The notes under the pieces were generated by a model that did no database searches, was not told the DNA's origin, and was given only the letters and a program-made list of their open reading frames with translations. 64,000 nucleotides of DNA from Chrysophaeum taylorii (Eukaryota; Sar; Pelagophyceae; Pelagomonadales; Pelagomonadaceae). The stretch is taken from positions 82,658-146,657 of the forward strand of contig JAQMWT010000331.1 of the NCBI GenBank assembly GCA_029834535.1. The letters are read 5' to 3'. How positions within the stretch are numbered: position 1 is the first letter of the stretch; each line of letters begins with the position of its first letter. Positions 1-64,000 of this stretch are shown here, piece by piece. The position numbers and the translations under genes are program-made.

Positions 1-72
1 TATGGTCGTCGCATTCACCGGTTCGAAGCAGTCACACCTGCGCACCAATCAAATTTGCCACCCAGCATCAGG

Positions 73-124
73 CTATAGCACGTTGGAACTCCACGAGGGA
101 TTTGAATCTGATAGTGAGACGCAC
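73..124 (-). other. Candidate 52-nt terminal intron
   Basis: Reading the minus strand, AG|GTGCGT at 124 and CTATAG ending at 73 form a canonical GT-AG pair 52 nt apart. The apparent stop codon of the large gene is the last three bases of this possible intron. The downstream frame stays open to a TGA at 15-17. Homologous proteins usually continue through the REJ region, so continuation is plausible, but no transcript evidence is available. Confidence 0.35.
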
Positions 125-3100
125 CTTTCGTCGTAACCGCATTCTGCTGCCACCACGCCATCCAGGAGCGTGACATTGCTTCCTGGCACAAAGCCAAGAG
201 CACTGCTGATGATGGCATCTACAAACGTTGCGTTCACCCACGCGCAAGTTGTCGCTTCAACACCCGCGAACACGAACAGCTCGTTACAGGCGAACTCCAC
301 ACCAACGACACGCCCAGCGCGATTTGTCGGCGAGTCGAAGGTGAAATCCAGTCGAGCGCCACTGGAGCTGAATTTCGCTGAGAGGAGCTGTGGCGGCTCG
401 GGAATGTCAAGTTTATCGCACGGGACTTGGGTTGGTGATCTTGACGGCTCGCTGCCTTTCGGAACTGACGACGGGTGGGATGTGATTGGGAGTAGCGTTG
501 GCGGGCTGCTGGTCCATGTCTGGGGTAGACTCCGTATAACGGTTGGTTTTCGTGTCGGACTTTGCGTTGCCGAGTGATTAACGACCTTGGCTCTCGTTTC
601 CTCTGCGATGATGGCCAATGAAGCGCTCTCGTCGACTGTTGCTTCGTCCAATGGCGATGTCGTGTTCGCCGCCGCGATGGCTGCTCGTAGTGAGTCTTGG
701 AGAGGACTTGTTGACGTGTTGGCCGAGGTCATAACGGCAGTCGAGAGCTGTGCTTCGACGCGAGAAGTGAGCACGGGGTGTTTGGTTGCCGCGACGTAAT
801 GAAACAAGACAACAAATGATACGTCGATCGAACTGTCGACCTCTTGCAGTTGTCGACCAGAATTCGCAAGGCGACGGGTTGTGCGATCCTGCGCTTTGAT
901 ATCGGTCACCTCGTCTGCACCGTCTATCAGGCCGAGCAGAACCGACGAAAAGAGTTCGGCTTCTGCTTCGCCGAACTCGCTCGCTGTCATGCTAGCGAAG
1001 ACCACAGAAGATCCCACGCCAAGAGTCACATTGATTACCACTGATGGTTTTGGCGTCGGCGACTTGGAGGACGACGGCGTCGGTAAAACCAACTCTCTGG
1101 CTTGCAATGACGGATAGCCGGCTGGCACTATGCTGGGTAGCAAGCTTGGTTGCGTTGCCCGCAACTGACTCGGTTTCATTATGGTGCGCACTGTCGTGGG
1201 AATGTGCGTGGTCGTTGGTGTCGGACTAGACACAGACGTCAGATAGGTTGGTGTTGTCGTGTCCGGACAAACTGTTGGCACCCCAGAAGTTTCGCTTGAT
1301 GGTGGTGTAGTAGGAACAAGTGAGGGGTTGACTGTCCAAGCAGTTGGCATTTTGGATGAGACGCTACCCACTTGAATCGTTGTGACTCTCGCTGTTGGCA
1401 GCAACGTCGGCGTGCTCGTTGACCTAGACGTTGATGCCATGGTAGGCAGAGTAACAGATAGAGTCACAGGTTGAGATGTTGGCGGCAACGTTGGCGGCGA
1501 TGTTGGCGGCGTAGGCATCGGTGGCAACGAAGGCGACAACAACGGATGGGGTGTTGGCACCCACGAGAGCTCAAGTCTTGGACCGAAAGTTGGTTTGGAG
1601 AATGATGGAGCAACGCTGGGGTGTTCTGACGGCTGTCCACGATTTGACCTCGTGGGTATGAGCAGTACAGGGCACGGAGTGGGGAGCATGCTAGAAGGAT
1701 GCGGGGTGCGTTCGGTTGGAATCTTTGAAGACAGAAAGGAGCTTGGCATGATTCCCATCCCACCGACTCGTGGTGCTGATGGCTGAGTCTGCGAGGAGAC
1801 TACTGAACTAGGGAACGCTGCCAGATGATTTTCGCTGTGATTGAAACTCGGAGGTAGCGACGGCACAGAAAGTGAATCTGTTGGCATTGGTAAAGGTGAC
1901 GAGCGCGTCGCCACGAAAGCAGGAGATTTAGTTGTTTTGGACACACTTGGGATGGGGCTCGAGTGAAGAGGTGTGGGGGCTGTCGTCGCATAGGCGTTGA
2001 TTGGCTGCACTACTGGCATTTGGGTTGGCGATTCAATTGGGTCCGTGGTCGGCATGCTCAAGGTTTCTCCAGATGATGCCGCCAATGGTAGCGATGTTGG
2101 ACATTGACTTGGGCCAGGCGACAGTGACGGACCACTTGTGGGAGATGAGGTGGGTGGCTTTGATGGGACGCTCGACGGAACTGTCGACGGAATAAGGAGC
2201 ATGCGTTCGCTCCTTGCAGATGGTTGTACTGATGGTGGTGTTGTCGGGCACGGACTTGGCACGGGAGATAACGATGGAAATATTGTGGGAGAAGTGGGTG
2301 GCAGCTGCGAGGGAATGCTCGTCGATGTTGTCGGATGCAGAGTTGGTGAAAGCGATAGCGATGGAGGACTTGTTGGAGTGGTGGTTGGTGGTTGTGATGG
2401 GAGGCTCTCCAGAGTTGTCGATGGTTGGCGAATGAAAGCACCAGATGATAATACTGTTGGATTCAGAATCGGTGAGTGCGACAGCGAAGGAAGAACTGTT
2501 GAATAGGAGATGGGCCGTTGAGGTGGAATACTGGTGGGAGCTTTAGACGGACCATGCAATCCTCCACCAAACTCTGATGGTTGTGATGTTGGATCCGCAG
2601 ATGGAGCAGCATCCGGCGGCAAGGTCGGAACCCGAGTGGGAAGCGACGATGCCCAGGACCCACCACCGCCTCTCGACTTTGTCGCTGACGGAGTGGCAGT
2701 TGGGACTCCAGGTTGTGGGCTCGAGGGAATAACCGTGGGCGTTACGCTCGTTGCGCTCGAGCTCAGAGGTGTCGGATTTGTCGATGGTAACGCAACAGGA
2801 ACAGACATCGGCAACGCAGATGGATAAGAGCTGGGATGCAGTGCGGACGTTGACCACGGCGACAAGTTAGTCGGGTCAGCTGAGGGAGTCGACGATGAGG
2901 TCCGAACCTCAGTAGGAAGCGATGACGGTAAAGAGCTGGGTGCGCTCGACGACATCGCCATGAGAGCGGCTGAAGGGGTAGCGCTCGATGGGCTCGAGGC
3001 CAAACTACTCGGCACGATGCTGTTAGGGAAGCTTGAAGGGCTCGCAATAGGCACTGAGCTCGCAGGGCTTAAAGGCAGGGGCGTCGGATTCGTCGTCGGT

Positions 3101-6100
3101 GATGAGATAGAAACTGTCGTCGGAATCAAAGTGGAATATGACATGGGGTGCTTCGTGGGCCTCGTCAACGACTGCGACGATGAGGGTGTGCTTATTGGAT
3201 CCATAGAGGGAGCGGCAGTCGGCGTAAACAATGGAGCCTTTGTGGGAAGAGATGACAGCAACGAGCTAGACATGTTTGTTCGTAACGTAGACGGAGTAGC
3301 AGACGGTGTTCCAGACGCTTGACTTAAGGGGCATACGCTCGGAATAACGCCAGGGATTCTTGATGGACATGCTGTCGGAACACTTCTAGGGATGCTCGGG
3401 GAACTGACTAATGGCGCTAAGCTCGGCGTGCTCGCAGGCTGAGGCGACGGTTTCGTTGTAGGGACAGAAATTGGAACCGATGTCGGGATCACGGTGGTAT
3501 ACGAGCTAGGCTGTCTTGTAGTCGTCAATGAGGGTATAGATGAGAGAGCGCTCCTCAGATCCGTGGGTGGAGTTGCGGTCGGCTTGGGTGTCGGAGCTTT
3601 GGTGGGGAGCGATGGCGGCAATGTGCTGGAAATGCTCGTGGGCTGATTTGAGGGCGATGTGCTTGGAATGCTGCTAGGGATGCTCGAGGAACTCGCTGTT
3701 GGTACTGAGCTCGGCATACTCGCAGGCTGAGGAGACGGGTTCGTTGTAGGGAAAGGAACTGGAACTGATATCAGGATCGTCGTTGGATACGAGCTAGGCC
3801 GCATTGAGGGCGTCAACGAGGGCGGAGATGATGGCGCGCTCATCGAATCAGTAGATGGAGTTGCGGTCGGCGTGGATGTCGGGGCTTTTGCGGGGAACGG
3901 CGCTGGCAAAGTGCTGGGAATGCTGGTTGACAAAGCTGATGGATTCGCCGTCGAGATTCCGGTGGGCTGGTTTGAGGGCGATGCGCTCGGAATGCTGCTA
4001 GGTATGCTCGAGGAACTCCCTGTTGGCGCTGAGCTGGGCAGGCTCGCAGGCTGAGGAGACGGGTTCGTTGTAGGGAAACGAACTGGAACTGATGTCGGGA
4101 TCGCCGTTGGATACGAGCTAGGCCGCATTGTGGGAATCAACGAGGGCGAAGATGATGGTGTGCGCATCGGGTCAGTAGATGGAGTCGTCGTCGGAGCCTT
4201 GGCGGGGAGCGATGACGGGAATGTGCTGGGAATGCTCGTTGACAAAGCTGATGGATTTGCAGTCGAGATTCCGGTGGGCTGGTTTGAGGGCGATGCGCTT
4301 GGAATGCTGCTAAGGATACTCGAGGAACTTGCTGTTGGTACTGAGCTCGGCATGCTCGCAGGCTGACGAGACGGGTTCGTCGTCGGGAAAGGGATTGGAA
4401 CTAATGTCGGGATCGTCGTTGGATATGAGCTACGCCGCAGTGTGGGCGTCAACGAGGGTGAAGATGATGGCGCGTGCATCGGATCAGTAAATGGAGTTAC
4501 GGTCGGCGTCGAAGCTGTGGCAGGGAGTGATGACGGCAAAGTGCTGGGAATGCTCGTTGATAAAGCTGATGGATTCGCAGTCGAGATTCTTGTGGGCTGG
4601 GTCGAGGGCGATGCGCTCGGAATGCTGCTGGGGATGCTCGATGAACTCGCTGTTGGCGCTGAGCTGGGCCCGCTCGCAGGCTGAGGCGATGGGTTTGTAG
4701 TAGGGAAAGAGACTGGAACTGATGTCGGGATTGCCGTGGGATATGAGCTAGGCCGCGTTGTGGGTGTCAACGAGGGCAAAGGTAATGGCGCGCTCGTCGG
4801 ATCAGTAGAAGGACTCACGGTCGGCGTGGATGTCGGAGCTGTGGCAGGGAGCGATGACGGCAAAGTGCTGGGAATGCTCGTTGACAAAGCTGATGGATTC
4901 GCAGTCGAGATTCTTGTGGGCTGGGTCGAGGGCGATGCGCTCGGAATACTGCTAGGGATGCTTGATGAACTCGCTGTTGGCGCTGAGCTGGGCACGCTCG
5001 CAGGTTGAGGCGACGGGTTTGTTGTAGGGAAAGAGATTGGAACTGATGTCGGGATTGCCGTGGGATACGAGCTAGGCCGCGTTGTGGGTGTCAACGAGGG
5101 CAAAGGTAATGGCGCGCTCGTCGGATCAGTAGAAGGACTCACGGTCGGCGTGGATGTCGGAGCTGTGGCAGGGAGCGATGACGGCAAAGTGCTGGGAATG
5201 CTCGTTGACAAAGCTGATGGATTCGCAGTCGAGATTCTCGTGGGCTGGGTCGAGGGCGATGCGCTCGGAATGCTGCTAGGGATGCTCGATAAACTCGCTG
5301 TTGGCGCTGAGCTGGGCATGCTCGCAGGCTGAGGCGATGGGTTTGTTGTAGGGAAAGAGACTGGAACTGATGTCGGGATTGCCGTGGGACACGAGCTGGG
5401 CCGCGTTGTGGGTGTCAACGAGGGCAAAGGTAATGGCGCTCTCGTCGGATCTGTCGAAAGACTCACCGTCGGCGTGGATGTCGGAGCTGTGGCAGGGAGC
5501 GATGACGGCAAAGTGCTGGGAATGCTCGTTGATAAAGCTGATGGATTTGCAGTCGAGATTCCTGTGGGCTGGGTTGAGGGCGATGCGCTCGGAATGCTGC
5601 TAGGGATACTCGATGAACTCGCTGTTGGCGCTGAGCTGGGCACGCTCGCAGGCTGAGGCGATGGGTTTGTTGTAGGGAAAGAGACTGGAACTGATGTCGG
5701 GATTGTCGTGGGATACGAGCTAGGCCGCGTTGTGGGTGTCAACGAGGGCAAAGGTAATGGCGCGCTCGTCGGATCAGTAAAAGGACTCACAGTCGGCGTG
5801 GATGTCGGAGCTGTGGCAGGGAGCGATGACGGCAAAGTGCTGGGAATGCTCGTTGATAAAGCTGATGGATTCGCAGTCGAGATTCTTGAGGGCTGGGTTG
5901 AGGGCGATGCGCTCGGAATGCTGCTAGGGATGCTCGATGAACTCGCTGTTGGCGCTGAGCTGGGCACGCTCGCAGGCTGAGGCGATGGGTTTGTTGTAGG
6001 GAAAGAGACTGGAACTGATGTCGGGATTGCCGTGGGATACGAGCTAGGCCGCGTTGTGGGTGTCAACGAGGGCAAAGGTAATGGCGCGCTCGTCGGATCA

Positions 6101-9100
6101 GTAGAAGGACTCACGGTCGGCGTGGATGTCGGAGCTGTGGCAGGGAGCGATGACGGCAAAGTGCTGGGAATGCTCGTTGACAAAGCTGATGGATTCGCAG
6201 TCGAGATTCTCGTGGGCTGGGTCGAGGGCGATGCGCTCGGAATGCTGCTAGGGATGCTCGATAAACTCGCTGTTGGCGCTGAGCTGGGCACGCTCGCAGG
6301 CTGAGGCGATGGGTTTGTTGTAGGGAAAGAGACTGGAACTGATGTCGGGATTGCCGTGGGACACGAGCTGGGCCGCGTTGTGGGTGTCAACGAGGGCAAA
6401 GGTAATGGCGCTCTCGTCGGATCTGTCGAAAGACTCACCGTCGGCGTGGATGTCGGAGCTGTGGCAGGGAGCGATGACGGCAAAGTGCTGGGAATGCTCG
6501 TTGATAAAGCTGATGGATTTGCAGTCGAGATTCCTGTGGGCTGGGTTGAGGGCGATGCGCTCGGAATGCTGCTAGGGATACTCGACGAACTCGCTGTTGG
6601 CGCTGAGCTGGGCACGCTCGCAGGCTGAGGCGATGGGTTTGTTGTAGGGAAAGAGACTAGAACTGATGTCGGGATTGCCGTGGGATACGAGCTGGGCCGC
6701 GTTGTGGGTGTCAACGAGGGCAAAGGTAATGGCGCTCTCGTCGGATCAGTAGAAGGACTCACGGTCGGCGTGGATGTCGGAGCTGTGGCAGGGAGCGATG
6801 ACGGCAAAGTGCTGGGAATGCTCGTTGATAAAGCTGATGGATTAGCAGTCGAGATTCTTGTGGGCTGGGTCGAGGGCGATGCCCTCGGAATGCTGCTAGG
6901 GATGCTCGATGAACTCGCTGTTGGCGCTGAGCTGGGCACGCTCGCAGGCTGAGGCGATGGGTTTGTTGTAGGGAAAGAGATCGGAACTGATGTCGGGATT
7001 GCCGTGGGATACGAGCTGGGCCGCGTTGTGGGTGTCAACGAGGGCAAAGGTAATGGCGCTCTCGTCGGATCAGTAGAACGACTCACGGTCGGCGTGGATG
7101 TCGGAGCTGTGGCAGGGAGCGATGACGGCAAAGTGCTGGGAATGCTCGTTGATAAAGCTGATGGATTCGCAGTCGAGATTCTTGTGGGCTGGGTTGAGGG
7201 CGATGCGCTCGGAATGCTGCTCGGAATGCTGCTAGGGATGCTCGATGAACTCGCTGTTGGCGCTGAGCTGGGCACGCTCGCAGGCTGAGGCGATGGGTTT
7301 GTTGTAGGGAAAGAGACTGGAACTGATGTCGGGATTGCCGTGGGACACGAGCTGGGCCGCGTTGTGGGTGTCAACGAGGGCAAAGGTAATGGCGCTCTCG
7401 TCGGATCAGTAGAAGGACTCACAGTCGGCGTGGATGTCGGAGCTGTGGCAGGGAGCGATGACGGCAAAGTGCTGGGAATGCTCGTTGATAAAGCTGATGG
7501 ATTTGTGGGCTGGTTAGTGGGCGATGCGCTCGGAATGCTGCTAGGGATGCTCGATGAACTCGCTGTTGGCGCTGAGCTGGGCACGCTCGCAGGCTGAGGC
7601 GATGGGTTTGTTGTAGCGAAAGAGACTGGAACTGATGTCGGGATTGCCGTGGGATACGAGCTGGGCCGCGTCGTGGGTGTCAACGAGGGCAAAGGTAATG
7701 GCGCTCTCGTCGGATCAGTAGAAGGACTCACGGTCGGCGTGGATGTCGGAGCTGTGGCAGGGAGCGATGACGGCAAAGTGCTGGGAATGCTCGTTGATAA
7801 CGCTGATGGATTCGCAGTCGAGATTCTTGTGGGCTGGGTTGAGGGCGATGCGCTCGGAATGCTGCTGGGGATGCTCGATGAACTCGCTGTTGGCGCTGAG
7901 CTGGGCATGCTCGCAGGCTGAGGCGATGGGTTTGTTGTAGGGAAAGAGATTGGAACTGATGTCGGGATTGCCGTGGGATACGAGCTGGGCCGCGTTGTGG
8001 GTGTCAACAAGGGCAAAGGTAATGGCGCTCTCGTCGGATCTGTCGAAAGACTCACCGTCGGCGTGGATGTCGGAGCTGTGGCAGGGAGCGATGACGGCAA
8101 AGTGCTGGGAATGCTCGTTGATAAAGCTGATGGATTCGCAGTCGAGATTCTTGTGGGCTGGGTTGAGGGCGATGCGCTCGGAATGCTGCTAGGGATGCTC
8201 GATGAGCTCGCTGTTGGCGCTGAGCTGGGCATGCTCGCAGGCTGAGGCGATGGGTTTGTTGTAGGGAAAGAGATTGGAACTGATGTCGGGATTGCCGTCG
8301 GATACGAGCTAGGCCGCGTTGTGGGCGTCAACGAGGCCGAAGATGATGGTGCATTCGTCGGATCAGTAGAAGGACTCGCAGTCGGCGTTGACGTCGGAGC
8401 TTTTGTGGGAAGTGATGATGGCAAGGTGCTGGGACCGCTCGTTGGCACTGGACTCGTCGCGTTAGACGCTATAGGATCTGACATCGGTACCAGCGTGGGA
8501 CTTGTGCTCGGTTGTTCTGTCGGCGCCGATGATGGCAAAGAGCTAGATGCCGACAGACAGATCGTTGGAGCCGCGCTGGGAGAGCCCAACGGCGACGTTG
8601 ACGGTTGCAACGTGGGCGCGAAAGTTGGTGTGGTTGCGGGGGGAGTAGTGGGCAAATCCGATGGCGACAACGACGGTTGCAGCAAGGGCGCGAAAGTTGG
8701 TGAGATTGTGGGGCAAGTCGTGGGCAACCCCGATGGCGACATTGACGGTTGCAGCAAGGGCGCGAAAGTTGGTGAGACTGTGGGACGGGATGTCGGCGAG
8801 CGCGACGGCGACGACATAGGGGGCTGCGAGGGCGTGGAAGTTGGTGAGATTGTGGGACGGGTCGTCGGCAAGCCCGACGGCGACGGCGAAGAGAGCGCGG
8901 CGGGCGCGGGATGCGCCGTCGTGGTTTGCGGCGCAATCGACGGAGCGGACGTGGGATCGGGGAGGATCCGAAACAGGTAAGCCGCGCCTTTGTCCGTGCC
9001 GGTATGAGCATACCCCTTCGCGCCGACGACGATTGCATCGTCGTAAACAGTTACGGATTGGCCAAAATCATCGTTGTTGCCTCCATCGCTCGCGACGAGC

Positions 9101-10101
9101 TTGGCGACCTGAGCGTAGGTCGCTGCATCAAAAACGTAGGCCGCGCCGGCCCTGTTGCCTTGATCGTCTTCGCCAGGGGCGCCGACGACGATCGTGTCGT
9201 CAAAGATCACGACAGACGAGCCAAACTGGTCATCAGCCTCCGCGTCGCTCGCGACGAGCTTTTCGATCTGAAGATGGGACGTCGCGTTGAAGATGTATGC
9301 GGAGCCCGCGTTGGTGGACCCGTCGTTGTCGTCCCCAACGGCTCCCACGACGATCGTGTCGTCGAAGATTGCGACCGAGCGGCCGAATTCATCGTTCGCC
9401 AAGCGGTCGCTAGCCGTAAGTTTTGCCAGTTGCGTACGGGTCGTGGCGCTAAAGACGTAGGCTGCGCCGGCTTGGTTCTCGTTATCGATCCTCGCCCACT
9501 TCGCGCCCGCAACGATGTTGGCCCTCGAAATCCCCACACTTTCGCCCATGTAGTCCTGGTTGGCGCCGTCGTTCGCGACGAGCTTGGCGACCTGGACGCA
9601 GTCGCGAAAGACGTAGACAGCTCCGTCGTCGGTCGCTACATTGTCGTGTCCAGGCGAGCCGACGACGATGGTGCCCTCAAAAACCGCCACACCCCACCCA
9701 AAATAGTCGTGTGCCTCGCCGTCGCTCGCGGTCAGCTTGCATACCTCGTCGTACGAGCTGCTGTTGAAGACGTAGACAGCCCCGGCATTCTCGTCGTCGC
9801 CGTACGCCCCGACGACGATCCTCTCCTTATAAATCGCCACCGAGTAGCCAAAACGGTCGTTCCTGCCGCCGTCGCTCGCGGTCAGCTTGGCGACCTGGCT
9901 CGTCGAATTGAACACATACGCCGCGCCACTGGCCAGCCCCAAAGGGTTTGCCTCGTGCGCGCCGGCCACAACTGTCCCTCCGTACGTCGCGACTGAGATC
10001 CCTAGCTTGTCGTTGTTTTTGGCGTCGTCTGCGGTGAGCCTGCTCACCTGCGCCACACTCGACGCCCCGACGGTCGCGACCAGCGCCACGATCATCATCA
10101 T
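73..10101 (-). CDS. Secreted FG-GAP beta-propeller / Pro-Ser-Thr-rich / REJ-like surface protein
   Basis: A 3342-codon frame starts at an ATG at 10101-10099. A hydrophobic signal peptide (about residues 1-17, ending ASSVA) is followed by seven ~50-residue FG-GAP repeats (to about residue 380), each with a KLTASD-like start, an IVVGA core and an AYVF end. Seven copies is the right number for one integrin-alpha-like propeller. Residues ~385-3000 are Pro/Ser/Thr-rich and mostly a 108-residue tandem repeat. The C-terminus has a non-repetitive domain (~590-1060), another PST linker, then a REJ/PKD-like segment with Cys pairs (~130-420). I infer an extracellular or cell-wall protein whose mucin-like stalk projects the propeller; the ligand is unknown. 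The stop at 75-73 may be intronic, so the C-terminus is uncertain. The start codon lies only 63 bp from the Helitron repeats. Confidence 0.8.
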   Translation of the reverse strand: MMMIVALVATVGASSVAQVSRLTADDAKNNDKLGISVATYGGTVVAGAHEANPLGLASGAAYVFNSTSQVAKLTASDGGRNDRFGYSVAIYKERIVVGAYGDDENAGAVYVFNSSSYDEVCKLTASDGEAHDYFGWGVAVFEGTIVVGSPGHDNVATDDGAVYVFRDCVQVAKLVANDGANQDYMGESVGISRANIVAGAKWARIDNENQAGAAYVFSATTRTQLAKLTASDRLANDEFGRSVAIFDDTIVVGAVGDDNDGSTNAGSAYIFNATSHLQIEKLVASDAEADDQFGSSVVIFDDTIVVGAPGEDDQGNRAGAAYVFDAATYAQVAKLVASDGGNNDDFGQSVTVYDDAIVVGAKGYAHTGTDKGAAYLFRILPDPTSAPSIAPQTTTAHPAPAALSSPSPSGLPTTRPTISPTSTPSQPPMSSPSRSPTSRPTVSPTFAPLLQPSMSPSGLPTTCPTISPTFAPLLQPSLSPSDLPTTPPATTPTFAPTLQPSTSPLGSPSAAPTICLSASSSLPSSAPTEQPSTSPTLVPMSDPIASNATSPVPTSGPSTLPSSLPTKAPTSTPTASPSTDPTNAPSSSASLTPTTRPSSYPTAIPTSVPISFPTTNPSPQPASMPSSAPTASSSSIPSSIPSASPSTQPTRISTANPSALSTSIPSTLPSSLPATAPTSTPTVSLSTDPTRAPLPLPLLTPTTRPSSYPTAIPTSVPISFPTTNPSPQPASMPSSAPTASSSSIPSSIPSASPSTQPTRISTANPSALSTSIPSTLPSSLPATAPTSTPTVSPSTDPTRAPLPLPSLTPTTRPSSYPTAIPTSVPVSFATTNPSPQPASVPSSAPTASSSSIPSSIPSASPTNQPTNPSALSTSIPSTLPSSLPATAPTSTPTVSPSTDPTRAPLPLPSLTPTTRPSSCPTAIPTSVPVSFPTTNPSPQPASVPSSAPTASSSSIPSSIPSSIPSASPSTQPTRISTANPSALSTSIPSTLPSSLPATAPTSTPTVSRSTDPTRAPLPLPSLTPTTRPSSYPTAIPTSVPISFPTTNPSPQPASVPSSAPTASSSSIPSSIPRASPSTQPTRISTANPSALSTSIPSTLPSSLPATAPTSTPTVSPSTDPTRAPLPLPSLTPTTRPSSYPTAIPTSVLVSFPTTNPSPQPASVPSSAPTASSSSIPSSIPSASPSTQPTGISTANPSALSTSIPSTLPSSLPATAPTSTPTVSLSTDPTRAPLPLPSLTPTTRPSSCPTAIPTSVPVSFPTTNPSPQPASVPSSAPTASLSSIPSSIPSASPSTQPTRISTANPSALSTSIPSTLPSSLPATAPTSTPTVSPSTDPTSAPLPLPSLTPTTRPSSYPTAIPTSVPVSFPTTNPSPQPASVPSSAPTASSSSIPSSIPSASPSTQPSRISTANPSALSTSIPSTLPSSLPATAPTSTPTVSPFTDPTSAPLPLPSLTPTTRPSSYPTTIPTSVPVSFPTTNPSPQPASVPSSAPTASSSSIPSSIPSASPSTQPTGISTANPSALSTSIPSTLPSSLPATAPTSTPTVSLSTDPTRAPLPLPSLTPTTRPSSCPTAIPTSVPVSFPTTNPSPQPASMPSSAPTASLSSIPSSIPSASPSTQPTRISTANPSALSTSIPSTLPSSLPATAPTSTPTVSPSTDPTSAPLPLPSLTPTTRPSSYPTAIPTSVPISFPTTNPSPQPASVPSSAPTASSSSIPSSIPSASPSTQPTRISTANPSALSTSIPSTLPSSLPATAPTSTPTVSPSTDPTSAPLPLPSLTPTTRPSSYPTAIPTSVPVSFPTTNPSPQPASGPSSAPTASSSSIPSSIPSASPSTQPTRISTANPSALSTSIPSTLPSSLPATASTPTVTPFTDPMHAPSSSPSLTPTLRRSSYPTTIPTLVPIPFPTTNPSRQPASMPSSVPTASSSSILSSIPSASPSNQPTGISTANPSALSTSIPSTFPSSLPAKAPTTTPSTDPMRTPSSSPSLIPTMRPSSYPTAIPTSVPVRFPTTNPSPQPASLPSSAPTGSSSSIPSSIPSASPSNQPTGISTANPSALSTSIPSTLPAPFPAKAPTSTPTATPSTDSMSAPSSPPSLTPSMRPSSYPTTILISVPVPFPTTNPSPQPASMPSSVPTASSSSIPSSIPSTSPSNQPTSISSTLPPSLPTKAPTPKPTATPPTDLRSALSSIPSLTTTRQPSSYTTVIPTSVPISVPTTKPSPQPASTPSLAPLVSSPSIPRSVPTACPSRIPGVIPSVCPLSQASGTPSATPSTLRTNMSSSLLSSLPTKAPLFTPTAAPSMDPISTPSSSQSLTRPTKHPMSYSTLIPTTVSISSPTTNPTPLPLSPASSVPIASPSSFPNSIVPSSLASSPSSATPSAALMAMSSSAPSSLPSSLPTEVRTSSSTPSADPTNLSPWSTSALHPSSYPSALPMSVPVALPSTNPTPLSSSATSVTPTVIPSSPQPGVPTATPSATKSRGGGGSWASSLPTRVPTLPPDAAPSADPTSQPSEFGGGLHGPSKAPTSIPPQRPISYSTVLPSLSHSPILNPTVLSSGAFIRQPSTTLESLPSQPPTTTPTSPPSLSLSPTLHPTTSTSIPSQLPPTSPTIFPSLSPVPSPCPTTPPSVQPSARSERMLLIPSTVPSSVPSKPPTSSPTSGPSLSPGPSQCPTSLPLAASSGETLSMPTTDPIESPTQMPVVQPINAYATTAPTPLHSSPIPSVSKTTKSPAFVATRSSPLPMPTDSLSVPSLPPSFNHSENHLAAFPSSVVSSQTQPSAPRVGGMGIMPSSFLSSKIPTERTPHPSSMLPTPCPVLLIPTRSNRGQPSEHPSVAPSFSKPTFGPRLELSWVPTPHPLLSPSLPPMPTPPTSPPTLPPTSQPVTLSVTLPTMASTSRSTSTPTLLPTARVTTIQVGSVSSKMPTAWTVNPSLVPTTPPSSETSGVPTVCPDTTTPTYLTSVSSPTPTTTHIPTTVRTIMKPSQLRATQPSLLPSIVPAGYPSLQARELVLPTPSSSKSPTPKPSVVINVTLGVGSSVVFASMTASEFGEAEAELFSSVLLGLIDGADEVTDIKAQDRTTRRLANSGRQLQEVDSSIDVSFVVLFHYVAATKHPVLTSRVEAQLSTAVMTSANTSTSPLQDSLRAAIAAANTTSPLDEATVDESASLAIIAEETRAKVVNHSATQSPTRKPTVIRSLPQTWTSSPPTLLPITSHPSSVPKGSEPSRSPTQVPCDKLDIPEPPQLLSAKFSSSGARLDFTFDSPTNRAGRVVGVEFACNELFVFAGVEATTCAWVNATFVDAIISSALGFVPGSNVTLLDGVVAAECGYDERCVSLSDSNPSWSSNVL
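3872..8320 (-). repeat. 324-bp (108-codon) tandem repeat inside the PST tract
   Basis: About eleven near-identical 324-bp units run from ~4690 to ~8310, with more diverged units down to ~3400. The encoded unit runs from IPSSIPSASPSTQPT through LPLPSLTPTTRPSSYPT to PQPASVPSSAPTASS. Length variants keep frame: a 12-bp insertion near 7215-7230 and a 15-bp deletion near 7503-7520. Units starting at 5060/5384 match those at 6032/6356 in private variants, giving a 972-bp higher-order period. The repeat produces long antisense ORFs by composition alone; these are not genes. Confidence 0.9.
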
Positions 10102-10163
10102 TCCACACCTGCCACAGTCAGTATTAGGTCAGGCGGGCAGCCAAGTTCTGGAATAATGAGGAA

Positions 10164-12698
10164 CAAGTCCAGGCCAGTAAGTTCACCTAGTCCCCGTTAA
10201 GTTCACCTAGTCCCAATCTCTAACCCCAGTAAATTCGGCGTAAACCCACTCGTGCTCACATCCACTCTCCTTTGAACTCGTCGCCGTCACCCCCGCCAAT
10301 CTAAGCTGCTTTGATCCGCACACGCCGCTAACCTTTGAGTTTACTCTAAAAACCCCAGTAAGTTCACTTGGTCTCAGTAAGTTCGCCTGGTCACTAATTT
10401 CACCTAGTCCCAATCTCTAACCTCCGTAAGTTCACCTGGTTCCAGTAAGTTCACCTGGTCCCAGTAAGTTCACTTACAGTGCGCGTGTAGACGCCGGGAG
10501 GGGGCTTATAGGTATTGCGTAGCACGTGTGGGGTAGGGTGGAGTCGTCGACTCAGAAGAGCATATCCCCGGGGTTGCCGATCGACAGAGAGCCACGTAGA
10601 GCTGGACGTGACAGAAGACGGGCTTGGGCGAGAGGACGCCGACCTCGCGGGGCGTCTGGCCCTGGCTCTTGGTGATCGTTTGGCGTCGGCGGGCCTTAAG
10701 GGATACAGGTTGGAGGAGCCTCGGTGACACGACACGATCGATCATGTATCTGGTACCGTTGCAGTGGCCGTGCGACGGGTCGAGGTTGCGAAGACCTTAA
10801 GCTCGCGCTCAAAGTCAGCATGCCGTTGGTTGTCAGGGAGTCGAAAACTCGACTGTAAAGAGCGAGGCGTCGTCTTCCGACCCAACCTAGTCTGCCTAAA
10901 AGAACTCCGACGCCTCGTCTCCGGGAAAAAAAGGCCGCGGTCGTGCGCGCGTTGTCAGCATCGACAACATCGTTTCGACGGGGCGTGAGAATGGCGCGCT
11001 GAAAGAGCCGCCGCGGGTCGTGGAAATAGTCTGCGAGGTCGCCGTAGACGGCTTGGAGGATCACTGTCTGGCTCTCGCGTCTACCTGATCCTTACTCTCG
11101 CGCCTACCTGATCCTTACCCTAAATCGAGGGACAAACAGACTCGCCTCGGTTCTGGGTGGCACTTCTTTTCGCACAGGTAACGAGTTGCACCGTTGGCAC
11201 CACCTCCTCGCATCCGGTTGCCGCCTGGGGCGGGCACTCGAGACTGCGTGGGACGGACTTCGGGATGATCTCCGTACCACGCTGGCTTCCCACGGCGGCG
11301 CTGGTTCCGGCGACCCCGCCAACGTTCATCTCGTCGACGGTCCTCTCTCCCACGAATTCGTCTCCATGGGCGTCCTCGTCGACCCCACCATCTCGACACC
11401 CGTGCTCATACCCCAACTCCAGCGTGCTCTAACCTCCCAGCGCGAGACAGCTCGGGCCACTGCACTCCAGCGCCTTGCGGCCACCCTTCCCATCACCGAA
11501 GCACTTCGAGTAGCGGCGTCCTCATGGGATCGCTTCTCGACCACGTTCATCAGCTCGTGGCCCAGCTCTGGCCTTCAAATCCCCAACCGCTGCTGGGCTG
11601 AGATGTGTGCCCAGTACTTTGGCTACCCCTCTCCAGCTTGTTTGGGCCTCGTGGGCACTCGCATTCTGGGCACTGACGTCGTTCTCGACGCTCACGGCAA
11701 GGTGCTTCTCACGCAGGCCAACCTTGTCAACCGCGGAGGAGCGCGGACCACCTGGCATGACGGCCAGCTCGACTGCGTCCACGGCAGCGTCAAAGAGGCC
11801 GGCATCCCAGCCCTGTCCGAGGTTTTCGGCATCTTTGCTGACGTCGTCGCCCCTACCATTCGCACGCGCCTCTACGGCCGGTACCGAGGCAATCTCGCCC
11901 GACGTCAAGTCGTCCCAGACATCCTCACCACGCTCGACAACAAGGAGCAACTCTACGACATCAAAACCCTCGCTTGGGGTTCGTTGTACACCGCCCACGC
12001 CCTCCATCCCTCCCACCCGTCGCCTGTCGATCGGCGCGCAGCGCAAGTCCACTCCGAATACCTCGCTCACGCCCGCGGCATCGACGCCATCATCCCCCAG
12101 CCGGGTACAGCACCACCGCCTGGCTTCTTGGGCCCTGTCGAACAGCGGCTACGTAGCTACGGCACCGTCGCCGGCCTCGTCTTTGGTGCCTTCGGTGAGG
12201 CCAGCGCGGCGTGCCACGCTCTCGCCCAAACATGCGCAGAGCGCATCGCTGCGCGAACCTGGGTGACAAGCGGCTGCGCCAACTTCACAGAGGCAAAGGC
12301 GGCCCAAACTCGCCGCATCTACCGTGAGTGGGGGATCGCCAACGCATTAGGCCGGGCTCGCTGTGCCCTCACCGCCCTCACCCATGTCGCCGCCTCGGGG
12401 AACCCCGCCCAGGCCGCCCGATCCCAGCAGGACGTCACCCTTCGTCGCACATATGTCCGGCGGCAGCATGCGTACGACCTACGGGCGGGGCCCGTCCTCT
12501 CTTCGCCTGCCCCACGCCTCGGCGATGACCCCACTAGGTCCCGCGTACTTATCTCCGCCCGTCAAGCACATCCTTCATACCCCACAAACCCACCCACATC
12601 CTTCAGGCTCCCCACACACACCCCCCCCTCTTAGCAGTCGACATTTAAAGACAAACAGACAAACAGACAAACAAACATCTGTCGATTAGTAGTTAGGA
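10164..12698 (-). mobile_element. Helitron-derived unit 1 (longest copy, with nuclease-like ORF)
   Basis: In helicase orientation the unit reads: 5' end TCTACTAATCGACAG-like at ~12680, a (GTCT)n microsatellite, an antisense nuclease-like ORF (12634-11114), a GGTAAGGATCAGGTAGGCGCGAG leader near 11100, a helicase fragment (~11090-10470), a minisatellite of AGGTGAACTTACTGG units, and the 3' end GGCCTGGACTTG at ~10164. The helicase fragment has frame breaks relative to units 4, 7 and 8. This is the only unit that retains the 1.5-kb ORF; units 8 and the 57.2-kb insert keep only its distal end. Confidence 0.7.
11114..12634 (+). pseudogene. 5'-truncated PD-(D/E)xK nuclease-like ORF carried by the Helitron unit
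   Basis: An open frame of at least 482 codons runs to 12634. It is open upstream into the microsatellite with no ATG; the first ATG is at 11366, so it is probably a 5'-truncated fragment. Near 11910-11970 it reads PDILTTLDNKEQLYDIKTL: PD, twelve residues, then DxK. That matches a PD-(D/E)xK nuclease core and also the PD-X12-14-D motif of restriction-like endonucleases in R2/NeSL-type retrotransposons. Downstream are a GPVEQRLRSYGTVAGLVFGAFGE segment and a RIYREWGIANALGRARCALT helix. It could be the C-terminal endonuclease of a captured LINE or a Helitron accessory nuclease; no reverse transcriptase motifs are present. It lies antisense to, and 5' of, the helicase fragment. Confidence 0.5.
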
Positions 12699-13723
12699 CA
12701 AGTGCAGGCCAGTAAGTTCACCTACTCCCAATCTCTAACCCCAGTAAGTTCACCTGGTCCCAGTAAGTTCACCTGGTCAGTAAGTTCACCTAGTCCCAAT
12801 CTCTAACCCCAGTAAGTTCGGCGTAAACCCACTTGTGCTCACACCCACTCACCCCACTCTCCTTCGAGCTCGTCGCTCTCACCTCCGCCATTTTAAGCCG
12901 CTTTTATCCGTACACGCCGCTAGCCTTTGCGTTCACTTTTAAAACCCTCGTAAGTTCACTTCGTCCCATTAAGTTCACCTGGTCACTTAGTTCACCTAGT
13001 CCCAATCTCAAACCCCAGTAAGTTCACCTGGTCCCAGTAAGTTCACCTACCGTGCGCGTGTAGACGCCGGGAGGGGGCTTATCGGTGCGCAGCACGTGTG
13101 GGGTAGGGTGGAGTCGTCGACTCAGAAGAGGATATCCTCGGGGTTGCCGATCGACAGAGAGCCACGCAGAGCTGGACGTGGCAGAAGACGGGCTTCGCCA
13201 AGAGGACGCCGACCTCGCGGGGCGTCTGGCCCTGGCTCTTGGTGATCGTTTGGCGTCGGCGGGCCTTACGGGATACAGGTTGGAGGAGCCTCGGTGACAA
13301 CGACACGATCGATCATGTATCTGGTACCGTTGCAGTGGCCGTGCGACGGGTCGAGGTTGCGAAGACTTTAAGCTCGCGATCAAAGTCAGCATGCCGTTGG
13401 TTGTCAGGGAGTTCAAAACTCGACTGTAAAGAGCGAGGCGTCGGCTTCCGACCCAACCTAGTCGGCCGAAAAGAACTCCGACGCCTCGTCTCCGGGAAAA
13501 AAAGGCCGCGGTCATGCGCGCGTTGTCAGCATCGACAACATCGTTTCGACGGGGCGTGAGAATGGCGCGCTGAAAGAGCCGCCGCGGGTCGTGGAAACAG
13601 TCTGCGAGGTCGCCGTAGACGGCTTGGAGGATCACTGTCTGGCTCGCGCGCCTACCTGATCCTTACCCTAAATCGAGGGACAAACAAACAAACTAACAAA
13701 CATCTGTCGATTAGTAGTTAGGA
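12699..13723 (-). mobile_element. Helitron-derived unit 2
   Basis: A 1025-bp unit from CAAGTGCAGGCC to CATCTGTCGATTAGTAGTTAGG. The helicase fragment at ~13650-13050 (minus strand) encodes RAILTPRRNDVVDADNAR and KSQGQTPREVGVLLAKPVF in different frames. Flanking it are the AGTAAGTTCACC minisatellite and a short CAAACAAACAAAC tract. Confidence 0.75.
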
Positions 13724-14759
13724 CAAGTGCAGGCCAGTAAGTTCGCCAGTAAGTTCACCTGGTCCCAATCTCTAACCCCAGTAAGTCACCTGGCCCCAGT
13801 AAGTTCACCTAGTCCCAATCTCTAACCCCAGTAAGTTCGGTGTAAGCCCACTCGTGCTCACATCCACTCACCCCACTCTCCTTCGAGCTCGTCGCTCTCA
13901 CCTCCGCCAATCTAAGCTGCTTTGATCCGTACACGCCGCTCGCCTTTGCGTTCACTCTAAAACCCCCTGTAAGTTCACTTGGTCTCAGTAAGTTCACCTG
14001 GTCACTAAGTTCACCTAGTCCCAATCTCAAACCCCAGTAAGTTCACCTGGTCCCAGTAAGTTCACCTACAGTGCGCGTGTAGACGCCGGGAGGGGGCTTA
14101 TCGGTATTGCGCAGCACGTGTGGGGTAGGGTGGAGTCGTCGACTCAGAAGAGGATATCCTCGGGGTTGCCGATCGACAGAGAGCCACGTAGAGCTGGACG
14201 TGGCAGAAGACGGGCTTGGGCAAGAGGACGCCGACCTCGCGGGGCGTCTGCCCTGGCTCTTGTTGATCGTTTGGCGTCGGCGGGCCTTAAGGGATACAGG
14301 TTGGAGGAGCCTCGGTGACAACGACACGATCGATCATGTATCTGGTACCGTTGCAGTGGCCGTGCGACGGGTCGAGGTTGCGAAGACTTTAAGCTCGCGA
14401 TCAAAGTCAGCATGCCGTTGGTTGTCAGGGAGTTCAAAACTCGACTGTAAAGAGCGAGGCGTCGTCTTCCGACCCAACCTAGTCGGCCGAAAAGAACTCC
14501 GACGCCTCGTCTCCGGGAAAAAAGGCCGCGGTCATGCGCGCGTTGTCAGCATCGACAACATCGTTTCGACGGGGCGTGAGAATGGCGCGCTGAAAGAGCC
14601 GCCGCGGGTCGTGGAAATAGTCTGCGAGGTCGCCGTAGACGGCTTGGAGGATCACTGTCTGGCTCTCGCGCCTACCTGATCCTTACCCTAAATCGAGGGA
14701 CAAACAGACAGACAAACAAACAAACAAACAGACAAACATCTGTCGATTAGTAGTTAGGA
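13724..14759 (-). mobile_element. Helitron-derived unit 3
   Basis: A 1036-bp unit, same order as unit 2. The helicase fragment spans ~14670-14070 on the minus strand. A one-base loss in GGGGCGTCTGCCCTGG relative to neighbouring units adds another frame break. Confidence 0.75.
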
Positions 14760-15798
14760 CAAGTGCAGGCCAGTAAGTTCGCCAGTAAGTTCACCTGGTC
14801 CCAATCTCTAACCCCAGTAAGTTCACCTGGTCCCAGTAAGTTCACCTAGTCCCAATCTCTAACCCCAGTAAGTTCGGCGTAAGCCCACTCGTGCTCACAT
14901 CCACTCACCCCACTCTCCTTCGAGCTCGTCGCTCTCACCTCCGCCAATCTAAGCTGCTTTGATCCGTACACGCCGCTAGCCTTTGCGTTCACTCTAAAAA
15001 CCCCAGTAAGTTCACTTGGTCAAAGTAAGTTCACCTGGTCACTAAGTTCACCTAGTCCCAATCTCAAACCCCAGTAAGTTCACCTGGTCCCAGTAAGTTC
15101 ACCTACAGTGCGCGTGTAGACGCCGGGAGGGGGCTTATCGGTATTGCGCAGCACGTGTGGGGTAGGGTGGAGTCGTCGACTCAGAAGAGGATATCCTCGG
15201 GGTTGCCGATCGACAGAGAGCCACGTAGAGCTGGACGTGGCAGAAGACGGGCTTGGGCAAGAGGACGCCGACCTCGCGGGGCGTCTGGCCCTGGCTCTTG
15301 TTGATCGTTTGGCGTCGGCGGGCCTTAAGGGATACAGGTTGGAGGAGCCTCGGTGACAACGACACGATCGATCATGTATCTGGTACCGTTGCAGTGGCCG
15401 TGCGACGGGTCGAGGTTGCGAAGACTTTAAGCTCGCGATCAAAGTCAGCATGCCGTTGGTTGTCAGGGAGTTCAAAACTCGACTGTAAAGAGCGAGGCGT
15501 CGGCTTCCGACCCAACCTAGTCGGCCGAAAAGAACTCCGACGCCTCGTCTTCGGGAAAAAAAGGCCGCGGTCATGCGCGCGTTGTCAGCATCGACAACAT
15601 CGTTTCGACGGGGCGTGAGAATGGCGCGCTGAAAGAGCCGCCGCGGGTCGTGGAAATAGTCTGCGAGGTCGCCGTAGACGGCTTGGAGGATCACTGTCTG
15701 GCTCTCGCGCCTACCTGATCCTTACCCTAAATCGAGGGACAAACAGACAGACAAACAAACAAACAAACAGACAAACATCTGTCGATTAGTAGTTAGGA
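14760..15798 (-). mobile_element. Helitron-derived unit 4
   Basis: A 1039-bp unit. Its helicase fragment (minus strand, ~15700-15105) begins LQAVYGDLADYFHDP, then RAILTPRRNDVVDADNAR. In another frame it carries INKSQGQTPREVGVLLPKP and HVQLYVALCR. These are the PIF1/RecD-type C-terminal motifs of Helitron RepHel proteins (ERAIL...N..V...N; TINKSQGQT...LYVALSR). The ATPase motifs I-III, the Rep domain and the segment just before motif VI are missing. Confidence 0.75.
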
Positions 15799-16821
15799 CA
15801 AGTGCAGGCCAGTAAGTTCGCCAGTAAGTTCACCTGGTCCCAATCTCTAACCCCAGTAAGTTCACCTGGTCCCAGTAAGTTCACCTAGTCCCAATCTCTA
15901 ACCCCAGTAAGTTCGGCGTAAGCCCACTCGTGCTCACATCCACTCACCCCACTCTCCTTCGAGCTCGTCGCTCTCACCTCCGCCAATCTAAGCTGCTTTG
16001 ATCCGTACACGCCGCTAGCCTTTGCGTTCACTCTAAAAACCCCAGTAAGTTCACTTGGTCAAAGTAAGTTCACCTGGTCACTAAGTTCACCTAGTCCCAA
16101 TCTCAAACCCCAGTAAGTTCACCTGGTCCCAGTAAGTTCACCTACAGTGCGCGTGTAGACGCCGGGAGGGGGCTTATCGGTATTGCGCAGCACGTGTGGG
16201 GTAGGGTGGAGTCGTCGACTCAGAAGAGGATATCCTCGGGGTTGCCGATCGACAGAGAGCCACGTAGAGCTGGACGTGGCAGAAGACGGGCTTCGCCAAG
16301 AGGACGCCGACCTCGCGGGGCGTCTGGCCCTGGCTCTTGGTGATCGTTTGGCGTCGGCGGGCCTTAAGGGATACAGGTTGGAGGAGCCTCGGTGACAACG
16401 ACACGATCGATCATGTATCTGGTACCGTTGCAGTGGCCGTGCGACGGGTCGAGGTTGCGAAGACTTTAAGCTCGCGATCAAAGTCAGCATGCCGTTGGTT
16501 GTCAGGGAGTTCAAAACTCGACTGTAAAGAGCGAGGCGTCGGCTTCCGACCCAACCTAGTCGGCCGAAAAGAACTCCGACGCCTCGTCTCCGGGAAAATA
16601 AGGCGGCGGTCATGCGCGCGTTGTCAGCATCGACAACATCGTTTCGACTGGGCGTGAGAATGGCGCGCTGAAAGAGCCGCCGCGGGTCGTGGAAACAGTC
16701 TGCGAGGTCGCCGTAAACGGCTTGGAGGATCAATGTCTGGCTCGCGCGCCTACCTGATCCTTACCCTAAATCGAGGGACAAACAAACAAACTAACAAACA
16801 TCTGTCGATTAGTAGTTAGGA
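15799..16821 (-). mobile_element. Helitron-derived unit 5 (last in this orientation)
   Basis: A 1023-bp unit with its helicase fragment at ~16745-16145 on the minus strand. It is followed at 16822-16886 by only the 3'-end piece of another unit (ACAAGTGCAGGGCAGTAAG and minisatellite), where the array flips orientation. Confidence 0.75.
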
Positions 16822-16890
16822 CAAGTGCAGGGCAGTAAGTTCACCTAGTCCCAATCTCTTACCCCAGTAAGTTCACCTGGTCCCAGCAAG

Positions 16891-18023
16891 TCCTAACTAC
16901 TAATCGACAGATGTTTGTCTATCTGTCTGTCTGTTTGTCCCTCGATTTAGGGTAAGGATCAGGTAGGCGCGAGAGCCAGACAGTGATCCTCCAAGCCGTC
17001 TACGGCGACCTCGCAGACTATCTCCACGACCCGCGGCGGCTCTTTCAGCGCGCCATTCTCACGCCCCGTCGAAACGATGTTGTCGATGCTGACAACGCGC
17101 GCATGACCGCGGCCTTTTTTTCCCGGTGACGAGGCGTCGGAGTTACTTTTCGGCTACTAGGCTGGGTCGGAAGACGACGCCTCGCTCTTTACAGTAGAGT
17201 TTTCAACTCCCTGACAACCAACGGGATGCTGACTTTGAGCGCGAGCTTAAGGTCTTTGAAACCTCGACCCGTCGCATGGCCACTGCAACGGTACCAGATA
17301 CATGATCGATCGTGTCGTTGTCACTGAGGCTCCTCCAACCTGTATCCCTTAAGGCCCGCCGACGCCAAACGATCAACAAGAGCCAGGGCCAGACGCCCTG
17401 CGAGGTCGGCGTCCTCTTGCCCACAAGCCCGTATTCTGCCACGTCCAGCTCTACGTGGCTCTCTGTCGATCGGCAACCCCGAGGATACCCTCTTCTGGGT
17501 CGACGACTCCACCCTACCCCACACCTGCTGCGCAATACCGATAAGCCCTCCCGTGCGCCTACCTGATCCTTACCCTAAATCGAGGGACAAACAGACAGAC
17601 AGACAGACAAACATCTGTCGATTAGTAGTTAGGATAAGCCCCCTCCCGGCGTCTAACGCGCACTATAGGTTAACTTACTGGGACCAGGTGAACTTACTGG
17701 AACCAGGTGAACTTACTGGGGTTAGAGATTGGGACTAGGTGAACTAAGTGACCAGGTGAACTTACTGAGACCACGTGCGAACTTACTGAGGCTTTTAGAG
17801 TAAACTCAAAGCTTAGCGGCGTGTGCGGATCAAAGCAGCTTAGATTGGCAGGGGTGGGAGCGACGAGCTCAAAGGAGAGTGGGGTGAGTGGGTGTGGGTT
17901 TACGCCGAACTTACTGGGGTTAGAGATTGGGTTTACACCGAATTTACTGGGGTTAGAGATTGGGATAGGTGAACTTACTGGGGTTAGAGATTGGGAGTAG
18001 GTGAACTTACTGGCCTGCACTTG
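16891..18023 (+). mobile_element. Helitron-derived unit 6 (orientation reversed; nested end fragment)
   Basis: It starts TCCTAACTACTAATCGACAG with a (GTCT)n tract; the helicase fragment is on the plus strand at ~16975-17545. At ~17549-17632 an ~83-bp piece of the unit's own 5' end, in reverse orientation, interrupts ATAAGCCCCCTCCCGGCG and leaves a repeated ATAAGCCC(C)CTCCC on both sides. The unit ends GGCCTGCACTTG at 18023. Confidence 0.75.
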
Positions 18024-19079
18024 TCTTAACTACTAATCGACAGATGTTTGTTTGTCTGTCTGTCCCTCGATTTAGGGTAAGGATCAGGTAGGCGCGAGAG
18101 TAAGGATCAGGTAGGCGCGAGAGTATGGATCAGGTAGGCGCAAGAGCCAGACAGTGATCCTCCAAGCCGTCTATGGCGACCTCGCAGACTATTTCCACGA
18201 GCCGCGGCGGCTCTTTCAGCAGCGCGCCATTCTCACGCCCCGTCGAAACGATGTTGTCGATGCTGACAACGCGCGCGTGACCGCGGCCTTTTTCCCGGAG
18301 ACGAGGCGTCGGAGTTCTTTTCGGCAGACTAGGTTGGGTCGGAAGACGGCGCCTCGCTCTTTACAGTCGAGTTTTCGACTCCCTGACAACCAACGGCATG
18401 CTGACTTTGATCGCGAGCTTAAGGTCTTCGCAACCTCGACCCGTCGCACGGCCACTGCAACGGTACCAGATACATGATCGATCGTGTCGTGTCACCGAGG
18501 CTCCTCCAACCTGTATCCCTTAAGGCCCGCCGACGCCAAACGATCACCAAGAGCCAGGGCCAGACGCCCCGCGAGGTCGGCGTCCTCTTGCCCAAGCCCG
18601 TCTTCTGCCACGTCCAGCTCTACGTGGCTCTCTGTCGATCGGCAACCCCGAGGATATCCTCTTCTGAGTCGACGACTCCACCCTACCCCACACGTGCTGC
18701 GCAATACCGATAAGCCCCCTCCCGGCGTCTACACGCGCACTGTAGGTGAACTTACTGGGACCAGGTGAACTTACTGGGGTTTGAGATTGGGACTAGGTGA
18801 ACTAGTGACCAGGTGAACTTACTGGGACCAGGTGAACTTACTGGGTTTTAGAGTAAACTCAAAGGGTTGGCGGCGCGTGCGGATCAAAGCAGCTTAGATT
18901 GGCGGGGGTGAGAGCGACGAGCTCAAAGAGTGGGTGTGAGCACGAGTGGGTTTACTCCGAACTTACTGGGGTTAGAGATTTGGGCTAGGTGAACTTACTG
19001 ACCAGGTGAACTTACTGGGACCAGGTGAACTTACTGGGGTTAGAGATTGGGACTAGGTGAACTTACTGGCCTGCACTTG
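18024..19079 (+). mobile_element. Helitron-derived unit 7
   Basis: A 1056-bp unit with its helicase fragment at ~18150-18745, plus strand. Frames here show PGDEASEFFSAD-equivalent DNA and ITKSQGQTPREVGVLLPKP. It ends GGCCTGCACTTG directly against the next unit. Confidence 0.75.
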
Positions 19080-19835
19080 TTTCTACTAATTGGCAGGTGT
19101 TTGTCTGTCTGTCTGTCTGTCTCTAATGGTCGACTGCTAAGAGGGGGGCGTGTGTGTGGCGCATGAAGGATGTGGGTGGTTCTGCGGGGTAGGAGGGATG
19201 TGCCTGACGGGCGTAGATAGGTATGTCTGTCCCCGAATCAGGGCAAGGCTCAGGTAGGCGCGCGAGCCAAACATTGATCCTCCAAGCCGTCTACGGCGAC
19301 CTCTCGGACTATTTCCACGACCCGCGTCGGCTCTTTCAGCGTGCCATTCTCACGCCCCGTCGAAACGATGTTGTCGATGCTGACAACGCGCGAATGACCG
19401 CGGCCTTTTTTCCCGGAGACGAGGCGTCGGAGTTCTTTTCGGCCGACTAGGTTGGGTCGGAAGACGACGCCTCGCTCTTTACAGTCGAGTTTTCAACTCC
19501 CTGACAGCCAACGGCATGCTGACTTTGATCGCGAGCTTAAAGTCTTTGCAAGCTCGACCCGTCGCACGGCCACTGCAACGGCACCCGATGCATCATCGAT
19601 CTTGTTGTGTCGTGTCACCGAGGCATCTTGTTGTGTCGTGTCACCGAGGCTCCTTCAACCAGTATCCCTTAAGCCCCGCCGACGCCAAACGATCAACAAG
19701 AGCCAGGGGCAGACGCCCCGCAAGGTCGGCGCCCTCTTGCCAAAGGCCCGTCTTCTGCCACCTCCAGCTCTACGTGGCTCTCTGTCGAGTCGGCAACCGC
19801 GAGGATATCCTCTTCTGGGTCGACGACTCCACACC
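19080..19835 (+). mobile_element. Helitron-derived unit 8, truncated by a gypsy LTR
   Basis: This unit keeps ~100 bp of the distal end of the nuclease-like ORF region (GTCGACTGCTAAGAGGGGGG at ~19128). Its helicase fragment (19262-19830) is the clearest copy: RAILTPRRNDVVDADNAR followed in frame by TAAFFPGDEASEFFSAD, then a stop. The unit stops at 19835, where the gypsy-1 LTR begins, which gives the relative order of insertion. Confidence 0.75.
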
Positions 19836-20158
19836 TGTGGCGGCAACTCCTGACCGCTAAGGCTTACCCTCCCTTTCTCGAGCCTTGATACTCGTTTAAC
19901 GGGACGCCTTTCCCTACCTTCCTAGTGACATCACACCTCTTTCTTTTGAGAAGCATTCTTGCAGCATGCTTGTAGCCTTCTTGCTATCATGTACCATCTC
20001 TCCATCTTGTTGAGAGGCTTGGTGAGCGTGAGCAAGGTGTGTGGCGAGCATATCCGACCCCGAGTCCGTGTTTTCCTCGTTCAGTGAGGTCTAGGACGGG
20101 TCGTTGAATGCCCCCTTTATCACCCGGGGGTCGGGAGTGGTTTTTCTGTGCCGCCATA
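19836..20158 (+). repeat. Gypsy-1 5' LTR
   Basis: A 323-bp sequence bounded by TGTGGCG and CGCCATA, nearly inverted ends. The opening TGTGGCGGCAACTCC and CTAAGGCTTACCC match the gypsy-2 LTR; the interior has diverged but keeps a TGACATCA site near 19927. Confidence 0.75.
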
Positions 20159-20160
20159 CG

Positions 20161-20183
20161 TGGTCGAGGACACGAGATCGTGC
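20161..20183 (+). promoter_or_regulatory. Gypsy-1 candidate tRNA primer-binding site
   Basis: TGGTCGAGGACACGAGATC starts two bases after the LTR end. Its complement ends ...TCGACCA, as expected for a tRNA 3' end, and gypsy-2 has TGG at the same spacing. Confidence 0.45.
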
Positions 20184-20585
20184 GACTACATCGGTCACCG
20201 ACGAACGAGTACTGCCTTACGTATTGTATTACGTGGTCCGGATTTGCACGTGTGACCTGATCAAGCACGCGGAGTTCCAGTGGACCGGTTTGCGTTGAGA
20301 ATATACGCGAACTTTGTTGTGTTCGTGCGTCCCGAGAGACGACGAACACGCGTGCGAGTTGGAAATCGCAGCGCATCTCCCAGGGATTGACTTTGGTATA
20401 GCTGAACGGCGGAAGCTGTTTGGCGAGTGGGATCGCTACCCACGGGCATTTTGGAATGCCAGCGGATTGGAATTCCGTGAGTCTGTTTTTACAGCGACAG
20501 ATAGCGTTGTTGGGATCAACGTGCATTACTTCGAGTGATCGGATCCGGACGTGTTTCGAGATTCCTCATCGACATTTGACACAGT

Positions 20586-22741
20586 ATGGAGATAAACGCA
20601 GACGTGCGTGAGGAAGAATCTCCTCCAGTTCTTCCCGCCGCCCCTGAGATAGGCCGCGAGGAAGGTGAATTAAGAGAGGCCGAGGCAGTCGACGTTGCTG
20701 ACGTGCCCCCTGATGTGCCTCCGGATACTGCCATTTTTCGCCGTTGAGTCCAGCGACTCCGGATCGTGGCGAGCGTGTTACTATTGAGCGCGGATCTGCA
20801 GCCCGATGTCGACTTCGTGAAGACCTCGAGCGGAGACGCCGCGAAAATGAACGATTAGCTGGGCGTTTTGCCCGTGAAAGGGCTGAAGCGAAAGAGGAAG
20901 CGGCTCGACGAGAAGTTGACATGCTAAATGACGCATTGCAGCAAGAGATTGAGACATCGAAGACCCTACGTGGAGAGGTTGAACGATTTCGTCGTGAACG
21001 AGATGAATTGTTAGCCGAACGTGCGCGTCGTGAGAGTAGCCGTGAACGACCCGTGAGTCGACCCGAACGGGAAACGCCCGTGAGGCCGCCTGAACCGGAA
21101 CTAACTAACTAACTAACTAACTTCGGACTTCTCCCGAGCATGGGAGCCAGGTCGGACCGGCAGGAGAGGAACACTGAAACGGGGGATGAACCTCCGCCCC
21201 GAGTCGATACGGAGACTGAGGGTAGAGCGGAAGCTGATGATGAAGGTACGAGAATTTTACGGCGATCATCGCGGGGAATATCGCAGACGGTTGCGGCCGC
21301 CTTCGAAAAGGCCAACTTGAGCCGATCCCGTCGCCCCACTTCCAGTTTGAAGCCTGATAACTTCAAGCTCGTCATCGACGGCCGAGACCAACGGCAATTT
21401 AATTTGGATTCGGCGGCGATGATGCATACTTTAGCAGATGACCATTACTCGGTCGAGAAATTACGTTACTTGCTACCTGTGCATCTGCGGGACACCGTTG
21501 CACCAATTTTTGAGGAACACTTGCAGAAATACGAGGAGCTCTGCGATGAGCTACCACACGGTCCGTCGTTTTACTTGAAATTATATACTGACGACGAAGA
21601 GCATGGAGTCTCGGTTCGTCGTATCCGTCGTCTTAACGAGACGTATTGCGACAAGATTTTGGATTATTTTAGATCGACTTGCCGACCTCCGCGCACGCAG
21701 CAGGAGCTGCTTGACAAGCTGCGGAAGGTCACCCAGGCTTCAGTTCCGAAGAAGTCTGGGGGGCGCCACGTCCAAACGTATTGTACCAGATTCCAATCTG
21801 AAGCCTTGGAGTTTTGTTCCGTGTCCAGCCGCACGATGGATGATGTCGATATCCTCGACCAGCTTATCAGTGGATTGACGTCCAAGGAGCTGAGGACCCG
21901 TGTGCGGACTATGAGGAGCGGACATCCTGATAGTTACATGACTTTTAAGTCGATGGTAGCGCTTATTACGCGGCTCGAGAACGACTTACGAAAGTTGATG
22001 GAGGAGGAGAAGGACCAAGGCCAACCTAATCCGAAATCGAATAAACCGCCGCGAGGGCGGGGAGTTCGAGCTATGGCCTCCGATCAACAAGCCAAGCAAG
22101 ATGCGGATAAACCGTCTGGGAATACGGATCCGATGATCTTACGAGATCCTTTTTTGTGGGGCAAGAGAACGTGCCCGCACTGTGGGTTCTTCTGGACCAC
22201 CCATGATGAAGATGAACACGGAAATCGCGTAGTTTGCAACCGCGATCCGGATCGTTACTACTGTGCAATGTGGAAGCGAATTCGTAAGCAGAAGAAGCAG
22301 CCCATATCGCGGTCCGATTGGGCGAAGCGTGATGATGCATCTCGTGCGAACGCCACGCACGGATCGGAGCCTTCTAATGAAATTCAAACGGCCCTCACCG
22401 ATCTTGGAACCACAATGGCGACCATGGTGAGCGAGGTCAGAAGCATCAAGGATACTACGTCGTTTTCTACACGACAGCGAGACGGACGATCACCTTCTAG
22501 ACGATCGTCACGCCGACATCGAAGCCAGAGCCATTATCGAAAAGCCCATAGTGCTCAAGACAGCCCGAGTCCTTGCCGTCACCGGAGCTCTAGTCGCAAT
22601 TCGCGCCTGCGCCGACGTCATCGACATTACGATGACGAGTATGACGGAGGCAGATATCAGGATAGTTCGGGACATTCGAGCGCATCTTTCGCGTTCCAAT
22701 CTTTATGCGACGCGCCGCCAATGTCGGGGGTTGTCTTTTAG
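20586..22741 (+). pseudogene. Gypsy-1 gag
   Basis: An ATG at 20586 opens 53 codons of acidic, Pro-rich protein. A shift at the T5 run near 20734 leads into a basic/acidic coiled coil (ERRRRENERLAGRFARERAE) that is cut by a SINE fragment at 21101-21170. The main gag body is open from there to 22741: FKLVIDGRDQRQF, LRYLLPVHLRDTVAPIFEEH and RTMRSGHPDSYMTFKSMV match gypsy-2 gag. A putative zinc finger at ~22170-22235 has the layout CPHC-x6-H-x4-H-x5-C rather than a classical CCHC knuckle. An Arg/Ser-rich tail follows. Gag binds element RNA and forms the particle. Confidence 0.75.
21101..21170 (-). mobile_element. Truncated SINE-like retroposon (3' end only)
   Basis: CTAACTAACTAACTAACTAAC followed by TTCGGACTTCTCCCGAGCATGG is the reverse complement of the (GTTA)n-tailed ends of the copies near 24.0, 24.5 and 28.0 kb. 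Only the terminal ~70 bp is present. It sits inside gag. Confidence 0.7.
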
Positions 22742-23480
22742 ACTCTCCGATGATGTTGCCGATGTCGCTGCGACGAGCAGCCATCGTTTGCAACAGGAGC
22801 AACATACCACCAACGCTCGGATCGTTCGGTGGCCTTCTACATCGTAATGTGGAAACAATGTCAGATGCTACTTGGGATTCTCCGCACTACTGGGGAGACT
22901 CAGATTCGGAGACTGACGAACCCATGCCGCAGGTTCCAGTGTTCCCCCATTCGTCAATGTGCATGTCTTGCAGGGCAGTTCACGATGATGACGTTAGACC
23001 TTTCGAGTTGACGTCGGGGACGACGTCTTCTTTTCCTACGGGGCCCCCCGAGACCGTTTTAGCCGTTTTAGCCGATGTTCTAGCCGATACCGTTTTAGTC
23101 GCAGCAGAGCAGACCACAGCGGCGCCGATGGAGGAGAAGTTGACGGGAATGTCCGATTTGATGGACGAGAAACGACGATTACCAGAAGCTCCTATGCCTT
23201 CCGATTTCCAACCGATGCGCCGGGGACGGCTCATGTTTTTTCTGCTGCCCCCCCCCGACAATCAAAAGTGGACGTTCCGCCGGATCCTGAACCTGACCAG
23301 GAGCCGAAAGTAAGGAGCGAGCCGAATGTGCGCGTCAAAGGTGAAAAGATCAATAAGAGCCACCCTGAGGTGAGGTTCAAATACGAAGAAAAGCTCAATG
23401 TGCCATGGAAGGATGCACCGCGCGGACCTTCGATGCGGGCGTGTACCGTTACCCGATTCCCGAGCACGTCAAGACAATGA
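22705..23480 (+). pseudogene. Gypsy-1 gag-pol linker with PR and MTase deleted
   Basis: The region codes in part for LTSGTTSSFPTGPPETV, matching the gypsy-2 segment near 42990-43035. After ~200 bp it passes through GCTGCCCCCCCCC at ~23244 straight into the DPEPDQEPKVRSEPNVRVKG linker, which in gypsy-2 lies after the methyltransferase at ~46000. Protease and MTase are therefore absent. Here the linker reads continuously into KYEEKLNVPWKDAP, showing the ancestral frame. Confidence 0.7.
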
Positions 23481-23668
23481 TGCGATGAAAGTCGTAATTC
23501 CGACGAAGGAAGAAGCGAGAAGGTTGTTCGAGATCTAGGAATTCCCGACAACCCGCATCTGGATGATGATGCGAAGATGATGTTGAGCCATTGGCGTGCA
23601 ATACGCGTGGGCTTCCTTCTTTTATCGATTATGAGACCCGTGCACTCGCCACCGGTTTCTCTACGCTT

Positions 23669-24035
23669 ACCCTTACCCTGATCGCCGACTACGGTTGCGT
23701 GGAGGACGGTGCCTCAGAAATCCTGAGCCTTGCGAAGGGCATCCGCCCTCCCCCCGGCGTCGGTTGGAACCATTAGCCCCGGGCGGGCGGTTGGCAGCCG
23801 GAAGTTCGCAGTGGGACGGGGTATGGCCGGGGGGCGGAATACGGGAAGGTTATCGACGAGTTTGTTGTCAGTCACAATCGCGGTCTCCTCGTCGCATGGC
23901 GACAAGCTTGATGGTCACTCCGCGACCGACCTTTCGCGCTCCCGTCTACAGGCCCGTGATTCCGGGCTGGCTTCTGTCGGTCCGGCCATGGCTCCCATGC
24001 TCGGAGAGGTCTTTCTGAAGTTTAGTTAGTTAGTT
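23669..24035 (+). mobile_element. SINE-like retroposon, copy 1
   Basis: A 367-bp insert between GTTTCTCTACGCTT and AAAGACGCAAACCC of gypsy-1, where gypsy-2 is uninterrupted. It starts ACCCTTACCCTGATCGCCG and ends TTTAGTTAGTTAGTTA. It has no coding potential and no clear pol III A/B boxes. Confidence 0.75.
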
Positions 24036-24185
24036 AAAGACGCAAACCCACGACCGATCAAGATGACGCCAATAGGTGACGCCAGCAAAGCTCGAGTGTC
24101 TCAGAAAGCAGATCAGTGAGTGGTGTCGCGATGGAGTCATCCGACCGGCGAACTCTCCGTGGGGATTTCCTGTACTGATGCTGCC

Positions 24186-24545
24186 TTATCCCTTACCCTG
24201 ATCGCCGACTGCGGTTGCGATGGAAGACAGTGCCTCATGAATCCTGAGCCTTGCGAGGGCATCCGCCCTCCCGGCGTTGGTGGCACCATTTCGCCTCACG
24301 GGCGGGCCGGTGGCAGCCGGAACGTCGCAGTGGGACTGGGGTATGGCCGGGGGGCGAAGACGGAAGGTTATCGACGAGTTGGTTGTCAGTCACATCGCGG
24401 TCTCCTCGTCGTATGGCGACAAGCTTGAGGTCACTCTCCGCGCGACCGCCCTTTCGGCGCTCGACACCTCTACAGGCCCGTGTTCCGACTGGCTTCTGTC
24501 GGTCCGGATGGCTCCATGCTCGGGAGGGTCTGAAGTTAGTTAGTA
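24186..24545 (+). mobile_element. SINE-like retroposon, copy 2, with TSD
   Basis: A 360-bp copy of the same family (TTATCCCTTACCCTGATCGCC to GTTAGTTAGTA). It is flanked by a direct GCTGCC duplication at 24180-24185 and 24546-24551. Removing it restores colinearity with gypsy-2 (GATGCT...AAGAAGGGAGC). Confidence 0.8.
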
Positions 24546-26743
24546 GCTGCCTAAGAAGGGAGCGAGGCCGGGACGTCGAATGCTTTTCGTGCTGCCGTTG
24601 ACTTGCGTCAGCTCATGATCAGCTGGTCAATGACAGTGGCCGAATATTCGTCAAGATGATGCTTTGGCTTTTCTTGCCATGCCGCCGTTGGCGGACGTGC
24701 ATTGATATTCGATGGGTTATCATAACTTACGTTTGGATGCCGCTGCTCAGGGCGACGTCCGTTACTATGGTTAGTCCACTTGGAGCCCATAGTTTTCTTG
24801 CGCTTGCCTCTAGGAGTAAAAAACAGCAGGAGCTCTCTTTTGTAAGCAGATGGCTAGCGATTTGTCCACACGGATGTATAAGGACTTGGTCGCGTTTTGT
24901 CGACGATATTATGATGGGATCGGATGAACTCCATCGACATTACAAGTTTTGATTGAAGTGTTGTGCCATTTAGCACAGCGAGGATATAGTGGACGAACTT
25001 CGAAGTTCCCTCCACCTCATCGAGGTGAAATCGAGTTTTTGGGACATATTTCGACTCCGGAAGGCTTGAAGCCGAATCCCAAGACGTTAGAAGCGTTGCA
25101 GCAGATGCCGATTCCCGGTACGTTGCCCATACGTCCCCGAAGACCCATATTCGATCTTTCATTGGTATGAGCAACTATTGCCGCCGATATGTGATGAATT
25201 ATTCGAAGATTGTGGAGCCGCTTAGGCGATTGTGTCTTGAAGGCGTTAAGTTTGAGTGGACGCCTGAGTGCCAAAAAACATGGGACACGATCATCGAAGC
25301 TTTGGTGGATTCTCGTGGAGTTTATCATCCTGACTACGATCTTCCTTTTCAGATCCGCTCGGATGCTTCCAAGGATGGTCTGGGTGCGTATCTTTTTCAG
25401 CTCGTGTAAATCAAGGACGAAACCGGCAAGGTGACACGAGAGGAACGAGCACTTGAGTATTGGAGCCGAGCTGGCCGAAAGATATGCGGAACTATGAGCC
25501 TCGCCGGCTAGAGCTCCGGGCAGTTATTCTTTATCTTGAGCATTTCCGCTCTTATATTGAAGGTCACAAGACGATCCTTGAAAGAGATCATCGCAACTTG
25601 ACGTTTTTACGAAAGGCGAAGCACTCGTCTGGGCAGTTGGCTCGATGGGCGATGCGGCTCGCCAATTTTGATCCTGAATTGGGTTACAAGCCAGGGAAGT
25701 CGCCGGGAATGAGCATCCCTGACTGTCTCTCTCGCAATCCTATAGATCATGTCATCGAGACGGACGAGTTTGGTGAACCCTCGAACCACGCGTATCTAGT
25801 GTGCCAAGAACTCCTCGTCTGTGATGATGAAGGAGTACCTTTACCTGGGTGCCATGTCATTCTGTCGTTTGTTACGACTGAGTTGCCTGTGGAGGAAGAG
25901 GAGGAAGACCTCGATGATCCGATGCAATTGGTCACGTCTCATGCTACGAAACAACGTCAGAAGCAACGACTTCAGACCCAGCTTAGTATTTTCCGTGATG
26001 CCGATGATTACCAAGAGTACATCGACAAGATTCCGATAATTTGACTTTGAAGAGATAGCCAAAGAGCAGATCACTGATGCTACTTGCGAGGACATTTCGT
26101 TATCGCATGGCACAGGGCCATTCTCTTCGTCGGTACGGAGCCAATTATCGCTATCGAGTGGTGAAAGGAGTTCTCTACCGTGCCGCACCGACTTGCACGA
26201 TGATAGTCGCACCCCGAACTTTACGGACGCGTATCATCCGATTGTACATGACACACCTCTCAATGGTGGTCATATGGGTCGTCAAAGTACAGTGCAGTCG
26301 ATACTTGAACGTTTTTGGTGGCCTCATATGTCTAATGAGGTGGGTGCTTACATTGCTAGTTGCATAGTGTGCAAGAAAGCTGGTACGCCTGAACCAAAGA
26401 GAGCAGGTCTGCTTCAGCAACCGGTGTATGATGGTGATTGTGTCGTCCTTTGTATGGATTGTTTGGACCTTTTGCCAGCTGTTTTCCTAGATTGCTGTGT
26501 CCCGAGACTATCTCATCGTATTTCTTTTTTGACCCATTTTCCCATTTCTCGATTCTTGACGTACTACACCATAAGACTGCTGAGTCAATCCTCGAGTCTT
26601 TTGTCGCGTCAATCCTCGAGTCTTTTGTCGCGAATATATTACTCAAAGGTTATCTACCTCAGAGGATTCGTACCGACAATGGGAAAGAGTTCGTCAACAA
26701 GTTGATGGGAGAGTTTTGTCATCTTTTCGATGTTCGGTATAGT

Positions 26744-27058
26744 TGCAGAGCATTTAGCAAGCAGTGGTAAGTCACCTGGGAAACCATCCCGTCTCATCGT
26801 GAACGTCTGGAAGGTTAATTCGGGGAATGGAAGGTTATGTTCCCTATATCCTCAGAACCACGACAGGCGGCATCTAGAACTACACGAGAAAGGTTAAGTG
26901 TGTAGTGCTACATACCTCGGGACGCGCTAGACCATGATGATGAGCGTCGGCACAAATCAGAGGACTATTAGATTGTGTAGAAAGGGAGAAGAAAGGGCAA
27001 GGAAGAGATCACGTTCTCAACGGACGGATAAGGGTAAGAGGCAGCAGACTTCTCTGCA
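26744..27058 (-). repeat. Copia-1 3' LTR
   Basis: A 315-bp sequence with perfect 7-bp inverted ends TGCAGAG / CTCTGCA. The first ~265 bp (plus-strand order) are repeated at 39250-39520 next to the PBS. It cuts the gypsy-1 integrase ORF. Confidence 0.85.
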
Positions 27059-27071
27059 CCCCCTCGAGATG
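27059..27071 (-). promoter_or_regulatory. Copia-1 polypurine tract
   Basis: On the minus strand CATCTCGAGGGGG lies immediately upstream of the TGCAGAG start of the 3' LTR, the position of the plus-strand primer. Confidence 0.65.
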
Positions 27072-27188
27072 TCTTAAGCGCAAGGTGCGACTGTAGAGCA
27101 TCTCTTGAGAAAGATGATGATGAAGAAGAAAACAAAGGAAAGGAAGGAGAATACAGTCTTGATGGTCGCAGAGGTCACATAAGAGGCA

Positions 27189-29898
27189 TCAAGAGTATAA
27201 CAGGGTGTCTTCGGGCTTGGACTTGGTGGAGCTGAGAGTCGACTTGGCGCTTTTGAACAGAGCATTACGAAACACAGGTACGACAGACGGTGTGTTAAAG
27301 CTATCTGAGGTGGTGGACGTTACTGGTTCGAGAGTATCGGTATCGTCTTCGTCAGCTTCTGCTGTCAGGCGGTGAACGCCAATAGTAGACTGGTGTGGTA
27401 CCATACGAAACGTGAGTGCAAGTAAAGCATTCAGTAGGGATGGCACTAGTGAGTCAAGTTGTAGGGTGTCCAGTTGGTTTTCCAAAAAGTTGGACTCAGC
27501 GAACGGATCCGAGAGGATAGAAGGGTCTTCCGATTCACATGCGAAGGGTGTGCTTTGAATACACGAGAGCAAATTATCACGCAGACGATGGAGGTGATCG
27601 TCCGGGGAGGAATGGTTGGCGGCATTACCCCTTACCCTGATCGCCGACCGCATGGTTGCGATGGAGGACGGTGCCTCATGAATCCTGAGCCTTGCGAGGG
27701 CATCCGCCTCCCGGCGTAGGTTGGCACCTATTCGCCTCTCGGGCGGGCCGGTTGGCAGCCGGACGTTCGCAGTGGGACGGGGTATGGCCGGGGGCGCAGA
27801 CGGAAGGTTATCGACGATTTGGTTGGTCAGTGCACATCGCGGTTCCCTCGTCGCATGGCGACAAGCTTGATGATCACTCTCCGCCGACCCACCTTTCGGC
27901 GCCCCTCGTCTACAGGCCCGTGATTCCGGACTGGCTTCTGTCGGTCCGGCTGGCTCCATGCTCGGGAGAGGTCTGGAAGTTAGTTAGTTAGTATATGGTC
28001 ATGAGTGTTAGCGTTAAGCGAGACACGACGGCGGCTGTGATCTACACGAACAGTGTTACAAGCAACACGTGCTGATTGGCTGTAGGAGGAAAGAGCCGGA
28101 TTGTGTAGGGAGGGGTAATGAAGCAATGGCTCCTGTATATCGTAAGGCAGATAGATTCTCAGCTTGCGCAGGGCTAAGTTTACCTTGCGAAATATAGGCG
28201 AAGACAGAGTATCTAGTGTCGCCTTTTCTCAGAGCCTGACAGCATCAGGCGAGGCAGAAGACAGCAGGTTGTTTGCGAGTAAAGACATCTTCTTCGTCAG
28301 CTTCTGTGATGAGGTGGAGAACACAAAGCAGCAGTTGTGGTACCATACGAGTGAGGTCTTCAGTACCATGCTTTGAAGTAGGTGGTTGATTTCGGTTTAG
28401 GAGTGCAAGGATCTTGATTCGGCGAAGTAAGGTGGGACCGACCATTACACCAAGAGTGGTGGTGAACGTCCGGGAGATGAATGAACGGGCGATCGTCCTG
28501 TTGGTTGGATGGAGAGCGCTACCGGCTTGAGGTGCGTCGGCCAGGCGTGCGCGAGGAAGAAGGTGCCCTGAGCATCACGGCTTGCAGTAGAGGGAAAGTC
28601 CGCGCTGTGAAATCGGTGACGGTTCTGAGCGGGTTGGGCAGGCGACGGACAGGCGATGTTGTGGAACTCGTTTGTTGCGACGCTTTGCAAGACTTTCCAG
28701 AAGTCGTGTGCGCAGTGGCAGTTTCAACGAGGCATGTCAACACCTTGTGCAAGTGGGTGATTTTCGTGTTGCAGGAAGTCTTGATGTTCTGCCGGAGTAT
28801 GTGGGAGAGATCCAGAAGTGATGGCGTTTGTCTGAGGATGATACGTAGTCGTCAAGGTGTTGTGCCCACGATTGGATAACAGTATGAATCACATGGTGGT
28901 ATTTGGTGGGCTTGAACATAGCCTGAGTTTTACGAGCTTGTGTTCGCTCGAGCGTTACAAGAAAGTTAAGATGCTCCAGGTGCATCTGAGTAATAAGCCG
29001 AAGATCCAGTGCCAATGGCAGTTGAGTGGTGGAATCTGTGGCTGCATCGGTTACTGATAAGACTAAATGAGCAAGTGACGAATATTGCGTTAGACTGCTA
29101 GTCAAGAGAGTATGTAGCTCCTTTGGCAAATGATACGTGCGTATGATGGTTGCGCGTATATGACCAGCTGAGCACCCATCACAGGAGGGTTGGAAGGAAG
29201 TAGCATTACGTGCACATACGTTAGGTTGTATGGGCGCCTGATCGGTGTTGTGACAAGCACAACAAATGTTAGTGGTGATAGTTGAGATGGGGATGTGACC
29301 ATTCTTCTTGTGGTCATCTGTGTTGAGGTGACTCAGCACTTCAGTGGGGAGTAAGAAATGTAGGCTGCCCCAAATCGTTGAGGCATTGCGTACAGTAGGA
29401 TGACAGGATGAAACGTTCACGTTTGGGGCCTCTGTAGCAGCCAATAGAAGTAATAGCAGGAGCAGCTTCCCAAAATGTAGTAATGGGTAGGCGCATGGAT
29501 ATGAATGTCGTTAGTTCCACAAACAGTAAAGAGTCAGCAGATTCATATATCGAGTTGAGTGCCGTAGAGATTTCCGCTCGCATAACAGAAGAGAGAAAGG
29601 GCGTAGCAGGAGTACGGAAGCTCTCAGAAGAGAGAATCCTCGTTCAATCAGGGCAAAATCCATGTTGAGGCCATCCTGGAGTGTTAGGGATTGTAGTAAA
29701 ACAGGTTCAGCTGGTGTCGGTGAGACAGTAGCAGCCTGGGAGGTAGTAGGAGTGACAGTGGTTATGGGTTGTCGCTTTTGAACAACATGGGAGAAGGCTC
29801 GGCCGTGGAGAGCGAGCGTGGAATTGTCCTTCGAACGACTGGAGATGCCACGGCCACGGCCACGGGAGTGCCAAGAAAAAGACATGAGCGACACTCAC
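27189..29898 (-). pseudogene. Copia-1 ORF3, unknown protein downstream of RNase H
   Basis: Between RT and the PPT lie frame pieces at 29894-29511, 29583-29341, 29444-28737 and, past a SINE, ~27600-27189. The first piece is basic and RG-rich (SRGRGRGISSRS). The second and third share order with copia-2 at 62340-62660: SLLFVELTTF...AAPAI then NICCACHNTDQAP, against TEFVDNVQYL...NAPAI then VTCNKCYNKVDAP, a CxxC motif. A ~130-bp acidic segment (RMVPH...TAEADEDD) appears twice, near 27340-27430 and 28270-28400. I do not recognise the family. An env-like or accessory role is possible; no membrane segment is obvious. Confidence 0.5.
27626..27993 (+). mobile_element. SINE-like retroposon, copy 3
   Basis: A 368-bp copy starting ACCCCTTACCCTGATCGCCG and ending AAGTTAGTTAGTTAG, inserted in copia-1 ORF3. 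It supplies the N-terminal half of a spurious 256-codon minus-strand ORF. Confidence 0.75.
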
Positions 29899-29989
29899 AC
29901 GACACTTACAAAAAAATGTGGCAAAAGAAGGAAAGGCCAGGGCTAGTTTGCTAGTTTAACGACGTTGCGGTCACTAGGGTTAGGCATCT

Positions 29990-31768
29990 TCAATCCTGTA
30001 AAGGATTGTCGTCAGAGGCATGATGCATACCGAGTAGAGAACGAAAAGTGGAGAACTCAGCAGCAAGTGGCTTTGTAAAACCATCCGCCACGTTCAGCTT
30101 GCCGGGAACATGATGGACTCGTATTTTCTGTAGCGAGATGTACTCACGGATTTTAAACCATCTGGTCGACAGTGCCTTGGATCGAGAGGACCCATCTGGG
30201 TTATTAGAGGTGTGAACAGCGGCAGCATTGTCAGACAAGAGAGGTAGGCTTCTGATGAAGCGCATATCTTCAGCAATTGGGTTGTCATTGTCATCGAAGT
30301 CAACAGGGTCAGCGGTGTTCTCACCATTAGCATTGTTGACGTAGAAGGTGGGGTTGACGACAAAGGAGAGTTCCAACAGCAGCTTGCGTAGCCAAACAGC
30401 TTCATCAGCACAAATACTGAGGGCAATCAACTCAGCTTCGTGAGTTGAGCAGGAGACAATCGGTTGAAGTTTGCTTTTCCAACCAATAAGGCAGTTGAAA
30501 AGATAGAAGACAAACCCGGTGGTAGATTTCCTATCTTCCTGTGCTAAGGAAGGGGCATTGTCAGCGTCAACCATGGCAACTAAGGGGTCAAACTGTCCAG
30601 TAGATACATCCTGCGGTTGGTAGTCGACCACAGTGGATAGATCAATTCGATTAGCGGAGACAGTGCGAAGGTGAGCTTCAATGGCATTACCTTTAGGATG
30701 GAACCAGAGGCGAAGTGAGCGGTTTTCCGGCTTCTTGAGGTAGCGAAGCAAATGCTCTAGCATTTGGACGTGAACATACGTGGGTGCATGCATACCACGC
30801 GAACATCTGCCCAAGGCTTGCGAGAAGTCAGGTCTGCAGGCAACTTGCATGAACACCAGCTTGCCAAGGAGGGTGGCAAAGTGCGAATTGATGTACAACT
30901 CTGTTTCAGAGCTGGGAGTGCCATCTTTATACTTGAAGGACGATGACATAGGATATTTAAGCGGGGTCAGTTGCTGCAAGACTGGGTGATCAGCGAAGAG
31001 TTCATCCAGCTTGGCTTGCACATCCAGAGAAATGGAGCCGTCAGATGTGCGACACACACGCATGCCTAGGAGGGTATGGACAGGTTCAAACTGCTCTACA
31101 GCATACCGTTTGTGGAGGGCATCCTGTAATTCAGTACGAAGAGGGTCGTCATTGGACACAATAACAATGTCGTCTACAGACAGACTGCATACGACGAACT
31201 TAGCATGTGCGGATACTCGAGCATATAGGCAAGAGTCCGAATGCAGGCGTTTGTAGCCAAGGCTACGGAAGAAGCCGTCTATCTCTTTGTTCCAAAGGGA
31301 TGGTGATTGCCGAAGTCCATAAAGTGACTTCAGCAGTTTCGGTAGACGTCGGCCCTTGTACTTAGCGTCATCGGGGTCGATAAGCTTGATGCCGTCTGGT
31401 AACTGAACATAGACATTGGCATCGATGTCAGACTGAACGAAGGCGTTCGGGACGTCTGCATGGTAGACAGGCAATTGCTTGTATGCTGCAATAGCTAGTA
31501 GTACCCGGATTGCGGTCATGGTGGCCATGGGGCTGAAGGTACCAAAGAAATCGGCGCCAAGAGATGCTAGGAAGCCACGTAGTACGAGGCGAGCCTTGTG
31601 CTTAACGTATTTGCCTGCAGAGTCTGTTTTAATCTTCAGCACCATCTTGCTGTCAATAGGACGAGAGACACCGTCGGGTAAGGAAAGTTTGAAGCAGCCA
31701 AAGCGGATAATGTCGTGGAGTTCCTTGGCGATGGCCTTGAGGTAGGCGTGCCTGTTTTCAGGCGACAA
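29990..31768 (-). CDS. Copia-1 reverse transcriptase / RNase H
   Basis: A 592-codon open frame that extends further upstream without a firm start, since RT is released from a polyprotein. Catalytic motifs are DVPNAFVQ (Asp ~105) and SVDDIVI (Asp 199-200, replacing YVDD). The copia signatures ARLVLRGF, SLYGLRQSP and LLGMRVCR are present. RNase H follows with VDADNAPS (Asp ~401), DRKSTTGF, THEAELIAL and the end HVPGKLNVADGFTKPL. It copies element RNA to DNA and removes the RNA strand. All catalytic residues are present, unlike the frameshifted copia-2 homologue. After its TGA, the same frame reads a further TATSLN then a stop at ~29955. Confidence 0.95.
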   Translation of the reverse strand: MSPENRHAYLKAIAKELHDIIRFGCFKLSLPDGVSRPIDSKMVLKIKTDSAGKYVKHKARLVLRGFLASLGADFFGTFSPMATMTAIRVLLAIAAYKQLPVYHADVPNAFVQSDIDANVYVQLPDGIKLIDPDDAKYKGRRLPKLLKSLYGLRQSPSLWNKEIDGFFRSLGYKRLHSDSCLYARVSAHAKFVVCSLSVDDIVIVSNDDPLRTELQDALHKRYAVEQFEPVHTLLGMRVCRTSDGSISLDVQAKLDELFADHPVLQQLTPLKYPMSSSFKYKDGTPSSETELYINSHFATLLGKLVFMQVACRPDFSQALGRCSRGMHAPTYVHVQMLEHLLRYLKKPENRSLRLWFHPKGNAIEAHLRTVSANRIDLSTVVDYQPQDVSTGQFDPLVAMVDADNAPSLAQEDRKSTTGFVFYLFNCLIGWKSKLQPIVSCSTHEAELIALSICADEAVWLRKLLLELSFVVNPTFYVNNANGENTADPVDFDDNDNPIAEDMRFIRSLPLLSDNAAAVHTSNNPDGSSRSKALSTRWFKIREYISLQKIRVHHVPGKLNVADGFTKPLAAEFSTFRSLLGMHHASDDNPLQD

Positions 31769-31832
31769 ACCGTGGAGGCACTTAAGTTTATATTCGTCAA
31801 TGGAAACGTCCGCTTCTTGGACCTTATATTCG

Positions 31833-32612
31833 TCAGGACCAACAGTGGCTGGTGAAATTATAGTTTAGCGACGTTGCGGTCGAGGCAGTGTGCGCAACTT
31901 CGGGATAAGCGGAAACAGCGTCAGTAGGAGTAGTAGGGGCAGATTCCAGTTGGATATGGATAGTAGGGTCGGTACGTAAGACCTGGGTGATAAACTCTGT
32001 AGAGACCAGAAGGTATTCCTCCAAGTCAGCCAGAGATGCAGAAGTAGCGCCAAACTCGGATGAGTTGTGATCAATAAAGCTGGTCGGCGCCAGGTACGTA
32101 AGTGCATATTGTAAGGAAGAAGTGCCGAAGGCAGCAGCGTGTTCAGTGAACGCAGATAAAAGGGGCTGAGGAATAGGGCACGCAGGTGAACCATCAGCAG
32201 TTAAAAAGGTTGCAGCTGGGATGCTGGATGCGCACTTGGCGTGGGCGAAGTAACCATCGACGTGCGGGTAGCGGGCAAGTAAGTCAGTGCGCAACGGGAG
32301 AAGAAGACGAGCTAACAACGCATGTTCCCCCTCTGAGCAGATAGCAGACCAGAGGATACCACCACGGAGATGAAGGGCGGAGAGGGCGGGAGACTTGAAC
32401 GTAAGAAAGTGGTGGCGAAGATCCCAGCGGAAATCGGCGAGCTTGCCACCAGCGGCTTTGTAAGCACCAATAGTAGACGCTTGTAACCGGGCTCGGATAG
32501 TTTTCATAGAAGTGGCCTTGCGAGTGTTAGGCTGTTTGGAACCTGGGACAAGAATGAGGTCATCTTGTGCAAAAAGGTCTTTGTAAGAAGGAAGCAAGGG
32601 CGGCGGTGACAT
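31833..32612 (-). CDS. Copia-1 INT-RT linker domain, unknown function
   Basis: A 260-codon frame between integrase and RT. It starts LPSYKDLFAQDDLILV, passes GAYKAAGGKLADFRWDLRHH and LHLRGGILW, and ends TATSLNYNFTSHCWS. Copia-2 carries the same domain at 56905-57184 plus 59491-60060 (LPSYRSLFSQDVLCL; AYKQAGGTLADFKYDL; LHLAHGIHWTAI), so it is conserved within this lineage. It is not part of canonical copia Pol and I cannot assign a function. Confidence 0.6.
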   Translation of the reverse strand: MSPPPLLPSYKDLFAQDDLILVPGSKQPNTRKATSMKTIRARLQASTIGAYKAAGGKLADFRWDLRHHFLTFKSPALSALHLRGGILWSAICSEGEHALLARLLLPLRTDLLARYPHVDGYFAHAKCASSIPAATFLTADGSPACPIPQPLLSAFTEHAAAFGTSSLQYALTYLAPTSFIDHNSSEFGATSASLADLEEYLLVSTEFITQVLRTDPTIHIQLESAPTTPTDAVSAYPEVAHTASTATSLNYNFTSHCWS

Positions 32613-32684
32613 AGAGCCAGATTCGTCGGCGAGAGCGTCAGAAGAGGGAGAAGAGGCCGGAGTAGGGGACGAAGAAGGAGGAGC

Positions 32685-33922
32685 TCAAGGAGGTGGGGAG
32701 TGCCCCCTCTGAGGATGAGGAGTCCTTGTCCCCCTCTGAATGACATGGTCTTGGATAGTGGTGTGGGGTGTGAGCGAGAAAGGCGCGGAAGGAGCGTGTG
32801 GCGGAGGAGCTAGTTCAGGATCAGGAGTAGGATGCTGCAACATGTAGAGGAATTGCAGCTTGGACGAAACACGAATTTGTCCGTTTTCAGGGTTGAGGAC
32901 GACGTCAGCGAGATGGTCGACGCGTGGGGAGACGAGCGGGTTTTGCGCGTTGGCGCAACAGAGATACAGATATTTGCGGCGGCACGGTTCCCACTTGTGG
33001 TGTTCATGGGGCTCCAATAGGAGGTAACATTCAGCGCCAAAAATCTTGAGCATATCGTGTTGGGGAGTGCTGAGTTGGTTGTAGAGTAGCTGTTGCGGAC
33101 TCAGAATAGCATGATGAATGCGCTCGAGCGTGGCGTTCGGGAGAAGGTTGTAGCTTTGAACGGTGTGTATCACCGCCCATGGGAACATGATAGCGGGTTC
33201 CACGATCTTGGCGCCACGATAGTGAGCATTAAGGAGAGAACGAAGGCGAGTTGAGGAGGCGGAGGCGATGAAACCGATGGCAGACTCAACTTCAAAGTTA
33301 AAGTGGTGCATGTACGGCGGGAAGGCAATGAGTTGAATGCCCTTATCGACGCGGTACGGGGAGGTAATGTGCTGGCTAAAGTAGGGCTTGAATGCATCGG
33401 AGTAGAGGGTGCGCATGTGCACGTTGAGTTGTGTACGACAGAAGTCATACACAAAATCCAGAGCTTGAGTGAACTCCGTGGCGTTGGTGGTGCGTGTAAA
33501 GTACACCAAGAGAAATTTCGAAATGAGTTCCTTGAAGACGATGATATGTGTGAAGCCTCCCCATTCGGATGGGATGGTCACATAGCCGCCGTCGCACGCC
33601 CAGACTTCGCCGGCTTTGTGAGTTTGCTCAAAAGAAGGCTTGGTCGCATTGAAATGCTTGTGCGGGTGGCGCTTGTTGTGTGCGATGCAGTCGGTGCATA
33701 AGTCGCGATATGGTATGTCAGAAGCAGAGAATCCAGGGCGAGCAAGTACGTTGGGGGCCTTGGCAGCGACGTTGTCGGGGCAGTGATGCACCCGGTGAAA
33801 GCGATTGGCACGTTCTTTGGCATTGAGATATTCGGTGGATCCGTGTGCGAGGACTTACGAGGAATTGGATGAGCGGGAATGTGCCGTTTGCGCCGAACAT
33901 CGAACTTGAGTTCGGTGTCCAA
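32685..33922 (-). pseudogene. Copia-1 integrase
   Basis: The zinc-binding region (FHRVHHCPDN ... DLCTDCIAHNK) is followed by the catalytic core with Asp in WACDGGYVT, Asp in LYSDAFKPYFS and Glu in HHFNFEVESAIG, the retroviral-type D,D-35-E triad. Downstream comes the FGAECYLLLEPHEHHKW region typical of copia INT, then a Pro-rich tail. The 32685-33791 frame is intact; the zinc arm upstream needs a frame change near 33800. It joins element cDNA to host DNA. Confidence 0.85.
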
Positions 33923-33988
33923 GGCAGGGAAGGCGGTGCGTCGTCATCCTGGTGCGCAGCAGGGTCACTTGGAGGTGCATCCTCATCA

Positions 33989-35961
33989 TCACGAGTAGCG
34001 AGAGTATCTTCGTAGGACGAAGATATATAGTTTAACGACATTTCGGTCAAGCAGTTGCTGGAAATAGACATCATAAAAGATTGTGCCAAAGACAAGGTAT
34101 CTGTGCTGCACGTGGTGGAGGTCAACGGTCATGAAATTGGATACATAGGATTTCTTCGTCACGGCAGCAGTATGTTGGAAGGTAGGGTCCAACATAAGGG
34201 ATTTAATATCGGCGACGATGAGCGAAAGGTGCTTGTACAGAGTGCTGTACGTACCGGCAGGCAGAGCATTGCTGAGCATGTCACAGCAAAGGTCATGGCG
34301 TAGAGACAATAGGCAAGATTCCTGTTGTTTGGTGTGGTTGTTAGCACGAATCAACTCCGGTCGAGTGGGGTAACGTAATTTCCCGTTGCGAGGGTCGAGT
34401 AAAATCATATTGGCATACCCTCGGACGGTTGGCAATGGAGCAAGCACTGAGTGGATTTTAGAGCCGAGCTTGCGGTCACTTCCACGAAGGTACACTATAT
34501 AGCGACTATGAGATAGGTGATGATCTTCCAGGGCAAAAAGAGAATCCTTGTAATCGAAAGAGTTGTCGGTGGCCTTGTAGGTAAGGCAGCCAGGCATCAC
34601 GAGAGAGCATCTGGACAAGAGTTTTAGTATGGCGGTGCCATAGGTGGTAGCGGAGCCAACTTGGGGAAGGGCTTGGACTATCCACACGTAACCTATAAAC
34701 GGCTCCAGATATATGGACCTGTCCCGGTCGCGGGGGATGTCGGAAGCAGTGAACGTATGCGTGCTTCCAAAGGCGTTGATGGGGGTCTTTTGGTTGGTGG
34801 TGGCGTTCTCTATGGTGAGGTTGCCGTCGGAATGGTGGCCACCAGTTAAGAAGTAGGAGTTGTGTGATGTTGATGAGGTTGTAAATAATAACCTGTGTGA
34901 CGGTTGGTTAGTTTCCAAAACGGTTATGTAATAGGACACAGGAGTGGGTGAGTTAGCAAGTAAGCTTGCGAACACGTTATAGAGGATTGTAAAAACCTTG
35001 ACGTGTATAGGATGTGTTGCATTGGGTAATGGCTCCATAGAGGAGCGTTTAAAGCACAACTGATGATAAGTACACTCGGATTGAACAGAGTGAGTACGTT
35101 GCTCGTGAGCCTGTTGTGAGTGAAGGCGAAGCAGTAACATATTGAGGGATTCGAGGTCTGCCATAGTAAGCTGAGCAGAACCTGTGCGAGAGTAAGGTGC
35201 AAACGTTTTAGGAACAGGGATATATGCAGGATCGGGGAACACCCGGATCCAGTCTTTGGATACGTGGTTAGGTAGCCAAAGGCGCTCGGGGATAGCGTGT
35301 AGATCATCCACGATCTTTAGGAGGGGGCATGGATGGAGGATGGGCCACGATGATAGTTTAATTGGCCCAGTAGAATACCTGCGTGCAATGCATACCCATC
35401 TTTCTCTAGATTGGTAGTCGCCACCGAGGTAGGTCGGGAACCTATCAACAACATCGACACAGTAATCAAGTGTAGTATGGATAAGGTTGGCCACTGTGAT
35501 GTGGTCTTGATGACAGTACTTATGCGGAGGCGTCATCTCAGCCAGTAGTACCAAGGGCTGGAGTAGCTTGATGACAGACAGCATGCTGTCGAAAAGAGAA
35601 TCGTCCAGCAGGCTGTGTAAGTCTTCCGTCTTTGCTGTTCTAGTAAACTCCTGTTTGTGCAGGGAGGAGTGATCTCAATTATATCACAATAGAATGTGCG
35701 CCTTTCCTCTGGTGAGATTAGGTGAAGATGGTTAATAAAGGCGGGGAGAGATTCAAATAATAGTACAGTAGGAAAACGGTGGCGTAACATACGAACAAGC
35801 GTATCATCAGACTCAACAACAACTTTTACATTGATATTTAAGCCTAAGTCATTAGTGGCTTGAGACAGGAACGCCGGAGTTGACAAACCAGAACAAAGTA
35901 ACATGACAGAGGGTTTGCGGAGATTGGACTCTTGTGAGAGAAACACTGGGCGTGAGAGTAG
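33989..35961 (-). pseudogene. Copia-1 cytosine-5 DNA methyltransferase domain
   Basis: C5-MTase motifs appear in order. Motif I: SVMLLCSGLSTPAFL (~35900). Motif II: VVVESDDTLVRMLRHRFP. Motif IV: DIIEITPPCTNRS, with the Pro-Cys nucleophile (~35665). Motif VI: LVLLAEMTPP, with the Glu. Motif VIII: GDYQSRERWVCIARRYS. Then a ~300-residue target-recognition region, motif IX: LLDPRNGKLRYPTRPEL, and motif X: SNALPAGTYSTLYKHL (~34270). It follows protease in the same frame after one UGA and precedes integrase. One frameshift between motifs IV and VI (~35600) breaks this copy. The presumed role is methylation of cytosine in DNA, perhaps element cDNA or host chromatin; this is inferred. Copia-2 has the colinear homologue. 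Confidence 0.85.
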
Positions 35962-38202
35962 TCAAGTTAATGGCTGCGTATTTTGCTGAACAAATTTGTT
36001 CTGTTTCCGAAGATTGAGAACCAAAGGGCGAATCCACGGGCGATCTGGTAAAACTCTTTGGAGTAGGTAGTTGTAGTATGCCAGTAGATCCCTGTTTTCA
36101 TGGTATCGCTTGAGGGGAAATGCGAGAGAGCGAAGTTCCAGCCGCTTGTCGCGCGCGATGTTGTAAGTGAGACAAGGGAGAGCAGGTAAATTAGCTGCTA
36201 CATAATGTATGGGTATACGTACATCTTTGTCTATGCGGCTCGTGACAGCGCTGAGCTTTGGCTCAGCTCGATCATTGAACACAGTGGTCAGGTTCGTCTG
36301 GTTCCACTCGAGCATGCTCAGGATAGCGAGATGTCGGTCATGCACTGGCTGAAGACATAAAGCGAAGTCGATCTTAACATAGCCAACTTGTGGATGATCT
36401 GGTAGGGGAATAACGATGTTGCGTGTTAACATCATGTGTGATGCCCGTTGTTGTCCTGTTGCCGTCTGAATAACAATCGGCGCGTATTTGGAGTCCAATG
36501 GAATTATATGATTGGGTATTGCGAAATCGTAGGTGGACATCAATGAGATGGTAGCACAAGAGTCAAAATATAGAAAAGAGCAATGTGGAGGGACACTGTT
36601 TACCTTCATGTAGTTGGTGAGGAAGGCGTTTTCCGAATGTGGGCAAGTAGTGGAGAGGCTGGCTGTGAAGAAGTTCTTCAGCAATAACAGATTCGTTGGA
36701 ATAATGATCGGTTGAACAGGTGGTGATGGTTCGTCAGCCTCATCAGCCATGCCGTGCTTTTCATCAAATGACGATAGCGAAGTATGATCGGCATCCCTTT
36801 TGGTTTCGGCTTGTGATGGTAGGTTGAGGGCAGATTGGACCTGTGAAGATAGCGAGGACAATAATGCTGGTGGTAAAGCCGAGATGGCGGAAGCGGTAAA
36901 GAGGTTAGGCACAGTATTGGAAGGATTACCCTGTGTGTTTGTAGTAGGAGGAGTTGTTGTTGGGGTGGGAGCAGTAACAACAGTATGGTGTTGTGGCTCC
37001 ACGTAGTTTAACGACTTTTCGGTCGAGGATAGATGAACGTCTACATCATAAATGATGTCTTCTGCAAACATGAGCTGTTCGTTTAGACGAAGTAAACTAC
37101 TGTTGTCCTCAGTAGATGTCGTTGACAGAATGTCAGCTGATTGTAATAGAGTCTCAAATAACTTGTTGATATTCTGTTGTAGCTGAGCCGTGGTATCATT
37201 ATCTGTCACATGCTTCGTGAGTTCGCTACACTGTTCTCGCAGGGTGTTTAAGGTGTGGTTTGTTCGATCTAATAATTTCATGTTAGACCGAGAGGACCTG
37301 TCAAAAGTGCGGGGGTAAATTGGACGGTCATGGGACTGTCCGGCAGTTTTCTTGGTGACGTAAGAATCACCAGGACGATAATACGATAAATCGCTGCGAG
37401 AGAAAGGCTGGCGAGCATCATTAGAGTTACGCAAGCGTCTAGCATTAAACGTGGAAGATGTACCAGGTTGGGACGAAGTGATGAAGGCGAGTGTGTTAGC
37501 AGTTTGAGTCAGACTTTTGTCTGATGAGTCCAAAGTGTTTGTAAGTAGTAACTTTGGCTTTGGTTGAGATGATAAACCTTCGACATAGGGTTGCCAAGAA
37601 ACAGGGCGTTCTAAGCGTCTTTTGTTCGACCCATTTGATACTACATTGTAAAGGTCTAATGCGTATTCTAAAATGTAGCTAGGGTTGGTAGGGTGACACA
37701 ATCGTTCAGCTTCTGGCACAGGCCGAGATGAAGATCGGGTTTCGTACATATAACACCAATCTACCCAACCACGATCGTAACGGTTGTTGCTGGTATTATC
37801 GGCATAATGCCGATGTATCTCTTCATAGATTTTTCTACAAAGAGTGCCAAAGTCGAATTGAAGGTCAGTCTCTTCCTGGTTAAGTTGGTAAGAGATTTGC
37901 CTAAATGCTAGGACAGCTTCGATAAATACATGGACATACCAGTTAGGATTATAAACAACAGAGTTAAATTGCTGTTTCAAATAGGACACATCAGTAGTCG
38001 TAACAGACTCGTAGTGACTAAAGGCGATGAGCATAATAGCTCGAGCCTTGTTGGGTAAATAACTTTTGTTGTATACCTCATTGATGGCGGGCCAGGCCGC
38101 AAGTGCCGGTTTTCCAACACTTTCAAGATTGAAGTAAGTATGCAAGAATGTAGCGTACGTGTTCTGATAAGTGTGCCAGTCAGCGGCAGTTAACGAAAAC
38201 AT
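35962..38202 (-). CDS. Copia-1 gag C-terminal part and protease
   Basis: A 746-codon frame. Residues 1-390 are Gag (MFSLTAADWHTYQNTYATF..., then a basic, Tyr/Ser-rich stretch with SYYRPGDSY and DRSSRSNMKLLDR). A TEKSLNY motif at ~residue 397 may mark the gag/PR border. The retropepsin active site is FDSCATISLMS (~residue 547): Asp is present but the usual DSG/DTG Gly is Cys, as in copia-2 (DTCAS). A protease C-terminal region and an LELRSLAFPL helix follow. The frame ends in TGA followed by CTA, after which it stays open into the methyltransferase. Confidence 0.85.
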   Translation of the reverse strand: MFSLTAADWHTYQNTYATFLHTYFNLESVGKPALAAWPAINEVYNKSYLPNKARAIMLIAFSHYESVTTTDVSYLKQQFNSVVYNPNWYVHVFIEAVLAFRQISYQLNQEETDLQFDFGTLCRKIYEEIHRHYADNTSNNRYDRGWVDWCYMYETRSSSRPVPEAERLCHPTNPSYILEYALDLYNVVSNGSNKRRLERPVSWQPYVEGLSSQPKPKLLLTNTLDSSDKSLTQTANTLAFITSSQPGTSSTFNARRLRNSNDARQPFSRSDLSYYRPGDSYVTKKTAGQSHDRPIYPRTFDRSSRSNMKLLDRTNHTLNTLREQCSELTKHVTDNDTTAQLQQNINKLFETLLQSADILSTTSTEDNSSLLRLNEQLMFAEDIIYDVDVHLSSTEKSLNYVEPQHHTVVTAPTPTTTPPTTNTQGNPSNTVPNLFTASAISALPPALLSSLSSQVQSALNLPSQAETKRDADHTSLSSFDEKHGMADEADEPSPPVQPIIIPTNLLLLKNFFTASLSTTCPHSENAFLTNYMKVNSVPPHCSFLYFDSCATISLMSTYDFAIPNHIIPLDSKYAPIVIQTATGQQRASHMMLTRNIVIPLPDHPQVGYVKIDFALCLQPVHDRHLAILSMLEWNQTNLTTVFNDRAEPKLSAVTSRIDKDVRIPIHYVAANLPALPCLTYNIARDKRLELRSLAFPLKRYHENRDLLAYYNYLLQRVLPDRPWIRPLVLNLRKQNKFVQQNTQPLT

Positions 38203-38825
38203 GGTAACGGGGCACGAACACGGGTGTCGAAAGCTAGTGCCTTCGGGTGCGCGCGATTTAAGATTCGTTCCTCTTCTAAGAAACGAGCATTGATTTCAGG
38301 ACGTAATGCCTTGACTTCATAGTCGTAACAGACAGTAGCTAGCTGAGCTACTTCTGCATCAGGTAAGTGGGGGAAAGCTTCGTTGGTGAAATGCCATTCC
38401 TGATACTCAGGGGGCAATTCATCAACAGCTAAACGGAGATCAGCAGCCCTATCGGTCTTCCATTCCAGGAAAACGCGATCGAGAATTTGATTCCGGAGGA
38501 TCTCGTAGTCCTTGCATGACCGAGTATATGCTTCGTACGAGTCGTACTCGAGGAAAGCATCGGCATGACTGGACCGTAACAATTGCTTAATATGCTTGAT
38601 TTGCAAGGATACCTTGCAGGTCTGAAGCTGAAATCGATTTCCATCGTTAAGAAACTCAACTACAGGAGCTTCGAGCTTCAATATATCCGCACCTGTGATC
38701 GCCTTGGGTGCGGCTCGTGCTGCGTGTTCTGCCATAGCAGTTGACGGGGAACCTGTGGGTTCAGTCACGCAGTTGACACTGTCTAGACATTCTAAGGGGG
38801 TCTGTCTATCGGTGTCTATGTACAC
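38190..38825 (-). CDS. Copia-1 gag N-terminal part
   Basis: A 211-codon frame, with a possible second start at 38735. It reads ITGADILKLEAPVVEFL ... YDSYEAYTRSCKDYEILRNQ ... EWHFTNEAFPHLPDAE ... LRPEINARFLEEE and continues the same domain as copia-2 gag. It overlaps the next frame by 13 bp. Copia-2 is uninterrupted at this point, so the shift near 38195-38205 is more likely a mutation than programmed frameshifting. Confidence 0.75.
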   Translation of the reverse strand: MYIDTDRQTPLECLDSVNCVTEPTGSPSTAMAEHAARAAPKAITGADILKLEAPVVEFLNDGNRFQLQTCKVSLQIKHIKQLLRSSHADAFLEYDSYEAYTRSCKDYEILRNQILDRVFLEWKTDRAADLRLAVDELPPEYQEWHFTNEAFPHLPDAEVAQLATVCYDYEVKALRPEINARFLEEERILNRAHPKALAFDTRVRAPLPCFR

Positions 38826-39234
38826 TCATCGTTTTCGATGGAAAGATGTCTATATGACGACTGTGCAAGCTGTGAGTCCAGAGTAGTGTCGCTAAGCGTA
38901 GTCACTCAGGCAGCTGGTTAGTTTTGGTGCTCTCAAGGAGCTTGTTAAGTGCATTGCCATGGAATGTACGAGTGGACGTACCCAAAATATTCCATAACAT
39001 GTGTGCAAGAGTACAGGTTAGCCAATTACACACACATCAACATTGACATGACAATACGATGCTATGAACAGGTGCACACAAGGTTACACGATCACGTGTG
39101 CAAAAAATATTATATACAGCCCAATGGTAATGGCGTTGTATTGACAAGCGTGTCACATGGCGAGGCTGGGGCGCGGTAACGACCCAATACCCATAGGTTA
39201 CGTGCATGTTGACACATGGTTTCTCAGGGACCCG
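38826..39234 (-). other. Copia-1 5' leader, no gene seen
   Basis: About 410 bp between PBS and gag. No ORF of interest; it contains AT-rich stretches (AAAATATTATATAC near 39110) and probably packaging signals. Confidence 0.5.
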
Positions 39235-39249
39235 CCTGGGCCCATAACC
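39235..39249 (-). promoter_or_regulatory. Copia-1 primer-binding site for internal initiator tRNA-Met
   Basis: The plus strand reads CCTGGGCCCATAACC directly against the LTR end. CTGGGCCCATAACC is the anticodon-arm sequence of eukaryotic initiator tRNA-Met (CAU anticodon), so the element strand is complementary to an internal part of that tRNA. This is the half-tRNA priming known for Drosophila copia. Confidence 0.9.
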
Positions 39250-39520
39250 TGCAGAGCATTTAGCAAGCAGTGGTAAGTCACCTGGGAAACCATCCCGTCT
39301 CATCATGAACGTCTGGAAGTATTTAATTCGGGGAATGAATTGTATGTTCCCTATATCCTCAGAACACGACAGGCGGCATCTAGAACTACACGAGAAAGGT
39401 AAAGTGTATAGTGCTACATACCTCGGGACGCGCTAGACCATGATGATGAGCGTAGGCACAAATCAGAGGACTATTTGATATTTCGATAGAAGAGGAAGAA
39501 AGAAGGGTAAGGAAGAGAAC
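39250..39520 (-). repeat. Copia-1 5' LTR, outer end missing
   Basis: TGCAGAGCATTTAGC onwards matches the 3' LTR for ~265 bp with scattered substitutions and small indels. The terminal ~50 bp with the expected CTCTGCA is not found; homology stops near GATCACGG, and no matching target-site duplication is visible. Confidence 0.75.
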
Positions 39521-39632
39521 GATCACGGATTTCATTTCAAAAATTAAATTTATTGGGAGTCCATAAGACACGGTCTTCATAGGAGTTTCGAACAACAACA
39601 AGATTCACCTACTGAATGGAAGCTTCTGCCAG
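39521..39632. other. Unassigned flank between copia-1 and gypsy-2
   Basis: About 110 bp, AT-rich at its left end, with no gene. It ends with GCCAG, the left copy of the gypsy-2 target-site duplication, so it is contiguous with 50113 onwards once gypsy-2 is removed. Confidence 0.6.
39628..39632 (+). repeat. Gypsy-2 target-site duplication, left copy
   Basis: GCCAG, repeated at 50108-50112 after the 3' LTR. One extra T precedes the TGTGGCG start on the left. Five bases is usual for gypsy integrases. Confidence 0.75.
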
Positions 39633-39633
39633 T

Positions 39634-39958
39634 TGTGGCGGCAACTCCCGCCTCCTAAGGCTTACCCCCCTTCTAGGGCCCCCTTATCAGGGGCACCCTA
39701 CTCCGTTCCGATGATGTCAGTTTTTCTATGACATCATCTTTCTTCGTGACGCACGTCACCCTGATTTCCTATTTTCGATATATCCTTGATCATAAAGCAA
39801 CAGCCGATCCTCAAGTTGAGAGGACCAGGCGCAGGAGTTGTTTGTGGTCGCGTGGCGGGAGAACGGCCATCCTCGTCCAGTGATCCCGCACGGACGCGAT
39901 CGGCGAGCCAGGATTCGAAGGCACGCCAGGTAGCCCCTAAAATTCTCCTTACGCCACA
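39634..39958 (+). repeat. Gypsy-2 5' LTR
   Basis: 325 bp with inverted ends TGTGGCG / CGCCACA. It carries two perfect inverted repeats (39710-39738 and 39746-39759) and a TATA-like GATATATCC near 39777. Confidence 0.93.
39710..39759 (+). promoter_or_regulatory. Paired palindromes with TGAC(G/A) half-sites in the LTR
   Basis: GATGATGTCA (39710-39719) pairs with TGACATCATC (39729-39738). GTGACG-CA-CGTCAC spans 39746-39759. TGACG/TGACA half-sites resemble CREB/ATF-type bZIP sites. They lie upstream of the TATA-like motif and recur in the 3' LTR at 49848-49877 and 49888-49901. A cis-regulatory role is inferred. Confidence 0.5.
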
Positions 39959-39960
39959 GG

Positions 39961-39983
39961 TGGTGGAGGAATACGAGATTCGA
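39961..39983 (+). promoter_or_regulatory. Gypsy-2 primer-binding site
   Basis: TGGTGGAGGAATACGAGATT begins two bases after the LTR. Its complement ends TCCTCCACCA and includes a TTCGAATC-like T-loop, as in a tRNA 3' arm. The exact tRNA is not identified. Confidence 0.6.
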
Positions 39984-40423
39984 GCGACTATATCGGTCGC
40001 AACGAACTAGTGCATCTTGCATTCTCTACACGGTCCGGACAAGCCGTGCGCGCCCTGATCAAGCGCGCCGACAAGGAATTCCAGAAGGACCATTGCCGTG
40101 GGAAAGTTCCCCGGCCGGATACGTTAGTCGTCGGAAGTGACGACGCGCGATTTGGTGCTAACCGACGCGCAACCCGGGTACCGCTGCCGCAGGCGAGCGG
40201 AGTGAGATCGCAACTCACGGATAAGGCATTGTTTGCCGGGCAGAGACGAGTTCTGCCGCCCACCGTACGGATAGATTTGTCGGTGGAAGACGCACGCAAC
40301 GACGATATTACGCGTGTCGTGGACGATTAGAAGTTCCAGAGCCGAAGGAGCACGAGAACGACGACGACTCAACCATTTTGGACCCGCTCTGATCTCGGCC
40401 GACTAGAACGAGCCAGAGCCGAT
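39984..40423 (+). other. Gypsy-2 5' leader
   Basis: About 440 bp before the gag ATG. A 106-codon ORF at 40010-40330 is not conserved in the gypsy-1 leader, so I do not call it a gene. Confidence 0.5.
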
Positions 40424-41968
40424 ATGGAAGACGATGATGCTGCCGTCGAGCAGCTACGATATGAAGAACCGCCAAGCCGTCAGGATGAGACGAACGAGCG
40501 GAATGACGATGATGATAATGATGACGATGAAGAAGAGCACGATACAGAAGTTGACGAGGAAGAAGAGCTAGACTACAACGACGGCAAGCCCACGGAGAGA
40601 CCGACGGGAGGACGATCGACAGCTCCGTCAACGCGTGCAGTACCCCCGGACCCAACGATAATGAAAGAGTTCTATGAGGCTCTCTTGCGGGAATTACGCG
40701 TAGAGAACGAACGCGCGCAAGAACAACTTTTAAAACAATTAGGGGAAGACGACGAACGAAAAGAACGGCTACAACGGAAGGAGAAAGAAGAACTAATAGA
40801 GCAACTGCGTCGGGCCAACGCTCGAGCAGACGCCTTCCAAGAGCAAGTAAGCTCGTTGACCCGTGAAAGAGACGAGTTGCGTACGCCGAGTCGATCAAGG
40901 CGAGCGAGCAGCCCGGAGTCCCGAGCTGAGGAAGAGCCGCCGACTACACGATCACGCGCGAAAGCTAGGAAGCCGCGCTATGAAGACGATGATGAAGAAG
41001 AAAAGGAGGAGACGCGTGGCGCCGGAAAGATCGACACCCAGGAGTTCTTGATGGGTTTTACGGATCGACTCGCGAGCGCGTTAGCTAAACACGATCGCAA
41101 CAAGGAGCGGCGATCAACCTCTGGATTAAAAACCGAAACTTTTAAACTGGTTCTCGATGGACGCGATCAGGACCAGTTCGATTTAGATGCGGGCGCGGTG
41201 ATGAGTACGTTAGCCGAAGACCATTTCAGCTTGGAGAAACTCCGATATCTGCTTCCCGCGACCCTGCGCGACACCGTCGCACCGATTTTTCGATAACACT
41301 TAAAGAAGTATGAAGACCTGTGTAAAGACCTAGATCACCCAGCGTCTTTCTATTTACGTCGGGATATCGACGATGAGGAGTACGGTTGCGTGGTACGACG
41401 GATGTGACGATTGAACGAGAAGTATTGCCTCAAGATTTTGAAATATTTCCGAGAGAGCTGTCCGCTGCCGGTGACGGCAGAGGAATCATTACGAAAGTTA
41501 CAAGGCACGACCCAAGCGACCGTTCCGAAACGCTCTGGAGAACGTCACGTGCATACGTATTGCATTAAATTTCAGCAAGAAGCCATGGCATACTGTTCCG
41601 TGGCCAACCGAGATCTCAACGACGTGGAGATCATCTCTTACTTAATACGTGGACTGGAGTCCAGCGAATTGAAATCCCGCGTGCGAACGATGCGCAGCGG
41701 ACACCCGACGACGTACAAGACGTTTACGTCTACGTTGTCGCTGATTACGCGGCTCGAAAACGACTTCGCAACAGCCATGGCGGAGAAGAACAGCCGAAAC
41801 TCGATGAACCCCTCGAGCGGGAAGCCGCAGAAGCCGCCGCCTGGACGCGGAGGACGAGCTCTCGTCTCGGGAACGAAAGACAAAACAACGAAATATGAAG
41901 CCTTGCGCCTCGAAGAGAATCCGGAAGGTGGTTCGAGAGGACGTGCAAGGACTGTGGGTTTTTCTTAG
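40424..41968 (+). pseudogene. Gypsy-2 gag, with two in-frame stops
   Basis: The ATG at 40424 opens an acidic leader and a long coiled coil (LLRELRVENERAQEQLLKQL), then a capsid-like core: FKLVLDGRDQDQFDLDAG, LRYLLPATLRDTVAPIF, VRTMRSGHPTTYKTFTS. TAA at 41294 replaces the Glu codon found in gypsy-1, and a TGA near 41404 replaces an Arg codon; the frame is otherwise open to 41968. A one-base shift near 41930 moves the zinc-finger region into the next frame. Gag forms the particle; this copy would need complementation. Confidence 0.85.
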
Positions 41969-43098
41969 CGACCCACGACAAGGATGAACACGGGAACCGC
42001 GTCATTTGCAACCGCGAGCCCGACGACTATTATGTAGCGATGTGCAAATACATCAAAGACGGCAGAAAGCCCATTTCGCGAGGACGATGGGAGAGCCGAC
42101 AAAGGAAAGATAATCATTCGCGTGACGACGGCAGTTCTAATGCCACCCTCGGTTCGAGCGCTGCTCACGATATTCAGAGCAGACTCAATGATATGGGCAC
42201 GCAGCTAACCACGGTTATGGATACCGTGCAGCACTTAACAGATGGACACGGCCGATCGTCTTCGACACGAACGGGCCGTCGAGATAGCCGGAGCCCCCGA
42301 CGCCACGACAAGAGCCGTAGCAGCTCGTGCCAGCGCCGACGGAAAGATAGCAGGAGCTCTAGCAGACATTCACGCCGCCGCCGGCGACGAAGATCTCGCG
42401 ATCGAGATTCGGACGATGGTCGTTACCGAGAAGACTCGGGACAGTCGTCTGCAACGTTCGCATTTACGACCCCTTGCGGTCAACAGTTACCATTAGGAGT
42501 GACGGTGTACCCGAACACGGACACCCGCACCGACGACGCAGCCGACGCCCTTGCCGCGGCCGCATTCGAAGATCTTGCTCGCCCACCGATGGACGAGCCA
42601 CCCAACGACGTGCTGACCAATCGTCGGTCTTTGGCACAGATTTATGAGCAGATGTCGAGCGATGAGCTCGAAGATTCGAGCGAGGAACTTGAAGCTCCAC
42701 GATACTGGGAAGGCGATTCAGATTCGGAAGATGAAGAAGCTACACTTTGTGAACCAGTGTCCGCGTTAACGTTATTTGACGAGTCGTCCACGGACGACCC
42801 ACCGTTTATTTTTGATGAGGAAGCCCTCGATGCCATCGGCTTATCTTTGGACCCTCCAGAGACGACCGCTGGCGACCGAACTGGCTGTGAGCCAGACATG
42901 AATTTCTGCAGTGATAGCTCGTGCGCGCATTCGACTGACGAGACGATGACCAGCGCGAGTATTGCAGACGACGATTTTACGACAGAGTTGACGTCGGGGA
43001 CGACGCCATCTTTTCCTGCGGACCCCCCCCCGAAACGGTTTCGATTACTACGGATCGAGACACGGATACGCCGCCGGAAGAAAAGGATAGATTTATGA
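41930..43098 (+). CDS. Gypsy-2 gag C-terminal part: zinc finger, RS-rich tail, acidic linker
   Basis: It starts with the finger CKDC-x6-H-x4-H-x5-C (~41950-42010; ATHDKDEHGNRVICN), then MCKYIKDGRKPISR, an Arg/Ser-rich nucleic-acid-binding segment (RRDSRSPRRHDKSRSSSC) and a long acidic linker. The frame closes with TGA at 43096-43098, overlapping the next ATG as ATGA. A C9 run at ~43024-43032 lies just before; in gypsy-1 the following PPETV reads in the other frame, so slippage here would fuse this part to protease. Confidence 0.7.
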
Positions 43099-44684
43099 AG
43101 AAGATTAGCAGCGTTCTCAAGTGTGACGAAGACGAGCCGACGTGGAACCTGCAGGATTGGTGGACGAAAGCTCGGAATTTCTTGCTAAAGAAGCCACCAG
43201 AACAACCGCGCAGCTGCAGACTCAAAGCCGCAGCTGACACGGAACCGATCGCCGATGCTGATGAGGATCAGCAGGCGACGAATGAATTCACAGATGCATT
43301 ATGGAACGACGAAATGAATGATTTATGGGAGGGGTTGTTTGCTTCCAAGGATTACGAAGACCAGGATCCCCTACCAGCGTTTATTCCCTCGGAGATTGTC
43401 TTGGAGGAAGAGCGGAAGCCGCCAGATAAAGAGGCTGCCGCGAGCATTATGGCGAAGACGCCAACAACAGATAATACGAAAGCTCAAGCCGCGGTATCGA
43501 TGCCCAACCCCGGAGATGAGCGATTCAGAGCCCGATGTGCTCACACTTCGTTGACGCCGCGAGATGGCAAGACGATCGAAGATGATTTGATTACCCTCAG
43601 TTGTTTAGATACGGGTACTCTAACGTTTATAGCCTGTCACATCTACAGGAATCGTGACGGACCGAAATTCTCGACGACCATCGGTGTCGATGGAATGGCA
43701 GATGTTTCTTATATTTGCCGAGAAATGGTCAAAAAGTTGACCAAAGATCAGTTGATTTTCGATGAAGGCGAACTTCCGATTAAGCGCAAGCTGTACGGAT
43801 CAGGGTTGAATACGACGACGATCCATCGTTGGATCGCCCTTCGGGTCGCTTTCGCCGACGACTTCGCTGCCCCCATTGTCGCTATTGTAGCCGATACGAA
43901 TTATCTGTTCCTGTTGGGAGGGCGCGATATACGAGTTTTAGGAGCCATCGTGGATTTTCCCCATGATCGGATCTGTTTTTGTCGAACCCAAGTCGTCTAC
44001 GGGCGCAAGAAGATTAAAGTTAAGGATGAACGAGTCGATGCACCAATCGTGACCTTTCGGTCTATTTACGATCGAAATCCGATAACCGTACCGATTTACA
44101 ATCATCAACACGATGCCTTTCGGCAGAGTCTCGACCTGGTCAAGACTCGAGTTTACGCTCGTTTGAGCACGATTAAAGATCTCCGAAGCCCGCCGCCGGA
44201 ACGTAAGGTAGCCTTGGCTACGCGGGGACATGCTACGACCAAATTCTCCCCAGCTCCGGGAGAAGACGCGCGAGAAGTAATCGCTTATGCTGCGCGCACG
44301 CTTCAAATCGAGCCCGGTCGAACGTACAATCTACCGGTTATTTTGTCGAAACCTATGGAAAGAGGACAGGTTTTCGTCGCTACGTTTGCTGAGAACGAGC
44401 AGTTGGGAGTTGTCGAAGGAATGTGTTCTTCTTGCGAAGAGCGCGACCGGTCCGCTGCTCGGGTGGCGGTTACTGCCACGGAAGAAGTGCCGACGGTCGT
44501 CACTCAAGGCGAAGTCCTTGCGATTGGTGATATCGTTAGGTACGAAGATGAGTTGAACGTCTCTACGATCAACGAACTTACGAAAGAATGTGAAGAAGGA
44601 TACGACAAGGGGAACCTTTCTTTCACCGTTTCTGTCGCTAGTCACTTGACGCGATGCGACGAATCTCCCCGCCGATGCTGCTGA
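43095..44684 (+). CDS. Gypsy-2 protease region
   Basis: A 529-codon frame whose N-terminal third is acidic linker. A retropepsin-like fold is suggested by FSTTIGVDGMADVSYICREM, flexible strands, and LLGGRDIRVLGAIVDFPHDR, the usual ILGxDfL/hydrophobic ending. The active-site triplet would be DGM instead of DSG/DTG; Asp is kept but the rest is unusual, so activity is uncertain. The C-terminal ~170 residues (from KVALATRGHATTKFSP) are unassigned. The frame overlaps the methyltransferase ATG by 31 bp in a -1 register. Confidence 0.65.
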   Translation: MKKISSVLKCDEDEPTWNLQDWWTKARNFLLKKPPEQPRSCRLKAAADTEPIADADEDQQATNEFTDALWNDEMNDLWEGLFASKDYEDQDPLPAFIPSEIVLEEERKPPDKEAAASIMAKTPTTDNTKAQAAVSMPNPGDERFRARCAHTSLTPRDGKTIEDDLITLSCLDTGTLTFIACHIYRNRDGPKFSTTIGVDGMADVSYICREMVKKLTKDQLIFDEGELPIKRKLYGSGLNTTTIHRWIALRVAFADDFAAPIVAIVADTNYLFLLGGRDIRVLGAIVDFPHDRICFCRTQVVYGRKKIKVKDERVDAPIVTFRSIYDRNPITVPIYNHQHDAFRQSLDLVKTRVYARLSTIKDLRSPPPERKVALATRGHATTKFSPAPGEDAREVIAYAARTLQIEPGRTYNLPVILSKPMERGQVFVATFAENEQLGVVEGMCSSCEERDRSAARVAVTATEEVPTVVTQGEVLAIGDIVRYEDELNVSTINELTKECEEGYDKGNLSFTVSVASHLTRCDESPRRCC

Positions 44685-46198
44685 GCACGGTGCAGAAGGA
44701 CGCTACGACCGCTATGACGGACAAGTCCACCCTCAAACGACCTGAAGGCAGCGACGATTTCGCTCGAAGGTCGGAAGAAGATGAAAAGAAATGCCGCGAG
44801 ATCACCGAAGCGGAGATCCGCCGCCGATATGAAAAGGTTCAATGGCTTCCAATCACTTATCGCAAGGTGGTGATGCTGTTCAGTGGAGCCGGAGGCAGTA
44901 CTTTAGGTCTCCAACGAGCCAACGAAACGTGTGGGACGTCGTTTCGAGTCGTGCTAGCACTCGATGCGTCGGACACCGCCAACCAGATCCACCACAAGAA
45001 CTTTCCGAATATTCCTGTGGTGCAGCACACATTGTGTGGTCGCTATGTTACAACCTTACGGTTGATCGAATCTTATTTACCCTACGCGGAATGGTCGTCG
45101 TCGATGTGTGTCGCGTCGCCACCCTGCGTACACTCCGCTCTGTGCAACTTGACCTCCAGAGATGTTGGGAAAGGAGTTACCGCTACCCACTGGACGATGA
45201 AATTATGCAAGATGGCTGGTTTCTTCATGTGGTTGATAGAGCAGGAGGCTTCGATTATTTCTTACGTTGCACGTTTGCACCCTTACGTATACGTCGTCAA
45301 TTTTTACGACATAACTCCCAGTTTGATGAGCTGTCGCGCGCGATTGTTGGTTTCCAGCCATCCGCTCCATTTGCGCGCAGTTCCAAAGACTTGCAAGAAT
45401 ATGCAGCAAAAGTTCGCCGCAGCACTTGGCTACGCCGACGAACGACATTTACTTCAGATGAACAATTTAGGATCATCACGAGCCGCGACAGACGCAGCTT
45501 ATACTGTTACGCGTGTCCCGCTTCGCGTAGGACCGCACCGTTCCGATTACAGATCTCTGAATCTGGAAATGACTTCGGAGTTGCTGACGATGTCCCCTGA
45601 TTTTGATTGGGCCGGCTTCTCCAGGACGACCTCGTTGAAACACTTGGCGTCCGTCGTGCCACCTGACACGATGGCCTTATTAGTGCTCGATCTGCACAAC
45701 TCTGTGACCAAGGAATTTCACCTGAGCGGCGAAGCTTTGCCGTCAGCGTTGAGTCCTGCAGACCGACCGTTTGATTATTATTTACAAATTGATGAAACCA
45801 CCCTTCGTCACGTACAAGTTCCGCTGTTAAACACGCGCACACGTGTCGTAAGATGGGTGTCGACTGATGATCTTCAAGATCGCACCAAATGGAAACCTCC
45901 AGAGGTACCGTTGATTCCGCCTGCAACAGATGAGCCGGGGACGTCTCATGCTTCTTCTGCTGCCCCCCCCCGACAACCAAATTTAGACGTTCCGCCAGAT
46001 CCTGAGCGAGATCGGGAACCGAAGATTAAGAGCGAGCCGAGTGTTCGTGTCAAAGGCGAGAGGATCAACAAAAGCCACCCGGAAGTGAAACTAAAATACG
46101 AGAAAAGTTCGATGTGCCATGGAAAGATGCGCCGCGCGATGCCGAGGGTGCACCACTGCCGCAGACTCCTGAGCATGTCAAGGACAACGAAGCAATGA
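44654..46198 (+). CDS. Gypsy-2 cytosine-5 DNA methyltransferase
   Basis: An intact 514-codon frame with an ATG at 44654. Motif I: VVMLFSGAGGSTLGLQRA (residues ~72-89). Motif II: RVVLALDASDTANQIHHKNFP. Motif IV: CVASPPCVHS, nucleophile Cys ~158. The motif VI position reads HPYVYVVNFYD, where the catalytic Glu of ENV is Asn. Motif VIII: SCRARLLVSS (Gln to Ser). A short target-recognition region follows, then motif IX-like RSLNLEMTSELLTMSPDF and motif X-like LASVVPPDTMALLVL. The Asn at motif VI makes catalysis uncertain. Residues ~430-514 are the disordered linker to pol. It sits between PR and RT and differs clearly from the copia MTase, suggesting separate origin. Confidence 0.85.
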   Translation: MRRISPPMLLSTVQKDATTAMTDKSTLKRPEGSDDFARRSEEDEKKCREITEAEIRRRYEKVQWLPITYRKVVMLFSGAGGSTLGLQRANETCGTSFRVVLALDASDTANQIHHKNFPNIPVVQHTLCGRYVTTLRLIESYLPYAEWSSSMCVASPPCVHSALCNLTSRDVGKGVTATHWTMKLCKMAGFFMWLIEQEASIISYVARLHPYVYVVNFYDITPSLMSCRARLLVSSHPLHLRAVPKTCKNMQQKFAAALGYADERHLLQMNNLGSSRAATDAAYTVTRVPLRVGPHRSDYRSLNLEMTSELLTMSPDFDWAGFSRTTSLKHLASVVPPDTMALLVLDLHNSVTKEFHLSGEALPSALSPADRPFDYYLQIDETTLRHVQVPLLNTRTRVVRWVSTDDLQDRTKWKPPEVPLIPPATDEPGTSHASSAAPPRQPNLDVPPDPERDREPKIKSEPSVRVKGERINKSHPEVKLKYEKSSMCHGKMRRAMPRVHHCRRLLSMSRTTKQ

Positions 46199-49100
46199 AA
46201 GTTAAAATTCCTACGAAGGAAGAAGTTGACAAGGTTGTGCAGGAGCTGGGAATTCCTGACAATCCGCACTTAGATGACGAGGCGAAACTGATGCTCCGTC
46301 ACTGTGTGCAATATTCTTGGGCCTTTTTCGACCCGATTATGAGACCTGTGGACTCGCCTCCTGTGTCTCTACGATTCAAAGACGCGAATCCGCGACCGAT
46401 AAAGATGACGCCCTACCGATTGACGCCTGCGAAGCTCGATTGTCTCCGCAAGCAGATCAGCGAGTGGTGCCGGGATGGAGTCATTCGTCCGGCCAACTCA
46501 CCTTGGGGCTTTCCTGTGTTGATGCTTCCGAAGAAAGGAGCTGAGATTGGAACGTCAAACGCGTTCCGTGCTGCAGTTGACTTACGTCAGCTCAACGATC
46601 AATTGGTCAATGACAGTTGGCCAAACATTCGACAAGATGATGCTTTAGCCTTTCTCGCGATGAGACGATGGCGGACATGCATTGATATTAGATGGGGATA
46701 CCACAACCTTCGTCTGGATCCGGCAGCGCAGGACGCTGTCACGATGGTTAGCCCACTTGGCGCTCATAGTTTCTTGCGATTACCTCTAGGTGTGAAGACG
46801 GCCGGAGCTCTTTTCTGCAAGCAAATGGCGAGCGACCTTTCGAAATGGATGTATCAAGACTTGGTTGCGTTTGTTGACGATATTATGATGGGATCCGACG
46901 ATCTTCATCGACATTTACAAGTTTTGATCGAAGTGATGTGTCATTTGGCACAGAGAGGGTACAGCGGTCGAACCGCGAAGTTCCACCTTCTCAAGGATGA
47001 TATAGAATTTCTGGGACACATTTCTACCCCAGAAGGCTTGAAGCCGAATCCGAAGACGCTGGAAGCACTGCAGAAGATGCCGATTCCAGGTACTTTACCG
47101 AATACTTCCCCGAAGACCCAGATACGCTCTTTCATCGGCATGAGTAATTACTGCCGGCGATATGTGAAGGGCTACTCGAAGATTGTGGAACCGTTGAGAC
47201 GATTATGCCTCGAAGGTGTAAAGTTCGAGTGGACGCCCGAGTGTCAGAAAGCTTGGGATACGATTATTGAAGCTTTGGTTGATTCCCGTGGAGTCTACCA
47301 CGCCGATTATGATCTGCCTTTTCAGATCCGATCCGATGCTTCCAAGGATGGACTTGGAGCATATCTCTTCCAGATTGTCGAAGTCAAGGACGATGCCGGA
47401 AGAGTGACTCGAGAAGAACGAGTAATTGAATACTGGAGCCGAGCTGTGCCGAAGGAGATGCGGAATTATGAGCCCCGTCGGCTAGAGCTGCTGGCAGTTA
47501 TACTTTCTCTAGAGCACTTTCGAGCCTACATCGAAGGGCACCGGACTGTTTTGGAGACCGATCACCGAAATTTGACGTTTTTACGTAAGGCGACGCACTC
47601 GTCTGGGCAGCTTGCTCGTTGGGCGATGCGCCTCGCCAATTTTGACCCTGAACTTGGTTACAAGCCGGGAAAGTCACCGGGAATGAGTATCCCTGACTGT
47701 CTCTCCCGCAACCCGATAGATCATGTCATCGAGACTGACGAGTTTGGAGAACCTTTGAACCACGCTTATTTAGTGTTCCAAGAGCTTCCCCGACCTGTTG
47801 ATGACCGAGGAGTTCCCGTCTCCGGCTGCCACTTCATAATGTCGTTTATTACGACCGAACTGCCGGAAGACGAAGACGAAGACCCTGAAAAGGATCCGAT
47901 GAAATTGGCTACGTCTCACGCTACGAGACAACGTCGGAAGAACCGTGCGCGTGATGAGCCACAGATCTTCAAGGACGCAGCCGCTTACAAAGATTATATC
48001 GATAAGATACCCGATAATATGACGCTCGCTGAGATCGCACGTGAGCAAGAATCTGATGCTACTTGCGAGGATATTCGCTACCGAATGGCCCAAGGTCAGA
48101 CGCCGCGACGTTCCCGAGCGAACGAACGATTCGAAGTCGTTAAAGATGTTCTTTACCGCATTTCTGCTGATTCGCACCCGATGATTGTTGCACCTGCTAC
48201 GTTGCGCAAGCGCATTATTCGACTCTACCATGACACTCCGGTTAACGGTGGTCATATGGGACGTCACAGTACCGTCCAGGCTATCCAAGAACGATTTTGG
48301 TGGCCTCACATGTCGAACGAAGTTGGAGTCTTCATTGCTGAATGCTTAGTTTGCCAGAAAGCTCGTACGCCTGAGCCGAAACGAGCTGGACTCTTGCAGC
48401 AGCCCGTCTACGATGGTGATGGTGCTGTTCTTTGCATGGATTTATTTGGACCCTTGCCCAGCGCTGGTCCCGAGACGTATCTTCTAGTATTTTTTGATCC
48501 GTTCTCGCATTTCTTGATTCTGGATGTTTTGAACGATAAGACTGCTGAGTCTGTCCTCGAGTCTTTTGTCATTAACATTCTCCTCAAGGGCTACTTGCCC
48601 CAGATGATTCGTACCGACAACGGTAAAGAGTTCGTGAACAAGTTGATGCGCGAGTTTTGCCATCTCTTTAACACACGATACCAAACTACGATTCCTTATC
48701 ATGCCCAGTCGAACCCGGCTGAGCGTGTCAACCGATTTATCAAGGCCTTCCTCCGTGCTTGCCTTCAAGGCCGGAACATCACGGATTGGCCTGACTTTGC
48801 TCATTATATTGCGTTTTGCTACAACCGCAAGTTTATTCCAGGCACGCAGATTTCTCCCTTTATGCTGCGCCTGAACCGTCAGCCGATGCTACCGACTGAC
48901 TACACGCTCATGGATTTTGATACACGATTATTGCCGAAGACTCGCTCTGATGCAGTCGCCGAGACTCGCGAACGATTGAAATATTATACAAAGATCGTCC
49001 GCGAGGCTCGTGATAAAGCTTTGAAGAAACAGCGATTGGCTTACAATGCTGATCATGTTGATGTTGAATACAAGGAAGGATCGCACGTTTTGCTCTACAT

Positions 49101-49731
49101 CCCTTTCCTTCAGAACAAACTTCGACCGGAATGGCGAGGGCCGTTTATTATCAAGGAACGCCTCTCCCCGGTCACCTATAGGATTGAGTCTCTCGACTCT
49201 CCGCCCGAAGAACGACGTGTTCATGTAAGTCAGATCACGCCTGTGATGGTACCTCCGATCGTTGATCAAACCATCCGCAAACCCGAAGAAACCTTCCGTG
49301 ATGATTATCAGCACGGTAAGTTTGTTGTTTTCCGGATTCCTGACCGGAAGCGCTCTGATTGGCGCAAGAAGATTTATGTTGCCGAAGTTTACGAGCCTTA
49401 CGATTACCAAAATGATCGTGTTGCTCTACATTTCTATTCCGATTTGGGTCCGAACGATGATGTCGCTTATTTCAAGCCGACCTCTCACCTTTCGCACCGC
49501 AAGCTCAAGCCCGAATTCAAGGACGTTGAAGGTCGAAGTTTCACCGACAAGTCCCGAATTTCCTCCAACACAACTCCTTGTGTCACGGATTTCGCTCCGC
49601 ACGAGATTGACGTGTTGGTCCCCAAGTTTACTTTACGCAGTGGTCGAGTTCCTGAACCGATCATCACCCGCGTTTACCAGAAGATTCGTTCACGAGATGC
49701 TCGTAAGGCGAAGCCGCGCTCCTCGCGCTAG
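46084..49731 (+). CDS. Gypsy-2 Pol: reverse transcriptase, RNase H, integrase, novel C-terminal domain
   Basis: About 1205 codons with no ATG at the start; the frame opens by shift from the MTase ORF (FDVPWKDAP at ~46105). RT: AAVDLRQLNDQLV, DIRWGYHNLRLD, LPLGVKTAGALF, catalytic FVDDIMMGS (~residue 254). RNase H: FQIRSDASKDGLGAYL (~405), LETDHRNLTFLRK (~481). Integrase zinc arm: RLYHDTPVNGGHMGRHS ... CLVCQKAR (~705-750). Core: Asp in LCMDLFGPL, Asp in IRTDNGKEF, Glu in NPAERVNRF. A GPF motif (WRGPFIIKE, ~1009) follows. The last ~140 residues (GKFVVFRIPDRKRSDWRKKI..., YVAEVYEPYDY) look like a small beta-rich reader where chromoviruses carry a chromodomain. Confidence 0.95.
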   Translation, partial: SETKIREKFDVPWKDAPRDAEGAPLPQTPEHVKDNEAMKVKIPTKEEVDKVVQELGIPDNPHLDDEAKLMLRHCVQYSWAFFDPIMRPVDSPPVSLRFKDANPRPIKMTPYRLTPAKLDCLRKQISEWCRDGVIRPANSPWGFPVLMLPKKGAEIGTSNAFRAAVDLRQLNDQLVNDSWPNIRQDDALAFLAMRRWRTCIDIRWGYHNLRLDPAAQDAVTMVSPLGAHSFLRLPLGVKTAGALFCKQMASDLSKWMYQDLVAFVDDIMMGSDDLHRHLQVLIEVMCHLAQRGYSGRTAKFHLLKDDIEFLGHISTPEGLKPNPKTLEALQKMPIPGTLPNTSPKTQIRSFIGMSNYCRRYVKGYSKIVEPLRRLCLEGVKFEWTPECQKAWDTIIEALVDSRGVYHADYDLPFQIRSDASKDGLGAYLFQIVEVKDDAGRVTREERVIEYWSRAVPKEMRNYEPRRLELLAVILSLEHFRAYIEGHRTVLETDHRNLTFLRKATHSSGQLARWAMRLANFDPELGYKPGKSPGMSIPDCLSRNPIDHVIETDEFGEPLNHAYLVFQELPRPVDDRGVPVSGCHFIMSFITTELPEDEDEDPEKDPMKLATSHATRQRRKNRARDEPQIFKDAAAYKDYIDKIPDNMTLAEIAREQESDATCEDIRYRMAQGQTPRRSRANERFEVVKDVLYRISADSHPMIVAPATLRKRIIRLYHDTPVNGGHMGRHSTVQAIQERFWWPHMSNEVGVFIAECLVCQKARTPEPKRAGLLQQPVYDGDGAVLCMDLFGPLPSAGPETYLLVFFDPFSHFLILDVLNDKTAESVLESFVINILLKGYLPQMIRTDNGKEFVNKLMREFCHLFNTRYQTTIPYHAQSNPAERVNRFIKAFLRACLQGRNITDWPDFAHYIAFCYNRKFIPGTQISPFMLRLNRQPMLPTDYTLMDFDTRLLPKTRSDAVAETRERLKYYTKIVREARDKALKKQRLAYNADHVDVEYKEGSHVLLYIPFLQNKLRPEWRGPFIIKERLSPVTYRIESLDSPPEERRVHVSQITPVMVPPIVDQTIRKPEETFRDDYQHGKFVVFRIPDRKRSDWRKKIYVAEVYEPYDYQNDRVALHFYSDLGPNDDVAYFKPTSHLSHRKLKPEFKDVEGRSFTDKSRISSNTTPCVTDFAPHEIDVLVPKFTLRSGRVPEPIITRVYQKIRSRDARKAKPRSSR

Positions 49732-49759
49732 CACCTCGCTGGGGCAGCTCGAATTCTTA

Positions 49760-49771
49760 CCAGGGGAGTCC
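49760..49771 (+). promoter_or_regulatory. Gypsy-2 polypurine tract (weak)
   Basis: ACCAGGGGAGTCC lies immediately before the 3' LTR; AGGGGAG is the only purine run in the right place. Confidence 0.4.
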
Positions 49772-50107
49772 TGTGGCGGCAACTCCCGCCTCCTAAGGCT
49801 TACCCCTCTTCTAGGGCCCCCTTATCAGGGGCACCCTACTCCGTTCCGATGATGTCAGTGTTCTCTATGACATCATCTCCCTTTTCCGTGACGCACGTCA
49901 CCCTGATTTCCTATTTTCGATATATCCTTGATCATAAAGCAACAGCCGATCCTCAAGTTGAGAGGACCAGGCGCAGGAGTTGTTTGTGGTCGCGTGGCGG
50001 GAGAACGGCCATCCTCGTCCAGTGATCCCACCAAGGGCACGGACGCGATCGGCGAGCCAGGATTCGAAGGCACGCCAGGTAGCCCCTAAAATTCTCCTTA
50101 CGCCACA
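49772..50107 (+). repeat. Gypsy-2 3' LTR
   Basis: 336 bp, TGTGGCG to CGCCACA. It differs from the 5' LTR by a few substitutions and an ~8-bp indel near 50030 (CACCAAGGG). It is followed by GCCAG (50108-50112), the right TSD copy. Confidence 0.93.
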
Positions 50108-50112
50108 GCCAG

Positions 50113-51058
50113 CAGTCGTGGACTCTGTTTAGTAGTAATGCAATGTCATTCCTCAAATGCGCCCGTGTGTCATGTGCCATAGAGCGATGTGGACAAGACC
50201 GGCAGCATTGGAAGCGTACCCGCGAACCTGTAGCCACCGCAGTGGTCTCGTTATCATTGTACCGCAAGATGACGGTTCGATCCCGGGGTCTCAGGTTACA
50301 TGGTTACGATGGTGCGTGCAATTTCAGCCGTGCTCGTTGAAAACAGCTCCAACGTTGAAGTGAATGGACCACTTGATCCCCAAGGTCCGCACACCGTGGT
50401 CTAAAGGAACCACGGAAAGTTCGGCACATTTGACCCGATGTGAGAATCATCAATTAAGCGTCCATGTCGTAGACGCAAGGGCGCTAGTTCTGTGCCGCGA
50501 GATCGAGGGGGCCCTTGAATCGCTCGAGGCCTGGCGCTCTGGTTTTCTTGATGATAGATTAGATTTCGAAAATCTCAAAAAAGAGTCTGCCAATGTTGAC
50601 CCGTAGCTCTAACGAATACCTCAACAAAGCATAAGCCGGCTAACTCGGGAAATCTGACTTTGAGAAATTTTTATCCTAGAATAAGATCCAAGCCGCGGGC
50701 AAAGGCTTACGAGGGATCCATCCATTCCCCAAGTAGTCATAAAGAGTCTGCGGTGTAAGGCCCTGGCATAATAATTTTCGTTCAGTGCTATAGTCCTCCT
50801 GCTTAAAATAGCGAACTGTATTTGTTCTACCATGGTCAGTTAAATTGTCAAACTGCAAACCGAATGATCGCCTTCACGAGTACATGCCAATGCCTACTGT
50901 ACATATACACAACCGAGTTGGGTCGGTCAAGCATAAACCAATAAAATCCTATCATTGTATTTACTGACTGACTGCTCGAGATAATGTCTCAAGTCACCCT
51001 GTGCATGTTGATAATAACCAGCTTAAAATAGCGTACTTAGAACGCACTTGAGAAACCA
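50113..51058. other. Intervening sequence left of copia-2, no gene recognised
   Basis: About 950 bp with no convincing ORF and no LTR or initiator-tRNA PBS for copia-2. It contains a tRNA B-box-like GGTTCGATCCC at ~50273 (see rejected items) and an AATAAA near 50939. Confidence 0.5.
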
Positions 51059-52606
51059 GTGTCAATCAAATCCAAGTCACAATCACAAAACAAATATCCA
51101 CCACGGATATCTACAAACAGAAAACAAATCCTCGTTGATAAAATTAACGCGGATTGCGTTTCCAAGCAACTCAACCAAGGTAAGCTGCAATTGAGGGCTT
51201 CGCAGGCATATGACAAATCCATACGTGGACGCGTTATTCTGCTTCGATTCATATGAAGCTTACACCCGGAATGCTCCGGAATATATCCAACCTTGAACAA
51301 GAAGTTGATATCATCTTCGCTCAATGGAAAGCTGAAAAAGTTAACGATTTAAATTTACCTGATGAAGATGCCCTGCCTGATCATCTTAAAACTTGGCACG
51401 TCAACTCATCACATCAACTAACAGTTGATGTCCGTAATAATCTCGAACGACTTTATTACCAAGAGTCATACAATCTTATTCGCCCCGAATTAAATGAGGA
51501 TGTCAAACGTGCCCTCACTTTATTAGATACCCGATTCCCGAAATCAATTGTGTATGATTCATCTTCAACTAACATATCCTTTACAGGTCTCTCTAATGCC
51601 GATTGGATCAAACACTGCGAAACTTATGCCGGTTTCTTGTACACATTCTTTAACTTCGAGTCCAGAAAAGCCCGCTCTCGCTATGTGGCCTCAATAAAGA
51701 AAATTTATGCACTCCCTGCACATCCCAATAAATTACGTGCGGTAATGCTTTTAGCCTACCATTACTATGAGACAGTGTCTTGTACAGATGTAACTGAGCT
51801 TAAATCTCAGTTTAATCGAATGTCTCTAAATGTTAATTGGTATGCCCATGTATTTGTCGAACAACTCCTTGCCTTCCAATCTCAGGCAAAGCAATTAAAT
51901 AATGATGAAGCATCAATCCAATTTAATAACTCCATAATCACTCTTAAAGCTCACGAGGAGATCTACCGTCTATATGCTAATCCCTCGATCACGAGCGCTA
52001 TTCTCAATCTTTATTGGAATGGTGTAAACTCTACGAGACACGCTCTAGGAATAATTCGATTCACGATCCTGAATTATTAAAGCTAGTTGATCCTAACGAC
52101 GTTCGTCCACTATTGGATTCTTGTTAAAGATATATAATGAGACAAAGTTTTCTTCTAACCGACGCTTGGATAAACCCGCTTCCTGGATCCCTTACATCCC
52201 TGGTACTACCGCTACCAAGCCACCTAAGGTATTATTGATGGATACTATTCATCAATCCCACGACTCTCTAAACAACGCTTACTCGTTACTCGTTGCTACT
52301 GTAGCTGGACAGTCTGGCTTCGACGCTCGTAAGCTTCGTAATGCAAAAGATAAAGCATCGACAATCTCACCCCGTGACACGTCGTACTATCGTCCACCCT
52401 CAAATTATAACGTCAAAGGTACCAGCTTCGATCGTCCTGTCTACTCATCTTCCTCTAACCGTAATGCACGCTCTAATATGTCTCTTATGGACCGGGCTAC
52501 TTATCAAGTTGATCGTCTTCGCCACCTGTTTGGTAAATTACAGGAAGCGAATCCCAATCCTTCCACCGACTCTAAAATGGTACAGGAGGAAATGAAAAGC
52601 TTATGA
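51059..52606 (+). pseudogene. Copia-2 gag
   Basis: Pieces at 51059-51256, 51253-52080 and 52121-52606. FDSYEAYTRNAPEY at ~51235 matches copia-1 gag; NWYAHVFVEQLLAFQSQAKQL matches NWYVHVFIEAVLAFRQISYQL. The later basic region shares SYYRPPSNY and NARSNMSLMDRATYQVDRL. At least three frame breaks. The last piece ends in an ATGA overlap with the protease frame. Confidence 0.8.
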
Positions 52607-53699
52607 GTACCCTCTGGACAACCGCTTCTCAAGCTTCGACACAGTCCTTAGATCCTGATGAAGCCACCCAAGTTCATCTCAGCTTATCTCGAGTTGATAC
52701 TATGTCCAATACCATATCGAAAATCTTAGAAGCCGATAAGGAATCTCATGTTTCAGAAGAAAAGTATCAAAGTGAAACATCTGCTCCTGAAGCGTCTCAC
52801 ATAAATGCTAAAGCTCAGAATGCTATCGTTCGTCGTCAAGCTCGGGAAACTTCCTCGCACTCTGAGCTCCCCAATAATCTACCCAATGAAGATAATGAAG
52901 ATGGTACAGATCCCCCTGTGTTGCTACCAAAATTAAATACTGGTTTTACACTCGTCGTTGTGCCTTCCGAACAAACGCAAAGTTTCATGACACAGTACGT
53001 GTTTGGTCAAAGCTCAACACATGCCTGTTATGCAACAATGCTTAAACTGTACAACGAGTACAATTTGCCGCTAATGACTACGCCAGGATATGCTGACACA
53101 TGTGCTTCTCAACATGTAATTAACTTTAAACGTTATGCTGATCCTATCCACATCGTAAAGCTACCCGAGTCCTTATCACCTGCTATCCAGACTGCTACGG
53201 ATACGCAGAGAATCACACATGCTATGATTATAAGGACCGTCATTCCCGCTCTCCCAAAGCATCCAAATGTGGGATATGTAAAGCTAGACGTTGCGCTTTT
53301 CTACCCAAGCAAAACGACCATAACGATCCCGATCTGCACATCATCAGTATGACTCAATGGGGAGAAGATAAACTTGGTATACATCTTTATGGAGTTGAAT
53401 TTAAAGGACAATCATCTATCCAGAGTAAAATTGATGATAATGTCAAGATTACTTTGTTTAGACTCAGTAACCTGTTGCCAACTCTACCAATTTATTCGCT
53501 ACAACAAGCAAAAGCGCGTAAAATGGAACTTCGCTCACTACAGTTCAGACTATGTGCTTTTAATGAACAACGCGAAATGCTCAAACTATATTCCACCCTC
53601 ATGGAACGCGTAATTTACGTCCCATGGCTTAAAACCATCCTGGAGTCAATGCATTCGCAGCTGCCTTACATACGCAAGCATTTCCCACCTCCTGTATGA
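52603..53699 (+). pseudogene. Copia-2 protease region
   Basis: Two frames, 52603-53352 and 53349-53699, overlap as ATGA. The active site YADTCASQHVINF at ~53095 shows the same Gly-to-Cys change as copia-1 (DTC against DSC). NVGYVKLDVALFYPSK matches QVGYVKIDFALCLQPV of copia-1, and KARKMELRSLQFRL matches DKRLELRSLAFPL. The second frame ends in TGA at 53697-53699, after which it stays open into the MTase, as in copia-1. Confidence 0.75.
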
Positions 53700-55508
53700 C
53701 GCAAGGTTACAACACGTTTGCTCCATACAGTAACTTCATCTCCTAGCCCACGAATACCTACAGTAACTCTACTTTGCTCTGGGATGTCCACTCCTGCATT
53801 CTTGGCTTGCGCTTCTAATGACTTGCAAATCAACATCAACGTTAAAGTTCTTGTTGAGAGCGACGACAATATCACGCACATGCTACGAAGACGTTTTGGT
53901 AATTCCATCGAAGTTTTCCCATCCTTACCTAAGTTTTTGACATATCTCCATCGAGCATCGGACGTTGAACGTGCACGATATTACACTGACATAGTGGAAT
54001 TGACATCACCATGCACAAATCGCAACATAATCAATGGGAGATCCATTTCCACCTTCGAGCGCGATATGGATGATTCCTGTTCCCAAGTGCTCTAAGTGTA
54101 CTTGAGCTTTTAAAGCCGCTTGTTCTCTTCATGGAAATGACTCCACCACACTCCGCATCGTATGAAGATCATATACGAGTTGCTAATCTCATCTTCTCAA
54201 CGATGCACTATACGGTGGACATATGTGACCGATTTCCATGCTATTTATGTGGAGATTATCAAGCCAGAGAAAGATGGATCCTCGTCGCACGCAAATATAA
54301 CACCGGCCCTCTTGATCTGCTTTCATGGCCTAATAAACGAGTCACTTCCTTTCTGGATATTGCAGACCACGCTAACTCCATCAGTCGCACGTTAATAGTC
54401 GACGAACCTTGGACGCAGGTCTTTCCTGACATACCATTCGTGTCCACACCTAAAACCTACAATATTTTCAGTCGTACAGGATCCGTGCGCTTAACTGTGA
54501 CTGAGCTTGAAACCTTAACTATGCTGTTCCTTCGTCTGCACTCTAATAAAACAGTCGAACATCCCAGTCAAGATGAAATGGAGGGCATTTCTAACTTTCG
54601 CCTGGGATTCTTGACTAATTCAAGAAAACCACTTGCTTGCATGAGATCCCCTATTGAACTCAAAGCTTTTGTGCTCCTCTATAATATTATGGGACGATTA
54701 TTCCCTAAATCCATCACATTACCTGTGTCCTTTCGTATTACAACTATCGAATCTAACCAACCATCTCACAGGTTATTCTTAAATAAATCCTCTACTTCAT
54801 CCATCATTTACATCACTGGTGGAAGACATACCGCGGAGAGACATAACAGTTTCTAACTCTTCTTCTAAATACCAGGCACACATAAATGCTTTTGGCGAAA
54901 CCTACACCCTTTTAACACACGATGCCGGAATCGATAAGACTGCTTCTCTCGAACCAGTTACCGGTTTTCTTTGGCTTTGCCAAGCATACCATCATAATGA
55001 AAATCAAGACACGCGTCGTCTAGTACAAGCACTGGTTTCATATACTTCTCCTGTATTTCACGATTCTTTTGTCTTCTACCCTCAGGAAAATCGTCTTGAA
55101 TTTATCGACAAAATATTTGCTTTAAGTGACATGCATTTGTCCCAAAGCAGATATTTGGGCTTTATAACATCAAGCGATAGGAAGATGGGTGCCAAAGTTC
55201 ACTCTATATATACTCCCACTCCTACCATTCGTGGATTTGCTAATATGCTGGTGTACGATCCACGACTCGATCGCATTCGACACTACTCAACTCGCGAATT
55301 GGCACGCGCCAATAACTTCACAGCGTACCAAATCAATTTTCTTTTGTCTTTGTCCCCTGACCTATGCTGTGATATCATCGCAAATGCTATTCCAGCTGGA
55401 ACATATCATACAATTTATAAACATTTGTGTCAGCTTGTTTATGACTTGCGTACATTAACACTATCACCATCGTTTGACCCTGATCACGCTCCTCTAACCA
55501 AAAACTAG
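53700..55508 (+). pseudogene. Copia-2 cytosine-5 DNA methyltransferase domain
   Basis: Motifs in order. I: TVTLLCSGMSTPAFLA (~53760). II: VLVESDDNITHMLRRRF. IV: DIVELTSPCTNRN (~53985; Pro-Cys kept). VI: LVLFMEMTPP (~54125, Glu present). VIII: GDYQARERWILVARKY (~54252). IX-like: SVRLTVTELETLTMLF and VYDPRLDRIRHYSTREL. X: ANAIPAGTYHTIYKHL (~55383). Two frameshifts, one between motifs IV and VI (~54070) and one in the recognition region (~54835), plus a terminal TAG. It lies between protease and integrase like copia-1. Conservation of all motifs despite divergence implies the domain was ancestral to both elements and selected at some time. Confidence 0.85.
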
Positions 55509-55699
55509 GTCAACCTTCTTCACACATATATTCCCAACAGATACATCCTCAACATTACACCAGAGTTCCATTACTATGTTCTACATCTCCAATAAAAACT
55601 CTTATGTTGTGATACTATCACTTCTAACCACGAATTTCCTTCTTTTCATACTGATTCAGTAGCTCATGCTTTCATCTCTAACATCTTATCCGCAGATAT

Positions 55700-56701
55700 A
55701 TCACCCCCTACTAAAGAAAAACAAATACCCCTCATAACGCCAAGACAGCTCCATGAGAAGCATGCGCCCTTCGATAAGAAAGTCCATGCCAGGGGCACCC
55801 TCGCATTTCGAGATGCGCAACAACGAGCTACCAATTTTCACAACATTCACCATTCCAGTGATTCTCAAGCCATAAAAGCTGTTCAGGTTATTGCCAGTCC
55901 TGGACACCACCCATCTGACGTACCCTACCGTAAGTTCTGTGTGGATTGTACGATTCATAAAAACGCTTTCCTCATCCACACCACCTTATCAAGCAACCAT
56001 CATTCGAAAAAATTTTTCAACCTGGTGAAGCTTGGGCATGTGACGGTGGTTACGTCTCTGTGCTCTCGGAATGGGGATCCTTTCGACATATCATTGTCTT
56101 CAAGTGTCTCATTTCTAAATTTCTGTTAGTGTACTTTTGTCGTAGCACTAACTCCAGCGAATTTTGTAACGCCCTTGAGTTTGTCCGCAATTTTTGCTCT
56201 ACTTATGTTCATGTACAACTAAAACAAATTTATTGTGATTCCTTTAAACCCTATTTATCCCAGCATGTTACAACCCCCTTCCGTGTGGAACATGGTATTA
56301 ATATGTCCGCGTTCCCCCCTTACTTACATGTCTTTAATCATGAAGTCGAAGCCGCTGTTGGTCACATAGCCACTGCCGCGTCTACACGACTCAGGCATAT
56401 GCTTAATGTATCCTATAAAGGTCACCCCCTAACAGATCCGGCACCACACTACCCGTGGGCTGTTATACATGCTATCCAATCATATAATCTCCTCCCTAAC
56501 GTTTCCCTCGAACGTATTTACAATAAAGTCCTAAGCCCCCAACAAGTTTTGTTAGACCAATGTAATGTTCCCCAACAAGACTACCTCAAACCTTTTGGTT
56601 CTGTTTGTTATTTGCATTTGGAACCTAACGAATTTCATAAATATGAACCCCGATGTCGTCCCTACATCTACTTATGCGGTGCTAACGTTATAAACCCTTA
56701 A
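55700..56701 (+). pseudogene. Copia-2 integrase
   Basis: The zinc arm in one frame (NFHNIHHSSDS ... KFCVDCTIHKNAF, 55830-55980) is followed after a frame change by the core: Asp in AWACDGGYV (~56040), Asp in IYCDSFKPYLS (~56232), Glu in HVFNHEVEAAVGHI (~56340). FGSVCYLHLEPNEFHKY matches copia-1. Broken by frameshifts and a stop near 56700. Confidence 0.8.
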
Positions 56702-57184
56702 TAACACCCCATGTTAATCATTTAGCCGATGTTGTCCTTAATCCTGAAAACGGTCAAGTCCGTGTTTCCTCTAAACTGACTTTTCCCCATCTTATTTCTA
56801 AATCTCCTCCTGATTATGAACAACATCCACCTCCCGCACCTTCACCCGACATTCCCTTCTCTGTTCATAGCACCCCCAATGATGCGGCGCAGAGGGGGAA
56901 TGCTATGCCTACCGACACTGACCATGAGAGGGGGACTCCTTCTTCTCATCTCCATGCTCCCTCTCCCGCTCCCGCATGTGCTCCAGCTGCTCCTGCACCC
57001 GCTACTTCCGCCACCACACCTCCATCTGAAGTGTCTCCCGACACTCTGCCACTTTTACCATCTTATCGGTCTCTCTTTTCCCAGGATGTCCTCTGTCTCA
57101 CCCGTGGTCCTCATCACCCTCAGCCTCGTCGCGAAACCAATCTCAAGGATGTTTTTACTCGTATTGCTTCGCCTACTATCTTTA
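56702..57184 (+). pseudogene. Copia-2 INT tail and first half of the linker domain
   Basis: After the integrase, HLADVVLNPENGQVRVSSKL-type sequence and a Pro-rich stretch lead to LPLLPSYRSLFSQDVLCL (57050-57105), homologous to the copia-1 linker domain. Coding stops at 57184, where the Helitron-derived insert begins. Confidence 0.65.
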
Positions 57185-57204
57185 TCTACTAATCGACAGA
57201 TGTT

Positions 57205-57251
<47 letters not shown>

Positions 57252-59490
57252 TTGTCCCTCGATTTAGGGTAAGGATCAGGTAGGCGCGAGAGTAAGGATC
57301 AGGTAGGCGCGAGAGCCAGACAGTGACCCACCCACATCCTTCATGCTCCCCACACACACCCCCCCCTCTTAGCAGTCGACATTTAAAGACAGACAAGTGC
57401 AGGCCAGTAAGTTCACCTACTCTTAATCTCTTACCCTAGTAAGTTCAGGTCTGGTCTCAGTAAGTTTCATATAAGGTCACCTGGTCAGTAAGTTCACCTA
57501 GCTCACACCAACTCCTTTGAGCTCGTCGCTCTCGCCTCCGCCAATCTAAGCTGCTTTGATCCGCACGCGCCGCCAACCTTTGAGTTTACTCTAAAAACCC
57601 TTTACTCTAAAAACCCCAGTATGTTCACCTGGTCCCAGTTTCACATGGTCACTCAGTTCACCTAGTCCCAATCTCAAACCCCAGTAAGTTCACGTGGTCC
57701 CAGTAAAGTTCACCTATAGTGCGCGTGTAGACGCCGGGAGGGGGCTTATCGGTATTGCGCAGCACGTGTGGGGTAGGGTGGAGTCGTCGACCCAGATGAG
57801 TATATCTCCTCGGGGATGCCGATCGACAGAGAGCCACGTAGAGCTGGACGTGACAGAAGACGGGCTTCGCCAAGAGGACGCCGACCTCGCGGGGCGTCTG
57901 GCCCTGGCTCTTGTTGATCGTTCGGCGTAGGCGGGCCTTAAGGGATACAGGTTGGAGGAGCCTCGGTGACAACGACACGATCGATCATGTATCTGGTACC
58001 GTTGCAGTGGCCGTGCGACGGGTCGAGGTTGCAAAGACATTAAGCTCGCGATCAAAGTCAGCATGCCGTTGGTTGTCAGGGAGTTGAAAACTCTACTGTA
58101 AAGAGCGAGGCGTCGTCTTCCGACCCAGCCTAGTCAGCCGAAAAGAACTCCGACGCCTCGTCTCCGGGAAAAAAAAGGCCGCGGTCATGCGCGCGTTGTC
58201 AGCATCGACAACATCGTTTCGACGGGGCGTGAGAATGGCGCGCTAAAAGAGCCGCCGCGGGTCGTGGAAATAGTCTGCGAGGTCGCCGTAGACGGCTTGG
58301 AGGATCACTGTCTGGCTCTCCCGCCTACCTGATCCTTACCCTAAATCGAGGGACAGACAAACAAACAAACAGACAGACAAACATCTGTCGAGGCGTGAGA
58401 ATGGCGCGCTGGCTAAAAGAGCCGCCGCGGGTCGTGGAAATAGTCTGCGAGGTCGCCGTAGACGGCTTGGAGGATCACTGTCTGGCTCTCGCGCCTACCT
58501 GATCCTTACCCTAAATCGAGGGACAGACAAACAAACAAACAGACAGACAAACATCTGTCGATTAGTAGTTAGGACAGTGATCCTCCAAGCCGTCTACGGC
58601 GACCTCGCAGACTATTTCCACGACCCGCGGCGGCTCTTTCAGCGCGCCATTCTCACGCCCCGTCGAAACGATGTTGTCGATGCTGACAACGCGCGCATGA
58701 CCGCGGCCTTTTTTTCCCGGAGACGAGGCGTCGGAGTTCTTTTCGGCTGACTAGGCTGGGTCGGAAGACGACGCCTCGCTCTTTACAGTAGAGTTTTCAA
58801 CTCCCTGACAACCAACGGCATGCTGACTTTGATCGCGAGCTTAATGTCTTTGCAACCTCGACCCGTCGCACGGCCACTGCAACGGTACCAGATACATGAT
58901 CGATCGTGTCGTTGTCACCGAGGCTCCTCCAACCTGTATCCCTTAAGGCCCGCCTACGCCGAACGATCAACAAGAGCCAGGGCCAGACGCCCCGCGAGGT
59001 CGGCGTCCTCTTGGCGAAGCCCGTCTTCTGCCACGTCCAGCTCTACGTGGCTCTCTGTCGATCGGCATCCCCGAGGAGAGATATACTCATCTGGGTCGAC
59101 GACTCAACCCTACCCCACACGTGCTGCGCAATACCGATAAGCCCCCTCCCGGCGTCTACACGCGCACTATAGGTGAACTTTACTGGGACCACGTGAACTT
59201 ACTGGGGTTTGAGATTGGGACTAGGTGAACTGAGTGACCATGTGAAACTGGGACCAGGTGAACATACTGGGGTTTTTAGAGTAAAGGGTTTTTAGAGTAA
59301 ACTCAAAGGTTGGCGGCGCGTGCGGATCAAAGCAGCTTAGATTGGCGGAGGCGAGAGCGACGAGCTCAAAGGAGTTGGTGTGAGCTAGGTGAACTTACTG
59401 ACCAGGTGAACTTATATGAAACTTACTGGGACCAGGTGAACTTACTGGGGTTAGAGATTGGGAGTAGGTGAACTTACTGGCCTGCACTTG
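57185..59490 (+). mobile_element. Helitron-derived insert, palindromic, inside copia-2
   Basis: A 2306-bp insert starts TCTACTAATCGACAG after an A and ends GGCCTGCACTTG before a T; removing it restores the copia-2 reading (…SPTIF / AAYKQAGG…). Contents: a 5'-end fragment with (GTCT)n, the distal piece of the nuclease-like ORF (57325-57390), a reversed unit (57394-58308), a ~266-bp spacer containing a partial second copy, and a forward unit (58575-59490). Both units carry the helicase C-terminal fragment (minus ~58315-57735; plus 58576-59160). Confidence 0.8.
57394..59490. repeat. ~915-bp inverted repeat (arms 57394-58308 and 58575-59490)
   Basis: The arms share private variants not seen in the main array: a GAGTATATCTC change near 57797 and 59082, and a duplicated TTTACTCTAAAAACCC near 57590 and 59275. 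One arm is therefore a recent inverted copy of the other rather than an independent insertion. Confidence 0.85.
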
Positions 59491-60150
59491 TTGCCGCTTA
59501 TAAACAAGCCGGTGGTACGCTTGCCGACTTCAAGTATGACCTTTCCAAGCAGTACATCACTTTCTGCGACCCCACCCTCCACTCCCTTCATCTTGCTCAT
59601 GGCATCCACTGGACGGCAATACCTCCAGAGGGGGAATTTACACCATCCCTTCATCACCATGTGCACCAAGCGATCTCACAGTCCTCGTCAGTTATGTGTC
59701 ATAGGAGCCATAGCCACCCATCGCCTGATACTCCTCATGTTCACTTCTGCGACGACATCAACCTTGCAGACTTTCACCTTCCTCAAGCTCTCGTTCATTT
59801 AATCTCTGAACATGCTGCACGCCCTTTCAAGTTCCTCCCGCTCAATATGCTTATGCTTTGTTCACGCCCCACTCCATTTTGGATCATAATGACGCTTCTT
59901 ATGGTGCCTCCGAGCCTCATCTCTCCGCCGTCGAAGACTATATCACCGTGCAAGCGCATTACATTGAAGCCCACCTTGGTGATGCTCCTCTACTCGTCGT
60001 CAACTCATCGAAGATCCCGATCACGCTCATCTGCCCGATAATGTCGCTTCTTACGCAATTACTCATCTGACGACGACTCATGACCCCAGCACGGTTGGTT
60101 CGGACGAATACAAGATTCAAGCCAAAGATATCAAAATTGATGAATATGAG
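59491..60150 (+). pseudogene. Copia-2 linker domain, second half
   Basis: It begins in phase with copia-1 (AYKQAGGTLADFKYDL against AYKAAGGKLADFRWDL), then LHSLHLAHGIHWTAIPPEGEF, HVHFCDDINLADFHLPQALV and a TSSTFHLSAVEDYI-like stretch. Frameshifts occur near 59810 and 60020. Function unknown. Confidence 0.65.
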
Positions 60151-61821
60151 TTGAACTGCCTCAAAGGTCTCTCAGACGCTGATCGCAAAGCTCTCGTCCT
60201 ACGTATAAAAACCAACGCTGCTGGTCAGTACATTAAACATAAAGCACGCCTGGTACTACGAGGATTCTTAGCCTCTCTGGGCACCGATTTCTTCAATACA
60301 TTCAGCCCTATGGCACAGCTTACCGGCATCCGTTGTGTTTTGGCGCTAGCAGCTCATCTGCGACTTCCCGTCTATCATGTCGACGTCCCTAACGCTTTTG
60401 TTCAAGCTCCCATCGATTCACATGTCTACGTTAAACTGCCACAAAGGCATTTACCTTCTCGATCCCGAAGATACTAAATACCAAGGCCGCCGTCTCCCAA
60501 AGCTACTTAAATCTCTCTATGGATTACGTCAGAGCCCTGCCCTTTGGAATCAAACCATAAACAGCTTCTTTGATTCATTAGGCTATACACGATTTCGAAC
60601 AGACACATGCATTTACGCTAAAGTCCAAGCTGACGCTACATTTCTAATTTGCACGCTCTCAGTAGACGACGTCGTCATTACTTGTACTTCGGAAACTCTA
60701 CGTCGTGAGTTCCAGCAAGCCCTGAAAAAGGAATACTCAGTCGACACCTTCGAGGAAGTCCATACTCTCCTAGGCATGCGCATAACGCGTACAACAGATG
60801 GCTCTATATCACTGGATTGTCAGGCTAAACTTGACGCATTGTTCGAAGAGTACCCCATTTTAATGCAGTTACGTCCCACTTCTACACCGATGTCACCATC
60901 AGCCACGTATAAAACTGGAGAGCCATCTTCTGATATGGACAAGTTTATTCTTCATACCTTCTCTACTCTACTCGGCAAGCTCACGTTTGTTCAATTGGCC
61001 TGTCGCCCTGATTTATCACAAAGCCGTAGTCGTTGCTCTCGAGGAATGCATAATCCAGCATTTCTGCATGTTCAAGTACTAACAGGAACGCTCCGCTACT
61101 TGCGTAAGCCCGAAAATCGCAATCTTCGCCTCTGGTACTACTCTGGTTCTTCCGCTCTAATGGACCATCTTCGACTTCTTATCGGTAATCGTACTGACAT
61201 GACCACCATGTTGGACCACACTAAAGAACAAGTTAATTCAGGTAATTTTGATCCACTGGTCGCATTCGTTGATGCCGATAATGCACCTTCTTATGAACAA
61301 GACCGCAAATCCGCAACCGGCTACGCTATCTTTTTGTTTGGTTCTCTCATCACTTGGAAGTCTAAGCTACAGCCTATAACAGCTACTTCTACGCATGAGA
61401 GTGAACTTATCGCCCTCAATATGTGTGCCGATGATGTAGTCTGGTTACGCAAATTGCTAACGGAAATGGCATTAGCTATAAATCCTCACTTCTATCTCCG
61501 CCAACCTTCAGGGAAAGACTTGCTATTATACTATATGATGCTCACGACAATCCCCTCCCGTCGGACATGTCGTTCATACGTAACAGCCCTATACTTGGAG
61601 ATTCGGCCTCTGCTATTCATCTATCAAATAACCCCGACAGTGCGACTAAGGCTAAAGCTATCAGCACACGTTGGTTCCGTATACGCGACTATGTACAGTT
61701 AAAACGCATCCGTCTACATCATGCTTCCGCTCCCATAATATCGCCGATGGATTTACCAAACCCTTTGGAGCTCCACTCTTCAGCAGATTTCGCACGTTAC
61801 TCGGCTGACAACAACCCATAG
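60151..61821 (+). pseudogene. Copia-2 reverse transcriptase / RNase H
   Basis: First piece 60151-60450 with ARLVLRGFLASLGTDFFNTF and DVPNAFVQA. After a frame change near 60445 the main frame has SLYGLRQSPALWNQ, CTLSVDDVVIT (Asp pair present), LLGMRITR, FVDADNAPSYEQDRKSATGY and STHESELIAL. A second break near 61500 leads to RNSPILGDSASAIHLSNNP and the end at 61821. All catalytic motifs are visible but the gene is split in three. Confidence 0.85.
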
Positions 61822-62339
61822 CTCAACAAGATGGTTAGTCATTACCCTCCATTATGTCCGAAATGACTTTAAACTAACCCTGCTATGCGCAGGGATACTG
61901 GCTTGCTAAAATGTGAAATGCTACATAAAATGTGATGTGGAGATTCCTCTCATGATGAATCCCACTAAAAACAAAGATGCTGCGAGCCGACGCCATTCTA
62001 CCATGAATCGTGGTCACGGTGGTGTATACTGTCACTGTCTCCACCTTTTAATGCTCTAACTCCAAGCGTTGCACCGACTAGTTCCCTAATCGGAACATCA
62101 AACCTATTTGTCGGTGGCGCAAGGACATCAATCTACGCCCAAGGCGCCCAAGACAGCTGCCAAACAACAGTCTAAATCACAAGCAGCAAAGTCTGAATAT
62201 TTCCTGTTAAAAACATTGTGAATTTGACGTATTAGCGATGATGTCCGGGACGTTACTGCTCTTGGCTCATCACCACCCAACTTTCTTATTCCGCAACACA
62301 AGGACCCCCAGTGCTGGCTTAAGTCTTTGCAGCAGCTGC
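61822..62339 (+). other. RT-ORF3 interval of copia-2
   Basis: No ORF of note. At 61856-61878 TCCGAAATGACTTTAAACTA resembles the sequence repeated at copia-1 domain borders (CCGAAATGTCGTTAAACTA). Confidence 0.5.
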
Positions 62340-63218
62340 TTACGGAAGCACAACAGACAGAGTTTGTAGACAATGTCCAATATCTCAGCTCCGTGTTGTG
62401 TGTCAAGACTAAGCGCATCCGAAACGCCCCCGCTATATCTCCTATCTCCTAACGAGGGTATCCGTTTTCATCGCTTCCCACCCAATAAAGGGGTTGTCAA
62501 AGTACATGTGACGTGTAACAAGTGCTACAATAAAGTTGATGCGCCAGGCACACCAGTCGTGCTCATCATATGTAATGAAGATGAACTTAAAATGACAGGA
62601 TTCGCCAAATCATTGAGGATCATCTCGCGTCTGAGCAACACGCATCCCATTGCTTTGACGTACCGCGCCCTTTCTTCCTGTTGATTTGTGCGCTGTGCGA
62701 TCGGTCACACCATCGGATAGCCTTAATTCGCAACAGTCAGCAGCCATTCCAGCTGTCTTGTTTTGATGAGCCGGCTGCTCACACTAGAGCTACAATCCTC
62801 CGCCTTGGAAAGTCAATTGCTATTAATAAGCAGCTCAAAGAGCCATCATGCAGACTGCGACATCCTTAAAGTTGATGCCTCTAAAATCATTGTTAACCTT
62901 GACGACAGTACCATGCTTTTACTTTAGTTGCCCTTTATCTCGAGTGTAAATCTTGAGATTCTTGTAGCAGCGTGGTCTTTTTTACATTCTGTTGAAGATA
63001 AAGTTTGCGTAGTAACCAACCCGGACGAGCTGCTTAATGAGCTTGTCGAGCGCTTCGTTGATGACGTTTCCCACCAATTTAACGCATCTTCCTCGGAAAT
63101 GTTACCGCCAATGCTTAATTATTTTCGTCAACTATCACCTATACAGCACACTGCCTTTGAAAATGTGCTAATCCAGGTTGGCTACCCTTCGGACATAAGT
63201 GATGTCTTTTTTAGATGA
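62340..63218 (+). pseudogene. Copia-2 ORF3 remnant
   Basis: Frame pieces include TEAQQTEFVDNVQYLSSVL near 62350, 62373-62684 with VTCNKCYNKVDAPGTPV (CxxC) and 62928-63218 with DELLNELVERFVDDVSHQF. The first two align in order with copia-1 ORF3. No family recognised. Confidence 0.45.
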
Positions 63219-63573
63219 TACTTCTTCTGAAGATGCTTCACCAGCGCCGATCGACAATCCACCCGCTGAACCCACGCTAGATAAAGCTAACGATAATATG
63301 GCTGAATCTTTACATCAATTAAAAGAAGAGTTTCGGTCTTTATCCTTGCGTCTCACTAATACGGAACAGCAATTGAAGGCGCAAGATCAACAACTATCGC
63401 CTGCATTAACATCTCTCACACAGATGCAAGAGAATTACGAAAATTTAAACACCCAAGTGATTGAGAACATCAAGCATGTGCCTCTATTAGACAACATCTT
63501 GTCAAGTCTTCAGATGCATCAGGACATCAAATCCCGTCCTCTGCTGTATTTGTTCCATATCATTTCTCGGTGA
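63199..63573 (+). CDS. Coiled-coil ORF, unknown
   Basis: A 124-codon frame: an acidic Pro-rich start (SSEDASPAPIDNPPAEPTLD), then heptad-like coiled coil (LHQLKEEFRSLSLRLTNTEQ; LTSLTQMQENYENLNTQVIE). It overlaps the preceding frame by 20 bp. It could be the C-terminal part of copia-2 ORF3 or the start of another element's gag. Confidence 0.35.
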   Translation: MMSFLDDTSSEDASPAPIDNPPAEPTLDKANDNMAESLHQLKEEFRSLSLRLTNTEQQLKAQDQQLSPALTSLTQMQENYENLNTQVIENIKHVPLLDNILSSLQMHQDIKSRPLLYLFHIISR

Positions 63574-64000
63574 ACTTATCTCATCTATTGGACAGCTCAC
63601 TCAGATACGTATAATGAGGCTCAGCAATTCAAATCGACGCAGCAGCTCATCATCTCCATGCAGCTATGTCTGATGCAAATGATCGTGTTATTCCTGCTTG
63701 GATCTACACGCTCTTACACCCGACTCTGCTATGTCTTTCCTTTCATCTGTCATATCACCCTTGGTTACCTGAGTGATGCAATGACTACGCACAATACTAA
63801 CACTACTAAACGACCCACCATCTGATGTTCATAGTTCACCTTTCCAGAGTTACAGGAACTGGACGATAATAGCGAAGATGATTGGACCATTACATCATGA
63901 TGTTGTGGAGACCGATACAGCTTCTGTGCGCAACAGTACACAACACGCTGCGACATCTAGTAATTGTCCTGTTCTGTTGTTGTTTGGTCCATTGTTTCTG
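63574..64000. other. No recognisable feature
   Basis: The last ~430 bp hold no convincing ORF, LTR end or repeat shared with the rest of the window. Confidence 0.5.

Follow-up and report, generated by a model that had tools for sequence, protein, structure and literature searches.

A diverged C5-methyltransferase-like domain in the Pol region of a Ty1/copia-type retrotransposon from Chrysophaeum taylorii

Retrotransposons that carry DNA methyltransferases (DNMTs) have been reported among LINE, DIRS and Gypsy elements (PMC5890265). When assayed in yeast, the SymbioDIRS domains methylated CG de novo, and for the KnitGypsy and SymbioLINE domains no methylation signal was obtained, a result termed inconclusive (PMC5890265). 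The same 2018 report says that Copia elements of Symbiodinium are without a DNMT, and it leaves the role of these enzymes in the retrotransposon life cycle as a suggestion (PMC5890265). According to a statement of 2025, some DNMT3 members occur in LTR Copia and DIRS elements, for which a 2018 report on streptophytes and dinoflagellates is credited (PMC12344493).

The element analyzed here lies in a stretch of 64,000 nucleotides from the pelagophyte Chrysophaeum taylorii (assembly GCA_029834535.1, contig JAQMWT010000331.1, positions 82,658 to 146,657), referred to as the window. We found that the window copy can largely be understood as an old, decayed LTR retrotransposon of the Ty1/copia type with a domain resembling cytosine-5 methyltransferases (C5-MTases) between protease and integrase.

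Organization of the element and its distribution in the genome

The segment 33989-35961 is encoded on the minus strand in two reading frames (35961-35533 and 35674-33989 in the ORF list), and the parts of the surrounding element are given in Table 1. The original prediction had named it a Ty1/copia element, and this assignment was confirmed by a Pfam match of the reverse transcriptase to RVT_2 (PF07727, E = 2.8e-42), by the position of the integrase upstream of the reverse transcriptase, and by LTRs at both ends. The two LTRs lie 12.5 kb apart and are identical in 247 of 271 aligned columns (91%); no target site duplication was seen by eye at their ends. The candidate primer binding site presumably resembles an internal (anticodon-arm) stretch of the initiator tRNA-Met, as in copia. 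The integrase matches downstream of the MTase domain were weak in the window (rve, 1.6e-3; SH3_retrovirus, 5.4e-5; both below the curated Pfam cut-offs); the integrase also precedes the reverse transcriptase in the single open frame of locus L069, which matched SH3_retrovirus at 2.9e-11, above the cut-off. The protease frame of the window had no Pfam match and was assigned from its motif, in which the active-site Asp is retained in 41 of 43 copies of the window family. Frame changes in the MTase and the later Pol parts have broken the window copy; several other genomic copies are open.

Table 1. Parts of the retrotransposon, in positions of the window
Part	Positions	Strand	Basis and remarks
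5' LTR, aligned part	39250..39518	-	91% identity to 26744-27008; true outer end perhaps slightly further out
3' LTR, aligned part	26744..27008	-	Alignment to 39250-39518
Candidate primer binding site	39235..39249	-	Sequence reading
Gag, N-terminal part	38190..38825	-	Open frame
Gag, C-terminal part, and protease with FDSCAT site	35965..38295	-	Open frame; protease by motif
UGA stop at protease/MTase boundary, next codon CUA	35962..35964	-	Sequence and copies
C5-MTase part 1 with motif I (35878-35895), motif II and Pro-Cys of motif IV (35659-35670)	35620..35961	-	BLASTP to P0004/P0005; near-invariant residues
C5-MTase part 2, in the other frame, with motif VI (35534-35542), motif VIII (35402-35428) and motif IX-like segment	35101..35644 (lower end approximate)	-	BLASTP; family B profile match
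Conserved C-terminal stretch, ~330 residues	34120..35100 (bounds approximate)	-	dN/dS; identity to family C
Integrase, zinc-binding HHCC part and core	32685..33854	-	Weak rve and SH3_retrovirus matches; HHCC by eye
Reverse transcriptase and RNase H	29990..31864	-	PF07727 RVT_2, 2.8e-42; RNase H by eye

Three further features were noted around these parts. An open frame at 28737-29510 (minus strand) follows the reverse transcriptase in the position of a third gene, and look-alikes were recognized by eye at L038:2111-2641 and L070:4937-6046; the latter sits upstream of an MTase remnant, so that L070 is probably a chimera or a nested insertion. Direct repeats at 24940-25773 and 46915-47747, which are 80-84% identical and ~22 kb apart, bracket the whole element region and may belong to another mobile-element pair. 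On the plus strand, the copia element is adjoined by long open frames (40331-44684) that look gag-like and protease-like by eye.

A survey of the genome assembly (70.8 Mb in 697 contigs) revealed three copia families with the domain. One contig is of plastid origin and encodes psaA and psaB; its photosystem I proteins are most similar to a group of entries that are presumably from cryptophytes, diatoms and red algae. In family A, to which the window copy belongs, the first MTase piece was found at at least 150 places (150 of 916 candidates scored), the second at at least 83 places (78 of 1590 candidates scored) and the N-terminal part of Gag at at least 150 places, with open Gag frames of ~950-963 amino acids at several copies and 1224 as the longest among the matches listed. 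MTase, integrase and the core of the reverse transcriptase share a single open frame of 1691 amino acids in one family A copy (C42). The second family, B, is represented by the proteins P0002 and P0003, which match the C5-MTase family PF00145 at 1.1e-9 and 4.2e-9. Two family B loci were selected through their MTase match: in L006 a DGGAS protease-like motif stands in the same frame as the domain, and in L037 the domain is followed by a reverse transcriptase (RVT_2, 1.2e-40). The four loci of the third family, C, were taken from 150 reverse transcriptase matches listed, by their rank, a profile range unlike that of family A and long frames, regardless of any MTase. All four carry the MTase domain upstream of the integrase, although only its later part was seen in L070, and the integrase counterpart of this family matched SH3_retrovirus at 2.9e-11.

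Besides these families, two loci are stand-alone host C5-MTase genes (L001, C634, 4.1e-19; L002, C621, 7.9e-18), the first of which we take to be Dnmt2-like. Among 55 further PF00145 places, all six loci inspected (L003-L008) contained the family B domain; a downstream reverse transcriptase was checked at one.

Relationship of the domain to C5-methyltransferases

The original prediction had proposed a C5-MTase between protease and integrase and an HMM comparison of the 33989-35961 translation with the Pfam DNA_methylase family as its check. The slot was confirmed; the HMM search found no C5-MTase match for the window pieces at E ≤ 1. An open family A copy likewise had none at E ≤ 10, and with NCBIfam and PHROG nothing significant was found for family A (PHROG, 0.057), the NCBIfam scan being of the family A copy. 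The family C domain had no PF00145 match, and its best PHROG match was at 0.38.

With the direct Pfam test failing, it is a set of intermediates that connects families A and C to the C5-MTases. One of them, P0004, is an MMETSP transcript protein; its alignment with the family A copy spans 56% of the latter at 42% identity, and among phage families it matches one of DNA methyltransferases at 3e-8. Another, P0005, is 58% identical to P0004; it is encoded on a contig of 9613 bases (source, ENA). In BLASTP searches, part 1 of the window MTase matched P0004 at 2.4e-19 and P0005 at 2.6e-13, and part 2 at 2.5e-58 and 5.0e-38, respectively. Against the curated PF00145 cut-off of 22 bits, P0005 scored 23.0 and the two family B proteins 36.7 and 38.6, and P0004 stayed below it with 20.2. 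A plain BLASTP comparison of families A and B was not significant (E = 0.061). In contrast, a profile built from families A and C, P0004 and P0005 matched the family B profile over 206 columns spanning motifs I to VIII, with a probability of 94 and a pairwise E-value of 1.3e-7. The homology proposed originally thus stands through these intermediates, and these comparisons support the view that the domain is a strongly diverged C5-MTase derivative fixed between protease and integrase of a Ty1/copia element.

Searches further afield added little. A protein search with family B found no relative, and a tblastn search of phages with P0005 gave no match; six records were obtained in a tblastn search of plasmids with P0002 (best E = 7e-3), two of which are annotated dcm. 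The 84 pattern matches to viral contigs were rejected as relatives, as none was confirmed. At the sequence level, P0002 had no match in the PDB, and P0004 matched the C5-MTase 3g7u at E = 0.49, ranked below 16 designed-ankyrin matches that are likely due to chance. The profile A2 found one C5-MTase in the PDB at 0.84, and the only match of profile A5, a proteasome chain at 0.33, was discarded. In a tree of 12 rows, built without Dnmt3 sequences, the copia rows and P0004/P0005 fall on one side with a support of 88/89. A single capture of the MTase by copia is possible from this grouping, but long branches meet there.

The motifs of family A follow one another in the order I (CSGLST), II (E), IV (TPPC), VI (AEM) and VIII (QSRER), and in an alignment they share columns with those of E. 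coli Dcm, a Caulobacter plasmid dcm and the two stand-alone host MTases. Depending on the residue, their key positions are conserved in between 46 of 47 and 49 of 49 family A copies. The original prediction of motifs I, II, IV, VI, VIII and X in canonical order therefore holds for I to VIII, which are ordered and near-invariant in 49 copies; no clear motif X was identified in the alignment with these four enzymes. Families A and C keep Pro-Cys in motif IV, Glu in motif VI and QxRxR in motif VIII. They are altered next to these residues, with PCT for PCQ in motif IV and AEM or MEM for ENV in motif VI. Family B has the Cys and the Glu, but of motif VIII it retains a single Arg and lacks the Gln, which is present in 46 of 47 family A copies.

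The predicted recognition region of ~300 residues is putative: a motif IX-like segment lies ~80 residues beyond motif VIII, and behind it comes a conserved stretch of ~330 residues. This stretch (34120-35100) has no Pfam match, is 44% identical between families A and C, and shows a dN/dS of 0.23 over its larger part. Lying between the MTase core and the integrase on the minus strand, it could represent a Pol component of its own that has not been described before.

The UGA junction and the possible role of the domain

A UGA codon lies in register between protease and MTase in 48 of 49 family A copies, the exception being due to a deletion, and it is followed by CUA in 45 of the 49. A search pattern in which the stop codon was left unspecified matched at 147 places, and the 100 matches listed comprised 99 with TGA and one with TTA. 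TGA is also present at the same junction in all three family C loci that cover it, where the context is UGA CGC instead of UGA CUA and the hundred residues before the UGA are only 31% identical to those of family A. Taken alone, the constancy of the UGA in family A carries little weight, given that 356 of 467 four-fold sites show the same degree of invariance.

Selection was analyzed with 49 distinct family A copies, obtained from 58 fetched loci of which 9 were merged as the same place. The dN/dS values were pooled over copy pairs, with codons containing gaps or stops excluded. A value of 0.20 was obtained for MTase motifs I to VIII (1176 pairs) and 0.19 for the C-terminal end of Gag with the protease (393 codons before the UGA), compared to 0.33 and 0.23 in the parts that follow motifs I to VIII, 0.48 in the linker (208 pairs) and 0.18 in the integrase (171 pairs). 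The MTase domain is under purifying selection comparable to that on protease and integrase. Between families A and C, identity is 56% for MTase motifs I to VIII, 53% for the integrase, 64% for the reverse transcriptase, 42% for the protease and 26% for the gag part, so that among the compared parts the reverse transcriptase alone exceeds the MTase core.

Since purifying selection acts past the UGA in copies that carry it, the frame beyond is probably translated, and the MTase is probably made by UGA readthrough. This selection, together with the presence of the UGA in family C despite the diverged flank, would give stronger support for a role of the UGA than its invariance in family A. It is also conceivable, if rather doubtful, that the UGA is not read through and that MTase, integrase and reverse transcriptase are produced via internal initiation, splicing or a second promoter, which would be compatible with each of the alternatives discussed below. 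In Tca2, the junction alone gave no readthrough in Saccharomyces cerevisiae and had promoter activity, according to the passages on these assays (PMC2194720), and the RNA following the UGA of our element showed no unusual fold (z of -0.46 to 0.06 in five sequences, two of them identical). Against such routes, the frames on either side of the UGA are in register in both families A and C, and UGA CUA has been described as a weak termination context (PMC4207609).

The domain order, the homology through intermediates, the catalytic residues, the purifying selection and the UGA in two families were all observed. The explanation that we favor, and hold to be probable on balance, is that of a diverged C5-MTase in copia Pol which is made by readthrough, packaged and acts on nucleic acid. 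In working copies, most ribosomes would stop at the UGA and yield Gag-protease, and a minority would pass it and yield Gag-protease-MTase-integrase-reverse transcriptase. The MTase would then be packaged alongside reverse transcriptase and integrase, be freed from the polyprotein by the protease, and act on nucleic acid via its catalytic Cys-Glu pair. The likeliest target would be the element's own cDNA or a fresh insertion.

The original prediction had suggested that such an enzyme could methylate the cDNA or the copies of the element and thereby hide them. Traces of methylation were sought in the base composition. The C-to-T changes at third positions among copies amounted to 0.0255 for CpG, 0.0272 for CHH and 0.0239 for CHG, and a CpG-specific decay among family A copies was not seen. 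The window copy has a CpG observed/expected ratio of 0.91, compared to 0.96 to 1.40 in other stretches of the window (1.40 in 39540-46000), and a TpG/CpA ratio of 1.19, compared to 0.88 to 1.12. The picture is mixed: the lack of a CpG-specific C-to-T excess argues against CpG methylation that persists in the copies, and the CpG depletion of the window copy is weakly in favor of some past methylation, or may reflect composition. These data are silent on transient, non-CpG or RNA methylation.

The missing CpG-specific decay would also be expected if the MTase fold had been kept but methylation had been lost, leaving Pol with a domain that binds nucleic acid or serves a structural purpose. The divergence of motifs IV and VI in families A and C fits such a change, and a non-catalytic use is likewise compatible with a dN/dS of ~0.2. 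We nevertheless consider it unlikely, as residues specific for catalysis are kept in family A (the Cys of motif IV and the Glu of motif VI in all 48 copies each, the motif VIII arginines in all 48 and all 47 copies, respectively), and the Cys and the Glu are identical across the aligned rows of families A, B and C, P0004 and P0005.

C5-MTase folds include RNA enzymes such as Dnmt2, and an active enzyme might methylate RNA, either that of the element or its primer tRNA, rather than DNA. Copies free of CpG-specific decay and a primer site that presumably points to initiator tRNA would be in line with an RNA substrate. The best family matches of the relatives are DNA MTases, though this is not decisive for the substrate, and the mild shortage of CpG in the window copy, together with its surplus of TpG/CpA, also speaks against it; we regard an RNA substrate as improbable. 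Least credible is that an ordinary copia polyprotein resembles C5-MTases through short motifs that arose by chance, which would account for the window, the open family A copy and family C having no direct Pfam match, but not for P0005 exceeding the cut-off while being 33-42% identical to the window pieces, for the PF00145 match of family B at 1e-9 in the same slot, or for the E-value of the profile comparison.

Returning to a catalytically active MTase, a target other than genomic CpG is suggested because the motifs are altered and CpG-specific decay is lacking among the copies. As a tentative wider proposal, which we consider possible rather than probable, a copia lineage spread across several algal groups may have taken up a non-Dnmt3 C5-MTase once, held it in the slot between protease and integrase, dosed it by UGA readthrough, and directed it to transient cDNA, a non-CpG site or RNA.

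Comparison with known systems

Among the closest counterparts is KnitGypsy-Dnmt3 of Klebsormidium nitens, likewise an LTR retrotransposon whose Pol includes a C5-MTase under purifying selection (Ka/Ks<0.2); however, it is a Gypsy element with a recognizable Dnmt3, and the passages on it describe no UGA junction, whereas the element studied here belongs to Copia (PMC5890265). SymbioDIRS-Dnmt3 and SymbioLINE-Dnmt of Symbiodinium share with our element the high copy number, the DNMT domain and the purifying selection but are DIRS and LINE elements, and SymbioLINE shows a clear CG depletion, compared to the mild one of a single copy and the absence of CpG-specific decay among copies here (PMC5890265). 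The Copia DNMT mentioned in 2025 belongs to the same superfamily as our element; it is called a DNMT3, and the passage mentioning it gives neither position nor sequence (PMC12344493). Tca2 of Candida albicans also has a UGA before its pol frame, but there the UGA separates gag and pol and the passages on it mention no MTase, whereas here it follows the motif-assigned protease (PMC2194720). Dcm-type and phage C5-MTases (PF00145, TIGR00675, phrog_116) show motifs I to VIII in the same order; the domain described here differs from them in the altered motifs IV and VI of families A and C, in the fusion to Pol and in the extra C-terminal stretch.

In our searches of open-licence PMC papers, we met neither a non-Dnmt3 C5-MTase reported from the slot between the protease and the integrase of a Copia element nor a UGA junction reported from a Copia element bearing an MTase. 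Because a plain Pfam scan misses the window family, retroelements with a DNMT may have been undercounted. The element offers a case in which a stop codon seems to couple the dose of a methylation-type enzyme to Pol, and with the at least 150 family A places, the two further families and the two outside relatives, the function of such enzymes in the retrotransposon life cycle could be tested directly. The capture of DNMTs by retrotransposons is already known from the systems above; the Copia arrangement of protease, MTase and integrase with a UGA junction looks new.
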